Of a DNA stretch of 64,000 nt, positions 1 through 64,000 are shown in pieces (the stretch's first letter is position 1; every line of letters begins with the position of its first letter). The DNA is from an uncultured Cohaesibacter sp. (GTDB lineage Bacteria; Pseudomonadota; Alphaproteobacteria; Rhizobiales; Cohaesibacteraceae), in the NCBI RefSeq assembly GCF_963667045.1, contig NZ_OY762934.1:2806501-2870500 (forward strand), given 5' to 3'. The notes below the pieces were generated by a model. That model had not been told where the DNA came from, searched no databases, and was given only the letters and a program-made list of their open reading frames with translations. A program made the translations under genes and the position numbers.

Positions 1-540
1 AGTGAGAAGCTACCAGACACTTTTCCGAATGAACTTCTGACGTCTATTTCAGATGGGCTCTTAAACAGGCTTTCTCGCTTGAAGTCCTAATAGTAGCAAG
101 CGAGGCTGGCGTACATCTTCGGCAAGTAAATACACCGGTGCCTCCAATCGGAACTAGCAGAATGGGTGGGAAGTTGCCGTTTCCTGCAAGCGCGAGATCT
201 CTAATGCTGCCGATCAATACGGACATTCTATAGATTTGCTAGTTATAGAGAGCTTGCAGTAACGGAAGGTTGTTGAATGTCTCTGAGAACTTCTGCGGTT
301 GCCGCCCTGAATGCAAGAGGTATCTGACGTCAAAAGCATACAATCGAGAGCGAATTTCTGTCAGGCCTCATTTTACGGCGGTTTCATCAGCCGAGGGCCG
401 GAATGGTGTTCATGCGCACCGGACAAGCTTTTTGCTGGACGTCCTTTCAGGGGAGTTGGCAAAGTCGGAATTACCTGCGCTGGCAGAATATTGATTGCTG
501 CGGCGATCGAGAGGAATTGACAAGTTCACGCCGACTTAAT
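1..540. other. No recognisable gene
   Basis: I see no convincing coding region in this stretch. The short open frames on both strands have no ribosome binding site, no recognisable motif and overlap one another. It lies upstream of the Zur-controlled GTPase gene and may hold the decayed end of a neighbouring gene to the left of the window. Confidence 0.5.
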
Positions 541-561
541 AAATGTTATGTTATAACATTT
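541..561 (+). promoter_or_regulatory. Zur box upstream of COG0523 GTPase
   Basis: A perfect inverted repeat with 9-bp arms AAATGTTAT and ATAACATTT separated by GTT. It lies 17 bp upstream of the ATG of the GTPase gene. It matches the alphaproteobacterial Zur operator type and recurs upstream of the zinc importers and other COG0523 genes in this window. Such sites are bound by zinc-loaded Zur to repress transcription. That Zur binds here is inferred from the motif and the context. Confidence 0.88.
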
Positions 562-577
562 CATTTGGTGAGGTTGC

Positions 578-1801
578 ATGTTACAGACTTCCAATTCAGA
601 CACCCGTCTCCCCGTAACCGTCCTTTCTGGCTTTCTGGGATCTGGCAAGACGACGCTTCTCAATCACGTTCTTAACAATCGTGATGGACGCCGCGTCGCC
701 GTGATTGTCAATGACATGAGCGAGGTCAATATTGACGCGGATCTGGTTCGCGAAGAGACAGAACTCAATCGCGCTGAAGAAAAGCTGGTTGAAATGACCA
801 ACGGCTGTATTTGCTGTACTCTTCGAGACGACTTGCTTGTTGAGGTGCGCAGACTTGCAGAGGAAGGACGCTTTGATTACCTACTTATTGAAAGTACGGG
901 CGTTTCTGAACCGTTGCCAGTTGCAGCGACCTTTGAGTTTCGCGATGAAAACGGACTAAGCCTCTCCGATCTGGCGCGGCTAGACACCATGGTTACAGTG
1001 GTGGATACCGTGCATTTGACAAAGGACTTTGGCTCCACCGAGTTTCTCAAGGATCGGGGAGAAGAAGTTGCCGAGGATGACACCCGCACACTGGTCGATC
1101 TCTTTGTTGATCAAATCGAATTTGCTGATCTGATCATCTTGAACAAAGTGGATGATGCATCGCCTGTTCAGCTAGAGACGGCACGCGCTATTGTTCACAG
1201 CCTGAATGCAGATGCAAAGGTGATTGAAACAAATTTCGGCGAAGTGAGTGGCGATGCTATTTTTGATACTGGCTTGTTTGATTTTGATCGAGCCCACGAA
1301 CATCCCATGTGGTTCAAAGAGCTCTATGGTTTTGAGGATCATGTGCCTGAAGATGCCGAATATGGCATAACGAGCTTTGTATGGAATGCACGAAGGCCTC
1401 TGGTTCCGGAAAAATTCAATGAGTTTCTTCAGACCCCGCTTCCTGGTGTTATTCGGGCAAAGGGACATTTCTGGCTAGCAACGCGCCATCACATGGTCGG
1501 TGAATTTTCGCTTGCCGGAGCAATGACCCGCACAGAGCTGCTCGGCTATTGGTGGGTCGCAATGCCTGAAGAGCGGTGGCCTAAAGATGAAGAAATACGT
1601 GCAAAAGTGAAGGCTCGCTTTGATCCGGTTTATGGTGACAGACGACAAGAAATCGTCTTTATTGGCATGTTGGGGGAAATGAACAAGGATCGGATATGCG
1701 CCATGTTGGAGAGATGCCTGATTGATCCCATCCAAGAAGGTGAGGCCTTCAGACCAGAAAAATATCGTCAGCTTCCCGATCCCTTCCCAGTTTGGGGTTA
1801 A
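578..1801 (+). CDS. COG0523 GTPase (YciC/ZigA/ZagA-type zinc metallochaperone)
   Basis: A 407-aa G3E-family P-loop GTPase. Seen: Walker [10 protein letters not shown] near residue 18, the family metal-binding motif GCICC near residue 75, an ESTG switch motif, the NKVD guanine-specificity motif, and the C-terminal CobW domain ending in LPDPFPVWG. Members of this subgroup are zinc-starvation proteins thought to deliver zinc to client enzymes. The ATG follows a perfect Zur box by 17 bp, so it should be made when zinc is scarce. It is a close paralogue of the protein at 38.2-39.4 kb (same length, same motifs, colinear throughout). It lacks the His-rich insert found in the third COG0523 protein. 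It converges on the zinc-importer operon and shares a terminator with it. Confidence 0.9.
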
Positions 1802-1867
1802 TGAGACCCATCGAGCAAATCTCTTCAGTGAGGTTTAATGACTGAAGCCGTTTTGGTCGTTATACAC

Positions 1868-1906
1868 AAATAAGGTGCAAACAATTTCTGTTTGCACCTT
1901 ATTTTT
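1868..1906. terminator. Bidirectional rho-independent terminator
   Basis: A perfect 16-bp stem (1868-1883 with 1889-1904) with a 5-nt loop, followed by T residues on the plus strand and T-rich sequence on the minus strand. It sits between the convergent GTPase gene and the zinc-binding-protein gene and should serve both. Confidence 0.88.
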
Positions 1907-1923
1907 CTGCTCGGTGTTCTCGT

Positions 1924-2814
1924 TTATTCAGACACGGCTTTGGCGATCAGATCGGCATTGTGTGCCATCATATCGATGTAAGTTGGTGCTGGGCCATCTT
2001 TCTGGGATAGGGCTTCTGGATACAGCTCACCACCGGGTTGTGCACCCGTTGCATTGGCGATTTGCTTGACCAGCCGAGAATCATTGGAATTTTCAAGGAA
2101 ATAGGCTTTCACACCTTCGGCTTTGATCTGATCGATCAACTCTGCGACATCGGCAGCCGACGCTTCGGTTTCAGTTGAAAGCCCCATTGGAGCAAGGAAT
2201 TGAATTCCATAGGCTTCGCTGAAATAGCCGAAAGCGTCATGGCTGGTGAGCACCTTCAATTTATCTTTATCGACATCTGCAAATTTGGCCTTGATGGAAG
2301 CATCAAGCTCTTTCAGTTTGGCACGATAGGCATCTGCGCTTTTCTTGATGTCGGCAGTATCTTCCGGATCAGCCTTGATGAGAGCTGCTTCGATATTGTC
2401 GACCCAGACAAGCACATTCGGTACACTATTCCAGACATGCGGATCCGTGATGGTTTGACCATCCTCTTCCATTTCGTGGGTTTTGATGCCTTTGGAAACG
2501 ATAACTGGTTTGTTTTTCGAACCTGATGCTTTGGCAAGCCGTTCAAACCAGCCTTCCAGACCTTCTCCGCTTAAAAAAGTCACGGACGCTTCTTTCACAG
2601 CCTTCGCATCATCTGGTGATGGCTCAAAGTCGTGCGGGTCGCCATTGGCAGGCACAAGGCTGTTGACCTTTACATGGTCTCCACCGACATTCTGCACGAC
2701 GTCACCAAGAACAGTGAAGCTTGCGACAACATCAATGGTTTTGGCTGAGGCGTAGCTCATCATTCCGAAGCTGATGAAAGCTGATCCTGCAAGAGCCAAA
2801 AGTGTTTTCTTCAT
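1924..2814 (-). CDS. aztC: Zinc ABC transporter substrate-binding protein (AztC-like)
   Basis: A 296-aa cluster A-I metal-binding lipoprotein-like periplasmic protein with an N-terminal signal peptide (residues 1-24, ending ASA). The candidate zinc ligands of the AztC/ZnuA family are visible: His61 in GDPHDFEP, His126 in DPHVW, His192 in SHDAFGYF and Asp281 near the C terminus. It has no long His-rich loop. The stretches STETEASAADV and ENSNDSRL are of AztC type. It is the last gene of the minus-strand operon [41-aa peptide]-ATPase-permease-this gene, which begins at a Zur box. It should capture periplasmic zinc for the cognate permease. A manganese role is less likely given the Zur box. The gene for the AztD chaperone of Paracoccus is not seen. 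Confidence 0.85.
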   Translation of the reverse strand: MKKTLLALAGSAFISFGMMSYASAKTIDVVASFTVLGDVVQNVGGDHVKVNSLVPANGDPHDFEPSPDDAKAVKEASVTFLSGEGLEGWFERLAKASGSKNKPVIVSKGIKTHEMEEDGQTITDPHVWNSVPNVLVWVDNIEAALIKADPEDTADIKKSADAYRAKLKELDASIKAKFADVDKDKLKVLTSHDAFGYFSEAYGIQFLAPMGLSTETEASAADVAELIDQIKAEGVKAYFLENSNDSRLVKQIANATGAQPGGELYPEALSQKDGPAPTYIDMMAHNADLIAKAVSE

Positions 2815-2832
2815 AGGAGGTCTCCTTGAGAA

Positions 2833-3705
2833 TTAACCAGCAAAATGCGGGCGTTTAATATACCGCCAGCAGAGTCCCGAAGGTCCGAAGATCAATGAGA
2901 AACAATAAATGAGACTGGCGGTTAAAATGATGGTTGGACCGGATGCAAAGCGCAGGTGGAAAGACACAAGCAAGCCAACAAAGCCGGAAAAAGTTGCTGT
3001 TAAAGCCGCAACAGCAAACATGGAAGGCAAGGTGCGCACCCAAAGCTGGGCGATAGCCGCTGGCAACATCATCATACCGACGGCCATGAGCGTACCGAGT
3101 GACTGGAAGCCTGCGACGAGATTGATCACGACAAGAAACAGGAAGATGAAGTGATATAGTTGCCCGAAACCTCCAACAGCACGCAGAAAGCCCGGATCAA
3201 AGCATTCGGCAACAAGAGGGCGGTAAACGGCGGCCAATACAACAAGCGTTAGGGAGGTGATCGTGCCGATCAGGTACAAGGCCCGGGCATCAATGGCCAG
3301 GATCGTGCCAAACAGGATATGAAGAAGATCTATATTTGATCCTCGCAACGACACGATCAGAACGCCGAGCGCCAGAGAGGTGAGGTAAAAACTGGCGAAT
3401 GTCGCGTCCTCCTTTAAACTGGTCATACGGCTTACCAAGCCGGACAAAAGGGCCACGCTCAAACCGGCAATCAATCCTCCAAGCCCCATGGCCATCAGAG
3501 AGAGATTGCCCGCGACGAGAAAGCCTATTGCGGCGCCAGGCAGAACAGCATGGCTCATCGCGTCACCGATCAAGCTCATCCGCCTTAGCATGAGCAGAAC
3601 ACCCACAGGTGCCGAACTCAGCCCGAGCGCCAATGAGGCGACGAGGGCTCTGCGCATGAAGCCATATTCGATGAATGGATGGACGGCCAGAGAGTAGAAT
3701 GTCAT
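2833..3705 (-). CDS. aztB: Zinc ABC transporter permease (AztB/ZnuB-like)
   Basis: A 290-aa integral membrane protein of the ABC-3 (ZnuB/MntB) family with about eight or nine hydrophobic segments. The conserved stretch MLRRMSLIGDAMSHAVLPG (residues 39-57) is diagnostic of the family. Its start overlaps the stop of the ATPase gene in an ATGA, so the two are translationally coupled, and the binding-protein gene follows 18 bp downstream. It forms the inner-membrane zinc channel of this operon. It differs clearly from the second ZnuB at 47.8-48.6 kb, so the two systems are not a recent duplication. Confidence 0.88.
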   Translation of the reverse strand: MTFYSLAVHPFIEYGFMRRALVASLALGLSSAPVGVLLMLRRMSLIGDAMSHAVLPGAAIGFLVAGNLSLMAMGLGGLIAGLSVALLSGLVSRMTSLKEDATFASFYLTSLALGVLIVSLRGSNIDLLHILFGTILAIDARALYLIGTITSLTLVVLAAVYRPLVAECFDPGFLRAVGGFGQLYHFIFLFLVVINLVAGFQSLGTLMAVGMMMLPAAIAQLWVRTLPSMFAVAALTATFSGFVGLLVSFHLRFASGPTIILTASLIYCFSLIFGPSGLCWRYIKRPHFAG

Positions 3706-4457
3706 GGTTTCATCCTCCCATCTCTGGTGCAGATTTCGGCCTCTTCATCCCAGGCTTCGGCCATAGCGCGCGCTCGAAGCAGATTGCGAGATGACATCGT
3801 CTCCTCTGTTGCGCCCCAGGCGATCGGTTCTCGCGCCAACAGAAGAGCGCGAGGGAAATGGGCTCTCACCTGATCGAAATCGTGCAGCACTGCAATAATT
3901 GTGCGTTTTTCATCATGCCAGCGCATGACCAACTGCAAGAGATCGCGTGTTGTACGGGCATCTATCGCGGTAAATGGTTCATCCAGAATGATCGTGTCGG
4001 CATCCTGCAAAAGCAGGCGAGCAAACAGGACCCGCTGAAACTGGCCGGCAGATAAGGCTTGGATGGGGCGCGCTTCTGTGCCTTCCAGTCCGACCGTCCT
4101 CAAGGCATCGAGTGCTTTTTGAGCGAGCGCTTTGTTTACGCCGCCGAAAGCACCGATCTGCTTCCATGCCCCCAGCAGGATTGTATCTGCCACAGTAAGA
4201 GGAAAAGTCCGATCGACATCAGCAGCCTGAGGCAGATAGCCAAGGGTTTTGGGGGAAAGCTCACCACGATCGATTTCGCCCTCCAAGGGAGCGATCTCTC
4301 CCATGAGACCCTTAAGCAAGGTTGATTTCCCTGCCCCGTTCGGGCCGACGATTGCCGTCATGCTACCCGGCTCGAAGGTGCCTGACAAATGATGCACCGC
4401 TGGATGACGATCATATCCAAGGGTGACATTGCGTAAGCAAATAGCGGATTGTTTCAT
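3702..4457 (-). CDS. aztA: Zinc ABC transporter ATP-binding protein (AztA/ZnuC-like)
   Basis: An ABC ATPase of 251 aa from the chosen start (MKQSAICLRN). Seen: Walker A GPNGAGKST, Q-loop, the variant signature LSAGQFQRV, Walker B TIILDEPF and the switch His in AVLHD. The start at 4457 is preferred because it overlaps the stop of the upstream 41-aa gene as ATGA. An in-frame ATG 11 codons upstream would extend into that gene. It powers zinc import with the permease and binding protein encoded immediately downstream. It is controlled by the Zur box at 4621-4641. Confidence 0.88.
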   Translation of the reverse strand: MKQSAICLRNVTLGYDRHPAVHHLSGTFEPGSMTAIVGPNGAGKSTLLKGLMGEIAPLEGEIDRGELSPKTLGYLPQAADVDRTFPLTVADTILLGAWKQIGAFGGVNKALAQKALDALRTVGLEGTEARPIQALSAGQFQRVLFARLLLQDADTIILDEPFTAIDARTTRDLLQLVMRWHDEKRTIIAVLHDFDQVRAHFPRALLLAREPIAWGATEETMSSRNLLRARAMAEAWDEEAEICTRDGRMKP

Positions 4458-4579
4458 GGCAAGGAGACTGCCCAGTAAATGGCGAGCCACAGAATGGCGA
4501 CTATGGCAAAAACGAATGCCACTCGCTGGACTGCAGTTTTTGAAATGAGGGAAGATAAAAAGGGGTCGGACTGTTGCAT
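4454..4579 (-). CDS. 41-aa single-pass membrane peptide at head of zinc-importer operon
   Basis: A small open frame starting MQQSDPFLSS, preceded by a GAGAG ribosome binding site and ending in an ATGA overlap with the ATPase gene. Residues about 18-38 (VQRVAFVFAIVAILWLAIYW) form one hydrophobic helix. It lies between the Zur box and the transporter genes, so it should be co-expressed with them. I do not recognise a family. It could be a small subunit or regulator of the importer, or a leader peptide used for coupling. The coupling and the helix make a coding role likely; the function is unknown. Confidence 0.6.
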   Translation of the reverse strand: MQQSDPFLSSLISKTAVQRVAFVFAIVAILWLAIYWAVSLP

Positions 4580-4620
4580 AAGCACTCTCAAAGATTCAGA
4601 ACGCGGACAACAGGTAGGAG

Positions 4621-4641
4621 TGACGTTATAACATAACAAGT
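4621..4641 (-). promoter_or_regulatory. Zur box upstream of AztABC-type operon
   Basis: An imperfect 9-3-9 dyad, on the plus strand arms TGACGTTAT and ATAACAAGT around AAC. It keeps the GTTAT/ATAAC core of the perfect site at 541-561. It lies about 40 bp upstream of the 41-aa gene that heads the zinc-importer operon. Zur binding is inferred. Confidence 0.8.
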
Positions 4642-4826
4642 TAAATCTTGTTCATTTCAGGTGAGGAGCAACTTTTCAACCGGATGAGACCGAGGATTGC
4701 AAGCCGAAACACAGCACAAGGCGCATGGGCAGTTGATGCATAGCATCTGAAGAAGCAATCTCCCATTGCTTCGCTTCGCACGAATGGCTGCAATGGGGAA
4801 GTAGTTCAGCAGCGCTTGCCCATCAA

Positions 4827-5647
4827 TGAACGCCTGCATTGGGCCGGCGACTGCAAAACATGGACTTGGGTGGGCGTCTTTGCATGATAGTACACAGCAC
4901 GGGTCCGCTCCGAGTTCTTTGCGGCCTTGGTAAGGATGGAGTGTCAGCTAGAGTTAGGAAAAGCTCCGTGAATTGGTGCTCCATAAGCGGCATTCCGCAT
5001 GGTTCCAACACCTTTCGAAGGAGAGTTTTAAATGCATGCCGATGGTGTTTGTGTTTTGACAAGGCCTGAATTTGTATTTACCTCATTCATCGAGGCAATA
5101 TTCAGCAAAGACAAAATTGGCACACGAGCAAGGATCCCGCGTGCCAACCTTACAGTTCGTCGTCTATTTCTTGCTAACGGCTTTGAAATTGTAGAAGAAG
5201 CCCGAAGGGTGAACCCTGTAGCCTTCAACCCCGCTGTTTGATGCCGCCACGTAGACCTTATGCACCAGAGGGATGATCGGTGCATCGTCCTGCAGGATTT
5301 GCTGCGCCTTGGTGTAGACTTCCATAGCTTCAGCACCCTCATCCAGACTGCGTCCCTTGTCTACCAGTGCGTCAAATTCCGGACTGGCCCAGTTCTGATA
5401 GTTGAGGCCAGCTTTGGAGTGGAATTGGGATTTCAGATGCAAATCCGGATGGCCAGTCATTTCAGGCGTCCAGAAGACAACCGAGACGTCATACTCTCCC
5501 TGTTTGACCTTATCGAGCATGCCTGCCCAGGTAAACATTTCGATCTTTGACTTGATGCCATTTTGCGCCAGCAGCGCGGCCATTGTCTCGGTTATTGCCG
5601 ACATTTCGGCTCGGCTGGAGTAGCTGACAACGCGCAACTCAAGCGGC
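4827..5647 (-). repeat. Copy A of 821-bp inverted repeat
   Basis: Read on the minus strand, this segment matches 34344-35164 on the plus strand with only scattered substitutions and no visible indels. It contains the last third of the substrate-binding-protein gene at 33.3-34.8 kb, its terminator hairpin and about 340 bp of downstream sequence. At 5647/5648 the match ends exactly where an IS6-family transposase remnant begins. At 4827 it ends without any obvious element. Copy A is therefore the derived, displaced duplicate and the full-length gene is copy B. Confidence 0.93.
5164..5643 (-). pseudogene. 3' fragment of oligopeptide/nickel-type substrate-binding protein gene
   Basis: About 160 codons, beginning LELRVVSYSSRAEM, that are nearly identical to the C-terminal third of the intact binding protein encoded at 33283-34827. 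The N-terminal two thirds, with the signal peptide and most of the ligand pocket, are missing. The open frame runs upstream into unrelated IS6 antisense sequence. It arose from the 821-bp inverted duplication and should not make a working protein. Confidence 0.88.
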
Positions 5648-5895
5648 CAAATCCTGTCCATTATGTCACCAAGCATTTGCAGCAATGCAAAGAAAGTGAC
5701 CATTTCAGGGTAAAGAAGAACATGCCCAGGATCGGCGGGTTCCAATCATTCCATACAGCACGGCGAACCATCTCCGGTTTTGAGGCCATGCTGTGGCTCA
5801 AGAAGGGCTTTGACTTTGCGGGAGCATGGACCGTTCGTGAACAGAATGATCTTATTGCCCTCCTCTTCGGACTTCAAAAAGTTAACGAAGCATGA
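5648..5895 (+). pseudogene. IS6-family transposase, C-terminal remnant
   Basis: About 80 codons resembling the end of IS6-family DDE transposases. Seen: HYVTKHLQQ, DHFRVKKNMPRIGGF, TARRTISGFEAMLWL and the terminal FGLQKVNEA before the stop. The DDE catalytic domain is absent, and the 5' edge abuts the 821-bp repeat at 5647. IS6 elements move by replicative transposition and cause adjacent deletions and inversions, so this remnant is a plausible agent of the neighbouring rearrangement. Confidence 0.75.
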
Positions 5896-5954
5896 AGACG
5901 AGGCCGTTTACGGGTTAAACAGCACCTGCTTAAAACTTTGCGACGAGCCCCGTC

Positions 5955-6320
5955 ATGATCCTTACGTTCTGGCTTTCGACGACCCTGAGTGAGCTCTTTG
6001 CAAACCAGTCCGTTGTGACCATGGTCGAAACCGCGATCCCCTGGGGCTTCTTGATCCTTGTTCCGGCTATGATGATCGTGGGAGCGTCCGGTTTTCGATT
6101 GGGCAAGACCTGGCGCGGCCCTTTGGTCGCAAAGAAAAGAGCGCGGATGCCTTTCATTGTCGCCAACGGGCTTGTTGTTCTGATCCCAGCCGCACTCTAC
6201 CTGTCTTCCAAAGCTCAGGCTGGTGCATTTGATACCGGATTTTATGCAGTGCAGGCGCTGGAGCTGATTGCAGGAGCACTGAATATCACTCTTCTAACTT
6301 TGAACATGCGCGATGGACAG
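5955..6320 (+). pseudogene. Small integral membrane protein, 3' end lost
   Basis: About 120 codons starting MILTFWLSTTL, with a polar patch LGKTWRGPLVAKKRARMPF between hydrophobic segments near residues 22-42, 66-82 and 92-112. The frame ends by running into antisense IS110 transposase sequence near 6320, after NMRDGQRL. The true C terminus is therefore lost or replaced. I do not recognise a specific family. It lies between the IS6 and IS110 remnants. Confidence 0.45.
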
Positions 6321-6324
6321 CGGC

Positions 6325-6871
6325 TTATCCGAGCATTGGCAATTACAGCATCAGGTAACTCTGTTTCCGGGTCATTTACAGCTTCTTGCAGGCGATTGAG
6401 ATAAACCGTTCCACAAAGGGCTATAATTCCATATTCGGCTAAATGCCCCCGTAAGGCATTAATGGTCTGCGTCTTCTGCCGTATGAGCAAATCTCTGGCA
6501 CGGAGAGCCATTCCAGAAGCCTGTTTTTCAACACTCTTTACCGCAACAAAGCGCATTGTGGGACGAGAGGCCGCCTCTGCGATCGCTTCGGCATCATTGG
6601 CGTCATTTTTCTGCCGCTTGACATATGGTTTGACGTAAGCAGGTGGGATCAGCTTGATGGTATGCCCGAACGCCTCAATTCTGCGCCCCCAATAATGCAA
6701 ACTGGCACAGGCTTCCATCGCAACTATGCAGTTGGGGATCTCTGTGAGAAAAGAAATCAGCTTGGCGCGTGTTACCTTCTTGTTGAAGACGCGGTTGCCA
6801 GCTTTCGTTGCGCCATGAACCTGAAATGTGTTCTTTGCCAAATCTATCCCGATTATGAAAACCTGCGCCAT
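6325..6871 (-). pseudogene. IS110-family transposase, N-terminal fragment
   Basis: The first ~180 residues of an IS110 (DEDD) transposase. Seen: IIGIDLAKNTFQVHG with the first catalytic Asp, a MEACASLHYW motif, and KNDANDAEAIAEA with the downstream DD-type residues. The protein breaks off after ETELPDAVIANAR, and the C-terminal catalytic Ser domain is missing; sequence beyond is the antisense of a membrane-protein gene. It is inactive. The upstream edge of the element probably lies near 7.0 kb but I could not place the terminus. Confidence 0.82.
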
Positions 6872-7118
6872 GAACATCTCCTCCTCGGCCTGGTGAGCAC
6901 CTCACCAGTTTGGCATACTTGTGCCGTCGGAGGGGTGTCCACCCCATCGGATACATATGAGCGACTTCCAGCAACATGCAAAGAAATCTCTTGCGAACAG
7001 CAGCCGGTACATACATAGAGTCCGGGAATTTCTTGAAAGAGCTTGGAAAGACAAAGCGGTAGATCAGAGATCTGACCGATACCGGAGATGAATGAGGGGA
7101 TAAGGTCTCCCTTGCCCG

Positions 7119-7676
7119 TCAAATGCAGGCAGCGCTGAAAACACGATTATGTAGCTTTAGGCATTCGACCATAAAGTCTGCGCGCTCTTCTATTCCTGTT
7201 CGTGGTCGTTCAATGAGCTCATAACCAAGCCGCATATAGACTTCAGCCATAGCGAGACCGGTTGCCTCTGCTTCCTGCCTATCTTGCTTTCGCTCGGCAT
7301 CCTGCGCAAAAATCGTATACCAGTAAGGGGCAAGAAACACCCGCTTGTTATAGGGGTAAAGGCTTGCCGCTATCTCGGCATGATCCGGGACAGGCAAGCT
7401 GCAGAGCGTAAGATAGCCTATGACATCAGGGATTCCTCGGTCCATCAAAACTGGGCCATCAAACACCATTGCCTCATGCCAGGAGCGCAATTCCCACCCC
7501 AGCATGAGTTCTGCAAACATCAACCTGTTTGCCCAAGGCAACGAAGCTCCACCGATCTTTATCTGGTCCTGTATTATAGCCCGACCAGCCTCTGGCATGC
7601 TCCGAAAGCCTCTACGGTTCAGGGCATTGATCAGGCTTGTTTTTCCAGACCCAGGACCATCGGTTATAACGACCAT
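7119..7676 (-). CDS. AAA-family predicted ATPase
   Basis: 185 aa with an N-terminal P-loop (TDGPGSGKTSLINAL, residues 5-19) and a second acidic segment around MVFDGPVLMDRG that resembles Walker B. The layout fits the short AAA_28-type ATPases found widely in bacteria, for which no general substrate is known. It lies 27 bp downstream of the TetR gene on the same strand and may be the last gene of that operon. It looks intact. The biological role is unknown. Confidence 0.7.
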   Translation of the reverse strand: MVVITDGPGSGKTSLINALNRRGFRSMPEAGRAIIQDQIKIGGASLPWANRLMFAELMLGWELRSWHEAMVFDGPVLMDRGIPDVIGYLTLCSLPVPDHAEIAASLYPYNKRVFLAPYWYTIFAQDAERKQDRQEAEATGLAMAEVYMRLGYELIERPRTGIEERADFMVECLKLHNRVFSAACI

Positions 7677-7703
7677 AGCGGGATTGATTCGGGCTAGGGG
7701 CCC

Positions 7704-8372
7704 TTATAGCATCTTTTCGGCACCATCGAGCAGCAGCTCCAGCTTTCGTTTCCACCAGTTTTGCGGGCCGCTATTGATGACTTCACCGATGAAGCCAATA
7801 TGGTGCGCGAGATCTGGACTCTCTTTGGCCAAGTCATCAAGAGAAGCTTGCAGAGATTGGGCCACCGTCATTCCATCCTTGATTGTCTCTGCCATATGCT
7901 CCCAGCCAAGAGAGGAGTCACTGGTCATGTCCAGCACGCTGTCAACGAGCAACGCAGCATCGGCCAAGGAAAAACCGAACTGCTCCAGTTCTCGACAGCT
8001 TTGGGCAAAGACCCGAAGAATGGATGGCGGCATGCTGTCCATTCTCCGGATGATCGTCGCAAGCCCCGGATAGCGCCGGTAGAGAGCCCATGAGACTTCA
8101 GCGACATGGACGATAAAAGCGCGCCAGTTGTTGGTCTCGATATACCAATCCGCTTGTGAGACTGCCAGATCGGCCGCGGCGATCAGAATGTCGTCGCGGT
8201 TCTTGATATGACGATAGAGAGAAGAGTGGTCCACTCCCAGTGCCGAACCGATTGCCGAAAGGGTGACCTTGTCCAGACCGATTTCCAGCGCGGTTGCGGC
8301 AATGTCGTCGCGGGTGATGCGAGCGGGCCGCCCGACATTTGCCGTTTGGTTGCTCGGGTCTTTTTCTGTCAC
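7704..8372 (-). CDS. TetR/AcrR-family transcriptional regulator
   Basis: 222 aa. The N-terminal helix-turn-helix (residues about 18-62: TRDDIAATALEIG, LSAIGSALGVDHSSLYRHIKNRDDIL) is typical of TetR. The C-terminal ligand domain contains a TetR_C-like run AFIVHVAEVSWALYRRYPGLA. It is encoded 24 bp downstream of the two ABC half-transporters on the same strand, so it probably regulates that operon, perhaps in response to the transported compound. The ligand is unknown. Confidence 0.85.
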   Translation of the reverse strand: MTEKDPSNQTANVGRPARITRDDIAATALEIGLDKVTLSAIGSALGVDHSSLYRHIKNRDDILIAAADLAVSQADWYIETNNWRAFIVHVAEVSWALYRRYPGLATIIRRMDSMPPSILRVFAQSCRELEQFGFSLADAALLVDSVLDMTSDSSLGWEHMAETIKDGMTVAQSLQASLDDLAKESPDLAHHIGFIGEVINSGPQNWWKRKLELLLDGAEKML

Positions 8373-8396
8373 GTCTTGGTCTCTCTATTCCGTGGC

Positions 8397-10238
8397 TCAG
8401 GATGTGGTGCCGGAGCGAGGTCTGGCTTTTCTACCAATCTTCCAATTTGCAGCGCTTGTCCAGTGGCTCCACAATTTACTATAGAGCCCACCGGCCTGTG
8501 CCAGATCGTCATGCAGCCCCTTCTCGACAACCCTACCGTCATCCAACACCAGAATCTGGTTGGCCGCACGGATGGTTGAGAGCCTGTGAGCCACAACAAT
8601 CAGGGTTTTGTTGGCGACAAGACGGCCAAGGGCTGCCTGCAATGCCCGCTCGTTCGACGGATCGATTGCGGCTGTTGCTTCATCCAGCAAGATAATCGGG
8701 GCATCCTTGAGAATGGCGCGCGCAATGGAGACTCTCTGCCGTTCACCACCAGAAAGGGACGCGCCCCCTTCTCCGACCTTGGTCATGTAGCCATTTGGCA
8801 AAGCTTCGATGAAATCGCTTGCTTGGGCGGCTTTGGCCGCCTCTCTCACCTCATCCAATGTCGCACCTTTGCGGCCAAAGGCGATATTGTCAAAGAGTGT
8901 GCCCGAAAAGAGATAGACATCCTGAAACACAACCGTGATCAGCTGATTGAGACGATCAGGATCAAGCGAGCGGATATCCGTGTTGCCGATAGAGATTGCC
9001 CCTCCGGTGATGTCCCAGAAGCGGGGCAACAGGTTGAGTATGGTGCTTTTGCCTGCTCCGGAAAGGCCGACAATTGCGGTCATCGAGCGTTCCGGCACGG
9101 TAAAGGTCAGCCCCTTGAGAACGTCGCGTTCGGAGGTATAGCCGAACCTCACGCTGTCGAATTTTACCTCAAAGCCTTGGGGCTGTTGCGGATTTGTCTG
9201 GCGAGGAAGGGAAGAGGCCGTCAAAACGCGGTCCATACGCGTTAGCGACGCATCCGCCATTCGTGTTAGTTCCATAACAGCGACGAGACCGAGGATCGGG
9301 GTGTAAAGCGAAAAGGCCAAGACCAATGCCGCGATGGCTGTTGCAACATCAATTGTACCGCTTCCATATCGCCAACCGCAGACCAGAATGAGAAGAGGAA
9401 TCCCGAACATGATGATCGCGCCGAAGGTGACGATCGGGACGGTCAGATTGACAATCATCTCGACAGATATATCGCGGAATGCCTTAAGGCCCGCACGGAA
9501 ACTCTCTTGCCCCTTGGCAATGCGGTTGAAGGCGCGGATAACGGCAATGCCCTGCACATATTCGATCATGCGGGCTGCTGCTTCTGCCTGCATGTCTTGA
9601 CGACGAATACCAAGTCGAGCCAGCCAGCGGCTTGTGGCCAGATAGACAGGAATGCCCGCCAAGATAGAGCAAGCGGCTGCAAGCCCAACCGCCCAATCCT
9701 GAACAAACAAGAAGATGAGCACTGCCACTGGAAGTCCAAACGCTTGCGCAATGCGTGGCAGCGCGTCGCTCATGAAGCTTTCCATCATCTGCATATCCGT
9801 CGTTAAAACTGTAACGGTATCTCCCTTGTTCCGAGACAAATGGAAGCCGAGCGGAAGGGTTCGCAAATGGTCAAGAATGCCAAGCCGCAAATGGCTGGCC
9901 AGTTTGAAGCTGGAGAGCCATGAGTTGATAGCGGACAGGTAGCCAAAAAGGAGCTGTCCAAAAAGGGACAGTGCCATAAGGCCGGTGACCTGCCATGCCC
10001 AGCCATATGTCATGGTTTCGCCTTGTGCCAGGCGGCCAATCACGAGGATGACCACGCCAAAGGCCAAACCAAGGCAGAAGGACTGGGCAAAGCGATAAAA
10101 AATACCCGCCATCACCTTTCCGCGCAGCGGGCCGGCCAAAGCCCATAGGCGCTTGATGCTGGCAAGGTCAGAGCGCGTTTCCTCTCCTTGTGGATCAAGG
10201 CTTTCTGCCAAGGGAGCTGCTTGTGCACTATCTGTCAT
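8397..10238 (-). CDS. ABC half-transporter, fused membrane and ATPase domains (second of pair)
   Basis: 613 aa from the start MTDSAQAAPL, chosen because it follows the upstream stop by 1 bp and has a GGAGG site. An N-terminal six-helix ABC membrane domain (about 35-330) is followed by a nucleotide-binding domain. Seen: Walker A GLSGAGKST, signature LSGGERQRVS and Walker B ILLDEATAAID. It pairs with the gene immediately upstream, and the two presumably form a heterodimer. Such adjacent half-transporters resemble YbtPQ/IrtAB, which are exporter-fold proteins that import siderophores, but export of a small molecule is equally possible from sequence. Confidence 0.82.
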   Translation of the reverse strand: MTDSAQAAPLAESLDPQGEETRSDLASIKRLWALAGPLRGKVMAGIFYRFAQSFCLGLAFGVVILVIGRLAQGETMTYGWAWQVTGLMALSLFGQLLFGYLSAINSWLSSFKLASHLRLGILDHLRTLPLGFHLSRNKGDTVTVLTTDMQMMESFMSDALPRIAQAFGLPVAVLIFLFVQDWAVGLAAACSILAGIPVYLATSRWLARLGIRRQDMQAEAAARMIEYVQGIAVIRAFNRIAKGQESFRAGLKAFRDISVEMIVNLTVPIVTFGAIIMFGIPLLILVCGWRYGSGTIDVATAIAALVLAFSLYTPILGLVAVMELTRMADASLTRMDRVLTASSLPRQTNPQQPQGFEVKFDSVRFGYTSERDVLKGLTFTVPERSMTAIVGLSGAGKSTILNLLPRFWDITGGAISIGNTDIRSLDPDRLNQLITVVFQDVYLFSGTLFDNIAFGRKGATLDEVREAAKAAQASDFIEALPNGYMTKVGEGGASLSGGERQRVSIARAILKDAPIILLDEATAAIDPSNERALQAALGRLVANKTLIVVAHRLSTIRAANQILVLDDGRVVEKGLHDDLAQAGGLYSKLWSHWTSAANWKIGRKARPRSGTTS

Positions 10239-10239
10239 G

Positions 10240-12126
10240 TTACATATCCTCCGGCGCATGAATGCTACTCTGGTTCTCGCCAATGTCATTGTTGTCGCTG
10301 CGTAAGCTGATCGTTTGGGCTGCCGTATAGTCACGCCAAAGCGTCGCATAAAGGGTGCCCTTGGCGACAAGCGCCTCATGACAACCGCTTTCGGCCACTC
10401 TGCCCTTGTCGATCACGACGATCTGATCGGCATCCGCAATGGTATGCAGACGATGTGCAATGATGATGAGTGTGCGACCCAAAGTGAGGGCTTCAATCGC
10501 TTCCTGAATGGCAGCTTCATTGTCCGGATCAGCAAAGGCCGTTGCCTCGTCAAGGATAACGACCGGCGCGTCCTTCAAAATGGCACGGGCAATGGCGATG
10601 CGCTGGCGTTCACCCCCTGAAAGGGTGCCAGCCTGCTCACCAAGATGGGTCCCATACCCGTCTGGCAGCGCTGAGATGAACGCGTGCGCCTGTGCCGCGC
10701 GCGCAGCAGCTTCGACTTCGGCGTCGGATGCATCTGGCTTGCCAAAGCGAATGTTGGCAGCGATCGTATCGGAGAACAGAAATGTATTCTGGAACACGAA
10801 GGCGACCGTTTCCATCAACTGCTCAATGCTCATGGCGCGTATATCTGTTTCGCCAATGCTGATGCGCCCGGCGCGGATATCGGAAAATCGCGGGATAAGG
10901 CTTGCAATGGTGCTTTTGCCCGAACCGGACGGACCAACGAGGGCCGTCACCTCTCCTTGGCGAGCGGTAAAGCTGACGCCATGCAATATGTCATGCTCAT
11001 CATAACCGAAATAGACGTTGTCGAAGTGAATGTCGTGACCGCCCAGTTCAACATGCTCTTTCCTGTCTGCTTGTTTTTCGGCAGCCAGCAGATCCAGCAC
11101 CCGTTCCGACCCCATGCTGATGTGGGCCAGTTCATGAAACAGATTGAACAATTTCAGAAGCGGAGTGCTGTAATTGGCCCCCAGGATGACGAAAAAGGCA
11201 AAGGTTGAAAGGGTGATTTCATTCGCCGCCAAAAGGAACAGGCCGGTCGGCACGATGAAAACGAGGTTTGAAAGAACAAGGCTGAAGAATGTCCCTGCAT
11301 AGGGAATGAAAGCGCGCGCCCATTTTGTTTCAATCTCGGCATACGCAGAAACAGCGTCGCGGGTTTCAGCAAAGCTTTCTCCCGTCCGGTTGAAAATCTT
11401 GATGACGGGCATACCCGACAGATATTCAACAATTGAGCCGTTCATTCGGGCCCCTGCGGCCTGATAGGCTCCGGACCAGTTCGCTCCGCGCTTCATGCCC
11501 AGAACCATCAAGAACAGAGATACCGGCGCTGCCACGATGCTGGCAAGGGCCATGCGCCAATCCACGATAAAGAGCCAGATGGACACTGCCAGCCATGTAC
11601 CGATGGCGCTGATGCCTTCCGGCAGCCCATGCGCCAATATGAGTTCGAGCTTTTCAGGCTCATCAACAACGAGCTTCTTTGCATCGCCGCTTTTCCGGTT
11701 GTCGAAATAGCCCATTGGCAATTGGGCCATATGGCGAGCCAGAGCCATCCGGAGATTGAAGATGGTGTCAAAGGCAACGACGTGCGATTGACCAAGAGCC
11801 AGCCCCAAGGCCGCGTATCCCATGACAATCGCCAAAAACGCGGCGCCGGCATAAAGAGCGATGGTGGAAAATGAAAACGCGGCGCCTGCAATGAATAGCG
11901 AGGTGATGCGGTAGACAATCCACACGGGAACAAGATCAAGCAGAACAGATAAGGTGGCTAGCAAAACCGACAGGGTCAGCTTTGTCCGCACACCATCCAT
12001 ATAGTTGGAAACAAGTTTCAGGCTTGCCAGAAAATCAGGTTTGTCTTGGAGAGAGCCATCCTCCACTTCCGGAGAGCTCGTGAGGCGTTCAGGGGCAGCC
12101 TCAAGCCCGGCGTCGAACGAAGACAT
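10240..12126 (-). CDS. ABC half-transporter, YbtP/IrtA-like (first of pair)
   Basis: 628 aa with a ~45-aa cytoplasmic N-terminal tail, a six-helix membrane domain (about 50-345) and a nucleotide-binding domain. Seen: Walker A GPSGSGKST, signature LSGGERQRIA, and the Walker B extension DEATAFADPDNE, a form frequent in YbtP/YbtQ-type siderophore importers. It is the first gene of the minus-strand set ABC-ABC-TetR-AAA. No siderophore-synthesis or outer-membrane receptor gene is present nearby, so the substrate is open; ferric siderophore or another metallophore is an inference from the family. Confidence 0.82.
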   Translation of the reverse strand: MSSFDAGLEAAPERLTSSPEVEDGSLQDKPDFLASLKLVSNYMDGVRTKLTLSVLLATLSVLLDLVPVWIVYRITSLFIAGAAFSFSTIALYAGAAFLAIVMGYAALGLALGQSHVVAFDTIFNLRMALARHMAQLPMGYFDNRKSGDAKKLVVDEPEKLELILAHGLPEGISAIGTWLAVSIWLFIVDWRMALASIVAAPVSLFLMVLGMKRGANWSGAYQAAGARMNGSIVEYLSGMPVIKIFNRTGESFAETRDAVSAYAEIETKWARAFIPYAGTFFSLVLSNLVFIVPTGLFLLAANEITLSTFAFFVILGANYSTPLLKLFNLFHELAHISMGSERVLDLLAAEKQADRKEHVELGGHDIHFDNVYFGYDEHDILHGVSFTARQGEVTALVGPSGSGKSTIASLIPRFSDIRAGRISIGETDIRAMSIEQLMETVAFVFQNTFLFSDTIAANIRFGKPDASDAEVEAAARAAQAHAFISALPDGYGTHLGEQAGTLSGGERQRIAIARAILKDAPVVILDEATAFADPDNEAAIQEAIEALTLGRTLIIIAHRLHTIADADQIVVIDKGRVAESGCHEALVAKGTLYATLWRDYTAAQTISLRSDNNDIGENQSSIHAPEDM

Positions 12127-12542
12127 GGGATAATCCCTCCTTGCTTCGTTAAGGCATTCTGGCAGGTGGAGTTTGGGCGAGCACGCTCCGCATCTGTCCG
12201 AATGGCAGGGTTCGGAATGACGAAATCAAGCTTGCTTCGAGTTGAAGCAGTCTTGTCTCGATGAAGCGGTCCTAAGGTGTGGTCACGGGCACCGTATCAG
12301 ACTTTTATATATTTGCAACATGTTGTTTCAAATTATCTAGCTATGCAAAAGCTATCAATGGAAGAAGCGTATGTGGCTTCAAAACTGCCTGTGTAAACTT
12401 TGCAAGTTCCAGTTGGGCAAATTCGGTAGAGGCCAAGCTCAACACAAGGGTTTCAGGTTTTCCATGCGGTCTGCCGATCCGGAACTCCCCTCCCTTTCAA
12501 GCATTCATGCGTTGGTTTGGAACAAGGCTCTTCGCAAGATGC
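12127..12542. other. Intergenic region without a gene
   Basis: 416 bp between the ABC half-transporter start and the end of the AraC gene. It must hold the promoter of the ABC operon near its left end. I see no convincing coding frame, RNA gene or clear operator. Confidence 0.5.
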
Positions 12543-13496
12543 CTACATGAAGTGCATTTTCCCCGCGTGTGACAGGTTCTTGTTGATATTCTTCGACCGC
12601 ATCTGCTTGCGGAATTGCATGGGTTTTTCGTTAAACCGCTTCTGGAAGGCATCGTAGAAGGTGGAGAGCGATCCGAACCCTGATTCAAAGGCAATTTCAA
12701 CAACGGTCAGGTTGGTTGAGATCAAGAGGGATCGGGCGGTATCAAGACGGTGCCGGACAATGGCCTGATTGATCGTCGACCCCATCGTGCGCTTGAAGAC
12801 CATCATGGCATAGTTGGGATGCAGCCCCGCAGCCTCTGCCACATCATCAACGGAAATTTTCCGCAGAGCATTTTCACTGATGAAGCGCAACATCTGTTCA
12901 ATATGGTGGATACGCTCCACATCGCATTGGCGAAGATTAACCAGCACCTCCCCCTGCTCGCGCAGATCGCGCCAGCCATCATTTTCGATGCGTTTGACGC
13001 GCGCCACCAGTTCGGAGCGGAGAATCTCCTCCATATTCGCGTCTCCTGCAAGCAGCTCCTTGCGCCAGTCCAAAAACATCTGCCGGTCATAGGGTCGGAT
13101 GGACAAGGCCTCGATTACAGCGCCGCGAAAGAGCGCCGCACGCAGGCGGGGAAGATTTGCCATGCCGAGGATGGCAGACATCGGCATGTAAAGGCAGACG
13201 AACTTCGTGCCCTCCTTGCGGTCAGTTACCTGATGCGGGCTCATACCCCAGAACAGACAGAGCCGATCGGCGGATAGGGTCAATTCACGCCCATCGAACC
13301 AATAGGTCATCTGCCCTTCCAGCACATAGTTGATCTCGATCTGGCTGTGCATATGCGGGCCTGCCATACGGCGCACCGTGGTTGTCGTCCCTGCACAGAA
13401 GCGATGATCATCAAAGATGACAAGAGGGTGTGATGGATCAAGCTCCGGGTGCGCGGGAATGGCACCGTCAAGTTCGAAAGGTGGCTTGTTGGTCAT
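12543..13496 (-). CDS. AraC-family regulator of the galactoside locus
   Basis: 317 aa with an N-terminal cupin-like sensor domain (HMHSQIEINYVLEGQMTYWF, about residues 48-67) and a C-terminal double helix-turn-helix. The latter includes VDDVAEAAGLHPNYAMMVFKR and VVEIAFESGFGSLSTFYDAFQKRF. It is divergent from the sugar importer and glycosidase operon, with a 170-bp shared intergenic region. It is therefore the likely activator, as MelR or MsmR is for melibiose and multiple-sugar systems. The inducer is probably an alpha- or beta-galactoside. Confidence 0.88.
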   Translation of the reverse strand: MTNKPPFELDGAIPAHPELDPSHPLVIFDDHRFCAGTTTTVRRMAGPHMHSQIEINYVLEGQMTYWFDGRELTLSADRLCLFWGMSPHQVTDRKEGTKFVCLYMPMSAILGMANLPRLRAALFRGAVIEALSIRPYDRQMFLDWRKELLAGDANMEEILRSELVARVKRIENDGWRDLREQGEVLVNLRQCDVERIHHIEQMLRFISENALRKISVDDVAEAAGLHPNYAMMVFKRTMGSTINQAIVRHRLDTARSLLISTNLTVVEIAFESGFGSLSTFYDAFQKRFNEKPMQFRKQMRSKNINKNLSHAGKMHFM

Positions 13497-13666
13497 TCTC
13501 CTCCCCTTGCACCTTAGAATTCCGGAATAATTTCTCTACAACCCGGTAGAGTATTTCGGATTTCGGACCGAACATCAATCTATTCGTTTGGCACATCTGG
13601 GGAGGTCCGGGTGCCGAAACACGGCCATGAGGCACAACAGAACCGATTGGCAACTGGGAGGAAAAT

Positions 13667-14893
13667 ATGACACTTTGCGAACGATTGGGCGGCATCGCCC
13701 TTTGCGCTACTCTTGTTTCATCAACGGCCTTTGCCGGGGAACTGGTCCTCAATTCGGATCAGTCCGATCCGGCGCCCAAAAAGGCCATGGAAGAACTGAT
13801 TGCCGGTTTCGAGGCAGCCAATCCTGACATCACGGTCAAGTGGAACAATTTCGACCACGAGGGCTACAAATCCGCCATCCGCAACTTTTTGAGCGCCGAT
13901 GCGCCCGATGTTGCGGCCTGGTATGCAGGCAACCGCATGGCTCCCTTTGTGAAGGCCGGATTGTTCGAAGACGTCACCGATGTCTGGGATGAAAACAACC
14001 TCAATGAAGAGTTGAAATCCGCCACCGCTTCCATGACCATTGATGGCAAGAAATGGGGCGTTCCCTACACTTATTATCAGTGGGGCATCTACTACAACAA
14101 GGATGCCTACAAGAAAGCAGGCGTTGAGATTCCCAAAAACTGGGACGAGTTCGTCGCCGCATGCAAAAAATTCGATGCAGCCGGGGTAGACTGTCTCACC
14201 ACGGGCACGAAATATCTGTGGCCCGGTGCCGGCATCTTCGACTATATCAACCTGCGCACCAATGGCTACGAGTTCCACATGGACCTCACGGCAGGCAAGG
14301 TTAAATGGACGGATGATCGCGTCAAGGCCGCCTTCGACAACTGGGCCAAGATCGTGCCCTACACGACGAAAAACCATGCCGCTCTTGACTGGCAGGAAGC
14401 CGCCGCCCTGCTGGTGCAGGGCAAGGCCGCCAATTACGTGATGGGCAACTTTGCCGTCGCCACCTTCCGTGAAGGCGGTATGAGCGATGACAATCTGGGC
14501 TTCATGCTCTTCCCCGAAATCACGCCGGGCGTGCCAAGGGCCGAAGATGCGCCGACGGATACCTTCCACATCCCGGCAGGGGCCAAGAACAAGGAAGACG
14601 CCAAAAAGTTCCTTGCCTATCTCGCCTCTCCGGATGTGCAGACCAAGATGAACATCACGCTTAGCCAGCTGCCGGTCAACAACAAGTCCGAAGCGGCTGA
14701 CGACCCGTTCCTCAAGGCTGGCTTCAAAGCCCTGTCGAGCGCTCACGCCCTCGCACAGTTCTTTGACCGCGATGCCCCGGCCGACATGGCCAAGGCAGGC
14801 ATGGAAGCCTTCCAGGAATTCATGACCAAGCCGGAGCGTCAGGACAAGATTCTGGAACGCCTCGAGAAAATCCGGGCCAAAGTTTACCGGTAA
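13667..14893 (+). CDS. Sugar ABC transporter substrate-binding protein
   Basis: 408-aa family 1 solute-binding protein with a signal peptide ending near STAFAGE. Its fold motifs fit extracellular carbohydrate binding (MalE/UgpB-like): a start at NSDQSDPAPKKAMEELI, and PYTYYQWGIYYNKDAYKKAG in the mid region. It heads an operon of two permeases, GH36, an ATPase and GH42. The neighbouring glycosidases suggest raffinose/melibiose-type or beta-galactoside oligosaccharides as ligands. Confidence 0.9.
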   Translation: MTLCERLGGIALCATLVSSTAFAGELVLNSDQSDPAPKKAMEELIAGFEAANPDITVKWNNFDHEGYKSAIRNFLSADAPDVAAWYAGNRMAPFVKAGLFEDVTDVWDENNLNEELKSATASMTIDGKKWGVPYTYYQWGIYYNKDAYKKAGVEIPKNWDEFVAACKKFDAAGVDCLTTGTKYLWPGAGIFDYINLRTNGYEFHMDLTAGKVKWTDDRVKAAFDNWAKIVPYTTKNHAALDWQEAAALLVQGKAANYVMGNFAVATFREGGMSDDNLGFMLFPEITPGVPRAEDAPTDTFHIPAGAKNKEDAKKFLAYLASPDVQTKMNITLSQLPVNNKSEAADDPFLKAGFKALSSAHALAQFFDRDAPADMAKAGMEAFQEFMTKPERQDKILERLEKIRAKVYR

Positions 14894-14991
14894 CAGCTTG
14901 AAGCGAACCGACAGGCAGTGTCGGGCGGAATGAACTCGCCCGACATCACCTGAAATATGTCTCCTTTTCGGAAAAGAGAAAGCGGCGTTTT

Positions 14992-15888
14992 ATGGCGGGT
15001 CGAGAAAAATCGCGAAAAAAGAACACTTTCAACTGGGCGCCATGGCTGTTTCTGGCCCCCGGCATCCTGATGTTCGTCATCTATGTGATCTGGCCGATCT
15101 TCCAGTCAATCCGTATCTCCTTCTACGACTGGGATGGTCTTGGAGAGATGACGTGGATCGGGCTGGAGAATTACATCTATCTGCTGGACGATGATTCCTT
15201 CTACACATCACTCTGGAACAACCTCATATGGCTGCTCCTCTATCTTTTGGCGGTTCCTGCCGGGCTGGGCATCGCCCTGTTCCTTAATCAGACCGTCACC
15301 GGGATCCGGCTTTACAAGTCGCTCTTCTTCTTTCCCTTCGTGATCTCTCAGGTGGTCGTCGGCCTCATCTTCACCTGGTTCTATGCCCCTGATTTCGGCC
15401 TGCTGCCAAAGATCATCGGCTTCTTCACGGGCGATGAAATCGCCATCCTCGCCGATGAACGCTTCGCCACCTATGGCGTCATCTTCGCTGGTCTCTGGCC
15501 ACAGATCGCCTATTGCATGATCCTCTATCTCACCGGGCTCAACAGCATCAATCCCGAGCAGGTGGAAGCGGCCCGCATGGACAATGCCAAGGGCCTGTCC
15601 ATGCTCTGGTATGTGATCCTGCCGCAGCTGCGCCCGGCGACCTTCATGTCCATTGTCGTGACGGTGATCGGTGCCTTGCGCTCCTTCGACCTTATCTCAA
15701 TCATGACGGTTGGCGGCCCCTTCGGCTCCACCCGCGTATTGTCCTACTTCATGTATGAGCAGGCCCTTTCCGAATATGGCTATTCGATGGGATATGGCGC
15801 GGCCATTGCCGTGGTGCTGTTTGCTATCATGCTCGTCTTCATCTCCATCTTCATTGTCCGCATGCTGAGCCAGGAGAGGAATGGCTGA
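14992..15888 (+). CDS. Sugar ABC transporter permease, MalF type
   Basis: 298 aa with six predicted membrane segments and the ABC EAA motif EAARMDNAKGLSMLWYVILPQL (about 199-220). It follows the binding-protein gene by 98 bp, with a small gap in which a GGAAAAGAG site precedes the start. It forms the membrane channel with the next gene, whose start overlaps its stop region. Confidence 0.92.
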   Translation: MAGREKSRKKNTFNWAPWLFLAPGILMFVIYVIWPIFQSIRISFYDWDGLGEMTWIGLENYIYLLDDDSFYTSLWNNLIWLLLYLLAVPAGLGIALFLNQTVTGIRLYKSLFFFPFVISQVVVGLIFTWFYAPDFGLLPKIIGFFTGDEIAILADERFATYGVIFAGLWPQIAYCMILYLTGLNSINPEQVEAARMDNAKGLSMLWYVILPQLRPATFMSIVVTVIGALRSFDLISIMTVGGPFGSTRVLSYFMYEQALSEYGYSMGYGAAIAVVLFAIMLVFISIFIVRMLSQERNG

Positions 15889-16739
15889 TGTTTCCCAAAC
15901 CCATTCAACAAACACCCCGTTGGGCTCAACTTACCTACAAGATCATGCTGCCCATCGCCCTTGTGATCTGGCTTCTGCCGCTGCTCGGCATCGCCATCAC
16001 CTCGATCCGGCCCGCCTCGGATCTGGCTGCGGGGAACTATTTCGGCATGCCATCAAGCTTTGCAGGGATCGAGAATTACACTGCGGTCTTTGAGCGCAGC
16101 AATATCGGCTATTACATCCTCAATTCCTTCAAGATCACGATCCCCACGGTCATCGGTGCCGTGGCCTTGGCGAGCCTGTCGGGCTATGCCCTTGCGGTCT
16201 ATCGCTTCAAGGGCAACCTGCTGATCTTTTTCATGTTTGTGGCCGGCAATTTCGTGCCCTTCCAGATCCTTGCCATTCCGGTGCGCGACCTGACGCAAAG
16301 TCTTGGCCTCTATAACACCACCACGGGTCTGGTGATGTTCCATGTTGCCTTCCAGACCGGTTTTTGCACCCTCTTCATGCGCAATTTCATCAAGGGGCTC
16401 CCCTATGCCCTCATCGAAAGCGCGCGGGTAGAAGGCGTCTCGGAATGGAGGATTTTTCTCTATGTGGTGATGCCGATCATGCGTCCGGCTCTTGCGGCCC
16501 TGTCGGTACTCATCTTCACCTTTATCTGGAACGACTATTTCTGGGCCACGGTAATGGCGCAATCCGCTGATGTACGCCCCGTCACGGCGGGCATGAATGA
16601 ACTGAAGGGTCAATGGAAAGCGGCGTGGGAATTGATCGCGGCGGCCTCGATCCTCGCCGCACTGCCGCCGGTGACCATGTTCTTCCTGATGCAGCGCCAT
16701 TTCATTGCCGGATTGACACTGGGAGCGACCAAGGGATGA
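15888..16739 (+). CDS. Sugar ABC transporter permease, MalG type
   Basis: 283 aa with six predicted membrane segments and the EAA loop ESARVEGVSEWRIFLYVVMPIM. Its ATG overlaps the end of the preceding permease gene (ATG within TGATG), and the stop overlaps the start of the alpha-galactosidase gene (ATGA). This shows tight translational coupling through the operon. Confidence 0.92.
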   Translation: MFPKPIQQTPRWAQLTYKIMLPIALVIWLLPLLGIAITSIRPASDLAAGNYFGMPSSFAGIENYTAVFERSNIGYYILNSFKITIPTVIGAVALASLSGYALAVYRFKGNLLIFFMFVAGNFVPFQILAIPVRDLTQSLGLYNTTTGLVMFHVAFQTGFCTLFMRNFIKGLPYALIESARVEGVSEWRIFLYVVMPIMRPALAALSVLIFTFIWNDYFWATVMAQSADVRPVTAGMNELKGQWKAAWELIAAASILAALPPVTMFFLMQRHFIAGLTLGATKG

Positions 16740-18865
16740 GCAAGTTTGTCTCAATAAACAAGGGCGCGCTCGCCCTCCAGCTCCGCCTGCCGCAAGTCGG
16801 CATGCCGGAAATCATGTCCTTTACCAACACGCACGCGTCAGGACTACAACTCTCTGGCAACACCAGCATTCTGGGCACTATCGAACGGTCCAGCCGGATC
16901 AACGGCATGGATATCGCCGTGCCCAATGCGGTCCTTTTGCCCCTTGGCGGCATGGGCTTCTTTGGCTGGCCCGCGATCGCTGGCCACCGAATGGGGCAGA
17001 CTTTCATCCTGCAATTTGCCAATTGGCAGGTCGAGGAAGCGGATCAAAAGACCCATCTGCATGCGCAAGACGACATCGCGAAAATAGGCCTGACAATCAC
17101 CCTGCAAGCCTTCGCCTCTGGTGTGATAGGGGTCTCCACACGCCTTTCCAACCATGGTGAGACGGACTATTTGTTGGAGCGCTGCATGGCAGGCTCTTTC
17201 CTCATTCCCGCAGGCAAGGTGGAGGTGACGGGCTATCGCGGCATGTGGGGACGGGAGTTCCATAGCTTCACCGAAGCACTTGGCGAAGGGCAATGGATGC
17301 GTCAAAACCGGCGTGGGCGCACCTCGCACGACTGCCCGCCGACCCTGTTCATCGACCATGAGGCGATGCAGTTCGCCGTCTCTCTTGGCTGGAGTGGCAA
17401 CCATCAGATCCTCATCAACAAGCTCGATGATGGCCGCCGCCTTTTGCATGCAGGCGAAGTCTTCGAGCCCGGCGAAGTGATCCTTGCACCGGGCGAGAGC
17501 TATCAAAGCCCAACCCTCTATGCCGGAGCGGATACCAAGGCTTTCCATAGCTTCGTGCGCGATGATCTCATCGCTTGGCCAACAGGACAGATGACCCCAA
17601 GGCCGGTGACCCTTAACACATGGGAAGGCAACTATTTCGATCATCGCATCGAGGATCTCAAAAGTCAGGCCAGCGCCGCAGCCGCGCTGGGCATTGAGCG
17701 CTTCGTGCTGGATGACGGCTGGTTCGGTGAGCGCGACGACGACACCACAAGCCTTGGCGACTGGGATATTGATCCTCGCAAATACCCTCAAGGGCTTGCA
17801 CCACTCATTGATCATGTCACAGGTCTTGGCATGGAATTTGGCATCTGGCTTGAGCCGGAAATGACCAATCCGGCATCAAAGCTCATGACGGCCCATCCTG
17901 ATTGGGTGCTGCAAGTGGATGGGCACCCACATCTGCTCTCGCGAAATCAACTCGTGCTCGATCTCAGCCGCAAAGAAGTGCACGACTATCTCTTCGAAAA
18001 AATCGACAAGCTGCTTTCAGCGCACGCCATCTCCTACATCAAGTGGGATATGAACCGGGATCTCACCCAGGTTGGGGGCGCCAATGGTCGCGCCGCCACC
18101 TCCGCCCAAACGCGTGCCGTCTATGCCCTGATGGATCGGATCCGCGCCGCGCACCCAAAGGTCGAGATCGAGAGCTGCTCTTCCGGCGGTGGTCGGGTCG
18201 ATTTCGGTGTCCTTGCCCGCACCCATCGGGTCTGGGCTTCGGACTGCACCGATGCGCTTGATCGTCTCGATATCCAGCACGGCATTACCGGCTTTCTGCC
18301 GCCAGAGCTGGTCGGCGCCCATGTCTCGGCCAGCCCCAACCATCAGACGGGGCGGCGGCACAGCCTTGCCTTCCGCGCCATCGTGGCCATGGCCTATCAC
18401 TTCGGTGTGGAGTTGAACCCGCAGACCCTCGCGCCCGAGGAACAGCAAGAGCTGGCCCACTATATCGCGGTCCACAAACGTCTGCGTGGTCTGCTGCATA
18501 AGCCGGGAGCCAGCTTTCATCATCCGCCTGTCGATGGGCGCTATGTCTGGGGCGCAGGCGATAAGAGCCGCATTGCGCTGTTCATCGCGCAAGGGCCTCA
18601 AATGATGGCAGAACAACCGGCTCCGGTCATCGTTGAAGCGCCGAACGCAGCATCGGGCGAAGGGCTGTGGCGCATCGCCGCTGTCCATCCGGCACAACCC
18701 GCCTTCTCACGCATCTCCACCATGCAAAAGAAACTGCTGGAAGGCAATATTGAATTTCCCCTTTCCGATCTGGCTCGAACAGGCCTCCCGCTGCCGATGA
18801 TGCAGCCGGAAAGCGCGGTATTGCTTGAAATCGAACATGTTAAGGGAGGGCCCAGCAATGGCTGA
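16736..18865 (+). CDS. Alpha-galactosidase, GH36
   Basis: 709 aa from [10 protein letters not shown]. This start is chosen over an upstream in-frame ATG because it overlaps the permease stop as ATGA. GH36 hallmarks are visible: DDGWFG, WLEPEM, the nucleophile region [22 protein letters not shown], and the acid/base region [11 protein letters not shown]. There is no signal peptide, so it acts in the cytoplasm on imported oligosaccharides. It removes alpha-1,6-linked galactose from melibiose or raffinose-type sugars. It shares the operon with the importer and a beta-galactosidase. Confidence 0.93.
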
Positions 18866-19955
18866 CGTATGCCTTGAGAATGTGAAAAAGTCATTTGGCG
18901 CCGTAAATGTCATCAAGGGCGTCGACCTGAAGATCACCGACGGCGAGTTCTGCGTCTTCGTGGGGCCATCAGGCTGCGGCAAGTCTACCCTTCTGCGCAT
19001 GATCGCCGGGCTGGAAGACATCTCCGAGGGAGGCTTGACCATCGCAGGAGAAGACATGACCTCGGTGGGGCCTGCGGATCGTGGTGTCGCAATGGTCTTC
19101 CAATCCTATGCCCTCTATCCTCACATGACGGTTGCCGAGAATATCGGCTTCGGATTGCGCATGACCGGCCATCCCAAAGAGGAGATTGCCAAGCGCATCG
19201 ACCATGCGTCCCGTCTTCTGCAGCTTGACACCATGCTTGATCGCAAGCCGGGGCAGCTCTCGGGCGGTCAGCGCCAACGCGTCGCCATTGGCCGCGCCAT
19301 CGTGCGCAACCCGGACGTTTTCCTGTTCGATGAGCCATTGTCCAATCTTGATGCCGCACTGCGGGTTCAAATGCGCCTCGAAATCGGGAAACTGCATCAG
19401 GACCTCAAGGCCACCATGATCTATGTGACCCACGATCAGGTGGAGGCGATGACCATGGCCGACAAGATCGTCGTCCTCAGCGCAGGCAAGATCGAACAGG
19501 TTGGTTCTCCTCTCGAACTCTATCATCGGCCCAAGAACCTGTTCGTTGCGGGTTTCATCGGTTCGCCGAAAATGAATTTTCTCAAAGTCCGCATCGAGAC
19601 CACCCAAGACGGCCAATGCTGCGCCCATCTGCCCGGTGGGGGCAGCATTGTCATCCCAACCTATGGGAAGCAGATCGCCAACGGCGAGATGACCCTGGGC
19701 ATCCGCCCCGAGCATATTGATGCCACCGGCAACGGCGACGTGATGATCGAAACCAAGGTCGCTCTGGCGGAGTGTCTTGGCTCCGAAACGCTCTTCTTCA
19801 CCGATCTTGCTGATGGACTGCAGATTGCCGTCAAGGCGGATGGACTGGCGTCAGAAAAACCCGGCATGCCTTTGCGGATCGGCTTGCCCGCCAAGGCCTG
19901 TCACCTGTTCGATCAGGAAGGCAATGCAATTGTGAACGGAGACCTGACGCGATGA
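18858..19955 (+). CDS. ugpC: Sugar ABC transporter ATPase, UgpC/MsmK type
   Basis: 365 aa from [11 protein letters not shown], with a GGGAGGG ribosome site and an 8-bp overlap with the alpha-galactosidase gene. Seen: Walker [10 protein letters not shown], signature [14 protein letters not shown], Walker [13 protein letters not shown], and a C-terminal MalK-type regulatory (TOBE) domain from about residue 235. It energises the two permeases upstream. The symbol reflects the family name used for such ATPases; the transported sugar is inferred to be a galactoside. Confidence 0.9.
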
Positions 19956-21898
19956 AGCTGGGCGTTTGCTACTATCCCGAACATTGGCCGAGCGACTGGT
20001 GGAGACGGGACGCTAAGCGAATGAAAGAGCTGGGCATCGACTATGTCCGCATCGGCGAATTTGCCTGGTCGCGCCTTGAACCCAAGCGAGACCAATTCGA
20101 GTTTTCCTGGCTTGATGAGATCATGGACATTCTCCATCAGGCCGGGCTGAAGATCATTCTTGGCACGCCGACGGCCACGCCGCCCAAATGGCTGATGGAC
20201 GAATTCCCGGCCATTGCCGCTGTCGATGAAGAGGGACGCACCAGAGGCTTCGGCTCGCGCCGACATTACAGTTTTTCCTCCGCTGATTATTGGCGCGAAA
20301 GCCGCAGGATTGTCGAAATCATCGCCAAGCGCTACGGCACCCATCCCGGTCTCGTGGGATGGCAGACCGACAATGAATATGGCTGCCACGACACCACGAT
20401 TTCATGGGGGCCGGAGGATCTGCGCGCCTACAAGAACTGGCTGCGCCTGCGCTATCAGTCCGCCGATCAGCTCAATGAAGCATGGGGTTCCGTCTTCTGG
20501 TCCATGGAGTTGCAGGATTTCGATGAGGTCATCCTGCCCAACGGCACCGTCACCGAACCCAATCCCGCGGCCCGTCTTGATTTCTGGCGTTTCTCATCCG
20601 AGCAGGTGGCAAACTACGACACGATGCAATGTGCCATCCTCAGAAAGCACTCTCCCGGTCGTTGGATCACCCATAATTTCATGGGCTTCGTCAGCGATTT
20701 CGACCATTTCAAGCTGGCAGAAAATCTGGACATTGCCAGCTGGGACAGCTATCCGATCGGCTTTGTCGAGAAGTTCCCCTTCAGCGAAGACGAGCGCGTC
20801 CGCTGGGCCGAGACGTCCCATCCGGATATCGCAGCCTTCCATCATGATCTCTATCGCGGGGTTGGTCGTGGCCGTTTCTCCGTCATGGAACAACAGCCCG
20901 GCCCGGTCAATTGGGCCCCATGGAACCCGGTCCCGAAACCGGGCATGGTACGCCTATGGACGATGGAAGCGCTCGCGCATGGGGCGGAATTCGTGAGCTA
21001 TTTCCGCTGGAGGCAAGCGCATTTCGCACAAGAGCAATTCCACGCCGGCCTCAACCTGCCGCATTCGGACATCTTGTCCCCCGGCGGGGAACAGGCAAGA
21101 GACGTTGCCCGCGAGATAGCCCAGTTAAGCAAGACCATTGGAAACGGCCATGGCGCGGCAAAAGCTCCCGTAGCAATGGTGTTCGACTATGAAAGCCACT
21201 GGGCAACGGTCATTCAACCGCAAGGGCAGGATTTCCGATATGAAGAACTGGCCTTTCGCTGGTATGAGGCCATACGAAGGCTCGGGCTGGATGTTGACTT
21301 TGTATCACCCGGTGCGTCGCTTGAAGGCTATGCTCTCGTGCTGGTGCCGTGCGCGATCAACCTGACCCCGAACTTTCACGCCGCCCTGTCGAAAGCCAAT
21401 GGCAAAGTCCTTTATGGTCCACGCAGCGGGTCCAAAGATCGCCACTCCAAGAACGTATCGCCCTCCAGCCCCCTGTCGGAGCTGACTGGCAATTCTATAA
21501 AGCAGGTCGCGTCCTTGCGACCGGGCTTGAGTGATCAGGTGTCCGGTGAAATCTCAGGGTCTGCAGTGCGATGGCGGGAATATCTTCAGGCAGATGCGAC
21601 CATATTGGCCCGATTTGCCAATGGAGATCCGGCACTGACCGAGAAGAACGGGCACTATTACATCGCCTGTTGGGCCGATGCTTCGCTGCTTTCCAGCTTG
21701 ACGTTGCTTGTTGCAAGGGCCGCAAAGCTTGAAACCATCCCATTGCCCGATCATGTTCGCTTGCGCCGTCATGCAGGGCTCATCTTTGCCTTCAACTATG
21801 GCCCGGATGACTGGCCCCTCCCTGATGATGCCGTCCCACTCATGGGATCAAAGGTCCTCAAAGCACAGGACTTTGCCATATGGAAAGATCCTGCTTGA
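19952..21898 (+). CDS. Beta-galactosidase, GH42
   Basis: 648 aa, starting [13 protein letters not shown], and overlapping the ATPase stop as ATGA. GH42 landmarks: the acid/base Glu in GWQTDNEYG, the nucleophile Glu in [16 protein letters not shown], and a C-terminal beta-galactosidase trimerisation-like region. No signal peptide is seen, so it is cytoplasmic and hydrolyses terminal beta-galactosides. Last gene of the six-gene operon. The locus from 12.5 to 21.9 kb appears more GC-rich than its surroundings and is undamaged, unlike most flanking DNA. Confidence 0.92.
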
Positions 21899-21959
21899 AG
21901 TTTGTGGCTGATCACAACCAACCGATATTGGAATGTCAGCACAGGGTCGCGATTACGGA

Positions 21960-22765
21960 TCGCGGCCCTAGCATCACACTTGCCTACTGACGCAGAATGG
22001 TCCGTGATCGAAGCACTTCTTCCCTCCGAGCGGGGCCGCTGGGCCCGCCCGTCACAAGACAACCGCCGTTATCTCAATGGAATGCTATACGGTCTGCGCG
22101 TCGGCTGCCCCTGGCGGGACATGCGCGAGCGATATGGCAAATAGAATTCTGTCTATGTGCGTTTCCACCGATGGGCTGAACAGGGTGTCTGGGACGCCAT
22201 GCTGGAGATACTCGTCGAGCTCGGCCCAATCGATAATCGGCCGATGACTGGCAACATATGGCAGACAGCACGATTATCCGGGGCCATTCAGCAGGCTGCT
22301 GGTGCAAAAGGGGGACGCGTAAGGAGGGCTTTGGTCGATCACGCGGCGGTTTTACGAACAAAATCCATGCCCGATCTGACGGTCAGGGACGCCCTCTTGG
22401 CTTCCTGCTGACAGGAGGCGAGGTGTCCGACTACAAGATGTTTGAGGCGCTACTGGATCTCCCTCTTGCCAAGCACCGGGGGGTTCTCGCCGACAAGGGG
22501 TATGAGGGCGACAGCGTCAGAGAGGCTTTGCTGTTCAAGGGCATCAACCCGGTCATTCCGCCGAAGGCCAACCGGAAGGAGATGATCAAATGCAATTTCA
22601 ACGCTTATCGGCAGAGAAACCGGATCGAGCGCATGTTCAACAGGCTCAAGCAGTTCGGCCGCATCGCAACGCGCTATGACAAGACGGCCATACCTTCATG
22701 GGATTTCTATGCCTCGCGGCCGTCAAGCTTTGGCTGCACTCTTTTGTCAACAGGTCCTAAAGACA
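21960..22765 (+). mobile_element. IS5-family (IS427-like) element, decayed transposase
   Basis: The first part of the transposase (LPTDAEWSVIEALLP ... RYLNGMLYGLRVGCPWRDMRERYGK) ends at an in-frame TAG at 22142-22144, where the family has Trp before NSVYVRFHRW. A later part (STIIRGH, then KEGFGRSRGG) is in another frame, with shifts near 22280-22310. The catalytic end (GVLADKGYEGD, RQRNRIERMFNRLKQFGRIATRYDKTA) is followed by one more shift that breaks the final FLCLAAVKLWLHSFVN run. At least three lesions make it inactive. I could not define both terminal inverted repeats. Confidence 0.8.
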
Positions 22766-23042
22766 TCGGAATTGATATTAACGGAATTACTATTTCACCC
22801 CAAATATTCCACACATATATGAGAAGCCTGAAAAATTCCAATTCTATCTATATGACACACGCCAATAACAAAGAAAAATAAATTACTAAACATCAAAACT
22901 GTCAAAAACAATGAAATAATTATTTCTTTTTTCGTATATATTTATCCATAATTTAAAATTTTATATTTCCAAAGAATAACTAACAACATAATATATCATT
23001 ATTATATTTTAAAAATACATAAATCCAGAAAAATGATAAAAT
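22766..23042. other. Very AT-rich intergenic patch
   Basis: Between the dead IS5-family element and the end of the fused ATPase gene the sequence is strikingly AT-rich, with many A and T runs, compared with the surrounding coding DNA. The open frame that crosses part of it is a read-through of the broken transposase. No gene or terminator is evident. Confidence 0.6.
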
Positions 23043-24635
23043 TCAAAGGGGCTGGCTCGCATCCAGCACGCTTTCCCTAAGGTGCCCATCTTGAATAGTC
23101 AGAATTGTATCTGACAGAGTCTGCGCGGCGTCATGATCGTGGGTAAAAAGCACGAGCGCCAAGTTTTGTTTATCCCGCAATTCAAACAGAAGGGACATGA
23201 TCTGCTCCCTCGCGCACATGTCGAGGGCGGAGGTGGGCTCGTCCAGAATAAGACATCTGGGGTTTGACACAAGAGCACGTGCGATAACAAGGCGCTGAGC
23301 TTCGCCGCCAGAAAGAGCAGCCGTTTTACGTTTCACGAAATCCTTCTCGCGCGGTAGGCCAACAAGGGCCAACAATCGGGAAATATGGCGCGACACTGCC
23401 TGCCTGTTATAGATGAAAGCCATCTCTTCATTCTTACACCCAAGTAAAATCGCCTCGCGCAGAACATCGCCAACCGAGAAATGGTGCGCCATTGCCCGGT
23501 GTGGATGCTGCGAGACAAGGGACAGCGATGTTTCTCCTGAGCGAGATGCCGTCTCGACGATGTGGCCGCGTGGCGATATCCAGTTGATTTGACCGCGCTG
23601 AAGCGGCTCAAGACCAGCAATGAGCCTTGCAAGGGTGGATTTACCGGAACCGCTCGGTCCGACAACGCCAAGGCTGCTTCCCGCCGGGACAAAGGCCGAA
23701 ATATCCTTGAGCACCGGAAAGGATCCATAGTCATGGGACAGGCGGGATATCTCCAGCCCCTCCTGAGAGGAGCCGTTTTCTTTTTTGCAATGCTCCATCG
23801 GCCCCAAATGACAGCAAGCCCTTCTGCGGCCCCTGTGCGTGCCAGAGCAAGTGCCATGGTGGCGTTGTTTCTTGTCCAGCAGCGCGCAACTATAGGGCTT
23901 CTTGGGGCATCTGAAAAAGTCATTTGTCTTTCCTTCTTCGATCACTTCTCCCCGATAGAGCACGGCAACCCGGTCTGTCATGCGCTCGGCCAATGCCAGA
24001 TCGTGGGTAATGAGGATTTGCCCGCGAGACTCGCTGTCGCTTGTAAAAGCCTTGATCGCAATTTCCTTATTGGCCGGATCGAGTGAGGCCGTGGGTTCAT
24101 CAAGAATGAGATAGTCAGGCTTTCTTGCTAGGGCCAGAGCCGACAGGACCCGCTGGATTTCCCCGCCGCTCAAGCGCGATGGATATTGGTGATAGAGTTG
24201 GGCGGGAATATTGTAGCGACGGCAGATTTCCTCTGCTGTCCGGTGCATAGTGGCACTGTTGCGCAGGCTCTCCTCAATATGCTGCTCGATTGTGAGATGG
24301 GGATTAAGAGCATCGGATAGCGCCTGTGCTATGAGGCCGATCTTTTGGCCCCGTGCTTTTTTTATCTCTTTCGGCTTTGCGTGCAGCATGTCGAGACCAT
24401 CAACGCAGGCCGTGCCTGACCAGTAGAACCCCTTTGGTTTTCTCAAAAGGCTCTTTACTGTCGTTTCAATCGGCTTGCCTGTGAGGAGACCAAGCAAGAG
24501 ACGGGCGAGCGATGTTTTACCGCCACCGGATTCTCCGATAATTGCCAGGGTTTCTCCCTTTTCAAGGGTGAAAGACACATTGTTCAGAATGAGCTGGTCG
24601 GAGAAATGAAGGGAAAGATTGCTGACCTCTATCAC
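23043..24635 (-). CDS. Fused double ABC ATPase, DppD-DppF / NikDE type
   Basis: 530 aa from a GTG start that overlaps the permease stop as GTGA. Two ATPase domains. Domain 1 (about 1-240) has GESGGGKTS, LSGGEIQRVLSA and YLILDEPTASLD; domain 2 (about 293-530) has GPSGSGKST, LSGGEAQRLVIA and CLILDEPTSALD. They are joined by a linker with six Cys and five His between residues 243 and 283. It ends the minus-strand operon TrmO-like, binding protein, permease, permease, ATPase. It is the only Opp/Nik-type ATPase in this window, although three permease pairs of that type are present, so it may serve more than one. Confidence 0.87.
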   Translation of the reverse strand: MIEVSNLSLHFSDQLILNNVSFTLEKGETLAIIGESGGGKTSLARLLLGLLTGKPIETTVKSLLRKPKGFYWSGTACVDGLDMLHAKPKEIKKARGQKIGLIAQALSDALNPHLTIEQHIEESLRNSATMHRTAEEICRRYNIPAQLYHQYPSRLSGGEIQRVLSALALARKPDYLILDEPTASLDPANKEIAIKAFTSDSESRGQILITHDLALAERMTDRVAVLYRGEVIEEGKTNDFFRCPKKPYSCALLDKKQRHHGTCSGTHRGRRRACCHLGPMEHCKKENGSSQEGLEISRLSHDYGSFPVLKDISAFVPAGSSLGVVGPSGSGKSTLARLIAGLEPLQRGQINWISPRGHIVETASRSGETSLSLVSQHPHRAMAHHFSVGDVLREAILLGCKNEEMAFIYNRQAVSRHISRLLALVGLPREKDFVKRKTAALSGGEAQRLVIARALVSNPRCLILDEPTSALDMCAREQIMSLLFELRDKQNLALVLFTHDHDAAQTLSDTILTIQDGHLRESVLDASQPL

Positions 24636-25486
24636 CAAAGTTCCTTTCCGTCTGCCATGGAATAGGCCTCCAGACTGCGTCCAATAAACAGCACAAAGAG
24701 CAGGAACAGCGACAGGCACAGGCCGGGCGGGATCAAAAGCCACGTCCATGCCGGGCTCTGCAGATAGTCTAACGCGTCCTGCATGAGACTGCCCCAAGTG
24801 ACCAGTTGCGGGTCGGTAAGACCCAGAAATCCAAGGCCGGCAACCTTCATGGTAGCCTGCCGGATCTGTTGCACGAAGAGTCCCAGAACTGACGGCAATA
24901 TCGCCGGCAAAATATGGCGCGTGGCGCAATAGAGCCACGATGCTCCCATGCGGCGGGCATAGAGCACATTTTCTCTTGTCAGCTCGCGCAGGAAAAGGGC
25001 CCGCAAAACACGCACCTCGTCATGCCAGGTGGTGAGCGCCAACAAGAGCACCGTGCCCCAAAAGCTGGGATGCACCATTGCCGCGAGCAACAGCAGAATG
25101 AGGATGGAGGGAATGACCTGAATGATATCAACCAGCCGCAAAATGACATTAGAGAGCATGCTCCCAGCAATCGCAGCAGTTGCTCCCAGAATGATTGAAA
25201 TCACGATGGCCAGAAAGGATGTGGCAAAGGCAATGAGGACAGTGTTGGGCGTCGCTTTCAATGTGCCGACGAGGACATCCTGCCCGATGTCATTCGTGCC
25301 GAGCCAATGCGCATAGCTTGGCGGCTGGAGGCTATCCAGCCCGGTGACATAGGGTGGCACGAGGATACTGATAAGCGAGACCAGTACAAGGAGCAGAAGG
25401 AACAGAAAACTCTGCTTTTGCCAACGGGCCATAGGCAGACTAGGCAGAAGCGAACGAGTTAGGGGCAAGAAGCGAAAATGGTTCAT
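24632..25486 (-). CDS. Nik/Dpp-type ABC permease C
   Basis: 284 aa from MNHFRFLPLTRS, a start lying just after the upstream permease stop. Typical DppC/NikC features: an N-terminal helix, the WLGTNDIGQDVLVG motif (about 78-91), and a membrane domain with EAA-type loop ARRMGASWLYCATRHILPAILPS. It pairs with the permease encoded immediately upstream. Confidence 0.87.
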   Translation of the reverse strand: MNHFRFLPLTRSLLPSLPMARWQKQSFLFLLLLVLVSLISILVPPYVTGLDSLQPPSYAHWLGTNDIGQDVLVGTLKATPNTVLIAFATSFLAIVISIILGATAAIAGSMLSNVILRLVDIIQVIPSILILLLLAAMVHPSFWGTVLLLALTTWHDEVRVLRALFLRELTRENVLYARRMGASWLYCATRHILPAILPSVLGLFVQQIRQATMKVAGLGFLGLTDPQLVTWGSLMQDALDYLQSPAWTWLLIPPGLCLSLFLLFVLFIGRSLEAYSMADGKELW

Positions 25487-25490
25487 AGCC

Positions 25491-26636
25491 TCATCCCCGT
25501 TTCGCAAGCATTGCAACGGCATCGTCCAGCAGCCAGTTGACCAACAGAACCACGGCGGCGAGACCGAGCACAGCTCCTTGAAGCAGCGCAAAATCCCGAT
25601 CAAGCACAGCATTGTAAATCAAATGGCCGATGCCGGGGTAGGAAAAGACAATTTCTACGAACAGGACCGATGTCACCATCGCCGAGACCGTGTCGCTCAG
25701 ACGCGCCAACAGGGTTGGCAAGAGATTACGACCGAAATAGTGAATTAACTCGCGCCTCTCTCCTACTCCTCGAGCACGGGCATTGGAAATGAAGGGGCGA
25801 ACAGAGAGTTTAATGGCCTCACCACGGCTCAGAAAATAGAAACGGACGACTTCATGCATTGCCAGTGCTGTAGCAGGCAAGATTGCATGATAGAGAATAT
25901 CGATCAGACGTTTGGTGCCATTGTCCGAGGGAAAGAGCGGTTCGGCACCCGAAACGGGGAACAAGGATAGACCAAAGCCGAATAGAACCAGCAACAGCAC
26001 CGCCGTAGCAAAGGGCGGCAGGCTGGCAATGATCGTAACAATGGCGGTCATTGCCCGATCAAGCAACTGGTGCGGTTGGCGACCCGCTTCAATGCCACAG
26101 CCTATACCCAAAATGAGGGAGATTGGTGTTGCCAGCAGCATAAGCAACCCTGTCCAAGGCAGGGAACCGGAGAGCAATTGGGTTACCGGAGCTGCGTGAA
26201 TATAGGAAAAGCCGAGATCTCCGTGAAGCAGTGCATTAGAATAGTCTGCAAATTGCGACAAAAGCGTGCCGTCTAATCCCATCTGTTTCCGCAGTGCTGC
26301 AATTTCCGTTGGGTTGAGGTCGCGCGCCAGATCTCCAGGGAACAGGATGTCCAAAGGATCACCAGGCATCAGGCGTGGCAGAAAGAAAGTGAGGGCGATG
26401 AGAAAGATAAACACGACAAGCCGATTGGCTAGCCCTGATAGCAGACCAACCACCCGCCTTTCAGGTTCGCCATTCTGAACCAGTATCGCTCTTCCGGCAG
26501 ATGCGCCCTCACTTGGGGGAACTGATCTGGATATGTCTCTGCTTGTCTCAACCGGGGTCACACCAACCATGACACTCGCCATATTTTTCAGAAAAAGAAG
26601 ACGAGGGCCGATCAAGGCCCCCGTTATGGTGCCCAT
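25491..26636 (-). CDS. Nik/Dpp-type ABC permease B
   Basis: About 381 aa from the first ATG. The true start may be nearer the first membrane helix (LANRLVVFIFLIALTFFLPRLMPGDP), because the first ~65 residues are polar and unusual for DppB. The membrane domain carries the EAA loop FISNARARGVGERRELIHYFGRNLLPT and the C-terminal SYPGIGHLIYNAVLDRDF signature. Second membrane partner of the fused ATPase system. Confidence 0.83.
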   Translation of the reverse strand: MGTITGALIGPRLLFLKNMASVMVGVTPVETSRDISRSVPPSEGASAGRAILVQNGEPERRVVGLLSGLANRLVVFIFLIALTFFLPRLMPGDPLDILFPGDLARDLNPTEIAALRKQMGLDGTLLSQFADYSNALLHGDLGFSYIHAAPVTQLLSGSLPWTGLLMLLATPISLILGIGCGIEAGRQPHQLLDRAMTAIVTIIASLPPFATAVLLLVLFGFGLSLFPVSGAEPLFPSDNGTKRLIDILYHAILPATALAMHEVVRFYFLSRGEAIKLSVRPFISNARARGVGERRELIHYFGRNLLPTLLARLSDTVSAMVTSVLFVEIVFSYPGIGHLIYNAVLDRDFALLQGAVLGLAAVVLLVNWLLDDAVAMLAKRG

Positions 26637-26675
26637 GATGTATCGGGACCAACATCATGGAGCACATCGCCTTTC

Positions 26676-28238
26676 TCAAGGCATCAGTATCTGCTTGGGA
26701 ATGACCATAGGAATACCAAAGGAAATGCCTGTTTTCAGATAAAGCGGCTCAACATTAGCGCTATGCACCACTGCCCAGAGCGGGTTCACCAGCATGTAGG
26801 CTGGTAGCTCTTTGGCATAGAGAGCCTGAAATTCATGCATCATTGCAGCCCGTTCCTCGACGCTATCGGAGGCGGCCTGATCAACCAGCAGCTGCTTCAT
26901 TTTGCCATCAACAAAATATTTGTCGCTTTTAGGGGATTTGGAGAAGATGCGATAAATGACACTATCCGGATCGCCCATGGTACTGGCAGTTTCCAGCGCG
27001 ATATCAAAAGTCCCGTCCCGGAAGGTTGCGTGCATGGCCGCATCTTCCATGATGCGGGTTTCCGTCGTGATGCCGAAAGCCGTTAGCTGTTCTGCAAGAA
27101 CGGTGGCCAGCTTCTTGAACGACTTGTTCGTGACCAGTTGCAGGACCACGGGTTTGCCATCTTGGCTCCAGACGCCGTTATCAAGGGCCCATCCCTGTTT
27201 TACAAAGAGCTGAGAAGCCCTTTCCTTGTCGTATTTGTAGTCAGGATCGTTCTGATCCTTGTGCCAAGGAGACTCTCTTTGGAAGAACCCGGTTTCAGCC
27301 ACCTCTCCTTTCCCCGAATAGGCAATGTCAACCAGTTTTTGGCGGTCAATCACATAGGCAAGCGCTTGACGCATGTCTGTTTGCTTGAATAAACCTTTAT
27401 GGTTGAACAGCAGTTTTACAGGATGATTGCTCAAATAGGTCATAACCGAAAGTCCTGCCTTCTTGGCAGCCCCCACTTGCTCCATGGGGAAGCTGTTGAA
27501 GAGATCAACGTCTCCTTTGGCAATGGCCTCAATGGCCGTGCTTGGCGTCATGCGAATGGCAGCAAGCTGCCCATATTTGGGCTGACCAAGATAATAGTTT
27601 TCATTCCGTTGATAGAGATAGCGCCCTTGTGCCTTGTCATAGCTGACGAGTTTGTACGGACCGCTGCCGATTGTGGCCTGTTTGCCGGTGAAGCGCTCCG
27701 GAATCGCGACCTTTTCATAAATATGCTTTGGAAGGATAGGAAGGGAGATCAGCTTGCTGGTGATCATCCCTGCATCTTTTTCTTGTATTGTAAGCCGCAC
27801 ATGATCCGCCGCCAGAACTTCCGCCTTGGCCACATTGGCAACCGAGACAAAATTATAAGGATGTTCCTTCATGTATGAGAAGGTAAAGGCAACATCGTCG
27901 GCCGTGAGCGGTTTACCGTCGTGCCATTGGGCCTTGGGGTTAAGCATGAGATCGTAGATTAGGCCATCGTCAGACACCGTCCATGACGACGCCAGTGCCG
28001 GAGCGGGAGCGCCTGTCTTATCCTGCCCCAACAGCGTATCAAAAATGTAACTCGTATAGATGTAGGCCGGACCGGCTTTCTGGTGCGCATAAGGAGACGG
28101 CAATCCCCTGTCGCCCTTGGCTTCGGCAATAACCAGCCGATCTGCCGCAAGAACCGGGCCTGCCGCTATAGAAGGCAGCAGGCTGAGGCCTGCAATCAAG
28201 ACAGCATGTTTTAAAAGTCGGGATGAATGGACCATCAT
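26676..28238 (-). CDS. Nik/Dpp-type ABC substrate-binding protein
   Basis: 520 aa from MMVHSSRLLK, with an AGGA site; an alternative in-frame ATG lies 7 codons upstream. Signal peptide to about ...VLAADR, then a family 5 extracellular solute-binding domain. Typical motifs are YDLMLNPKAQWHDGKPLTADDVAFTF, IGSGPYKL and MRQALAYVIDR. Encoded between the TrmO-like gene and the two permeases. The ligand could be a peptide, nickel or a metal-chelate; the sequence does not decide this. Confidence 0.87.
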   Translation of the reverse strand: MMVHSSRLLKHAVLIAGLSLLPSIAAGPVLAADRLVIAEAKGDRGLPSPYAHQKAGPAYIYTSYIFDTLLGQDKTGAPAPALASSWTVSDDGLIYDLMLNPKAQWHDGKPLTADDVAFTFSYMKEHPYNFVSVANVAKAEVLAADHVRLTIQEKDAGMITSKLISLPILPKHIYEKVAIPERFTGKQATIGSGPYKLVSYDKAQGRYLYQRNENYYLGQPKYGQLAAIRMTPSTAIEAIAKGDVDLFNSFPMEQVGAAKKAGLSVMTYLSNHPVKLLFNHKGLFKQTDMRQALAYVIDRQKLVDIAYSGKGEVAETGFFQRESPWHKDQNDPDYKYDKERASQLFVKQGWALDNGVWSQDGKPVVLQLVTNKSFKKLATVLAEQLTAFGITTETRIMEDAAMHATFRDGTFDIALETASTMGDPDSVIYRIFSKSPKSDKYFVDGKMKQLLVDQAASDSVEERAAMMHEFQALYAKELPAYMLVNPLWAVVHSANVEPLYLKTGISFGIPMVIPKQILMP

Positions 28239-28287
28239 TGTTCCTTTTTCTGGCATCATGAGAATGCCTTCAGGTCCCCGTCATGCG

Positions 28288-28740
28288 CTATTCAGACCAA
28301 TCAAGATCGAGTTTTGCTTCCTCAATGCTGTCAATCCTCGGCACATAGGGTTTGAGATCAAGAAGCGGTGTACCATCAATGCAATCAAGACCACTGACCC
28401 TGATCCGATTTCCTTCGATCCCAAGAATTTTCACCGTGCTTATGGCAATTGGGTTGGGGCGATGGGGAGAGCGAATTGCAAATACACCGTAGGATTTGTC
28501 TGCATGAGGTGGTCTACTCTGCAAGACGGATCTATTGGCCTGGTCCAACCAATAAAGAACGACCAAATGGCTGGCAGCGGAAAGCCCCACCAGCGCCTCA
28601 TCATAGGCTGCATCAAGCTCAATCAAACTTTCCTTTTCATTGAATCGGCTGTTGCGCGGACAATCTTCTGGCGTTTCAAAGCCTGTCCAGATTTTGCCGA
28701 TTGTGTAGAGAGAAAAGGAAGAAGAGGATGGGAAATTCAT
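28288..28740 (-). CDS. TrmO/TsaA-family (UPF0066) protein
   Basis: 150 aa, matching only the core domain of TrmO (E. coli TrmO is about 235 aa and methylates N6 of threonylcarbamoyl-A37 in tRNA using SAM). Seen: FAIRSPHRPNPIAISTV and LDCIDGTPLLDLKPYVPR, which form the SAM-site region of the family. It is the first gene after the operator at 28831-28852 and is followed 50 bp later by the ABC binding-protein gene. Its place in a transporter operon suggests a small-molecule or transporter-linked role rather than housekeeping tRNA modification; this is inference. Confidence 0.8.
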   Translation of the reverse strand: MNFPSSSSFSLYTIGKIWTGFETPEDCPRNSRFNEKESLIELDAAYDEALVGLSAASHLVVLYWLDQANRSVLQSRPPHADKSYGVFAIRSPHRPNPIAISTVKILGIEGNRIRVSGLDCIDGTPLLDLKPYVPRIDSIEEAKLDLDWSE

Positions 28741-28830
28741 GGTGGTTTACTCGTGAGCTAGTCTAGCAATCAGCTTTCCGGCCGCAAAAAAGGAGTATAA
28801 TTTACCACTTTTAGAAAATGCAATAAAAAC

Positions 28831-28852
28831 TTGAGATTTTTATTCAAGAAAA
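28831..28852 (-). promoter_or_regulatory. AT-rich 22-bp operator, site a
   Basis: One of four ungapped copies of an AT-rich 22-bp motif (this window: 28831, 29982, 30016, 31421). Shared pattern: (T/A)TGA(G/A), seven mostly A/T bases, then a (C/T/A)-rich step and CAAGAA(A/T)A. In this copy TTGAG and TTCAAG form a dyad. It lies about 90 bp upstream of the TrmO-like gene on the minus strand. No known family operator comes to mind, so the regulator is unknown. Confidence 0.55.
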
Positions 28853-29384
28853 GTTACAAAGCCCTTGTTGCGCTGAGGTGGAAAGCGGCATATTGGTCAT
28901 GTTTTAACGTGGCGTTTTGTGTTGTGACTGGACAATGACGACGCAGGGAAATCACCAATCGCGACCCTAACCCGGCATTTGCTAGCCATCATGAACCTCG
29001 AAGTGTCCTCCCCATTCCTGCCATTCGTGCGAATTGCAGCATTTTCATGGAACAGGTGTCTGAAGAGTGAAGCATCGAGACATTGACGTAGTTGGATGTT
29101 TCATCCTCATGGGAAGCTCCTACTGGTAAACCAGACGGGAAGCAGTCTTTGGTCTCAGTTGAGCAATATCAGACGGCGCCGTTCCGTGCGAGCATGCAAG
29201 GACCTTTCAAGCGCATTCCGGTTGTAGCGTCATGCTTGGCGGACCAGATGCTCGAATACACAAAATGTAACGCAAGAAAGGTTAGACCAACGGTTACATA
29301 TTGAATGCTACTCGTTAAAACGCCACCAGAATTCAATGGGCGGACATCCCATTGATCCAGGCGGCGTCATCACATCATGCAGGT
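28853..29384. other. Intergenic region without a gene
   Basis: About 530 bp between site a and the end of the 187-aa gene. A short frame at 29092-29304 has no good ribosome site or motif and I do not call it. A 12-bp match (28957-28968) to the edge of the IS5-family remnant at 21943-21954, in inverted sense, may be an old insertion-sequence terminus. Confidence 0.4.
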
Positions 29385-29948
29385 TTATTGGCTCAGGATT
29401 CTGAGATTGAACAGATCATCCGGTGTCGTTGCCATCAGCCTTGAAATCAGGTCCTGTTTGAAAGATTGATAGGCGCTCTGTTCAAAGGCATCGCCTTTTC
29501 GTGGCTGGAACCCTCGCACCATATTGCGAAATTCGTCAGTGAAATAGCCATCCACCGGCCATAGGGCAATCCGTTTTCCTTCATATTCAAACTCGTAATA
29601 GAAGCGCCCGATCAGCGCTTCTGGCGCCTGTTCGGGAAGCCCTTCCGTTTTGATCGTTATATTGTGGGCGTTGCGCGTGCTGCCGCGAAGAACAAGCTCG
29701 ATGATATCCGTGACTCCGGGGCCAGGGAAACCCACTTGCACTTTAAGTGCGCTTCTTTCGACCAGACCGTCACTGGCCAATTCTGCAAAAGCCTTTTTGA
29801 GCATCTGAAACATGAGAGCCGTGGCGATGATCTGATCCGGTCCGGCATAGCGGATGAAATCCTCCCGAGTAAAAGAAAGAGGGCAATCTCCTTCTCTTAG
29901 ATCCACTGTCGGTGCGTGACGCTCTGCAATGCCGTACGGATTTTCCAT
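29385..29948 (-). CDS. Uncharacterised 187-aa protein of the uptake locus
   Basis: The start MENPYGIAERH is chosen over an upstream ATG, whose extension (FFLSFFLIFFMRI) is translated from the AT-rich operator region. Soluble, with no signal peptide. Visible features: an acidic N-terminal REGDCPLSFTREDFIRYAGPDQIIATALMFQMLKKAF, and an aromatic mid region GRFYYEFEYEGKRIALWPVDGYF. I do not recognise the family. It is divergent from the amidotransferase-like pair, with two copies of the 22-bp operator between them, so it probably belongs to the same regulon as the transporters. Confidence 0.65.
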   Translation of the reverse strand: MENPYGIAERHAPTVDLREGDCPLSFTREDFIRYAGPDQIIATALMFQMLKKAFAELASDGLVERSALKVQVGFPGPGVTDIIELVLRGSTRNAHNITIKTEGLPEQAPEALIGRFYYEFEYEGKRIALWPVDGYFTDEFRNMVRGFQPRKGDAFEQSAYQSFKQDLISRLMATTPDDLFNLRILSQ

Positions 29949-29981
29949 TCGAGTGATTTCCCATATCGTGGTTGACAAAAT

Positions 29982-30003
29982 TTGAATTTTTAATACAAGA
30001 ATA
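29982..30003. promoter_or_regulatory. AT-rich 22-bp operator, site b
   Basis: Second copy of the 22-bp motif, reading TTGAA, T5AA, then ACAAGAATA. It lies 34 bp upstream of the 187-aa gene (minus strand) in the divergent promoter region. A TTGACA hexamer overlaps its left edge at 29972-29977. Confidence 0.55.
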
Positions 30004-30015
30004 CGCATAAAAAAT

Positions 30016-30037
30016 ATGAGAAAAAAACTCAAGAAAA
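30016..30037. promoter_or_regulatory. AT-rich 22-bp operator, site c
   Basis: Third copy, with the most regular dyad: TGAG, seven A, then CTCA, followed by AGAAAA. Located about 38 bp upstream of the first amidotransferase-like gene (plus strand). Sites b and c are centred about 34 bp apart, near three helical turns, which would allow co-operative binding on one DNA face. Confidence 0.58.
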
Positions 30038-30074
30038 ATTTCCCTTCTTTCAACGCACTTGCGAAAGACAGCCA

Positions 30075-30716
30075 ATGGCAAAATTACAAGGACGCTTTCT
30101 GTTCGTCGACAACACCGCAGTGGGATTGGCTGCCCTTCCGCCTCGCTTGGCACGTCATCGGGTTGACGTTGTGCAGCAATATGAGATTGATCGTCTGGAC
30201 TGGGCTGTCTATGACGCGGTCATTCTGACCATCCATGCAGATCAGATCCATCTGATGGACTTGAGGGATAAGTTTGAAAGCTATCTGGCGTGCGGTGGGA
30301 CGGTTTTGTTCAACGGCCATGTAGTGCATAGGTTCCTGCCGGAACTCAGCCCCTTTCAACCTCTACCAAAACGCGGAAGAAACGATCTTATCGTTCATCG
30401 TGAAGCGGAGCATCCGGCCTTTTATGGCATCACAGGTGAGCTGTTATCATTCCGAAAAGGCGTGTCTGGCTTTTATGGCCGTGGGATGAATCCGCCTCCT
30501 GACGGGGCCTTTGTCATCAACAGCATCGGTGCGGACCATTGGCCGCTTGACTGGATTGTCGAGCGCGAGAGTGGTGGTCGAATCTTCGTCCATGCCGGCA
30601 ATGATATCTGGGGGTTTCTGATGATCGGATCTCCGGAAAATCTTACTCACGTTCAACGCTTCTTCGACTGGCTGAGCGAAAGCTCAAACCTCAAAGATGC
30701 GATCGTAGCCGCGTGA
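30075..30716 (+). CDS. Glutamine-amidotransferase-like (ThuA-like) protein 1
   Basis: 213 aa. An N-terminal flavodoxin-like alpha/beta fold is suggested by GRFLFVDNTAVGL and YDAVILTIHADQIHL, with a glycine-rich CGGTVLFNGHVV turn like those of class I amidotransferase-like (ThuA/DUF4159-type) domains. No catalytic Cys at the usual nucleophile elbow is evident, so amidotransferase chemistry is doubtful. No signal peptide. It is a distant paralogue of the next gene (same size and turn order). It is probably co-transcribed with it and with the second transporter. Confidence 0.55.
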   Translation: MAKLQGRFLFVDNTAVGLAALPPRLARHRVDVVQQYEIDRLDWAVYDAVILTIHADQIHLMDLRDKFESYLACGGTVLFNGHVVHRFLPELSPFQPLPKRGRNDLIVHREAEHPAFYGITGELLSFRKGVSGFYGRGMNPPPDGAFVINSIGADHWPLDWIVERESGGRIFVHAGNDIWGFLMIGSPENLTHVQRFFDWLSESSNLKDAIVAA

Positions 30717-30756
30717 GTCGTAGCCGCCTGTTAGGCCCTTTGAGAAGGATTTTTCG

Positions 30757-31392
30757 ATGATGACTATCGATCAAGACCCCCAGAAGAAATCCATAGCTGC
30801 GATTGATGGTGGATTCTCTTATCACCATCAATCCCTGAGGTGCGAGCCGTTCGCACACTTCTTCGATGAGGTCATCTACATCAGGGATGTTCCTCTCACT
30901 GATCTGACGCAGTTCGAAACGCTCATCATTCCGTGCAGAATGAACGCCTTTCATCTCGCTCCGCTATCGGAGCAGTTTCAAAGCTACATGAAAGCCGGTG
31001 GCAGGCTGGTGGTAATGGGGGAAACTTTCCCGGATCGGTGGTTGCCGGATGTTAACTTCACAGCGATGGACACCAATTTTTGGTGGTGGCTTGAGAAAGG
31101 GGCTGACCTTGGTGTGCGGATCGTGGATACCGATCATCCCATGTCGGCCCACGTCACCAAGGAGGCTGCCACTTGGCACCTGCACGGAACGCTGGATCCT
31201 CTGACCAAGAACCAGGCATGTCTGATCGCCACACAAGATGGTGAATGTCTGATGTTTGAAGATGTATCAAGTTATGCGCCGGGTACCCTGATCGTGACGA
31301 CACTTGATCCATTTTATCATCACGGCAGTCATTTCATGCCTATGACGACGGTTTTTCTGGACAGGTTTCTCAACTGGCTTTCGGAAGGTTAG
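30757..31392 (+). CDS. Glutamine-amidotransferase-like (ThuA-like) protein 2
   Basis: 211 aa. Parallels the preceding protein: an alpha/beta start (KKSIAAIDGGFSYHHQSLRCEPF), TLIIPCRMNAFHLAPL, the turn AGGRLVVMGETF, and a C-terminal VTTLDPFYHHGSHFMPMTTVFLDRFLNWL. Several His and Trp residues are clustered (FWWWLEKG, HHGSHFMP). The gene lies 40 bp after protein 1 and is followed by an operator copy and the permease genes. No function can be assigned; a sugar- or metal-chelate-linked role is speculative. Confidence 0.55.
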   Translation: MMTIDQDPQKKSIAAIDGGFSYHHQSLRCEPFAHFFDEVIYIRDVPLTDLTQFETLIIPCRMNAFHLAPLSEQFQSYMKAGGRLVVMGETFPDRWLPDVNFTAMDTNFWWWLEKGADLGVRIVDTDHPMSAHVTKEAATWHLHGTLDPLTKNQACLIATQDGECLMFEDVSSYAPGTLIVTTLDPFYHHGSHFMPMTTVFLDRFLNWLSEG

Positions 31393-31420
31393 AAGCGGAT
31401 CTGGACAAAACGAATTAAAT

Positions 31421-31442
31421 ATGAATATAAAACTCAAGAATA
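31421..31442 (+). promoter_or_regulatory. AT-rich 22-bp operator, site d
   Basis: Fourth copy of the 22-bp motif, reading ATGAATAT, four A, then CTCAAGAATA. It lies 35 bp upstream of the second Nik/Dpp-type permease operon. Its presence inside what could have been one long operon suggests a separate promoter for the transporter genes. Confidence 0.57.
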
Positions 31443-31476
31443 ATTCAATCGTTTGTCTCCAGAACCGATATTTCTT

Positions 31477-32415
31477 ATGGCGATCCAACTTTTCCAGCGC
31501 CTCGTCCAGGCTGCGATCCTACTGTTTGTAATCTCAATCGTCGGGTTTGCCTTGCTGCGGCTGCTTCCGGGAGATTTCGCAGAGGTGCTGCTCCTTGCCC
31601 AGATGGATGGAACCCTGCCGGACCCGGCCACTGTCGCTCAATTTGCGCAAGACAATGGTTTCAATGATCCTATGCCGCTGCAATATTGGCACTGGCTGAC
31701 AGATGCGCTGGGTGGTGACCTTGGGCAATCGTTCATTACAGGCGAGGCTGTTTCAAGCGACATGGCCCTTCGTATTAGCCGCTCGTTATTTCTTGGCGTC
31801 ACGTCACTGGCAACGGCATTGATGCTGGCCGTTCCAATCGGCTTTTTCTGCGCCACACATACGGGCGGGTTGATCGACAGAGCCTTGACCGCTTTGAGTG
31901 TGGTGGGCATGTCCATTCCCAATTTTTGGCTGGCGCTTTTGATGGCGTTGTTCTTCTCGCTTTTTCTCGATCTTTTGCCAAGTTCCGGCCATGGCACACT
32001 GGCACACGTGGTTCTTCCTGCGTTGGTTATTGCAACGTCGGTTACCGGTGTCATTGCGCGCTTTGTTCGCGCGCGCCTGCTCGACGAGCTGTCGCAGGAC
32101 TATGTCCGCACTGCTAATGCCAAAGGAATGGGGCGGCTTCGCGTTCTCTTGAGCCACGTGGTGCCGAACATCTTACCGTCAACGCTGACGCTGGCCGGCT
32201 TGCAATTCGCCCGGATTTTCGATGGCATGATTGTGGTCGAGACCATCTTTGCCTGGCCCGGGATCGGCAGTCTGCTGGTTGAATCCCTGTTCAACAGAGA
32301 CTATCCGCTCATCCAGATGTGCTTTCTTGTGATCGCATCCGGATATGTGGTGATCAATCTGGTGGTCGATTATCTGATCACGCTGATTGATCCCAGAGTG
32401 CGAGGAGCCATATAG
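31477..32415 (+). CDS. Nik/Dpp-type ABC permease B (second system)
   Basis: 312 aa from ATG at 31477; a TTG at 31453 is the alternative and neither has a strong ribosome site. Typical DppB protein: first helix AILLFVISIVGFALLRLLPGDF, EAA loop ANAKGMGRLRVLLSHVVPNILPS, and C-terminal FAWPGIGSLLVESLFNRDYPL. Stop and next start are directly adjacent. With the following permease and binding protein it forms an importer that lacks its own ATPase gene. Confidence 0.87.
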   Translation: MAIQLFQRLVQAAILLFVISIVGFALLRLLPGDFAEVLLLAQMDGTLPDPATVAQFAQDNGFNDPMPLQYWHWLTDALGGDLGQSFITGEAVSSDMALRISRSLFLGVTSLATALMLAVPIGFFCATHTGGLIDRALTALSVVGMSIPNFWLALLMALFFSLFLDLLPSSGHGTLAHVVLPALVIATSVTGVIARFVRARLLDELSQDYVRTANAKGMGRLRVLLSHVVPNILPSTLTLAGLQFARIFDGMIVVETIFAWPGIGSLLVESLFNRDYPLIQMCFLVIASGYVVINLVVDYLITLIDPRVRGAI

Positions 32416-33282
32416 ATGCTCCGAAGACCTTCGCACAATCAATTGCGAACCCGCTCTCGTTGGAGACGATTGCCGCTAAAGGAGCCGGTGTTTCTTCTTG
32501 TGGTTCTCCTGTGTATCGGGATTCCATTGTTTGCTCCTTATGATCCCCAAGCGATTGATATTCTGAACAGACTTGCAAGCCCATCACCCAGCCATTGGCT
32601 CGGGACTGATCAGATGGGAAGAGACGTCTTTTCGCGCCTTCTGTATGGGGCTCGCATTACTGTTGGCAGCGCCTTGCTTGTCGTCCTGTTTGCTGGCGGC
32701 ATCGGAACGCTCATCGGAGCTCTTTCCGGCTATCTGGGAGGCTTGCTTGACAAGTTCGTCATGCGCCTGTGCGAAGGCATGTCGGTGCTTCCGGCGCTCG
32801 CAATTACCATGGTCATTGCCGGCGTTCTAGGGCTTGGTCTGTGGGCGGTGATTGTCGCGCTTATCTCGGTGCATTGGACCGAATATGCCCGACTGGTACG
32901 CAACATGGTGATGGTGGAAAAGGCCAAGACTTATATTCAGGCTGCCGAAAGTCTGGGGGCCGGGCGCTTTCGGATCATCAGGCACCATCTATTGCCCAAT
33001 ATCGCCGGGCCACTTCTTACCATCACGGCCTTTTCCATGTCATGGGCCATTCTCTCTTTCGCAGGCCTCAGCTTTCTTGGACTTGGCGTAGAGCCCGGCA
33101 CGGCTGAATGGGGCCGTATGATTGCTGAATCCCGATCTCATCTGAGATCCCATCCTCACCTCGTTCTTGCCCCCGGACTGGCCATCATGGCTCTCGTCAT
33201 GGCGATCAATCTGTTCGGAGACGCCTATGGCGATCGTCTCCGGGGGACACACACCAATCCACTCAAATCACGGAGATCTTGA
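32416..33282 (+). CDS. Nik/Dpp-type ABC permease C (second system)
   Basis: 288 aa starting directly after the previous stop. Contains the DppC motif WLGTDQMGRDVFSRLLYGAR (about 58-77), a membrane domain and the EAA loop AAESLGAGRFRIIRHHLLPNIAGP. The binding-protein gene starts 1 bp after its stop region. Membrane partner of the permease above. Confidence 0.88.
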   Translation: MLRRPSHNQLRTRSRWRRLPLKEPVFLLVVLLCIGIPLFAPYDPQAIDILNRLASPSPSHWLGTDQMGRDVFSRLLYGARITVGSALLVVLFAGGIGTLIGALSGYLGGLLDKFVMRLCEGMSVLPALAITMVIAGVLGLGLWAVIVALISVHWTEYARLVRNMVMVEKAKTYIQAAESLGAGRFRIIRHHLLPNIAGPLLTITAFSMSWAILSFAGLSFLGLGVEPGTAEWGRMIAESRSHLRSHPHLVLAPGLAIMALVMAINLFGDAYGDRLRGTHTNPLKSRRS

Positions 33283-34827
33283 ATGAAAATCAGGTCATTG
33301 TTTAAAGGCGTGGCGACAGCTTTGCTTGCCGTTGCAGCATTGGCGACGCCGCTGTCGGCCAGTCACGCTGACGAGGGTGATAACACCCTCACTGTCGCGA
33401 CCATGTGGGAAGCCTTGCCGCTTTCCATGAAGCCACGCAGAAGCCGCTTCTTTAATGAGAGCGAGATCCTTGACACCCTGGTCAAACTCGACTTTGACAT
33501 GAAGCTCATTCCCGGTCTCGCCACTTCCTGGAAAAGAGAGACGCCAACGAGCTGGCATTTCACGCTTCGTGAAGGCGTCAAATTCCATGATGGCACTGAC
33601 TTCAACGCAGCCGCTGCAAGATACTCGCTGGAACGCGTGATTGCTCTTCTGCCTTACGCTTCGGACCTCCTGAATATCAAGGAAATCGAGGCCGTCTCGG
33701 ATACAGAACTTGCAATCGAAACCAACGCTCCCTTCGCAGCTTTGCCTAACCAATTGACCGACGCAATCACGGTTATCTATGCCCGTGCATCCTTCGATGA
33801 AAAGGGCGAGTTTGTCAAACCGGTCGGTACTGGTCCGTGGAAGTTTGTCGACTATAAGAAGCAGGACCGGACCGTGGTTGAACGGTTCGATGGCTATTGG
33901 GGTGATGCCCCGGCTCTGGACAAAATCATCTATCGCTACATTCCGGATCACAATGCGCGTGCCCTTGCGTTGGAGACGGGCGAAGTGGATTTTGTCGTGC
34001 ATCTGTTGCCAGCCGATGTTCGGAGAATGGAAGCCGATGAAGAGTTCAAGGTCTACAAGGCGCCAAGTGCCGGCCTTTACTACGGTGCCTTCAATGCAGG
34101 TGAGATGAGCCCGTTGCATGACAGTAAGGTCCGTCAGGCGGTGAACCTGCTTGTTGATCGTGATCTGTTGGTCAAGGGTGCTCTCGACAATATGGGCAAG
34201 CCGGCCTGGAAATTCTTTCCGGACGCATTCCCTTGGTCCTCGGACAAGGTTTCCAGCTACAGATTTGCCCCCGAGGCAGCAGCCTCTTTGCTGGCTGACG
34301 CTGGCTATGAAAAGGTCGATGGCGTTTGGTCCAAGAACGGAACGCCGCTTGAGTTGCGCGTTGTCAGCTACACCAGCCGAGCCGAAATGTCGGCAATAAC
34401 CGAGACAATGGCCGCGCTTCTGGCGCAAAATGGCATCAAGTCAAAGATCGAAATGTTTACCTGGGCAGGCATGCTCGATAAGGTCAAACAGGGAGAGTAT
34501 GACGTCTCGGTTGTCTTCTGGACGCCTGAAATGACTGGCCATCCGGATTTGCATCTGAAATCCCAATTCCACTCCAAAGCTGGCCTCAACTATCAAAACT
34601 GGGCCAGTCCGGAGTTTGACGCACTGGTAGACAAGGGACGCGGTCTGGATGAGGGTGCTGAAGCTATGGAAGTCTACACCAAGGCGCAGCAAATCCTGCA
34701 GGACGATGCACCGATCATCCCTCTGGTGCATAAGGTCTATGTGGCGGCATCAACCAGCGGGGTTGAAGGCTACAAGATTCACCCTTCGGGCTTCTTCTAC
34801 AATTTCAAAGCCGTTAGCAAGAAATAG
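33283..34827 (+). CDS. Nik/Dpp-type ABC substrate-binding protein (second system)
   Basis: 514-aa family 5 solute-binding protein with signal peptide to about SASHADEG. The N-terminal lobe VATMWEALPLSMKPRRSRFFNESEILDTLV and TSWHFTLREGVKFHDGT resemble NikA/DppA. Last gene of the plus-strand operon, followed by a terminator. Its last third and downstream DNA are duplicated in inverted orientation at 4827-5647. The ligand is not predictable; context with TrmO-like and metal genes makes a metal chelate possible. Confidence 0.88.
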   Translation: MKIRSLFKGVATALLAVAALATPLSASHADEGDNTLTVATMWEALPLSMKPRRSRFFNESEILDTLVKLDFDMKLIPGLATSWKRETPTSWHFTLREGVKFHDGTDFNAAAARYSLERVIALLPYASDLLNIKEIEAVSDTELAIETNAPFAALPNQLTDAITVIYARASFDEKGEFVKPVGTGPWKFVDYKKQDRTVVERFDGYWGDAPALDKIIYRYIPDHNARALALETGEVDFVVHLLPADVRRMEADEEFKVYKAPSAGLYYGAFNAGEMSPLHDSKVRQAVNLLVDRDLLVKGALDNMGKPAWKFFPDAFPWSSDKVSSYRFAPEAAASLLADAGYEKVDGVWSKNGTPLELRVVSYTSRAEMSAITETMAALLAQNGIKSKIEMFTWAGMLDKVKQGEYDVSVVFWTPEMTGHPDLHLKSQFHSKAGLNYQNWASPEFDALVDKGRGLDEGAEAMEVYTKAQQILQDDAPIIPLVHKVYVAASTSGVEGYKIHPSGFFYNFKAVSKK

Positions 34828-35164
34828 ACGACGAACTGTAAGGTTGGCACGCGGGATCCTTGCTCGTGTGCCAATTTTGTCTTTGCTGAATATTGCCTCG
34901 ATGAATGAGGTAAATACAAATTCAGGCCTTGTCAAAACACAAACACCATCGGCATGCATTTAAAACTCTCCTTCGAAAGGTGTTGGAACCATGCGGAATG
35001 CCGCTTATGGAGCACCAATTCACGGAGCTTTTCCTAACTCTAGCTGACACTCCATCCGTACCAAGGCCGCAAAGAACTCGGAGCGAACCCGTGCTGTGTA
35101 TTATCATGCAAAGACGCCCACCCAGGTCCATGTTTTGCAGTCGCCGGCCCAATGCAGGCGTTCA
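34344..35164 (+). repeat. Copy B of 821-bp inverted repeat
   Basis: The parental copy: it includes the intact 3' third of the binding-protein gene, its terminator and ~320 bp of non-coding downstream DNA. The inverted duplicate is at 4827-5647. The match begins at a GCCGCTTGAG stretch inside the gene and ends at GCAGGCGTTCA. The two copies flank about 28.7 kb and could recombine to invert it. Confidence 0.93.
34844..34882 (+). terminator. Rho-independent terminator of second transporter operon
   Basis: A 10-bp stem with one mismatch (34844-34853 with 34865-34874; TTGGCACGCG against CGTGTGCCAA) followed by TTTT. It lies 17 bp after the binding-protein stop. The same hairpin exists on the minus strand in repeat copy A near 5117-5148. 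Confidence 0.82.
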
Positions 35165-35298
35165 CTGGGCGCCATATCCCAAAAACCTGCTTCCCCATTC
35201 CTGACATTCCAACACAGTGCAGGATTTCAGTTGTTCACGAGAACGGTGAACCGGTGAGAAAGGTTGTAAGTCATTCTCTCTTACCGTTGTTGTATTCT

Positions 35299-36390
35299 TC
35301 AGTCCTTCACAAAGTTTTGTTGGTTGCAGAGGTAATCAATGAAGGTTTCGCTTACACCCTGTTGGCGAAGGAACTGCCGTGATACCGGCAATGGGGGAGA
35401 TGAGAAATTGGGATCAGCCAGGATTTGCATGGGGAAATCATGCTGCAATATTCCTGCTTTGCCGATAGCGACATAGTCTGCACCTTCAGAAAGAGCCTAA
35501 GGTGCAACGTCTGCGGACAAAATACCTCCTGCGACGCCAAGCGCACAATCTCGACGATCCAGTTCGGTGAAAAGAGACATCAAGGATCGCTCTTTATACC
35601 TCTGGTCCTCGGGTGATTTTGCTATGTCCCATAGTGAGAGATCAAGATAGTCCATGGCCCCATCTGCAAACAATTGACTCGCAAGTTCAATCATGTCCGG
35701 CAGGACAAGACCAAAGCGCTCCGTTGAAATGCGCACGCCAATCTGGAAACTCGGACCACAAGCCACGCGGATGGAATGCAGAATATCAAAAAGAAATCGA
35801 GCGCGGTTTTCTGCCGAGCCACCCCATTTGTCAGTTCTGCGATTCAATTCAGGCGATAGAAACTGGGCAATGAGATATCCGTGCTCTGCGTGGATTTGAA
35901 CACCATCAAACCCTGCTTTTTCGGCACGTAGGGCAGCATCTACGAACGACTGGATCATCAATTCAATTTCGCTTTCACTCAGAGCGCGCGCACCGGATTG
36001 CTTATCGGCGGATGGGCCGACAAGATCATTATCTGTCGCTAGCGCGCGGATTCCTGCATGGTGCGGCTGAAGAGCAGAGACCGAACCAGTATTCCTGAGT
36101 CCATTTGCCAACCGTCTCAACCCTGGCAAATGCACATCCTCAAAGCACCCCAACTGCCCCGCGAAACCCTTTCCTTCGGGCCGAACGTGGCTTGCACATG
36201 TATTTGTCAGTCCAAAGCCGCCTTTACCACGCAGTGTAAGCCAGCGGTATTCCTCTTCGGAGAGGCTGCCGTCTTCACCACTTTGACAGTTTGTGAGAGG
36301 CGCGAGAAAAGAACGATTCTTGACCACCGGCCCGCGAGGCAAACGAAGAGGGGCAAATAATCGATTGGTGCTTTCATGCGTTGTAGTCAT
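35299..36390 (-). pseudogene. Old-yellow-enzyme-type NADH:flavin oxidoreductase, interrupted by a stop
   Basis: From MTTTHESTNRLFAPLRLP the frame encodes an FMN TIM-barrel oxidoreductase. Seen: FLAPLTNCQSGEDGSL, the substrate pair usually seen as HxxN as HAEHGYLIAQFLSPELNRRTDKWGGS, and RFLFDILHSIR. At codon 298 (35497-35499) there is an in-frame TAG. In the same frame, family-like sequence continues after it (ALSEGADYVAIGKAGIL ... LCNQQNFVKD) to a TGA at 35299-35301. One Gln-type codon changed to amber therefore truncates the protein by about 65 residues, removing the phosphate-binding end of the barrel. Probably inactive unless suppressed. Confidence 0.85.
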
Positions 36391-36564
36391 TGGATCTACT
36401 TCTATATTTGGCGATTTTGCAAAATCATGGGGATGGGGAAGTTGCATCGGTACGAAAGCGAGAGAGGCTATTTACACGATACGCCTGACAAAAATGACAT
36501 TGTCCATCACGGTGGCCGTTTGTCCTTCAGGGCCTGCCAATAACGACTGCTCCAGCCGCCTGTG

Positions 36565-37292
36565 ACAAGACCTTATCGCGCTGACAGGATGAGGAGCAAT
36601 GGCAAAACCGGCTGCGACGGGAGAGAGCCCTACACCCTTCTGAAGATAAACGGCCAACCCGCGCTTCGCCCTTCAATCAGAGGGTAAACCGCGCATGAGA
36701 CCACGATTGTGAAGCACCCCGCGCCGATCCAGTCGACCTTCATGGATAGTTGCTCGTCGCTTTTACGCAGAAATACAAGAGTACCGGCTATCGCCAACAG
36801 TCCAACCGGCAGGTTGACCAGAAAAATCAACCTCCATCCCAAACCCATGGTGTCGGCTGAAATCAAGACACCTCCGATGGTCGGTCCAGCAATAGCCCCC
36901 AGCGCGTTGACCATCCCGAAATAGCCGATTGCCCTGCCACGGGTTTTAGCCAGAAAAGGCGTATGCATAAGCGCCAGAACCTGAGGCACCATCGCGGCGG
37001 CAGCCAGCCCCTGAACAGCACGAACAGCAATGAGAACAGTGATGCTTGGTGACAATCCAGCTCCAAGTGAGGAGACAACAAACCCGGAAAGCCCGAACAA
37101 AAAGATCCGCCTTCTTCCAAAAGCGTCGCCAAATCGCCCAAAAGGCAAAAGCCCTGCAGCAAAGGTCAAGACATAGACTACCAGCACCCATTGCAGCTCA
37201 TTGGCTGCGCTTTTAAACTCGCTCTGGATGGCAGGTAGGGCTAAATTGACAATGGTTGCGTCAAGCATGCTCATGAATGCAGCCAGCATCAA
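36565..37292 (-). pseudogene. MFS drug-resistance transporter (DHA2/EmrB-QacA type), truncated
   Basis: The first ~215 residues of a 14-helix MFS exporter are intact. Seen: MLDATIVNLALPAIQ, GRFGDAFGRRRIFLFG, and motif C-like FGMVNALGAIAGPTIGGVL. After LIEGRSAGWPF the frame stops; a second frame just downstream (VYLQKGVGLSPVAAGFAIAP) corresponds to a much later helix. A deletion with a frame change has thus removed several helices, and nothing recognisable follows. The gene is divergent from an Rrf2 regulator. Confidence 0.8.
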
Positions 37293-37366
37293 AGAACCGG
37301 CCGCATAAACAGGCTTGGTATCCTAACTCAATCGAAATATCTGCATTGGCACCGCGCCCCTGCTCT

Positions 37367-37389
37367 CTTGTTACATTGCAAGTTACAAG
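37367..37389. promoter_or_regulatory. Inverted repeat in divergent Rrf2/MFS promoter region
   Basis: Arms CTTGTTAC and GTTACAAG (one mismatch) separated by ATTGCAA. A partial second copy of the half site (TCTTACATTG) occurs about 45 bp further right, next to the Rrf2 start. The place and symmetry fit an operator for the adjacent regulator, but no known consensus was matched. Confidence 0.5.
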
Positions 37390-37477
37390 ATAGAACCCAA
37401 AATCGAGATGTCAATCTTTCGTATCTTACATTGTCTCATGAAAATGTCGGGTGTATAGTGATGGAAAAGGAGCCTAC

Positions 37478-37945
37478 ATGCCAACCGACAGCCGCCTTCC
37501 TCGCGTTTTGCACGTGCTGCTTCATCTGGATGAAGCTGAAGACCCTGTTACGTCTGACAAGATCGGGCAGATGCTCAAAACGAACCCATCCCTCGTCAGG
37601 CGCATGATGGCAGGGCTCAGGAAATCAGGGTTTGTTGCATCGACAAAAGGCCACCATGGTGGATGGTATCTTACAAGAAAGCTGGACGAGATCTCGCTTG
37701 CTGACGTTTATACAGCTTTGGGGCACCCTAACCTGTTTTCGATTGGCCCGTCTGAAGATGCTCCTACCTGCCTGTTGGAAAAGTCAGCAAACGCGGCGAC
37801 TGCAAAAGCGCTGGACATGGCTCGTCAGGAATTTTTGAGAGAGCTTCAGAATGTCACCGTCGCAGATCTGGTCGATGGTGTCCGTGAAACGATTGCAGAC
37901 TATCAATTGGCGCATGGATTGATGGACGCCTCATCTGATAGCTGA
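37478..37945 (+). CDS. Rrf2-family transcriptional regulator (YwnA-like)
   Basis: 155 aa from MPTDSRLPRV, with AAGGAG 6 bp upstream; an in-frame ATG 9 codons earlier is less likely. Winged helix-turn-helix features: SDKIGQMLKTNPSLVRRMMAGLRKSGFV and the wing KGHHGGWYLTR. Only one Cys is present (TCLLEK), so the three-Cys cluster of IscR/NsrR is absent and Fe-S sensing is not expected. It is divergent from the broken MFS exporter, suggesting it once controlled that gene. Confidence 0.85.
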   Translation: MPTDSRLPRVLHVLLHLDEAEDPVTSDKIGQMLKTNPSLVRRMMAGLRKSGFVASTKGHHGGWYLTRKLDEISLADVYTALGHPNLFSIGPSEDAPTCLLEKSANAATAKALDMARQEFLRELQNVTVADLVDGVRETIADYQLAHGLMDASSDS

Positions 37946-38144
37946 ACCTTGAACTCCATTCAGCCAGGACTCGCGGGCCTGAGTGACAGTCAACAAACAA
38001 AGAGCAAAATTCATACAGCTGAATTTCAGACGGCTTCAATGTCGGGATGTCGTCCGGCTTCGTTTTGGTCTTCGTGTGATCAATGTGCGGCGCCGTAGAT
38101 TACCTGTCAAAAAAAGAGCTTGCCAAAGCGGCATGTGTGACTCT

Positions 38145-38165
38145 AAATGTTATGTTATAACGTTA
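38145..38165 (+). promoter_or_regulatory. Zur box upstream of COG0523-DUF1826 operon
   Basis: A 9-3-9 dyad with arms AAATGTTAT and ATAACGTTA around GTT. A further GTTATGTT immediately right may give an overlapping second site. It lies 26 bp before the GTG start of the GTPase gene. Zur control is inferred from close similarity to the perfect site at 541-561. Confidence 0.88.
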
Positions 38166-38190
38166 TGTTTCGTACCTAAGGAGTTACCCT

Positions 38191-39405
38191 GTGTCAGGCA
38201 CGCGTCTACCTGTCACTGTCCTTTCTGGCTTTCTGGGGGCCGGAAAGACGACTTTGCTCAACACCATCCTGAACAATCGCGAAGGTCTCCGTGTCGCGGT
38301 CATCGTCAATGACATGTCCGAAGTCAATATTGATGCCGATCTTGTTCGTGCCGGTGGCGCAGAGTTGAGCCAGACGGATGAAACGCTCGTTGAAATGTCC
38401 AATGGCTGCATTTGCTGCACCTTGCGTGATGACCTGTTGATTGAAGTCCGCAAGCTCGCCAGTGAAAGCAGGTTTGATTATCTATTGATTGAATCAACCG
38501 GGATTGCCGAGCCTTTGCCCGTAGCGGCAACATTCGAATTTCGCGATGAGATGGGTGTCAGCCTATCTGATGTGGCACGCCTCGATACCATGGTGACAGT
38601 GGTGGATGCTGCCAATCTTCTCAACGACTATTCAAGTCACGACTTCCTGGAAGATCGCGGCGAAACGTTGGGTGAGGACGATGACCGTACTCTTGTTCAC
38701 CTTCTGACCGACCAGATCGAATTTGCCGATGTTGTCGTGCTCAACAAGGTGAGCGCCGCGACGCCAGACCAGGTGGACGCGGCGCAAAAGATTATCCGCA
38801 GCCTGAATGCCGATGCCAAGATCATCGAAACAGACTTCAGCAAAGTTGCCAGCAAGGATATTCTGAACACCGGCCTGTTTGACTTTGAAAAGGCGCACGA
38901 GCATCCATTATGGGCCAAGGAGCTCTATGGCTTCGCAGATCACGTGCCTGAAACAGAGGAATATGGCGTCCAATCCTTCGTTTATCGCGCAAGGCAGCCG
39001 TTTGATCCCAAGAAAATTCACGACCTTCTGAATGGTCCGCTTCCCGGTGTCATCCGTGCGAAAGGCCATTTCTGGATGGCAACGCGCCCTGACTGGGTTG
39101 CAGAATTTTCCCTCGCGGGTGCTCTGTCGAGCATTTCCCCCATTGGCACCTGGTGGGCATCGGTGCCGCAAAGCCGTTGGCCAAACAATCCTCAAGCGAT
39201 CAAATATCTCAAGGAAACCTGGGCCGAACCATTTGGTGACCGCCGGCAGGAAATCGTGTTTATCGGAACCGGCATTGATTGGGAGCGCCTGAAGTCCCGA
39301 TTGGATAGTGCGCTGCTTGAGGTTGCCGATGCAGAAGAGCTGAAACAGCTTGCAAAACTCCCTGATCCTTTTCCAACATGGATGAGACGGGAACAGGTCG
39401 CGTGA
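38191..39405 (+). CDS. COG0523 GTPase (YciC/ZigA/ZagA-type), second copy
   Basis: 404 aa from a GTG start with AAGGAG 7 bp upstream. Walker [10 protein letters not shown], metal motif GCICC, and NKV near 185, with the CobW C-terminal domain ending LPDPFPTW. It is a close paralogue of the first protein at 578-1801, and both carry the family-typical WATRP/R-type C-terminal region. It heads an operon with DUF1826 and a 77-aa protein. Predicted to supply zinc to proteins under zinc starvation; the client protein is unknown. Confidence 0.9.
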
Positions 39406-40058
39406 GCAAGCTTCTTTTGAAAAAGGCTCCGGCAGCTGCAAGCCAGATGCAGCCGTCTCGCAACAACCATTCGGCAGAAGCGGTTCTCATCGGCCGTGAG
39501 GCTGAAGCCTTGCAACAAATCACCAATCCCGGGGTTGCTGCTACGATTTGGCACCGCAATCCCATCGCCTCCTTTCAGGATTGGGTTGACGGGTTACCAC
39601 CTGAACAACTGCCCGAATTGCGCACGATCGCACCGCTCGACAGGGTGGAGAGCGTGGTCCAAGCTGCGTGCGATGCGAAGGACCTGCCAGCAGGGCCGGA
39701 GCGAAATAGACTGGCAAGCGACGTGGCCGCTCTGGCCTTCATTTTTGGGCAGATCATGGACGTTCCCAACGTGCAGCTGCGTTTCGATGTCGATGATGGC
39801 GTGATGTGTCCGAAATTCCATATCGACAATGTCGCTGCCCGTCTCTTGTGCACCTATCGCGGACCGGGGACGGAGTATGTCACAACAGCGGACCTCGATG
39901 GCCCCAAACAGATTGGCCAGATCGCCACCGGTTCGGTCGGGTTGTTTCGCGGCAAAAAATGGCCATCGCTTGAGGGCTGTACCCTCCTGCATCGTTCACC
40001 ACAACTTGCACCGGGATCATTGACGCGGTTGCTGCTTGTTATTGATACGGCTGGCTAG
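39402..40058 (+). CDS. DUF1826 protein
   Basis: 218 aa from a GTG that overlaps the GTPase stop as GTGA (an ATG 8 codons upstream is possible). The conserved core [21 protein letters not shown] (about 138-158) and the ending [20 protein letters not shown] are typical of DUF1826. This family is known to sit beside COG0523 genes in zinc-responsive loci, but its biochemistry is unknown. The His/Asp/Cys content of the core would allow metal binding; that is inference. Confidence 0.82.
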
Positions 40059-40146
40059 CTGCCATCAGCAGGCAAGCTGTGCGACCAATGACAACAGCAA
40101 AAGCTTTTCCCTTCAAACCCATGCACAAATTACAGAGTAGAGACAA

Positions 40147-40380
40147 ATGATTGTTCCCAGAACGTATGAAGAGTGGCAACACTGCATCATTGTGAAGTGC
40201 GGCATTCCCCTGACGATGGACTATGTGCAGGCAAGACTTCAGGCATTGCAAAATCCATCGGACTATCACACACAACGTTTCGTTGAGCAGTGGGGCCCTG
40301 ATCATTTGAGTAGAACCATTGACTGGTTTTCTCAAGCTGAGAAAAAACTCGCGTCACAGTCAGCCAACGCCGCACATTGA
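40147..40380 (+). CDS. 77-aa uncharacterised protein in Zur-controlled operon
   Basis: Begins MIVPRTYEEWQHCIIVKCGIPLT and ends SANAAH. Soluble, no signal peptide. The features are Trp-His-Cys and Cys pairs near residues 10-18, a basic/Gln-rich middle, and FVEQWGPDHLSRTIDWFSQAE near the C terminus. It follows the DUF1826 gene by 88 bp on the same strand, preceded by an AGAGACAA stretch. I do not recognise a family, but the context suggests it belongs to the zinc-starvation operon. Confidence 0.6.
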   Translation: MIVPRTYEEWQHCIIVKCGIPLTMDYVQARLQALQNPSDYHTQRFVEQWGPDHLSRTIDWFSQAEKKLASQSANAAH

Positions 40381-40424
40381 AGTTGGGGTCAAGTCACGGG
40401 GAAGTTGGGGTCAAGTCACGGGCA
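40381..40424 (+). repeat. Tandem 22-bp direct repeat
   Basis: Two copies of a 22-bp unit starting AGTTGGGGTCAAGTCACGGG, differing at one position, lie directly after the 77-aa gene's stop. Function is unknown. With only two copies and no spacer, it is not a CRISPR array. Confidence 0.85.
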
Positions 40425-40479
40425 AGAGCTTATGGTCATACTTGACCAATTGACTATTGAAAGGGGCAGTGCGACAAAC

Positions 40480-40675
40480 CGTTTTGAAGGTTCTCCTGAG
40501 ACCAAACGTCTAAGGAGATGAAAAGGGAATATGGTGAAGGTGACCCAATCAGGGGCCGAATCCATAGCTGCCCCCGCAACTGTGAGCGGATAGGATTGAG
40601 CACAATGCCACTGGGGAACACCCCGGGAAGGCGCTCTAATCTGCAAAGCCGCAAGCCAGGAGACCTGCCTTCAAA
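40480..40675 (+). ncRNA. Cobalamin riboswitch upstream of Nik/Opp-type importer
   Basis: All landmarks of the class I cobalamin riboswitch are in order: AAAAGGGAA with GGTGAAGG (40520-40542), GCTGCCCCCGCAACTGTGAGCGG (about 40567-40590), CCACTGGG, CCGGGAAGG, and the B12 box GCCAGGAGACCTGCC (40654-40669). It lies about 240 bp before the substrate-binding-protein gene. Such riboswitches switch off downstream genes when adenosylcobalamin is plentiful, and their targets are mainly B12 and cobalt transport or B12 synthesis. Confidence 0.93.
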
Positions 40676-40912
40676 GATGCCTGATACGGGCATCAATCAA
40701 CCGAACGGGGTGTTCGGGCGATTGTGAAGGGTCCTGTTCTCATCCTCGCTATCTGCCCCGCCGACGTTCATTGCCAAATATGCTTCGGGGTGAAGTGGTA
40801 TCGGTCAAGTGCAGTCTCTTCTCTTCAGGCTGCCCGCCTTTTCCCGATCATTTGTTCTCCCATTCCCTCGCCCTTTGGCGGGAGAGATGGTCACAATATT
40901 GAGGAATGAAGA

Positions 40913-42397
40913 ATGTCATTCAAACTGAAAGTGATTTCCCGGATAGCCATGACGGCTATCGGTGTTGTTGTGGCGGCGACAGCTTGGGCTGCTGAACCGA
41001 TCGAAGTGGGCGCGACCTTTATCACACGCGGTGTCGAACCAACAAAGGGGTCCAACGGCTGGGCGCTGGTCAGCCACGGCATTGGTGAAAACCTGTTCAC
41101 CGTTGATGAAGCCGGTGCACTGGTGCCTCAGCTTGCGAGCAAAGCCGAGCGTGTTGATGATCTGACCTGGATGGTCACCCTGGCCAAAGACAGGTTTTTC
41201 TCCGATGGCTCGCCTGTGACGGCCGAGGCATTGGCCGCTGGTTTTACGAAAGTCTTCGCCGACAACAAGGGCGCTCTGGCAACCGGTGGCAAACTGTCTT
41301 TCGAGGCAACATCCGATCTGGAAATGAAGGTCATCACGGAAAAACCGGTTCCCCGCATTCAGGCCCTGTTCGCCGAATGGCCGCTGATTGCATTCAAGCC
41401 TACTGCGGATGGCGCCGTTTTCTCCGGCCCCTATGCGGTGAAAGGCTTCAAGGCCGACACTGTGGTCGAGCTGGTGCCAAATGCCTATTATGCCGGTGCA
41501 GAGAAGCGCGCCCCTGTCAATATCCGCAAGTTCGGAGATGCACAGGCAATGACGTTGGCGCTTGAATCCGGGGATCTTGACCTTGCCTTCGGTCTGCCTT
41601 CAGAGGCCGTTGCTCGTCTGAAAGCCAATCCGGATGTGACCGTCAAATCTTTCCCCGTTGGGTATCAATATTTCGCGTGGCTCAACACAGGCCGCCCAGC
41701 ACTTGCTGACAAGAAAGTGCGTCAGGCTCTTGATCTGGCCTTTGACCGCAAGGAACTCGTTGCCGCGATCAATGGTGGCTTGCCGGCTACCGGTGCCTAC
41801 GCACCTTACTTCCCATTCGCTGGCAAAGACGCCCGTCCAACCGATGTGGAAAAGGCGGCCGCTTTGCTGGATGAAGCCGGTTGGGTCAAAGGCGACGATG
41901 GTATGCGCACCAAAGACGGCAAACCGCTCAGCCTGTTGGCCCTGACCTACCCACAGCGCCCGGACCTTGTCACCATGCTGCCCGTGATCAAGGCGGAGCT
42001 GGCGCGGGTTGGCGTTGCTGTTGAGACCAAAATCGTCGACAACATCACGCAGGCTCTGGCCGGTGGGGACTATGACATCGCGCTTTGGGCACAGCATACC
42101 GCTCCAAGTGGCGACCCAGCCTTCTTTCTCAATTCGATGCTCACAACCGGCGCATCCATGAATCAGGCCGATTATGCGTCTCAGGATTTCGACGCAATCG
42201 TTGCCAAGTTCGCGAGTGTGAGCGACGCCGAAAAGCGCAATGCATTGGCGCTTAAGGCACAGGCAAAGCTCTTTGACGATGTGCCAATCAGCTTCCTGGT
42301 CTCCCCTGTCTGGTATGTTGGCATGTCCAAACGCCTAGAAAACTACCAGCCTTGGGGCTCCGACTATCACGTGCTGCGTGCCAATATCGGAGAATAG
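40913..42397 (+). CDS. Nik/Dpp-type substrate-binding protein under B12 riboswitch
   Basis: 494-aa family 5 solute-binding protein with a signal peptide to about TAWAAEP. Sequence resembles NikA-like proteins: ENLFTVDEAGALVPQLASKAERV, FSGPYAVKGF, DKKVRQALDLAFDRKEL. The cobalamin riboswitch upstream makes a cobalt-related ligand (free Co2+, cobalt chelate or corrinoid precursor) the most likely. It is the first gene of binding protein-permease-permease. No ATPase gene follows. Confidence 0.85.
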   Translation: MSFKLKVISRIAMTAIGVVVAATAWAAEPIEVGATFITRGVEPTKGSNGWALVSHGIGENLFTVDEAGALVPQLASKAERVDDLTWMVTLAKDRFFSDGSPVTAEALAAGFTKVFADNKGALATGGKLSFEATSDLEMKVITEKPVPRIQALFAEWPLIAFKPTADGAVFSGPYAVKGFKADTVVELVPNAYYAGAEKRAPVNIRKFGDAQAMTLALESGDLDLAFGLPSEAVARLKANPDVTVKSFPVGYQYFAWLNTGRPALADKKVRQALDLAFDRKELVAAINGGLPATGAYAPYFPFAGKDARPTDVEKAAALLDEAGWVKGDDGMRTKDGKPLSLLALTYPQRPDLVTMLPVIKAELARVGVAVETKIVDNITQALAGGDYDIALWAQHTAPSGDPAFFLNSMLTTGASMNQADYASQDFDAIVAKFASVSDAEKRNALALKAQAKLFDDVPISFLVSPVWYVGMSKRLENYQPWGSDYHVLRANIGE

Positions 42398-42405
42398 GTG
42401 CGCCG

Positions 42406-43326
42406 ATGAAAGCTCTGTTGCGGCAATCGGTCGGGATCGTATCAAGCTTGCTTGTGATTTCCTTCATTACCTTTGCGGTGATCACCAACATGCCATCGGA
42501 TCCGGTCGAAATTGCCGTCAGAGCCTGGAATCTTGCTGCGACGGATGAAACCGTCGCAGCTCTTCGACAAGAATGGGGGTTGGATCAGCCCTTTTTTCAA
42601 CGCTACGGCAATTGGCTCCTGGGGTTTGTTGAGGGCGACTGGGGCAACTCCTTTCGATCCGGCCTTCCCGTATTCAATGAGTTTTTTGAACGGTTTCCCG
42701 TATCATTTGCACTTGGCTTTGGGGGACTTGGGTCTGCGGTTCTCGTTGCCATTCCGCTGGGCTTTTTTGCGGCATTGACGCCCGGTGGCGCCATTGATCG
42801 CTTGAGCCGATCCCTTTCCGTTTTCGTTCAAACGGTGCCTGCTTTTTGGAGCGGCTTGCTCCTGCTCTGGATCCTTGGTGCCAAACTGCACTGGATCCGT
42901 CCCTTCGCGCAGGACATCAATGCCTATGCGCTCGCGATCTTTTTGATCGCACTTCATTCCACGGCGGTCTTTGCCAGGGTTTATCGCAAAGCACTGCGTG
43001 ACTTTTCAACCGAGCCATACTTTGCAACGGCTCTGTCGAAGGGACTGTCTCGCAGGCAGGCTTTTTGGCGACATGGAAACAAAGCTGCGCTCTTCTCTCT
43101 GCTCGCCGCAGTGCATTCAGAAGCTGGATGGGTGATTGGCGGTACCGCTACCATGGAAATCCTCTTCAACTTCCCCGGCATCAGTCAGTTTCTGGTTCAG
43201 AGCATCGAGGCGCGTGACCAGATGATCCTGCAAGCCTATGTGATGGTTGTCTCTCTCTGGATGGTGGCGATCTCTATCCTCGTCAAGATCATCCAACAGG
43301 TGCTCGATCCGAGGATCTCATCATGA
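42406..43326 (+). CDS. Nik/Dpp-type permease B (B12-riboswitch operon)
   Basis: 306 aa from MKALLRQSVG, 8 bp after the binding-protein stop. Membrane protein with EAA loop ATALSKGLSRRQAFWRHGNKAAL and the C-terminal FNFPGISQFLVQSIEARDQM signature of DppB/NikB. Overlaps the next gene by ATGA. Part of the putative cobalt importer. Confidence 0.87.
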   Translation: MKALLRQSVGIVSSLLVISFITFAVITNMPSDPVEIAVRAWNLAATDETVAALRQEWGLDQPFFQRYGNWLLGFVEGDWGNSFRSGLPVFNEFFERFPVSFALGFGGLGSAVLVAIPLGFFAALTPGGAIDRLSRSLSVFVQTVPAFWSGLLLLWILGAKLHWIRPFAQDINAYALAIFLIALHSTAVFARVYRKALRDFSTEPYFATALSKGLSRRQAFWRHGNKAALFSLLAAVHSEAGWVIGGTATMEILFNFPGISQFLVQSIEARDQMILQAYVMVVSLWMVAISILVKIIQQVLDPRISS

Positions 43327-44078
43327 GGCTGCTCGGTATCCTGTTGTTGCTGCTCGTCATCAGCCTCAGCGGTTTTTGGCAACCAGTGGACCCAGATGAG
43401 GTTGATGTGCTCAACAAGTTCGCCCCCATCGGCTCGGAGCATTGGCTTGGCACCGATCATCTGGGAAGAGATTTGCTTTCCCGCATCATGGTGGGCGGTT
43501 GGCGAACCGGCATTGTGCTTTTGTTTGTGGCTCTTGTGGGCTTTGTCAACGGTACTCTGCTTGGCAGTGCTGCAGCCATTTTGGGAGGATGGGCCGAAGA
43601 AGCAATCTTGCGCTCAACACAAATCTTCATCACTGTGCCAACCCTGATCATTGCCCTGTCTGCCGGGGCGATCTTTGGCCTGTCTCCCGTATCCGGTGGC
43701 TTAGCGCTTGGTTTGGCGAGCGTTGGACAGCAGACACTTATGGCTCACGGTTTGACCAAGCGCATTCTGGGCAAACCCTTCATTACAGCGGCTTATGCAA
43801 TGGGCGTGTCTCGCAGGTCAATTCTAGCCCACCATGTCTTGCCCAACACATTGCCGACCCTGTTCACTTATCTGGGCAATCAAATGGGGTCTGCCGCCGT
43901 CGCCTACGCGTCCCTTGCCTTTATCGGGCTGGGAGCCGACCCTTCCAAACCGGACTGGGGCGGCATGCTGTTTGAATATCGCATGTTCATCTTCGACCAT
44001 CCCATGTTGATGATCTGGCCGGGTATCGCGCTATCTATTGTTGTATTGACCCTCCATCACACCTTTGATCCAGAATGA
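43323..44078 (+). CDS. Nik/Dpp-type permease C (B12-riboswitch operon)
   Basis: 251 aa; starts in an ATGA overlap with the previous stop. Has the WLGTDHLGRDLLSRIMVGG motif and EAA loop AYAMGVSRRSILAHHVLPNTLPT. It is shorter than usual at the N terminus, though the helix LGILLLLLVISLSGFW serves as the first. In related operons an ATPase gene normally follows, but here only broken genes follow, so the ATPase was probably deleted or is supplied in trans. Confidence 0.86.
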   Translation: MRLLGILLLLLVISLSGFWQPVDPDEVDVLNKFAPIGSEHWLGTDHLGRDLLSRIMVGGWRTGIVLLFVALVGFVNGTLLGSAAAILGGWAEEAILRSTQIFITVPTLIIALSAGAIFGLSPVSGGLALGLASVGQQTLMAHGLTKRILGKPFITAAYAMGVSRRSILAHHVLPNTLPTLFTYLGNQMGSAAVAYASLAFIGLGADPSKPDWGGMLFEYRMFIFDHPMLMIWPGIALSIVVLTLHHTFDPE

Positions 44079-44240
44079 ATGACGCAGGGCTCAAAAAACG
44101 TTTGCCCGGGCTTTCAGACTGGAAGGCCCAAGCGAACCTCAGTCCTGGTTCTTTGGGACCTCGCGCGAGCCTGCATTTGCAGCAAGCATTCTAGCCCGTT
44201 ACTGCCGTTTGAACGAAGTGAGGCACTGGCGCGAGGGTCT

Positions 44241-44525
44241 CTATCCGGACGGTGCGATATCAGTCGAGATCTCCTCACCATCCTGTTTGCGCACCTTCAC
44301 GCGTGTGGATGAGAATCGGTCGCGATATTCTCTGGGTGACAGGGAGAAACGGCGTCGAAACGCCTTGCGCATTTGCTCGTCCGAATTGAAGCCTGCACGA
44401 AAAGCGGCATTCTTCATCGGTTGCTCCGAATCCAGACGGAGTGTTTTGGCACGGTCTCACCCATGGCAGTTCCTTCAGAAATGCCATGGGTGAGACGCCG
44501 AATTCGGCCGAGAAAACCCGTGCCG
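44241..44525 (-). pseudogene. AraC/GlxA-family regulator, C-terminal remnant
   Basis: On the minus strand the sequence encodes the end of an AraC DNA-binding domain: [16 protein letters not shown], then [45 protein letters not shown], and stops at 44241. The two blocks are in different frames and the sensor domain is absent. It abuts the alcohol-dehydrogenase remnant at about 44520, which marks a deletion junction. Confidence 0.7.
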
Positions 44526-45574
44526 CCATTGCCTGGGAGCCAAACCGTCCGCTGGAAATCGAAGAGATTGATCTGGAAGGCCCCAAGGAAGGCGAAGTGC
44601 TTGTTCGGATCGTGACGACGAGCCTGTGCCACACTGATATGTTCACTCTCTCGGGGGCGGACCCCGAAGGCCTCTTCCCTGCAGTTCTTGGCCATGAAGC
44701 GGTGGCAATCGTCGAGGAAATCGGCAAAGGCGTCACCTCGGTTGCGCCAGGGAATCATATTATTCCTCTCTACACCCCCGAGGATCCGAACTACCCATAC
44801 ATCAAGTCGAGCAAGACAAATCTTTGCCAGACGATCCGCAAGACGCAAGGACAGGGTGTGATGCCCGATGGTACGTCGCGCTTTTCCTATAAAGGCATGA
44901 TGATCCATCACTATATGGGCACATCAACCTTCAGCGAATACACTGTGTTGCCAGAAATCGCGGTTGCGAAGATCGCCAAAGACGCCCCGCTAGCCAAGGC
45001 CAGTGTCATGGGGTGCGCCGTGCCAACCGGCATGGGCGCAGTGCGCAACACTGCTAAGGTCGAGATCGGTTCGACGGTTGCCGTCTTTGGCCTTGGTGCA
45101 GTCGGCATGACCGTCATTCAAGGCGCCAAGATGGTTGGTGCAAAACGGATCATCGGCATCGATACCAACGACTTTGACGAGCCAATCCACCAGGTCATCA
45201 TCGATATGACCGATGGTGGCGTAGACTACAGTTTTGAATGCATCGGCAATGTCAACGTCATGCGTTCTGCATTGGAGTGCTGCCACAAGGGATGGGGCGA
45301 ATGCACAGTGATTGGCGTTGCTGGTGCCGGTGAAGAAATCTCCACCCGTCCATTCCAGTTGGTCACCGGACGGGTTTGGCGAGGCTCGGCCTTTGGTAGC
45401 GTTTTGGGGCGCAGCCAGCTGCCGGGTATGGTCGATGAATGGCTGCGTGGCGACTTCGACGTGGGTTCATACATCACCCATAACATGACCCACGATCAGA
45501 TCAACACGGCCTTCGGCTTGCTGCATGCGGGAAATCCATTCGATCAGTGATCCATTTCCAACCGCAGGACGCCA
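44516..45574 (+). pseudogene. Class III alcohol / S-(hydroxymethyl)glutathione dehydrogenase, damaged
   Basis: The frame from [23 protein letters not shown] onward matches the class III ADH family. Catalytic-zinc ligands are kept (Cys in TSLCHTD, His in GHE, Cys in MGCAVPTG). Three lesions are visible. The normal start is replaced by antisense AraC sequence. About 20 residues are missing inside the NAD domain between IIGIDTN and [10 protein letters not shown] 1-nt loss near 45537 replaces the expected [10 protein letters not shown] ending. The structural-zinc lobe, normally with four Cys, reads [16 protein letters not shown], so three of the four Cys are gone. Confidence 0.8.
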
Positions 45575-45622
45575 TGCTCGAGAGCCAGGTCCCTTGCAGA
45601 ATTCTGCCATCCTGATCACGAT

Positions 45623-45654
45623 AGGTCCCGCCGTCTTGCGGCGGGGCCTTTTTT
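45623..45654 (+). terminator. Rho-independent terminator
   Basis: An 11-bp GC-rich stem (45623-45633 with 45639-45649, one G-T pair) and a run of six T (45649-45654). It follows the dehydrogenase remnant on the plus strand and lies between it and znuA. Confidence 0.9.
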
Positions 45655-45688
45655 GTTGCAGCATCCCATCTGAAGGGGTTTTCTTGGC

Positions 45689-46684
45689 CTAGAAGCAGCT
45701 TTTGAGGTTCTTCGCCAGATTGCGGATCAGCTCGGGATAGAGACCCTCCCCGAGAGTGAGATCGCTGCCGAGTGGATCAAGAACACCGACTTTGGCGTCC
45801 GTGCCCTCAAATACGGTGTCGATCAGCCCGCGATTGAACTGCGGCTCAGCGAAAACACAAGTAACGTTCAGCTTGGCCACTTTATCGTGGATCTCCTCGA
45901 TCCGCGCAGGACTCGGATCGGACGCATCGCCCAAACGGATCGACCCCGTTGCGGACAGTCCGAAGCGGTGTTCGAAATACTGGTAGGCATCATGGAAGAC
46001 AACAAAATGCTTATCCTTCACGTCAGCCAGTTCAGCCTCAACATCGCTCATCAGCCCGTCGAGTTCTTTCTTCCCTTCTTCCGCATTCTTGGAGTAGGTG
46101 GCTGCATTTTCAGGATCAAGAGCGGACAGATCGGCGGCAATTACGTCCAGCCATACGCGCGCATTCTGCGGATCAAGCCAGGCGTGCGGGTCGTGACCGT
46201 GGTGGTCATGGTCGTCATGGTCATGTTCATGGGCCTCTTGCTCATGGGCCTCTTGCTCATGGGCCTCGTGCTCATGGGCCTCGTGATCGTGGTCCTCATC
46301 TCCGTGACTATGGCTGTGCTTTTCAAAGGTGGCGCCTTCACGGAACGCGAGCTCGGTCGTGCCTTCCGTTTCCATGAGTTCAACGGACTTCGCGTTGGCA
46401 GCAAGAGAGTCAATCGAACGTTCCAGCCAAGGCTCCAAGGCTTCTCCAACCCAGAAGACAGCATCGGCATTCTGAAGAGCCTCAGCCTCGGCGGGGCGAA
46501 GCGAATAACCATGCGGTGACGCACCTTGCTGAACGATCAGATCCGGGGTACCAACGCCCTTCATGACCTGGGCAACCAGTGAATGAACAGGGGGAATATC
46601 AACCGCAACGGAAGGCACTTCGGCGTAGGCGGCCGTAGAGAAAAGGAACACTGAAAAGGCAGAGCTCAGCAATGTTTTACGCAT
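45689..46684 (-). CDS. znuA: ZnuA zinc-binding protein with His-rich loop
   Basis: 331 aa with signal peptide to AYAEV. Typical ZnuA fold: ASPHGYSLRP with the first His ligand, then a His/Asp/Glu-rich loop (about residues 121-165: HSHSHGDEDHDHEAHE ... HHGHDPHAW), HDAYQYFEHRFG and the C-terminal CVFAEPQFNRGL. It has its own promoter, divergent from znuCB, with a Zur box between them. Part of the loop is encoded by a 15-bp tandem repeat. Captures zinc in the periplasm for ZnuB. Confidence 0.94.
   Translation of the reverse strand: MRKTLLSSAFSVFLFSTAAYAEVPSVAVDIPPVHSLVAQVMKGVGTPDLIVQQGASPHGYSLRPAEAEALQNADAVFWVGEALEPWLERSIDSLAANAKSVELMETEGTTELAFREGATFEKHSHSHGDEDHDHEAHEHEAHEQEAHEQEAHEHDHDDHDHHGHDPHAWLDPQNARVWLDVIAADLSALDPENAATYSKNAEEGKKELDGLMSDVEAELADVKDKHFVVFHDAYQYFEHRFGLSATGSIRLGDASDPSPARIEEIHDKVAKLNVTCVFAEPQFNRGLIDTVFEGTDAKVGVLDPLGSDLTLGEGLYPELIRNLAKNLKSCF
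46227..46286 (-). repeat. Four 15-bp tandem repeats in znuA His-rich loop
   Basis: Four near-identical 15-bp units (plus-strand TCATGGGCCTCTTGC and its G variant) encode HEAHE/QEAHE-type pentapeptides on the minus strand. Being a multiple of three, copy-number slippage would change loop length without a frameshift. Confidence 0.9.
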
Positions 46685-46725
46685 AAGGTTTCTCCATCAT
46701 ATTGTGAATTACGGCCATTAGATGT

Positions 46726-46746
46726 ATATGTAATGTTATAACATTG
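46726..46746. promoter_or_regulatory. Zur box between znuA and znuCB
   Basis: Contains the 14-bp perfect palindrome AATGTTATAACATT (46732-46745). In the 9-3-9 register it reads ATATGTAAT, GTT, ATAACATTG. Located 42 bp before the znuA start (minus) and about 35 bp before the zur remnant that leads znuCB (plus), so it can control both operons. Confidence 0.9.
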
Positions 46747-46782
46747 CAATATGGAAGCGGGAAAGAAGTCACATAGACATGG

Positions 46783-47016
46783 TTGGATCTGGTTCGCACG
46801 ATCATGATGCGTGCAAAGCCTCACTGCTCGCGGCGGCGGAGGCGGTTTGCGATATTCATGATTTACAAAAGCTGCGGGTCAATCGTCGAGATCCAGCTCG
46901 CATTCCCTCAGACTGTTCTGGGCAAAGCAAACCGGTCTACAGGCTTCAAAATAGAGAACACCATCGTGGAAGCAGAGGGCATCTGCCCCAACTGCGTCGA
47001 TACGGGAGCTGCATGA
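46783..47016 (+). pseudogene. zur/fur-family remnant at the head of znuCB
   Basis: The second half (frame of 46783) reads IFMIYKSCGSIVEIQ ... GFKIENTIVEAEGICPNCVDTG, the C-terminal dimerisation domain of a Fur/Zur protein. It keeps the second CxxC pair (CPNC); the first has become YKSC. The preceding frame contains a SHDHDAC metal-site stretch, so a frameshift lies near 46845. The DNA-binding half is missing. An arrangement zur-znuC-znuB is common in alphaproteobacteria, so this is the fossil of the original regulator. It ends within the znuC start. Confidence 0.78.
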
Positions 47017-47753
47017 AACTCATCGAAATAGAAAACCTGACCGTTCAGTTGGGCGGGCACACCGCACTGAGTGATGTCAATCTCACCATCAACGCGGGCG
47101 AAATCGTGACCATTGTCGGTCCCAACGGGTCAGGGAAATCCACCTTGCTGCGGACCATCATTGGCGCTCTGTCGCAAAGCAAGGGGAAAGTGCACCTTCG
47201 TGAGGGGCTTCGCATCGGCTATGTGCCCCAGCGTCTATACATTGATCCGACCTTGCCCATGACCGTGAAGCGCTTTCTCTGTTTGCCGCGCAAGGTGACC
47301 AATTTGGAAATCGAGGACGCCCTCACGAAAGCCAATGTGCCCGAGCTCGCGAACCGGCAAATGACCCGCCTGTCTGGTGGGCAGTTCCAACGCGTGCTTC
47401 TGGCCCGAGCCTTGCTGGAGCGGCCGGAACTGCTGATCCTTGATGAAGCCACGCAAGGTCTGGATCAGGCGGGCTCCGCCGACTTCTATCGCGAGATTGC
47501 CCAGACGCGCGATCAAAGCGGGTGTGCCGTGCTGATGGTCAGTCATGATCTGCACGTTGTCATGAGTGCAAGTGATCGGGTCATCTGCCTGAACGGCCAT
47601 GTCTGTTGCGAGGGAGAGCCTGAGCATGTGGCCTCTGCGCCGGAATACCGTGCCCTGTTTGGGGAAGGCACAAAGGGCGCTCTTGCTCTTTACCGACACC
47701 ATCATCATGAGCACCACACCAAACAAACCGAAGAATCCGAGGCAGCCGAATAA
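47013..47753 (+). CDS. znuC: ZnuC zinc ABC transporter ATPase
   Basis: 246 aa from MKLIEIENLTVQLGG, a start overlapping the end of the zur remnant. Walker A GPNGSGKST, signature LSGGQFQRVLLARA, Walker B LILDEATQGLD and a His-rich C-terminal tail HRHHHEHHT. Overlaps znuB by one nucleotide. A longer in-frame extension upstream belongs to the zur remnant and is not coding. Provides ATP hydrolysis for ZnuA/B zinc import. Confidence 0.93.
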   Translation: MKLIEIENLTVQLGGHTALSDVNLTINAGEIVTIVGPNGSGKSTLLRTIIGALSQSKGKVHLREGLRIGYVPQRLYIDPTLPMTVKRFLCLPRKVTNLEIEDALTKANVPELANRQMTRLSGGQFQRVLLARALLERPELLILDEATQGLDQAGSADFYREIAQTRDQSGCAVLMVSHDLHVVMSASDRVICLNGHVCCEGEPEHVASAPEYRALFGEGTKGALALYRHHHHEHHTKQTEESEAAE

Positions 47754-48550
47754 TGCTTGATGATTTCATGATAAGAGCCGCCTTGGCTGGCCTTGGCGTC
47801 GCCATTGCAGCCGCGCCGCTGGGGTGCTTCGTTGTGTGGCGGAAAATGGTCTATTTCGGGGATGCAACAGCCCATGCCGCGATCCTAGGTGTGGCGATCT
47901 CGCTGGCGCTCTCCATATCGATTTTTGCCGGCGTGCTGACTGTGTCGATCCTGATGGCCCTGACGGTCTCGACATTGGGCGGGCGAAGCTATGCCATGGA
48001 CACTCTGCTTGGTGTGATGGCGCATTCCGCTCTGGCACTGGGGCTGGTTGCCGTCTCGTTCCTCTCCGGGATACGCATTGACCTGATGGCTTACCTGTTT
48101 GGTGACATTCTGGCGGTAAGCCGCATAGACCTTGCGATCATCTGGAGTGGTGCGGCGCTCGTTCTGCTCTTGCTCTACTGGCGCTGGTCGGCCTTACTGA
48201 CATCAACGCTCAATCCGGATCTGGCCCAGGCGGCGGGGATCAATCCAAGGCGCGAGCAGTTGATCCTCATCCTCTCTTTGGCGGTTGTTGTCGCAGTGGC
48301 CATCAAGGTCGTCGGCGTCCTGCTTATTGCCGCACTGTTGATTATACCGGCGGCCGCCGCGCGCCCCTTCAGCACGACACCCGAAGCGATGGGCGGGATT
48401 GCGGTTCTGATCGGCGGCTTTTCCGCGCTATCCGGGCTTTACGTCGCCTATCACTTCAACACCCCCACCGGCCCAACCATCGTCAGCCTCGCGGCCTGCC
48501 TGTTTGTGCTTTCGACCGTAATATCATCGCTGGCCTCCTTGCGACGGTGA
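47753..48550 (+). CDS. znuB: ZnuB zinc ABC transporter permease
   Basis: 265 aa with eight or so hydrophobic segments and the ABC-3 hallmark VWRKMVYFGDATAHAAILG (about 28-46). Directly follows znuC (TAATG overlap). It differs clearly from the AztB-like permease at 2.8-3.7 kb, so the organism carries two independent zinc importers under the same regulator. Confidence 0.93.
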   Translation: MLDDFMIRAALAGLGVAIAAAPLGCFVVWRKMVYFGDATAHAAILGVAISLALSISIFAGVLTVSILMALTVSTLGGRSYAMDTLLGVMAHSALALGLVAVSFLSGIRIDLMAYLFGDILAVSRIDLAIIWSGAALVLLLLYWRWSALLTSTLNPDLAQAAGINPRREQLILILSLAVVVAVAIKVVGVLLIAALLIIPAAAARPFSTTPEAMGGIAVLIGGFSALSGLYVAYHFNTPTGPTIVSLAACLFVLSTVISSLASLRR

Positions 48551-48591
48551 GCCTGCCCGGCATGGTGTGGCGCTGCTTTATCGCGCATGAA

Positions 48592-48620
48592 CCGGATTGG
48601 CTGGGGGACAGCCAATCCGG
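48592..48620. terminator. Hairpin between convergent znuB and COG0523 genes
   Basis: A perfect 11-bp stem, CCGGATTGGCT with AGCCAATCCGG, and a 7-nt loop GGGGGAC. No long T tract follows on either strand. By position it likely acts as a shared terminator or transcript stabiliser. Confidence 0.6.
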
Positions 48621-48632
48621 AGAGCCGAACAC

Positions 48633-49862
48633 TCAGGCATCAAGGGCCGGCGCATCAACGGTCTCGCCGACGTGATTGTCGTGATCGCCCGATGCTTCGG
48701 ACATAGGCACAACGCCCAGCACGCCGAAGCTCTTTCTCAAGAAGGCATCTGAGATATCGCGCCCGATGACAACAATGCGCGATTGGTGATCATCACTTGG
48801 CCAATCCATCAGGGCCACCGGCGGGTGGAAGATATGCTGAACACCATGAACGACGAACGGCTTTGGCACGCCCTCAACATGGACGATAGCCTTCAGACGC
48901 AGTAGGTCTGGCCCGCATGACAACACCAGCGTTTCGAGCCAGGTTTCAAAGCGCTCAGCGGAAATCGGTTCATCAAGTGTGTAGCAGACCGCCGTGATGC
49001 GATCATCATGCCGGTTCGGATCATGGTGATGGCCGTGATGCTCATGCCCGTCATGATCATGATGATGGGCATCGTGGTCATCATGATCGTGGTGGTGATG
49101 ATGATGGCCGCCACCATCCTGTTGGCTGAGGTCGGTGTAGGCTTCAGCGTTCACCCAGTTCTGCACGTCCTTGCTCTTGCTGGCCAGATTGTCAAAGCCC
49201 GCATTCAGGATCGCGTCCGCGCTGAGCGCCCCATTGTGAGCGCGAATAATGGGAGCACCCGGATTGAGATCGTGCAAGCGCGCCTCAAATGCCCGGACAG
49301 TCGGGGCATCAACAAGGTCGGTTTTTGTCAGAATGAGCCGGTCGGCAACAGCGGCCTGCTTGATGGCCTCTTCCTGCGCATCTAGGGTGCGCTCCCCGGA
49401 TGCAGCGTCAATCGTCGTAACGATCCCGTCCAGATAGAACTCGCTCCTCAGCGTTCTATCGGTGATGAGTGTGTGCAGGATAGGGGCCGGATCCGCCAGG
49501 CCGGTCGTCTCGATGAAAACCCGCTCAAAGGGAGCGATCTCTCCCTTTTCCCTCTGCTCAATCAGATTGTGGAGTGTGTGAACAAGGTCGCCGCGAATGG
49601 TGCAGCAAAGGCAGCCGGATTGTAGCAGAACCATGTTCTCGGTGGTTGATTGTACCAGTTCATGGTCAAGCCCGATCGCTCCAAATTCGTTGATGATGAC
49701 CGCTGTCCGCTTCAACTCGGGTTGCTGCAGCAAATAATTGAGCACTGTTGTCTTCCCGCTCCCCAAGAAGCCGGTTAGCAGGGAAATAGGCGTAGCTTGT
49801 CCAGTGACGGAGACATCCAATGTCTTCACTCCTGTAGGATTTTGTTGATGAAAATGCGTCAA
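48633..49862 (-). CDS. COG0523 GTPase with His-rich insert (third copy)
   Basis: 409 aa from a TTG that overlaps the zur stop (TTGA); a GTG twelve codons later is the alternative start. Walker [10 protein letters not shown], metal motif GCLCC, and TKTD specificity motif. A long His/Asp-rich insert (from about residue 254, HHHHHHDHDDHDAHHH followed by further His-Asp runs) lies before the C-terminal CobW domain. Such inserts are thought to store or bind zinc. Co-transcribed with zur, so its level should follow Zur autoregulation. It belongs to a different subgroup from the copies at 0.6 and 38.2 kb. Confidence 0.9.
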   Translation of the reverse strand: MTHFHQQNPTGVKTLDVSVTGQATPISLLTGFLGSGKTTVLNYLLQQPELKRTAVIINEFGAIGLDHELVQSTTENMVLLQSGCLCCTIRGDLVHTLHNLIEQREKGEIAPFERVFIETTGLADPAPILHTLITDRTLRSEFYLDGIVTTIDAASGERTLDAQEEAIKQAAVADRLILTKTDLVDAPTVRAFEARLHDLNPGAPIIRAHNGALSADAILNAGFDNLASKSKDVQNWVNAEAYTDLSQQDGGGHHHHHHDHDDHDAHHHDHDGHEHHGHHHDPNRHDDRITAVCYTLDEPISAERFETWLETLVLSCGPDLLRLKAIVHVEGVPKPFVVHGVQHIFHPPVALMDWPSDDHQSRIVVIGRDISDAFLRKSFGVLGVVPMSEASGDHDNHVGETVDAPALDA

Positions 49863-50350
49863 GTCGGCGTATGAGTGGCTGTCTGGCAGTCAGAGCAGGT
49901 TCCTTGAAGCTCGATTGCGCGCTTGGTAATGCGAAACCCCATTGTTGCGGCTTCGCGCTCAAACAGCTGTTCGAGCGTCATGCTTCTCGCTTCTCTCAAG
50001 GCTCCACATGTCTTGCAGATAAGGAAAAGGGTGGGCTGTTCGGTGTGCCTGATAGGCGTATAGGCATTGGAGACCTCAAGCCGGGAGGCGAAGCCATGTG
50101 ATGTGAGGAAATGCAATGCGCGATAGATCGTTGGCGGTGAGATACGACGACGGCGTCTGATCTGCAACGCCTTTAGTATTTCGTAAGCGGTCATCGGCCG
50201 CTCGGTTTGCAAGAGGATTTCCTGCACTTGCTGCCGATTATTCGTGAAATGCAACCCCTGCCGCTGGCAAATCCGCTCAACAGCACGTATCTCTATGAAA
50301 ACGGACTGACTATTTGGGAGAGGCAGGCTTTGGGCTGGCGTTGCTACCAT
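49859..50350 (-). CDS. zur: Zur, zinc uptake regulator (Fur family)
   Basis: 163 aa from MVATPAQSLP, chosen for its AAGGAAA ribosome site; an ATG 11 codons earlier overlaps the Zur-box region. Winged-helix recognition segment ISPPTIYRALHFLTSHG, and two CxxC pairs (Cys102/105 and Cys142/145) that form the structural zinc site of Fur proteins. Its regulon can be read from the dyads in this window. The gene's own promoter shares a Zur box with the divergent COG0523 gene, so it is probably autoregulated. It is presumably the functional copy, since the other zur in the window is broken. Confidence 0.9.
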   Translation of the reverse strand: MVATPAQSLPLPNSQSVFIEIRAVERICQRQGLHFTNNRQQVQEILLQTERPMTAYEILKALQIRRRRRISPPTIYRALHFLTSHGFASRLEVSNAYTPIRHTEQPTLFLICKTCGALREARSMTLEQLFEREAATMGFRITKRAIELQGTCSDCQTATHTPT

Positions 50351-50381
50351 TGTTTCTTTTCCTTGGCCATAATTGCGCCGC

Positions 50382-50407
50382 ACAAGTTATGTTATAACAT
50401 AACATAT
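50382..50407. promoter_or_regulatory. Zur box(es) between zur and the fourth COG0523 gene
   Basis: Two overlapping 9-3-9 registers: ACAAGTTAT/GTT/ATAACATAA (50382-50402) and the better TTATGTTAT/AAC/ATAACATAT (50387-50407, 8 of 9 arm positions paired). Lies 37 bp upstream of zur (minus) and about 95 bp upstream of the COG0523 gene (plus). Confidence 0.88.
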
Positions 50408-50502
50408 ACAAAAGCAAGATTGGCGATACCAGGCTGCGCCGTCACGGGCGGTTTATCTGAACAATCCCTGCGCCTACAACACGACTGACAAGAGGTTCCT
50501 GC

Positions 50503-51636
50503 GTGACAAGACGAGGATCGACGGATATGCCCATCTTAGAAAAACAGCATCAGGCCAAGAAGCCATCAAAGGCGTCCGGTACGACACCGGTTATCTTGCT
50601 TACTGGCTTTTTGGGGTCGGGCAAGACAACGCTTCTCAACAGGCTTCTGGCCGACGACCGGATGGTCGGAACAGCGGTGGTTGTCAACGAATTTGGTTCG
50701 ATATCAGTTGACCATGATCTGGTCCATCCCGGGCGCGAGGGATATGTCATGACAAGTTCAGGCTGCTTGTGCTGCACCGCTTCGAGCGACGTGCGCACTT
50801 CGCTCTATGAACTGCATGAGGCGAGGCGTAAGGGCGAGATCCCCCATTTTGACCGCGTCATAATCGAGACGACCGGTCTGGCGGATCCGGCCCCCATCAT
50901 CAACAGTCTCATTCCGGGCGGAGCACCAGCATTCGGCATGAGAGATCACATTGTTGCACGTGCCTTCACCCTGACTGGCGTCATCACAACCTTCGATGCT
51001 GAGAACGGCAACAACTGCATGGACGAGCATTTCGAATGCTGGAAACAGCTGGCTTTTGCCGATCATATCGTTATCACCAAAAGCGACCTTGCATCTGGAC
51101 AGACAGATCGGCGGCGCGTGAGCCAGCTAAACTCTTCTGCCCTTCTTCACGATTGCCAGTCTGCCGACTTCGATCCAGTTTCCTTGATCGGGGAGCAATC
51201 CTATTCTGCCACAGGCAAGCCTGAAGATGTGATCGGCTGGCTTGCCATGGAACAATATGCCGACCCAGATGAGCATGCTCACGATCATCATCCAAATCGT
51301 CACGGCGCAGACATCACTGCGCTTCCACTGACACATGATGAACCGCTTGATCCGGCAGGTGTCGAGCGTTTTCTGAAAACGCTCACCAGTCATCCAGACG
51401 TCAGGCTGCTAAGGCTCAAAGGTCTTTTTGCCCTGTCTGATGATCCCACTAGGCCGCTTGTTGCCCATGCGGTCCAGCACAAGCTGTATCCGACGGTGCG
51501 TCTTGAATGCTGGCCCGACGAAGATGTCAGCAGCCGCATAATCCTCATTGGCAACAAGCTACCTGTCGCCCCTGTCCGCGAGCTCTTTGATGCCCTCAAA
51601 CCCAAGCAACAAAGAAAGTGGTTTTCGACAAAATGA
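50503..51636 (+). CDS. COG0523 GTPase (fourth copy)
   Basis: 377 aa from a GTG with an AGAGG site; an ATG 8 codons later is the alternative. Walker [10 protein letters not shown], metal motif GCLCC, ETTGLADPAP switch, and a short acidic/His stretch DEHAHDHHPNRHG near 255. It resembles the His-rich copy at 48.6-49.9 kb more than the two YciC-type copies, but with a much smaller His cluster. Expressed from the Zur-box promoter and overlapping the next small gene by ATGA. Confidence 0.9.
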   Translation: MTRRGSTDMPILEKQHQAKKPSKASGTTPVILLTGFLGSGKTTLLNRLLADDRMVGTAVVVNEFGSISVDHDLVHPGREGYVMTSSGCLCCTASSDVRTSLYELHEARRKGEIPHFDRVIIETTGLADPAPIINSLIPGGAPAFGMRDHIVARAFTLTGVITTFDAENGNNCMDEHFECWKQLAFADHIVITKSDLASGQTDRRRVSQLNSSALLHDCQSADFDPVSLIGEQSYSATGKPEDVIGWLAMEQYADPDEHAHDHHPNRHGADITALPLTHDEPLDPAGVERFLKTLTSHPDVRLLRLKGLFALSDDPTRPLVAHAVQHKLYPTVRLECWPDEDVSSRIILIGNKLPVAPVRELFDALKPKQQRKWFSTK

Positions 51637-51929
51637 CCAGCTTTATGAATTTGATGAGTAATGCGCAGGCCCACGGCATTCCTGCCCATGTATCCCGAAT
51701 AAAAGCATGGACCCGCGCAGCTCTGCCACTTGAGCCAAGCACTATCATTTCGGTCAACGAGATAGCCTGCGGTCAACCGGATTGCCCGCCCAGGCAAGTG
51801 GTCGTGCTCATCCTCCGCAGCGGCCAATCCGCGCTTAAATATGCCATTCATAAATCCCTTTTGGATACGACAGAAGAAGACATCAGGAATGCCATTAAAA
51901 CCAGCGGTTTGTTTGAGGCAATTCCGTGA
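51633..51929 (+). CDS. 98-aa protein with conserved CGQPDCPP motif
   Basis: Starts at an ATG that overlaps the GTPase stop (ATGA). Sequence MTSFMNLMSNAQAHGIPAHVSRIKAW, then ISVNEIACGQPDCPPRQVVVLILRSG and a C-terminal helix. A Cys-x4-Cys-Pro-Pro pattern of this sort occurs in short proteins encoded next to COG0523 genes; this assignment is from memory and tentative. The Cys pair could bind metal. Function unknown, but coupling puts it in the zinc-starvation operon. Confidence 0.65.
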   Translation: MTSFMNLMSNAQAHGIPAHVSRIKAWTRAALPLEPSTIISVNEIACGQPDCPPRQVVVLILRSGQSALKYAIHKSLLDTTEEDIRNAIKTSGLFEAIP

Positions 51930-52021
51930 CAAGGGTGCGGGATTCCAGATACATGGCACCATCCATATACGCCTCAGCCTATCCCTTTTCGGCTAACAAA
52001 TCAGGACAGTTGTCACACCAA

Positions 52022-52047
52022 AAATGAAACGTTATAACGTTACTTAT
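52022..52047 (+). promoter_or_regulatory. Zur box upstream of folE-hisI
   Basis: Contains the 14-bp palindrome AACGTTATAACGTT (52028-52041). The best 9-3-9 register is AAATGAAAC/GTT/ATAACGTTA. Lies about 35 bp before the ATG at 52080 in the promoter of the folE-hisI pair. Confidence 0.82.
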
Positions 52048-52079
52048 ATAGATCATAAGTATCCGGAAAGGAAAGCGGC

Positions 52080-52687
52080 ATGACAAAGAAAAAAGCAGGC
52101 GTCAAAAGCCGTTGCGACATGAAGTCGAAGCAGCGGTGCGGCTGCTCATCGAGTGGACTGGCGATGACCCGGACAGAGAAGGATTGGTTGATACCCCTGC
52201 TCGGGTGGTGCGCGCCTACGAAGACATGTTTTCTGGCTACGATGCCGATCCCGCTGAGCTTCTCGCACGCACATTTGAAGAGACTGACACCTATGATGAT
52301 GTAATCCAGTTGAACAATTTGAGACTCGAATCTCATTGCGAGCACCATATCGTTCCCATTCTGGGAAAGGCACACATCGCATATTTGCCCGCAGGGCGCG
52401 TTGTCGGCATCAGCAAGTTGGCAAGGGTCGTGGAGGCATTTTCGAAGCGCCTGCAAATTCAGGAAACGCTGACGTCACAGATTGCCGATACAATACAGAC
52501 CGTGCTCGAGCCAAGAGGGGTCGCTGTCGTCATCGAGGCAGCACATATGTGCATGACAACCCGTGGCGTACGGAAACCGGGCGTTTCGATGGTAACACGA
52601 CGTTTCCTGGGTGAGTTCAAAAGCGACGCTAATTTGCGACAGGAATTCCTGTCATCCATTCCGATAGCCAAGGAGACATTTGGTTGA
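52080..52687 (+). CDS. folE: GTP cyclohydrolase I (FolE, type IA) paralogue with N-terminal frameshift or TTG start
   Basis: From a TTG at 52112 the frame gives 191 aa. Zinc ligands of the family are visible: Cys76 and His79 in HCEHH, and Cys147 in HMCM. Other family motifs are [20 protein letters not shown] and a C-terminal RRFLGEF. The ATG at 52080 has a better ribosome site (GGAAAGG), but its frame (MTKKKAGVK...) differs by one base from the FolE frame. The A-rich run at 52086-52094 looks like the place of a 1-nt loss. Either the protein starts at TTG or the gene is frameshifted. It converts GTP to dihydroneopterin triphosphate; a Zur-controlled copy would be a zinc-stress spare. Confidence 0.8.
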
Positions 52688-53163
52688 TGCTTTCCCCTAC
52701 CCATTTTGCTGCACGCACCTCCGTTGAACAAGTGGAGGAGGGCTCATCACTTGCGCCAAAATTTGGGCCAGACGGCCTGATTTCAGTCGTGACCACCGAC
52801 TATTCGAGCGGTGAAGTCCTGATGCTGGGTTACATGAACTCTGAGGCTCTAATACGCACGATCGAGACGAAGGAAGCGCACTACTGGAGCCGAAGTCGGC
52901 AGACACTCTGGCACAAGGGAGCAACGAGCGGGCTTGTTCAGAAGGTAGCAGAGATCCGGATTGACGATGATCAGGATGCCATATGGTTGCGTGTCAGGAT
53001 CGATAGGAGTGCAAGCTGCCATGTTGGCTATCGGTCCTGTTTCTATCGTGCGGTGGTCGACACTCCAGCATCTCACCCAATAGAGCTGACCTTCATGGAA
53101 TCCGAAAAGGCCTTTGATCCCGCTTCGGTTTACGGGAACGCCCCAAACCCGACCAAGCTTTAG
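52687..53163 (+). CDS. hisI: Phosphoribosyl-AMP cyclohydrolase (HisI) paralogue with altered zinc site
   Basis: 158 aa from the ATG overlapping the folE stop (TGATG). HisI core YWSRSRQTLWHKGATSGLVQ, and CHVGYRSCFYR with two zinc-ligand Cys (Cys111 and Cys118). The motif normally DCDxD is DDDQD (93-97), so the third zinc-ligand Cys is replaced by Asp94, with one extra residue in the following loop. Enzyme of step 3 of histidine synthesis. As the second gene behind a Zur box, it looks like a paralogue that can work with less zinc or another metal. The housekeeping copy is not in this window. Confidence 0.87.
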   Translation: MLSPTHFAARTSVEQVEEGSSLAPKFGPDGLISVVTTDYSSGEVLMLGYMNSEALIRTIETKEAHYWSRSRQTLWHKGATSGLVQKVAEIRIDDDQDAIWLRVRIDRSASCHVGYRSCFYRAVVDTPASHPIELTFMESEKAFDPASVYGNAPNPTKL

Positions 53164-53277
53164 GCCTGACCTTTAACTGGATTTTGCCACTACTTTGTTG
53201 GCTTATATGCAGAAAAAATGTTTTGGGGCTATCCAAAATGATGCATTTCGACAAGAAGCAGCCTGCGTTTAGCTTGC

Positions 53278-53302
53278 CACCGGCCTTATGCGCAGGCCGG
53301 TG
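53278..53302. terminator. Hairpin after hisI
   Basis: A perfect 9-bp stem CACCGGCCT with AGGCCGGTG around a 7-nt loop. A weak T-rich tail follows on the plus strand (ACTTCTTATCT). Likely terminator of folE-hisI about 115 bp after the stop. Confidence 0.6.
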
Positions 53303-53396
53303 ACTTCTTATCTCGCCGTTAGTCTCTCAACGTTGAACAAGAGAGCCCCACCCACAACGCTTTTGACTGAGTGCCAGCGTTCCTGAGGAAGCGCAA

Positions 53397-53426
53397 ATGC
53401 ACTCGTGGAGAATTCCACGAGTGCAT
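53397..53426. terminator. Hairpin after the PhoX-family gene
   Basis: A perfect 12-bp stem ATGCACTCGTGG with CCACGAGTGCAT around AGAATT. It begins 18 bp beyond the PhoX stop (minus strand). No T run follows, so its role as a terminator is uncertain. Confidence 0.45.
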
Positions 53427-53443
53427 CGGGTCCTATTTTGACA

Positions 53444-55360
53444 TCAACCAACCAAACCGTTGTCATTGCGTTTGATGGTGATGATGGACGAACGTGCAGG
53501 TGCGCCTCCATCAGGCCAATTGCTGCCAGGATGCTGGATGCCCACGAACATTGTGCGCAGATCGGCTGACCAGCACAAACCGGTCACTTCGCAACCGTTT
53601 GGTCCGGTCATGAAGCGCACAATTTCTCCGGTGATAGGATCGCCTGCAAGCATCTGGTTGTTGCCGTTGCCCGCAAAATCTCCCTCATTGCCATCATCCC
53701 CATCGGTCTGAATCCACACGATACCAGTTGTATCGATCGCCATCCCGTCCGGTGAGTTGAACAGATTGCCTTCGTTGATGTTTGGAGAACCAGCATAAGC
53801 GTCGGAATGGACCGTCGGGTTGCCAGCCATGACATACAGATCCCAATCAAAGCTGGATGCCGCATGATCATCATTGTGAGGGCGCCAGCGAACAATCTGT
53901 CCGTAGCGGTTGGTATCGCGCGGATTGGGGGCGTTCTTGACCATCTCTTCCCCACCTGCGTTGGTGCGGATGGAGCCGTCCTTGTTTTTGGCACCGCGAC
54001 GCGAGTTGTTTGTCAGGCAGCAATAAGCTTCTACGGCGATCGGGTTGGTGGCGATCCACTCCGGGCGATCCATGTTGGTTCCGCCTGCAGCCGAAGCAGC
54101 CATCCGGGTGAAAATGCTGATTTCAGCTGCCGGCATGCCGGTCGTTTCTTCGGTCAGTGCAATCCATTCGCCGGTCTGGTCATCATTGAAGCGGGCAACA
54201 TACAGCTGACCGTCATTGAGCAGGTTTGACGTGTCCCCACCAGGTGTGTAAATGCCGGTCGAGATGAATTTGTACATGTACTCGCCACGCTCATCGTCTC
54301 CCATATAGACCACAACACGGCCATCCGGGGCCACAACGCACTCGGCATTTTCGTGTTTGAAACGCCCAAGAGCGGTGCGTTTGATGGGGGTGCTGGTTGG
54401 ATCCGTTGGATCGATTTCAACGACGTAACCAAACCGATGTGGTTCGTTGGGATTCTTTGAGGTGTCGAAGCGCTCGTCAAACAGTTCATACTGGTAGCGC
54501 CCCTTGTCACCAATGCCGTAGCGTTTGTAGCCTGCGGCTACTTTCTCGTCGAGCACGAGATCTTCGGTGTTGCCGAAGTAGCCGTTGAAGTTCTCTTCGC
54601 AGGTCAAATAGGTGCCCCACGGCGTTTTGCCGGAGCCGCAGTTGTTCATTGTACCCAGAGAGGATTTACCGGTGGTATCGGCCGTCGTTTTAAGTAGATC
54701 ATGTCCTGCAGCGGGGCCCTCGATAGCCATCGGGGTGCGGTGATGAATGCGGCGGTTGAAGGCACTATCTTTGACAACCTGCCAGCCGTTTTCACCTTCG
54801 GCAATCTCCATGACCGTTACGCCCTGCAAGTTTTGCAGCTTGGTCACTTCGTCAGCATTGGTTGCCTTGCCTTCGTTCGCAGCAGGCAGGTTGATCTTGG
54901 GGTTCACATACTCACTGTTGACAACGAGAAGCTGTTTTCCCTGAAAGACAAAGCTTTCCATGCCGTCGGTATTTTCGCCAAACACACGGTCGGAACCTTC
55001 TACAGCACCACCATCGACTGACACGTCATACCCGTCAGCATCAGTGAAGATTGCATCGCCCCAGCGCACAAGCGTATCCCATGAATAGCCTTCAGGCACA
55101 TGCACCGTTCCATCGGTCTGTGCGGCAATTGGTGCGAAGGCAAAGCGAGAAGTGGCAGCTTTGGCCTCGGATGAGGAGAAAGAAACAAGTCCAGCGCTCA
55201 TGGCAGCGGCACCCGATCCAAACGCCAGCACACCACCAAGAAACCCACGACGTGAAATTGCGCTTTCGACAACTCGGTCGAATTCGCTTTCTTCAGGGCG
55301 CGGGAAATGTTTTTCGTCCCATTCATCCCAGCTCAAATCAATGTCATTTGTATCAGTCAT
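53444..55360 (-). CDS. phoX: PhoX-family (DUF839) phosphatase, Tat-secreted
   Basis: 638 aa from MTDTNDIDLSW; an ATG seven codons earlier is also possible. A twin-arginine signal SRRGFLGGVLAFGSGAAAMSAG is centred near residue 40, so it is exported folded. Beta-propeller-type PhoX features include GSDRVFGENTDGMESF, NNCGSGKTPWGTYLTCEEN, HENAECVVAPDGRVVVYMGDDERGEYMYKF and SFDWDLYVMAGNP. PhoX enzymes are Ca/Fe-dependent rather than zinc-dependent phosphatases, which would be useful where zinc is scarce. No Zur box or Pho box was recognised upstream. Confidence 0.85.
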   Translation of the reverse strand: MTDTNDIDLSWDEWDEKHFPRPEESEFDRVVESAISRRGFLGGVLAFGSGAAAMSAGLVSFSSSEAKAATSRFAFAPIAAQTDGTVHVPEGYSWDTLVRWGDAIFTDADGYDVSVDGGAVEGSDRVFGENTDGMESFVFQGKQLLVVNSEYVNPKINLPAANEGKATNADEVTKLQNLQGVTVMEIAEGENGWQVVKDSAFNRRIHHRTPMAIEGPAAGHDLLKTTADTTGKSSLGTMNNCGSGKTPWGTYLTCEENFNGYFGNTEDLVLDEKVAAGYKRYGIGDKGRYQYELFDERFDTSKNPNEPHRFGYVVEIDPTDPTSTPIKRTALGRFKHENAECVVAPDGRVVVYMGDDERGEYMYKFISTGIYTPGGDTSNLLNDGQLYVARFNDDQTGEWIALTEETTGMPAAEISIFTRMAASAAGGTNMDRPEWIATNPIAVEAYCCLTNNSRRGAKNKDGSIRTNAGGEEMVKNAPNPRDTNRYGQIVRWRPHNDDHAASSFDWDLYVMAGNPTVHSDAYAGSPNINEGNLFNSPDGMAIDTTGIVWIQTDGDDGNEGDFAGNGNNQMLAGDPITGEIVRFMTGPNGCEVTGLCWSADLRTMFVGIQHPGSNWPDGGAPARSSIITIKRNDNGLVG

Positions 55361-55409
55361 CTTCTGGTCCAATCGTATCAAAAAATCGGGTCACTCAAAC
55401 ACGGCTCCG

Positions 55410-55463
55410 CCGGTATAGTCATATACACGTAATGCTGCACCATTACGTGTATATGACTATACC
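55410..55463. repeat. Perfect 24-bp inverted repeat with 6-nt loop
   Basis: Arms 55410-55433 and 55440-55463 are exactly complementary over 24 bp, around the loop CTGCAC. Left arm begins CGGTATAGTCATATACACGT. It lies 50 bp upstream of the PhoX start and 205 bp before the cytochrome gene. It is AT-rich, lacks a T tail on either side, and is much longer than a normal terminator. Confidence 0.93.
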
Positions 55464-55667
55464 GAGAGATATCGCGTGCTTTGCAACTCGATACCTTTCC
55501 AAGAACGTTCTGAGCTTTCGCATCTAGCGATGTTGCTAGACCGGACGACGGCCTTAGCCAATCACGTGACTGTAACAAGCCGCATTTAAGATGCATCCCG
55601 GCATTGATCCCATTTCGGGTAGCATTTGAAGAGCGTTTTGAGCTGACGAGAGAGCAGGAACTCAACA

Positions 55668-56000
55668 ATGATGATACGTCGATATGGCTGTATTCAACTA
55701 TCAATCAGCCTGCTCTTATTGTTCGAGAGCCTATCGCACAGCCACGCGGCGGCACTAACGACACCTGCAGGCCAACAGTTTTCTACTGGCCAAACAGTCT
55801 TTGAAGAGCAATGTAGCGGATGTCATGGCGAGGATGGTGTTAGCGGCAATGCGGCAGATATTCGTGGTGTGCCACAAAAGGATATCGAGCTTGCCATTCG
55901 GGGCGTAGAAGACATGCCGGAAATCGAACTCACTCCTGAGCAGATAAACGCCGTAACCATTTATCTGGACTATCTGGCCACTTCTGCGCCGGAAAAATGA
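55668..56000 (+). CDS. Small periplasmic c-type cytochrome
   Basis: 110 aa with a signal peptide (MMIRRYGCIQLSISLLLLFESLSHSHAA) and one haem site CSGCH near residue 51. The DMP of VEDMPEIEL supplies a candidate axial Met, and the C-terminal helix is of class I type (TPEQINAVTIYLDYL). An electron carrier of unknown partner. It follows the large inverted repeat, with the PhoX gene divergent from it. The stop is 38 bp before the end of the PepSY fragment on the other strand. Confidence 0.85.
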   Translation: MMIRRYGCIQLSISLLLLFESLSHSHAAALTTPAGQQFSTGQTVFEEQCSGCHGEDGVSGNAADIRGVPQKDIELAIRGVEDMPEIELTPEQINAVTIYLDYLATSAPEK

Positions 56001-56038
56001 GTTATTGTGGCAGACCAATCCGCGTCAACGCTTTTTAG

Positions 56039-56389
56039 CTAGCACGAAGTCAAAGTCGCTCTCAACCTGCAGAAAGGTTCAATCGCCCATGGCATCAGCT
56101 TGTAGCCGGGATTGAGCTCCGCGTGGGTCTTGTCTGATAGCAGGGTATTGTTCCACTTTTCGGTAGGAAAGGCTGCCTGGGCAGCCTGAGCCTGAAGCGA
56201 AACCGGCTGGACCTGATCGCCGATCGTGACCTGCAGTTGTTCCCCGCCTCGCCCTTCGAGTAAGGAGTTCCAAAGGATGCCAAGCCCTGTGAGGGCGAGC
56301 ATGATGAAGAAGAAAGTCACATAGGGCCCTGCATAGAAGTGACAGCACGATGCGGCACGACACAAATTGGCTGTGCGCCGGCTATTCAA
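56039..56389 (-). pseudogene. PepSY-associated TM protein, N-terminal fragment
   Basis: About 100 residues of a PepSY-TM (PiuB-like) protein: HFYAGPYVTFFFIMLALTGLGILWNSLLEGRGGEQLQV, then QAQAAQAAFPTEKW and GYKLMPWAIEP. Family members continue for another ~250 residues with further helices. Here the frame degenerates right after PWAIEP and stops, so the gene is truncated. A weak Zur-like dyad lies 130 bp upstream. Confidence 0.75.
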
Positions 56390-56518
56390 AGCATGTTGTC
56401 GCAGGTTCGTAGAGACCTGATGACCAGATGCGCTCTAACGGTTCGGAGATCTGAGTATTTACTTCATGAGCTCCAACAACAAAATCATCCTTAAGGAAAC
56501 ATTTTTTACCTGTAAACA

Positions 56519-56539
56519 CTACGTTATAGAGTAACGTTT
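56519..56539 (-). promoter_or_regulatory. Possible degenerate Zur box
   Basis: The dyad ACGTTA-TAGAG-TAACGT is close to the GTTAT/ATAAC core. In the 9-3-9 register the arms CTACGTTAT and GTAACGTTT pair at six of nine positions. It lies upstream of the PepSY fragment on the minus strand. Weaker than the other sites. Confidence 0.4.
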
Positions 56540-57025
56540 AGTGCTTTGCTTTTTTCTAGATGTCTAGCGTTGGCTTCTCAATATCAACGGTTCCCTTCAC
56601 TCCATAAAGCTTTTTGTGAAGGCACAATTGAGATTGTTCGTAAGCGCCAGCAAGAAGTATCTATCTCGGCCTTTCTGTCGATACAGCCCGTTTTGAAGGA
56701 CAGCATTGATGTTTGCTGCCAAAGGAATTGCCCCCATGGCAGAGGTCAGCAATCCGCCCGGTACAGACCTATTGTGCGGTCGGTGAAAAATTCGCTCGTT
56801 GCAATTCGTGTAAATCGACCAGCACCGAGCTACTTGGTTTGAATGCATCCCTTGCGAGTTGAAGCGTTCAGTCACCTCCGCTCAACATGAAAGAATTGAA
56901 GAAAACCGTGGAAAGGGCCATAGACCTTTGCATAGGTTTGTGTAGCAAATTTGGAAGGGCTTGTGGGGCGTCACACATCAAGCAATTGAATTTACCATAT
57001 AAATTCTAATTTATCGCTTGGGAAA
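56540..57025. other. Intergenic region without a gene
   Basis: About 490 bp with short frames on both strands that lack ribosome sites and recognisable motifs. Nothing I can support as a gene. It leads into the truncated tRNA. Confidence 0.5.
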
Positions 57026-57106
57026 TGGCGGAGAGACAGGGATTCGAACCCTGGAGATGGTTACCCGCCTACACGCGTTCCAGGCGTGCGCCTTCGACCA
57101 CTCGGC
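57026..57106 (-). tRNA. tRNA-Ser(GGA), 5' acceptor strand missing (pseudo-tRNA)
   Basis: On the minus strand, from GCCGAGTGG through the GGA anticodon, a long variable arm (GGCGGGTAACCATCTCC region), TTCGAATCC and TCTCTCCG-CCA, the sequence matches tRNA-Ser. The 5' acceptor strand should read GGAGAGA but is replaced by AATGATAAA upstream of the D arm, so the acceptor stem cannot form. Everything from position 10 to the encoded CCA is kept. It is therefore a tRNA fragment, as expected at the distal end of an element integrated in a tRNA gene, or a decayed duplicate. Confidence 0.88.
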
Positions 57107-57334
57107 TTTATCATTATATTTCAATAAGTAAGAGGTGTCTTCAATGTTCTGCCCGAATGGCTCGCAACGGGCGATTTACTTCATCGCAAAACGACGATTA
57201 AGCCGTTTTTTGTAGCAAGATTTGTTGTGAATTTTGTAGCATGAGATCACTTTGTATATCGAGAATTAAAGGGGAGATTAACCCCCCCCCTTCTTTATTG
57301 ATTCAACCAAGAAGATCGGTTGGCAAGATAGGCC

Positions 57335-59689
57335 TCATTGTGCGGCAACGGCAGTCTGGCTTCGCAAACGGATGGCAGCCTCGACCATATTCACCAATGC
57401 GGGGCGCACCTCATGCCAATTTCGTGTCTTGAGACCGCAGTCGGGGTTGACCCAGAGTTGATGCCCGTCCAACCGCTCCAGCGCCAAAGACAACAGCTTT
57501 TCAATTTCCTCTTTTGAGGGAATAAGAGGAGAGTGAATGTCATATACGCCCGGACCAATCTCATTGGGGTATTTTCGGTTTGAGAATCCATCCATCAGCT
57601 CCATTTTCGAACGGGAGCTCTCTATGGAAATCACGTCCGCATCCATGGCAATGATCTCCTCAATGATGTCATTGAATTCCGAGTAACACATATGCGTATG
57701 AATCTGGGTCGTATCGTCCACGCCGGACGATGCCAGCCGGAAAGCTTCGATGGCCCACGCAAGATAGGAGCGCCAGTCTTCTTTTCTAAGTGGCAGGCCC
57801 TCTCGCAGCGCAGCTTCATCAATCTGAATAATCCGAGCTCCTGCCGTCTCCAGATCCTCCACTTCATCCCGGATTGCCAAAGCGATCTGGCTGCATACAT
57901 CAGCTCGTGGCAAGTCATCTCGCACAAATGACCAGTTCAGAATGGTCACAGGACCAGTCAACATCCCCTTAACGGGCTTTTGAGTGAGAGATTGTGCATA
58001 GCGCCACCAATCCACTGTCATGGGACCAGCACGGGAAACATCACCATAGAGAATAGGAGGTCGAACACAGCGCGAACCATAACTCTGCACCCACCCTTTC
58101 TTTGTGAAAGCAAAACCATTGAGCTTTTCAGCAAAATACTGAACCATATCGTTACGTTCAAATTCGCCATGAACCAATACATCCAACCCAATTGAATCTT
58201 GCCAGAAAATTGCGCGCTTGGTTTCCTCTCGGAGAAACTTTTTATAGGATGCATCATCAATCAAGCCCTTCTTACGATCAGACCGTGCTTTGCGAATTTC
58301 AGCTGTCTGAGGAAAGGAACCGATAGTCGTCGTAGGAAAAAGAGGAAGCCCGAGCTTGATTTGCTGCACCCGGCGCCGTTCAGGATAACGCGATTTGCGC
58401 CAATACATATCCGACGAAATTCTGTTTTGCCGACCACGCACGCTACGATCGTAACATCCGGGCAGGTTCCGACACGCCATCAATGCTTGCAGAGATGCCC
58501 GCAATTTCGGTTCAACTTCACTGCGCTTTCCGCCCACAACCTGCGCAAGATTAGAGAGTTCCTCGAGCTTCTGAGTGGCAAAAGCCAATCCCATACGCAA
58601 TCCAGGCTCAAGCTCGTCCTCCGATGCAATATCAACCGGCACATGGATAAGGGAACAAGACGGGGCCAACTGAATATTGTGACCTGTGCGCTTAGTCAGA
58701 GGTGAAAGCAATTGCTCTCGTTTCCTCAATGGTTCAAGCAAAGCATCCAGACGATCCAGATCTGCTCGCCAGATATTACGCCCATCAATCACCCCCAGAG
58801 ATAAGGTTAAAGAATCCGGCACTTCTTGCAACAAGGTATCAAGTTCAAAATCCCCTCTCACACAGTCAGCATGAAGACCGGCAACAGGGAGAGAGAGAGC
58901 CGTCTTCAGGTTGTCACCAAACGGGCCAAAATAGTTCGCAACGATAATAGAAAGCGCAGGGACAGCCTCGCTAAAAGCTCCGTAAGCCCTAAGAAGGCAT
59001 TGCTGTTCAAATTCGCTGAGGTCTTGTGACAGACATGGCTCATCAATTTGAACCCAATCGGCTCCCGCCAAAGAGAGCTCTGACAGGATCTGCACGTAAA
59101 CAGGTAGTAGTTTGTCCAACAGATCAAGTGAAGCGATGGCTCCATCGCGCACCTTGCCAAGCTTGAGGAAGGTGACCGGCCCCAACAGGACGGGACGCGT
59201 ATGAAAACCATTGGCTTGGGCCAATTTGAAAGCCTTCAGCGGCTTATTCTCGGTTGGCGAGAAGATCTGGTCCCTAGCAAATTCAGGAACGATATAGTGA
59301 TAGTTTGTGTCAAACCATTTAGACATTTCAAGGGCGGGTTTATAAGCCCTAATGGTGCCATCTTGGCTCTTATGTGCCCTCATGCCACGCGCCAGAGCAA
59401 AATAAGTATCCAGAAAGACCGGGCCTTCGCTCCAGCCATAGCCTTCCGGGATGGCACCAACCATCGCGGACACATCAAGAACATGATCGTAAAAAGAAAA
59501 ATCATTGCTGGGAATGATGTCGATTCCCTTTTCGGCCTGCAATTTCCAGTTATGTATTTGCAGATCTCTTGCTATGGCAATGATATCTGGCTGCGTGAGA
59601 GTGCCGGCAAAAAAGCCGTCTAGAGCGAATTTCCACTCGCGATTTCTTCCGATTCTGGGAAATCCCAAATTGGCTGTCTGTATAGTCAT
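57335..59689 (-). CDS. metE: MetE, cobalamin-independent methionine synthase
   Basis: 784 aa, full length. N-terminal domain NLGFPRIGRNREWKFALDGF. The catalytic domain has zinc ligands in IHTHMCYSEFNDII (His and Cys) and NPDCGLKTRNW (Cys), and the homocysteine-site motif DIHSPLIPSKEE. It transfers a methyl group from methyltetrahydropteroyl-triglutamate to homocysteine without B12. It lies downstream of a cobalamin riboswitch, so it should be made when B12 is low, with a MetH copy presumed elsewhere. A zinc enzyme itself. Confidence 0.96.
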   Translation of the reverse strand: MTIQTANLGFPRIGRNREWKFALDGFFAGTLTQPDIIAIARDLQIHNWKLQAEKGIDIIPSNDFSFYDHVLDVSAMVGAIPEGYGWSEGPVFLDTYFALARGMRAHKSQDGTIRAYKPALEMSKWFDTNYHYIVPEFARDQIFSPTENKPLKAFKLAQANGFHTRPVLLGPVTFLKLGKVRDGAIASLDLLDKLLPVYVQILSELSLAGADWVQIDEPCLSQDLSEFEQQCLLRAYGAFSEAVPALSIIVANYFGPFGDNLKTALSLPVAGLHADCVRGDFELDTLLQEVPDSLTLSLGVIDGRNIWRADLDRLDALLEPLRKREQLLSPLTKRTGHNIQLAPSCSLIHVPVDIASEDELEPGLRMGLAFATQKLEELSNLAQVVGGKRSEVEPKLRASLQALMACRNLPGCYDRSVRGRQNRISSDMYWRKSRYPERRRVQQIKLGLPLFPTTTIGSFPQTAEIRKARSDRKKGLIDDASYKKFLREETKRAIFWQDSIGLDVLVHGEFERNDMVQYFAEKLNGFAFTKKGWVQSYGSRCVRPPILYGDVSRAGPMTVDWWRYAQSLTQKPVKGMLTGPVTILNWSFVRDDLPRADVCSQIALAIRDEVEDLETAGARIIQIDEAALREGLPLRKEDWRSYLAWAIEAFRLASSGVDDTTQIHTHMCYSEFNDIIEEIIAMDADVISIESSRSKMELMDGFSNRKYPNEIGPGVYDIHSPLIPSKEEIEKLLSLALERLDGHQLWVNPDCGLKTRNWHEVRPALVNMVEAAIRLRSQTAVAAQ

Positions 59690-59809
59690 TCCTTACCCCG
59701 AAGGTTATGGGCAAGGCTGGTATGACGGCAGGCTCAGAGAAGTCGTCTTTGCTAAAAAAACGAATACAGAGGCAAGTCGACTTACCGGGACACCCCGCCC
59801 GTGGACGAA

Positions 59810-59995
59810 AAACACGTGGCAGGTCTCCTGGCTTGCGAGTCGTTGCCTCTGCTCTGTCTTCCCGGGCTATCCGACCCAGTGACATGATTGAACATAGGCT
59901 CATCGCTTACAGTTGCGGGGGCAGCTTCGGCATTGCTTCATTGATCCTGGGATCAAACAAAAGATCACCGAATTCCCTCTTAGCTCCGTATCAAA
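59810..59995 (-). ncRNA. Cobalamin riboswitch upstream of metE
   Basis: Read on the minus strand: GAGGGAATTCGGTGA (near 59965-59978), GCTGCCCCCGCAACTGTAAGCG (about 59905-59925), TCACTGGG, CCCGGGAAGACAG, and the B12 box AGCCAGGAGACCTGCC (59819-59834). These are the ordered landmarks of the class. Its 3' edge is about 120 bp before the metE start, leaving space for an expression platform. Confidence 0.93.
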
Positions 59996-60046
59996 ATAAT
60001 ACGGAGAACCACGGTTTGTTTAGTTTCAAAGGATTCGAGAGAATTG

Positions 60047-60078
60047 TCAATGATATAAAGAAATCTTTATATCATTGA
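60047..60078. repeat. 32-bp AT-rich palindrome
   Basis: Arms of 15 bp, TCAATGATATAAAGA and its exact complement, around AA. Located between the end of the CbiX-like gene and the 5' side of the metE riboswitch. Either the terminator hairpin of the ABC operon (though no T tail follows on the minus strand) or an operator in the metE promoter. Confidence 0.9.
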
Positions 60079-60115
60079 TGTAGATTGCTTGATGTAAGCA
60101 TTTACAGGTGTCTTT

Positions 60116-60862
60116 CTATCTCAAAGACTGCTTCTTACCCGTCGGATGGTAGGAGATATCCTCCAAAGGCTCTCCCTTCTCGATATGGCTATCGATGATC
60201 CTGTCAATATCTTCCTCGGTTACACCGCCATAGATCGTGCCTTCCGGCCAGACCTGAACGACGGGCGCAAGACTGCATGGACCGAGACAGCTGGTCTTGC
60301 AACTCGTCATGCCAGAGGCTTTGTCTTTCAGTTTGAGCCGATCTTGCTCTGCTCTGACATGGGAGTAAATCACACTGGCACCGGCATCATTGCAAGCCCC
60401 ACCCATGCACACGAGCATTCTGTGCTTTTGAGCTGGAACGACAGACCCGTCAGGCACCTTGACGTCTTCTTGCACGACATCGCTTTCATTTGCCGTTTTC
60501 GTAAGACTGGAAATCATCTCAGCCAGATTGTCTGTCTTTGAAATGGCAGGATTGGCGACTTTGATCTTTGGATAGAATTGATCGCCTCGCACCTTGATCC
60601 AACGATGCACCGAGCGTCTGATCCAGTTGGGAAAGGCTGGCTCCATGGGAACAATGAGCGAGACTATGATGACTTCAGGCACCTGCCTCTCGGCCAGTTC
60701 ATTCAGCCTTTCTCTTAAAGAGGGGCCGCCCAGTTCCTGCAGAACATAGGTCACATCGTAAGCGCTTTCACGCTTGGAAACAGCCTCACACAACCCCTCC
60801 ATCTCTTCACGGGGTTTCGCAGCGAGCGCTGCTTTTGCCAATAGCAGAATGACGGGCTTCAT
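60116..60862 (-). CDS. CbiX-like domain fused to a thioredoxin-like 2Fe-2S ferredoxin domain
   Basis: 248 aa. The N-terminal ~125 residues follow the CbiX/sirohydrochlorin-chelatase fold (VILLLAKAALAAKPREEMEGL, VPEVIIVSLIVP), but the metal-binding His of GHGSR is not present (AKAAL), nor the usual second His. The C-terminal domain (from 147) has MLVCMGGACNDAG and CKTSCLGPCSLAP, with five Cys (152, 157, 188, 192, 196) of the thioredoxin-like ferredoxin type. Last gene of the ABC operon, overlapping the ATPase gene. It may deliver or handle cobalt or iron, but probably not by ordinary chelatase chemistry. Confidence 0.78.
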   Translation of the reverse strand: MKPVILLLAKAALAAKPREEMEGLCEAVSKRESAYDVTYVLQELGGPSLRERLNELAERQVPEVIIVSLIVPMEPAFPNWIRRSVHRWIKVRGDQFYPKIKVANPAISKTDNLAEMISSLTKTANESDVVQEDVKVPDGSVVPAQKHRMLVCMGGACNDAGASVIYSHVRAEQDRLKLKDKASGMTSCKTSCLGPCSLAPVVQVWPEGTIYGGVTEEDIDRIIDSHIEKGEPLEDISYHPTGKKQSLR

Positions 60863-61632
60863 AGAGAGGCTCCTTTTTCAACGGGAAGGACATAAGGATA
60901 GGATTGAACCTCTCCCACTAGCGCTTGCACTTGATAGGCATCCAGAATGGTTTCCGGTCCAAGCACTTGTCGCCAGTCCCCAAGAGCGCGAATGCTGCCA
61001 TCGGCTAGCAACACAAGACGAGAACAATACCGGGCAGCGAGCGAAAGATCATGCACGGCAATGATGATTGTCATATCGCTCTGCTGTGCCAGAGCGCGTA
61101 TGAGTGCCATGGTCTCCATCTGATATTTGAGGTCCAGCGCAGAAGTCGGCTCGTCGAGAAGAAGCACTTGTGGCTCCTGAACCAGAGCGCGGGCAATAGC
61201 CACACGTTGCCTTTCGCCTCCCGACAGATTGGATACCTCAGAGAAGGCGTGATGAGCCATATTGACCCGCTCAAGCGCCGCAATCACATGATCGCGATCA
61301 GCTTCGCTCATAGCCCCGTTCAAGTGCGGCGTTCTCCCCAATTGCACCAGTTCAACAACCGATAAAGCAACATCATCGGGAATGTGTTGGGGGACATAGG
61401 CAACATGTCTGGCATACGCTTTGCGCGGATAGCTATCGATGGATCGCCCTGCCAGCAGCAATCGCCCCTTACTCGGCACTGCGAGGCGCGCCAGACACTT
61501 GAGCAAAGTGCTTTTCCCCGCCCCATTGGCCCCGAGCAGCCCGATACATTCTCCTCCTTCGATAGAAAGAGAAATGTCATTCAGGATAACGCGGCGACCA
61601 TATGACAAACTGAGATTCTCGATAGAAATCAT
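60859..61632 (-). CDS. FecE/BtuD-type ABC ATPase
   Basis: 257 aa. Walker A GANGAGKST, signature LSGGERQRVAIARA, Walker B VLLLDEPTSALD. Start overlaps the permease stop by ATGA, and its own stop overlaps the CbiX-like gene. The ATPase of a metal-chelate, siderophore or B12 importer. The CbiX-like neighbour and the metE riboswitch favour a cobalamin or cobalt-related substrate, but ferric siderophore is possible. Confidence 0.88.
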   Translation of the reverse strand: MISIENLSLSYGRRVILNDISLSIEGGECIGLLGANGAGKSTLLKCLARLAVPSKGRLLLAGRSIDSYPRKAYARHVAYVPQHIPDDVALSVVELVQLGRTPHLNGAMSEADRDHVIAALERVNMAHHAFSEVSNLSGGERQRVAIARALVQEPQVLLLDEPTSALDLKYQMETMALIRALAQQSDMTIIIAVHDLSLAARYCSRLVLLADGSIRALGDWRQVLGPETILDAYQVQALVGEVQSYPYVLPVEKGASL

Positions 61633-62753
61633 TGTAGGGACCTCCTCCTCTGGCGAAGGATCAGATGCACAAACAGCGGCACACCGACATAAGCAACCAC
61701 GATGCCAACAGGAATAACGGCCGGCGAGAAAAGAGAGCGGCCGATCGTATCGGCAACCAGTAACAAAAGCGCCCCGATGATCATGGAATAGGGAATAAGC
61801 CAGCGGTGATCGTTACCAATCACCATTCGTGCAATGTGAGGAGCAACCAGACCGATGAAACCAATCACACCGGTGAAGGCGATAATGCAGGCCGTCACCA
61901 ACACTGAGAAGAGAGCGGCGACCAGACGGATGAGCTTGAGATTGTAGCCAAGCGAGGCAGCCGTTTCCTCCCCGGCAGCCAACGCATTAAGTGCCCAGGC
62001 CTGCTTCCAGAAAACAGGCATAGAGATGACAAGAACCAGTCCCGCTATACCAACCTCGTTCCAGCTGGCCGCATTGAGTGATCCGAAGGTCCAGTGCACG
62101 ATCGCAGCCAGTTGCTCTTGAGTTGCAACGAATTGCAAGGTTGCAGTGAATGCACTGAATAGATAAGTGAGTCCGATACCGGCAAGAATGATTGTTATGG
62201 CCGAAATGCCGCTAAGTCCGGCTATTCCTAACACGATCCCAGCGCAGACAATGGCAGATACAAAAGCACCACCCACAATCATATAAGGGCCCCAATCCGG
62301 CATTTGCAGAGCACCAAAGAGAATAGCCAATGCTGCCCCAAACGCGGCAGCAGGCGAAAGCCCAATGGTGAAGGGACTGACAAGCGGATTCCGCGTGATC
62401 CCCTGCATCATAACACCAGTAACCGACAAGCCAGCTCCACCAACAAGGGCCATGACAATACGCGGCAAGCGCAATTGCATTACGACCTTCTCCTGCAAGC
62501 TCGAAACCTCAGCCAGCAATCCATCAGGAAGGATCGCCCCGAGCAAAATCTGGCTTGCCTGCGAAAAAGAGATGTCATTGGCGCCAAGAGAAACGGCAAA
62601 GATTGCTAACATCAAAAGAAGCCCAAGCGACCCTGCCACGATGGCTGTGGCCTTGAGCGTTCGGCGAGAATAATCTCGCCGAATCTGCCTTGCTTGCTCA
62701 GATGGCAAGCTTTGACAAGCGCCAATCTGCGAACTGGAAAGTGCTTTGTTCAT
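61629..62753 (-). CDS. FecCD/BtuC-type ABC permease
   Basis: 374 aa from MNKALSSSQI; a start overlapping the binding-protein stop (TGATG) is preferred over an in-frame ATG 56 codons upstream. About nine or ten membrane segments with the family stretches GVMMQGITRNPLVSPFTIGLSPAAAFGAALA and TGVIGFIGLVAPHIARMVIGNDHRWLIP. Membrane channel for the ATPase above. Confidence 0.9.
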   Translation of the reverse strand: MNKALSSSQIGACQSLPSEQARQIRRDYSRRTLKATAIVAGSLGLLLMLAIFAVSLGANDISFSQASQILLGAILPDGLLAEVSSLQEKVVMQLRLPRIVMALVGGAGLSVTGVMMQGITRNPLVSPFTIGLSPAAAFGAALAILFGALQMPDWGPYMIVGGAFVSAIVCAGIVLGIAGLSGISAITIILAGIGLTYLFSAFTATLQFVATQEQLAAIVHWTFGSLNAASWNEVGIAGLVLVISMPVFWKQAWALNALAAGEETAASLGYNLKLIRLVAALFSVLVTACIIAFTGVIGFIGLVAPHIARMVIGNDHRWLIPYSMIIGALLLLVADTIGRSLFSPAVIPVGIVVAYVGVPLFVHLILRQRRRSLQ

Positions 62754-63808
62754 CACTGGCCCGCATTCGCTTCGTTGATTTTGGTCCAGTAACGACCGGA
62801 ATAAGAAACCCCTTGGAAATCTTCCAGCCAAGTTTTCATGGCAGCATCGGGGTCCACATCCTTGAAGCGATCCGGATAAAGCCATTTGGCAATGGACAAG
62901 GCTCCGATCATCTTGGAGCAACCACCTGCCAAATAGTAGTTCATGTGATAGACCTCGCCGTTCTTCATTGCCGGAAGCTCATCGAAACCGGGCCGTGCGC
63001 TCAGTTCCTTGAAGAAAGCGTCCGAGAAGCTCCGCGGATGCAGCGGATAGGAACCCGGTTGCAGCTTGACGATAATATCCGGCTGCGCCTTCAGAATGGC
63101 CTCTGGATCGACTTCATGATTATGAACGCTGCCTCTCTCCTTTGGCTGGGTTTCAATATCAATATCTTCAAAAATATTGCGCCCGCCAGCGGCTTCGATC
63201 ATGTCATGCCAACCGGATCCCCGTAGCACAGAGCGATAGGGTGTCTTCTCTTCCAGATAGATATTCTTGCGCTCAACACCCGCAAGACGCTCTTTCAGCA
63301 ACACCATATGATCGGTATAGAAAGCATTGAGTTTCGCGGCCCGTTCCGGTTGACCGAGCATCTTGCCAAATGCCGTGATGTTGGACACATGTTTAAGCAC
63401 GTCCCAACCTGTCAGCACGACCACTGGAATATCAAATGGCTTGAGGGTTTTGATGGCTTCTTGCCAAGCTCCATTGCGCGGAAAGATGACCACATCAGGG
63501 TTCTGCGCAATGATCGCTTCGTAATTGGGTTCGCTTTGCCCTTCCCCAACCAGCATATCAGTCTTCAAATTTGGCCAGTAGGTCGGATCACGGGTAACCC
63601 AGCTATCGACACCGACGATGATATCTATTCCCGCCACAGCACGAATAAATTCCGCGTTATACCGATTGAAAACAACAACCCGTTTCAAGGGCTTTTCGAA
63701 GCTGAGTGTTCTGCCGGTGTCATCCGTGATTTCGATGGGGGCAGCAATGACGACCGCTGACCATAAGACTAAAAGTGTGGCTGCGAACAGCCTCAAAATG
63801 CATTTCAT
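62753..63808 (-). CDS. FecB/BtuF-type ABC substrate-binding protein 1
   Basis: 351 aa from MKCILRLFAA, giving a signal peptide to about VIAAP; upstream in-frame codons overlap the end of the previous binding protein. A family 8 helical-backbone binding protein: RTLSFEKPLKRVVVFNRYNAEFIRAV, IIAQNPDVVIFP, AAGGRNIFEDIDIE and the C-terminal WLYPDRFKDVDPDAAMKTWLEDF. Its paralogue is encoded immediately upstream. Confidence 0.88.
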   Translation of the reverse strand: MKCILRLFAATLLVLWSAVVIAAPIEITDDTGRTLSFEKPLKRVVVFNRYNAEFIRAVAGIDIIVGVDSWVTRDPTYWPNLKTDMLVGEGQSEPNYEAIIAQNPDVVIFPRNGAWQEAIKTLKPFDIPVVVLTGWDVLKHVSNITAFGKMLGQPERAAKLNAFYTDHMVLLKERLAGVERKNIYLEEKTPYRSVLRGSGWHDMIEAAGGRNIFEDIDIETQPKERGSVHNHEVDPEAILKAQPDIIVKLQPGSYPLHPRSFSDAFFKELSARPGFDELPAMKNGEVYHMNYYLAGGCSKMIGALSIAKWLYPDRFKDVDPDAAMKTWLEDFQGVSYSGRYWTKINEANAGQ

Positions 63809-63844
63809 AATGCGCCTCTTCGTTTGTTTGAGGATCAAATGGAC

Positions 63845-64000
63845 TATTTGAGAGAAAAGCTGTATCCGCCGGGATCTTTGACGCCCTGGAAATCTTCCAG
63901 CCAAACCCGCATGGCTTCGTCGGGATCGACATCAGAAAAGCGATCCGGATAAAGCCATTTGGCGATTTGAAGAGAGCCGATGATTTTTGAGCAAGCACCA
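63845..64000 (-). CDS. FecB/BtuF-type substrate-binding protein 2, C-terminal end (runs off the window)
   Basis: Only the last 51 codons are in the window: GACSKIIGSLQIAKWLYPDRFSDVDPDEAMRVWLEDFQGV, then the stop. This closely parallels the same region of binding protein 1 (GGCSKMIGALSIAKWLYPDRF). The two genes are tandem duplicates, with 37 bp between the stop and the next start. The remainder of the gene lies to the right of position 64000. Confidence 0.85.

Follow-up and report, generated by a model that had tools for sequence, protein, structure and literature searches.

Two Opp/Nik-type ABC importers and an FmdE-like/GAT gene trio with iron-type operator-like boxes in an uncultured Cohaesibacter sp.

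The cluster described here occupies positions 23043..34827 of a 64,000-nt window, the whole stretch of DNA that was analysed, on contig NZ_OY762934.1 of an uncultured Cohaesibacter sp. (an alphaproteobacterium). The list of open reading frames and profile searches of the window showed that all named genes were open reading frames and in place, which confirmed the gene set proposed in an earlier sequence-only reading: two Nik/Opp importers, a fused ATPase, a TrmO-like protein, an unknown protein and two paired proteins. The fused ATPase, permeases, an SBP_bac_5 binding protein, the TrmO-family protein and the 187-aa protein U187 are encoded on the minus strand, and a pair of ∼212-aa proteins (GAT1 and GAT2), two permeases and a binding protein on the plus strand. 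The two importer sets had been described as facing each other; they were instead found to be divergent, back to back. The claim of a single (fused) ATPase gene was borne out, as no second ABC ATPase gene was seen at 22.9–35 kb on reading the list of open reading frames. Transposase-like remnants and a second, partial copy of SBP2 were also noticed in the region by reading; the names FeoB, TetR and transposase were likewise given by reading. The GTG start of the fused ATPase was set by comparison with the orthologue in genome G011. The features are as follows.

23043..24635, minus strand: fused ABC ATPase of Opp/Nik type, set 1 (PF00005 in two stretches, 1.2e-53)
24632..25486, minus strand: permease C, set 1, start inferred (PF00528, 1.1e-16)
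25491..26636, minus strand: permease B, set 1, given at its open reading frame limits, true start probably further in (PF00528, 2e-23)
26676..28259, minus strand: SBP1, SBP_bac_5 binding protein, set 1 (PF00496, 3.2e-65)
28288..28740, minus strand: TrmO-family (PF01980) protein at the head of set 1 (5.5e-35; TIGR00104, 132 bits)
28831..28847, no strand: box like an iron-responsive operator, upstream of the TrmO-like gene (motif match; box also before the G011 orthologue)
29385..29948, minus strand: U187, 187 aa, predicted FmdE-fold protein (model pLDDT 75 and Foldseek match to 2glz)
29982..29998, no strand: operator-like box with one core change, the one nearer U187 of two boxes spaced 34 bp apart (motif match)
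30016..30032, no strand: operator-like box between U187 and GAT1 (motif match)
30075..30716, plus strand: GAT1, paralogue of GAT2 (ThuA/DUF4159 affinity, via fused homologues only)
30757..31392, plus strand: GAT2, partner of GAT1 (superfamily basis as for GAT1)
31421..31437, no strand: operator-like box upstream of permease B, set 2 (motif match)
31477..32415, plus strand: permease B, set 2 (PF00528, 2.4e-43; Opp2B 295.3 bits, cut-off 350)
32416..33282, plus strand: permease C, set 2 (PF00528, 1.4e-32; NikC 292.6 bits, cut-off 358.45)
33283..34827, plus strand: SBP2, binding protein, set 2 (Opp5A_nikA 256.5 bits, cut-off 600)

The four dyads of the cluster were recognized as TGA-N9-TCA boxes, three exact and one with a single core change, and in sequence they are like the RirA/IRO iron operator. 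TGA-N9-TCA is given as the IRO motif in one report (PMC8822346), and the boxes look similar to the IRO box of R. leguminosarum fhuA, TGACTAAAATAATCAT, shown in another (PMC10510648). A NikR or Fur reading was dropped, because the spacing and half-sites of the dyads fit TGA-N9-TCA. The motif search used an AT-core pattern, which replaced two earlier patterns that were too loose. A 17-mer scan of the whole window gave five sites, four of which were the cluster boxes, all intergenic; this count was within chance (first-order Markov control, mean 1.92 and maximum 5 in 100 runs). Unlike the bare count, the clustering of the four boxes is notable. The sequence TGA-N9-TCAAGAA occurred without mismatch three times in the window, always in the cluster. 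Four congeners carry three of the boxes (the U187/GAT1 pair and that before set 2) at matching positions, and in G011 a box precedes the orthologue of the TrmO-like gene (L060, 8637). It is mainly because of these conserved positions that the boxes are not attributed to chance. The proposal that the dyads link all units under common regulation was supported by the boxes upstream of TrmO-like/set 1, U187, GAT1-GAT2 and set 2 and by their conservation in congeners.

Boxes at iron genes were surveyed in this genome and three congeners. With 0–1 mismatch, 15 distinct places were found in the four genomes, five of them at the module or its orthologues; among the remaining 10, seven were beside FTR1, Peripla_BP_2 (two), ExbB operons (two), SIP and FumC, and three were not at iron genes. 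Places with two mismatches added one more Peripla_BP_2 gene and SufB, the box of the latter lying ∼290 bp before the gene, within the last part of the open reading frame that precedes it; at this level 103 strand hits were obtained versus 61 for the reversed control, a modest enrichment. The best RirA-like protein of the genome scored 178.7 bits with NF008886 (family cut-off 193) versus 102.4 bits with NsrR, the former being the clear best equivalog. A TonB route was considered and set aside: the only plug-domain match of the genome is probably a B12 receptor, because its gene follows a cobalamin riboswitch.

The predicted model of U187, built from four sequences, reached a pLDDT of 75, and Foldseek matched it to 2glz (E 2.5e-4, probability 1.00, TM 0.51–0.62) and 2gvi (E 3.4e-4). 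As judged from this model, U187 has the FmdE fold. U187 gave no match to PF02663 (gathering score 22.9), and four homologues scored below that threshold (11.8–18.7 bits). The FmdE metal motif FHGHxC, mapped by eye against the residues given in PMC2954224, was not kept, with the second His and the Cys in 0/11 and the first His in 6/11. That 2010 structure paper states that most PF02663 genes adjoin metal-ion transporter genes, that the FmdE structures bound Zn/Ni and that an FmdE-UPF0066 fusion exists, UPF0066 being PF01980, the TrmO-like family; the function of FmdE was left open there (PMC2954224). PDB sequence searches with U187, GAT2 and GAT1 profiles returned nothing meaningful. The name FmdE is also used in two Pseudomonas papers, and the literature search found no paper joining FmdE, siderophore and ABC transporter.

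In a class-wide sample of 385 genomes, U187 was found in seven, GAT2 in seven and both in five (hypergeometric P 6e-9 with the own genome and 2.5e-7 when it is left out, in both cases ignoring relatedness). At the foreign GAT2 loci, GAT1 was adjacent or fused in 6/6 and an importer lay alongside in 6/6, four of Fec type and two of NMT1 type (the binding protein of one of these two was checked with Pfam). An importer also adjoined all 17 plasmid GAT loci, which were opened from 30 records and chosen for variety, not at random: 13 Fec, two Opp, one NMT1 and one haloarchaeal iron-ABC. The Fec, NMT1 and Opp labels came from BLAST against reference proteins, partly confirmed with Pfam, and those of L187 and L188 from record annotation. 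An FmdE-like gene accompanied the GAT pair in seven of the 13 Fec loci, and eight of the 17 plasmid loci had none in the stretch read. Genes for an FmdE-like protein, GAT1, GAT2, an Opp-type importer and an ATPase were found together on Paenibacillus and Paracoccaceae plasmids, so that the proposed search for co-occurrence showed the core to be conserved elsewhere. In Methylosinus and Methylocystis, TonB siderophore receptors border Fec-GAT1-GAT2-FmdE, and the Methylosinus locus also has FecR and a sigma factor.

The earlier suggestion of a metal chelate as substrate gained support from the iron-type boxes at the cluster and at the iron genes of congeners and from the Fec partners, iron being the likely metal. 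It might instead be supposed that the substrate is a non-iron small molecule (such as a chelate of Ni, Co or Zn, or a nutrient containing P or S) that is merely under iron control. The Zn/Ni in FmdE structures would agree with this, as would the gene neighbourhoods: FmdE-like genes stand directly before phnG on plasmids of Agrobacterium vitis, Labrenzia, Martelella and Proteus (phnH in 4/4, phnI and phnJ in three; plasmid phn names from record annotation), and a U187 homologue lies ∼6 kb from PhnI (identified by Pfam) in G242. The Opp/Nik and NMT1 families also handle many substrates, and NMT1 importers can carry non-metal ones. Nevertheless, the iron-type operators in the genus, the Fec-type partners in 13 of the 17 plasmid loci and the TonB siderophore receptors that border two of these loci make a non-iron substrate unlikely. 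In Labrenzia and Martelella, GAT was also in one gene run with the phn (C-P lyase) genes; this neighbourhood of FmdE-like and partly of GAT genes is not explained by a role in iron release.

GAT1 and GAT2 are paralogues, and they are probably a heterodimer because they also occur fused. Profile matches of the fused homologues were weak and below cut-offs (best ThuA 3.5e-6 and DUF4159 1.5e-5); ThuA and DUF4159 belong to the GATase-like superfamily. At the position aligned with the nucleophile (elbow placed by eye), Cys was present in 1/17 GAT sequences; the elbow residue was Glu in 8/9 GAT2, with Cys in that of G400, and His in 7/8 GAT1. The description of the pair as amidotransferase-like could therefore be retained at most for the fold, on the weak ThuA/DUF4159 matches of homologues, and not for the enzyme, as no nucleophile Cys is conserved. 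Because of the Cys in G400, enzyme types may differ within the GAT family. In GAT2, H127, H141 and H188 were invariant in 9/9 sequences, and four Trp were also invariant. The AF2 model of GAT had a pLDDT of 46 and was unusable, so the GAT2 Foldseek list was disregarded.

The literature search found no biochemistry for cytoplasmic proteins of the U187/GAT type. One could imagine that U187 and GAT1/GAT2 leave the substrate untouched and instead carry out gating or assembly of the ABC importer, or serve as sensors of the complex brought in, and both the four classes of importer that they accompany and the nucleophile position without a conserved Cys would suit such a role. However, unrelated importer folds would offer little common surface for one partner, and the invariant residues of GAT2 (three His, four Trp) are as expected of a ligand or metal site. 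Gating or sensing is thus considered quite improbable, and action of these proteins on the imported complex is preferred.

Set 1 was rare: an SBP1 orthologue (E <= 1e-80) was found in 1/60 other genomes, namely G011 (88%), where set 1 has its own ATPase and lies beside siderophore-type genes. The fused ATPase contains two ABC_tran domains. The TrmO-like protein scored 132 bits with TIGR00104, above the cut-off of 93.25, but tRNA as its target is questioned because 6/7 of the high-scoring TrmO copies in 13 genomes of the genus were located with importer genes. A close paralogue follows Fec-type genes in four congeners. Set 2 occurred with U187/GAT1/GAT2 in five congeners, all without set 1, and the two sets co-occur only in the present locus.

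It had been proposed that both importers use the single fused ATPase as one system. This would fit the one ATPase gene of the region, the common operators and the finding that no recognised ATPase gene lies beside set 2 in seven loci (the window, five congeners and G387); weak ATPase-domain matches (29–32%) were seen in L016–L018, with sugar-type identity established for L016 only. In contrast, the relatives of the fused ATPase in the five congeners with set 2 were only 31–35% identical, versus 60% in G011, set 1 has its own ATPase in G011, and the genome itself holds five matches at E <= 1e-40, the query gene included. The two sets form separate units, each with its own distribution, and a single common ATPase is not supported; we regard it as very unlikely. 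The equivalog cut-offs of the NikABCDE nickel importer were not reached for NikA (130.5 and 193.2 bits versus 393), NikB (255.9 for set 2 versus 447), NikC (121.9 and 292.6 versus 358.45) or NikE (TIGR02769, the best NCBIfam model for the fused ATPase, 256.6 versus 332.55), and a reading of the window's open reading frames turned up no genes for opine metallophore synthesis. A chance juxtaposition of two ordinary importers for peptides or nickel is hardly credible, since the transposase-like remnants and partial SBP2 copy do mark a rearranged region but common operators are conserved, gene associations recur across phyla and the NikA, NikB, NikC and NikE scores all fall below cut-off.

Taken together, the locus probably encodes two ABC importers for small iron complexes, each independent of the other and repressed by iron, together with cytoplasmic proteins that make use of the complex once imported. 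Under iron shortage, a RirA-type repressor would leave the boxes at TrmO-like/set 1, U187, GAT1-GAT2 and set 2; here the boxes, their conservation, the boxes at iron genes and the RirA-like gene are observed, and binding and derepression are what we infer. In the periplasm, the iron complex would be caught by SBP1 or SBP2, and the paired permeases would bring it inside, set 1 being driven by its own fused ATPase and set 2 presumably by one encoded elsewhere. The least certain steps are in the cytoplasm, where U187 and GAT1/GAT2 may bind the complex and, by changing or cleaving its ligand, set the iron free, and where the TrmO-like protein may modify the ligand with SAM. The importer would be exchangeable, as these cytoplasmic proteins are encoded beside Fec, NMT1, Opp and haloarchaeal iron-ABC systems alike. 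More tentatively, GAT1-GAT2 and the FmdE-like protein could form a general, importer-independent step in iron-complex use, a new ligand-processing mode of iron removal that serves no fewer than four mutually unrelated classes of ABC importer, is used by proteobacteria, Firmicutes and haloarchaea alike, and is tied to C-P lyase chemistry via the FmdE-like protein; we see this as a fair possibility that falls short of probable.

A few reductases and esterases are known to release iron from imported complexes in bacteria. The occurrence of the trio, sparse, widely scattered and labelled 'hypothetical protein', beside several unrelated iron-type importers in bacteria and archaea suggests an undescribed step in the use of imported iron complexes. 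It would offer a direct genetic handle on the release or processing chemistry and give FmdE-family proteins a concrete function to test. The view of the locus as an uptake system of undescribed gene content was supported, and a literature search, mostly without full texts, found no description of the U187/GAT genes.

Compared with known systems, FecBCDE-type ferric siderophore importers share the adjoining GAT pair in 13/17 plasmid loci, whereas the window importers are of Opp/Nik type. Opp/Nik importers, including CntABCDF and NikABCDE, share SBP_bac_5 proteins, paired permeases and best NCBIfam matches to nik/opp models, but their equivalog cut-offs are missed here. As in the RirA/IRO regulon of Rhizobiales, AT-rich TGA-N9-TCA boxes precede iron uptake, exbB and suf genes and a RirA-like gene is present, although its product scores below the family cut-off. 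The ThuA and DUF4159 families are approached by the weak profile matches of fused GAT homologues; unlike them, the GAT proteins come in pairs or fused, do not conserve a nucleophile Cys and, in GAT2, carry an invariant His triad. Finally, although U187 differs from the FmdE family (PF02663; 2glz, 2gvi) in the FHGHxC metal site and in a sequence score below threshold, it resembles that family in its predicted fold, in part of the dimer motif (D-x2-[Q/E]) and in its metal-transporter neighbourhood.

The window comes from a 5.24-Mb single-contig genome. All genes named in the sequence-only reading were present in it, and the cluster described there was real and unusual. It was arranged as follows:

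Set 1 (Opp/Nik-type importer), leftward: TrmO-like gene, binding protein SBP1, permease B, permease C, fused ATPase.
U187 (187-aa FmdE-fold protein), leftward: between the set 1 and set 2 units.
Set 2 unit (second importer), rightward: amidotransferase-like GAT1 and GAT2, permease B, permease C, binding protein SBP2.

It was found that U187 had no match in Pfam or NCBIfam. Its AlphaFold model (four sequences, pLDDT 75) matched FmdE structures alone at E < 0.001 (2glz chains A and B, and 2gvi), and distant homologues gave sub-threshold matches to PF02663 (E of 0.0019, 0.006, 0.25 and 0.0061). The FHGHxC metal ligands of FmdE were not conserved in the U187 family alignment. GAT1 and GAT2 were paralogues (hhalign 97.8%), adjacent in 6/6 GAT2 loci that the class search found in other genomes and forming a single open frame in G100 and G400. 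Fused plasmid GAT homologues matched ThuA and DUF4159 weakly. At the aligned nucleophile position, 8/9 GAT2 had Glu, the exception being G400 with Cys, and 7/8 GAT1 had His; H127, H141 and H188 were kept in 9/9 GAT2. The chemistry of the GAT1-GAT2 and FmdE-like proteins is one that we infer.

The proposal that two importers and one ATPase form a unit was not supported. In eight genomes searched, a 60% relative of the fused ATPase occurred only in the congener G011, where the aligned range contains stops; the six besides G011 and the source genome gave relatives of 31–35% at best. An SBP1 orthologue (E ≤ 1e-80) was found in 1 of 60 other genomes. Sets 1 and 2 are therefore separate cassettes. 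Set 1 of G011 follows a heterodimeric ABC_membrane/ABC_tran pair and a TetR-like gene (L060 3994-8417), whose window counterparts lie, by reading, at 7704-12126; the window has therefore been rearranged. In some bacteria, such pairs transport siderophores. A second partial copy, of the SBP2 3′ part, beside a transposase-like ORF (5164-5745, by reading), was a further sign of rearrangement. A third SBP_bac_5/permease/permease set (40913-44078), with no ATPase gene noticed adjoining, lay in a zinc-type neighbourhood of CobW-like and ZnuABC-like genes, by reading.

U187 was detected in 11 of 61 genomes (18 from the genus), own included, all inside the genus. U187-GAT1-GAT2-set 2 was present in six of these, own included, and an NMT1-type arrangement in four, for which full gene order was read, and NMT1 confirmed, in G014 only, G013, G016 and G006 being classed from the ATPase match position; the eleventh, G017, was counted for U187 presence alone. 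A second locus in G015 carried FeoB (by reading) and DUF4198 together with GAT2-GAT1, a distant SBP and a relative of U187. It also encoded a permease and, as one 875-aa polypeptide (L026 11285-13912), a permease-ATPase-ATPase fusion of an Opp-type importer. An 818-aa counterpart of this fusion (L171 4125-6578) is annotated merely as ATP-binding protein. In a sample of 385 genomes across the class, U187 occurred in 7, GAT2 in 7 and both in 5, in these contexts:

Fec: G075, G100, G307, G400.
NMT1-type: G147 (whose U187 contig shows an ABC ATPase alone near U187) and G291 (whose short U187 contig was read for U187 itself).
Opp-type, without recognised ATPase: G387.

Among 72,556 plasmid records, matches numbered 30 for the window GAT2, 32 for G075 GAT2 and 36 for G075 U187. 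In 17 of the 30 GAT2 records, opened for variety, an importer lay beside GAT in every case (Fec 13, Opp 2, NMT1 1, haloarchaeal iron-ABC 1), and an FmdE-like gene lay within the stretch in nine. Three extra records with an FmdE-like gene and no GAT in the stretch likewise adjoined importers. In Methylosinus and Methylocystis, TonB-dependent receptors flanked Fec-GAT1-GAT2-FmdE on both sides; a Paenibacillus plasmid, unannotated there, carried FmdE-GAT1-GAT2-SBP-permease-permease-ATPase consecutively. Labrenzia and Martelella showed a single run, GAT12-FecB-FecC-FecE-FmdE-phnG-phnH, and Agrobacterium vitis Fec-GAT12-FmdE, then a second Fec-FmdE, phnGHIJ and two more ATP-binding cassette genes. 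We take the unit of interest to be the cytoplasmic GAT1-GAT2 and FmdE-like proteins, recurring with iron-type importers of varied origin, rather than two importers with one ATPase.

On the A. vitis, Labrenzia, Martelella and Proteus plasmids, phnG immediately followed an FmdE-like gene that itself followed Fec-type genes. The FmdE-like/phn association was seen at L170 8968-16835 (A. vitis), L169, L187 and L173, and at L131, where PhnI is followed, ∼6 kb further downstream, by the U187 homologue of G242. An E. coli plasmid (L174 7956-11433) had an FmdE-like gene on each side of an NMT1-type importer, and five further E. coli plasmids had similar matches.

Seven TrmO-like copies of at least 118 bits were found in 13 genus genomes. 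Two head set 1 (G000, the source genome, and G011), one (G011:3699029) had no adjacent importer, and four come after Fec-type genes (G002, G003, G009, G012), the complete FecB-FecC-FecE-TrmO order being read in G012 only and the G003 FecE masked by an overlapping ORF. The protein passes the TrmO model; nevertheless, these contexts, and an FmdE-PF01980 fusion reported in PMC2954224, suggest an importer-linked role.

By plug-domain search, no siderophore-type TonB receptor was found in the genome. The one plug-domain match (L061) lay downstream of a cobalamin riboswitch (RF00174, 117.9 bits). The guessed substrate class, a metallophore or metal chelate, was judged good.

Four operator-like boxes, TTGAGATTTTTATTCAA, TTGAATTTTTAATACAA, ATGAGAAAAAAACTCAA and ATGAATATAAAACTCAA, occur in the cluster (28831-28847, 29982-29998, 30016-30032, 31421-31437). 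Three box positions were kept in G002, G003, G007 and G009; G015 had boxes upstream of GAT1 and of set 2, and G011 upstream of the TrmO-like gene. No clear box was seen in G017. Box pairs 35 bp apart were present in G013, G014, G016 and G006 (L020-L023), where U187 is in the NMT1-type arrangement. The frequent pairing of boxes at 34–35 bp (L020-L023; window 29982-30032) suggests cooperative binding. An operator pattern search of four genomes gave 15 distinct places with ≤1 mismatch, five at the U187/GAT/set 2 module or the G011 TrmO-like gene. Seven of the remaining ten adjoin the following genes:

exbB operons: G003 and G011.
Peripla_BP_2 gene and FTR1: G000.
Peripla_BP_2/ABM and fumC: G014.
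SIP: G003.

The other three lay away from such genes (G014:2927295, G003:2505743, G003:4800048). A two-mismatch place lay ∼290 bp upstream of sufB in G000, within the end of the preceding ORF. At ≤2 mismatches there were 103 strand hits versus 61 for the reversed-pattern control, so the loose pattern alone is noisy. The source genome has a gene for a RirA-like protein (G000:C1:3590298). The cluster boxes fit TGA-N9-TCA, three exactly and one with a single core change; this is a predicted RirA motif present in 5/10 RirA ChIP peaks according to PMC8822346, and by sequence the dyads look like iron-responsive operators.
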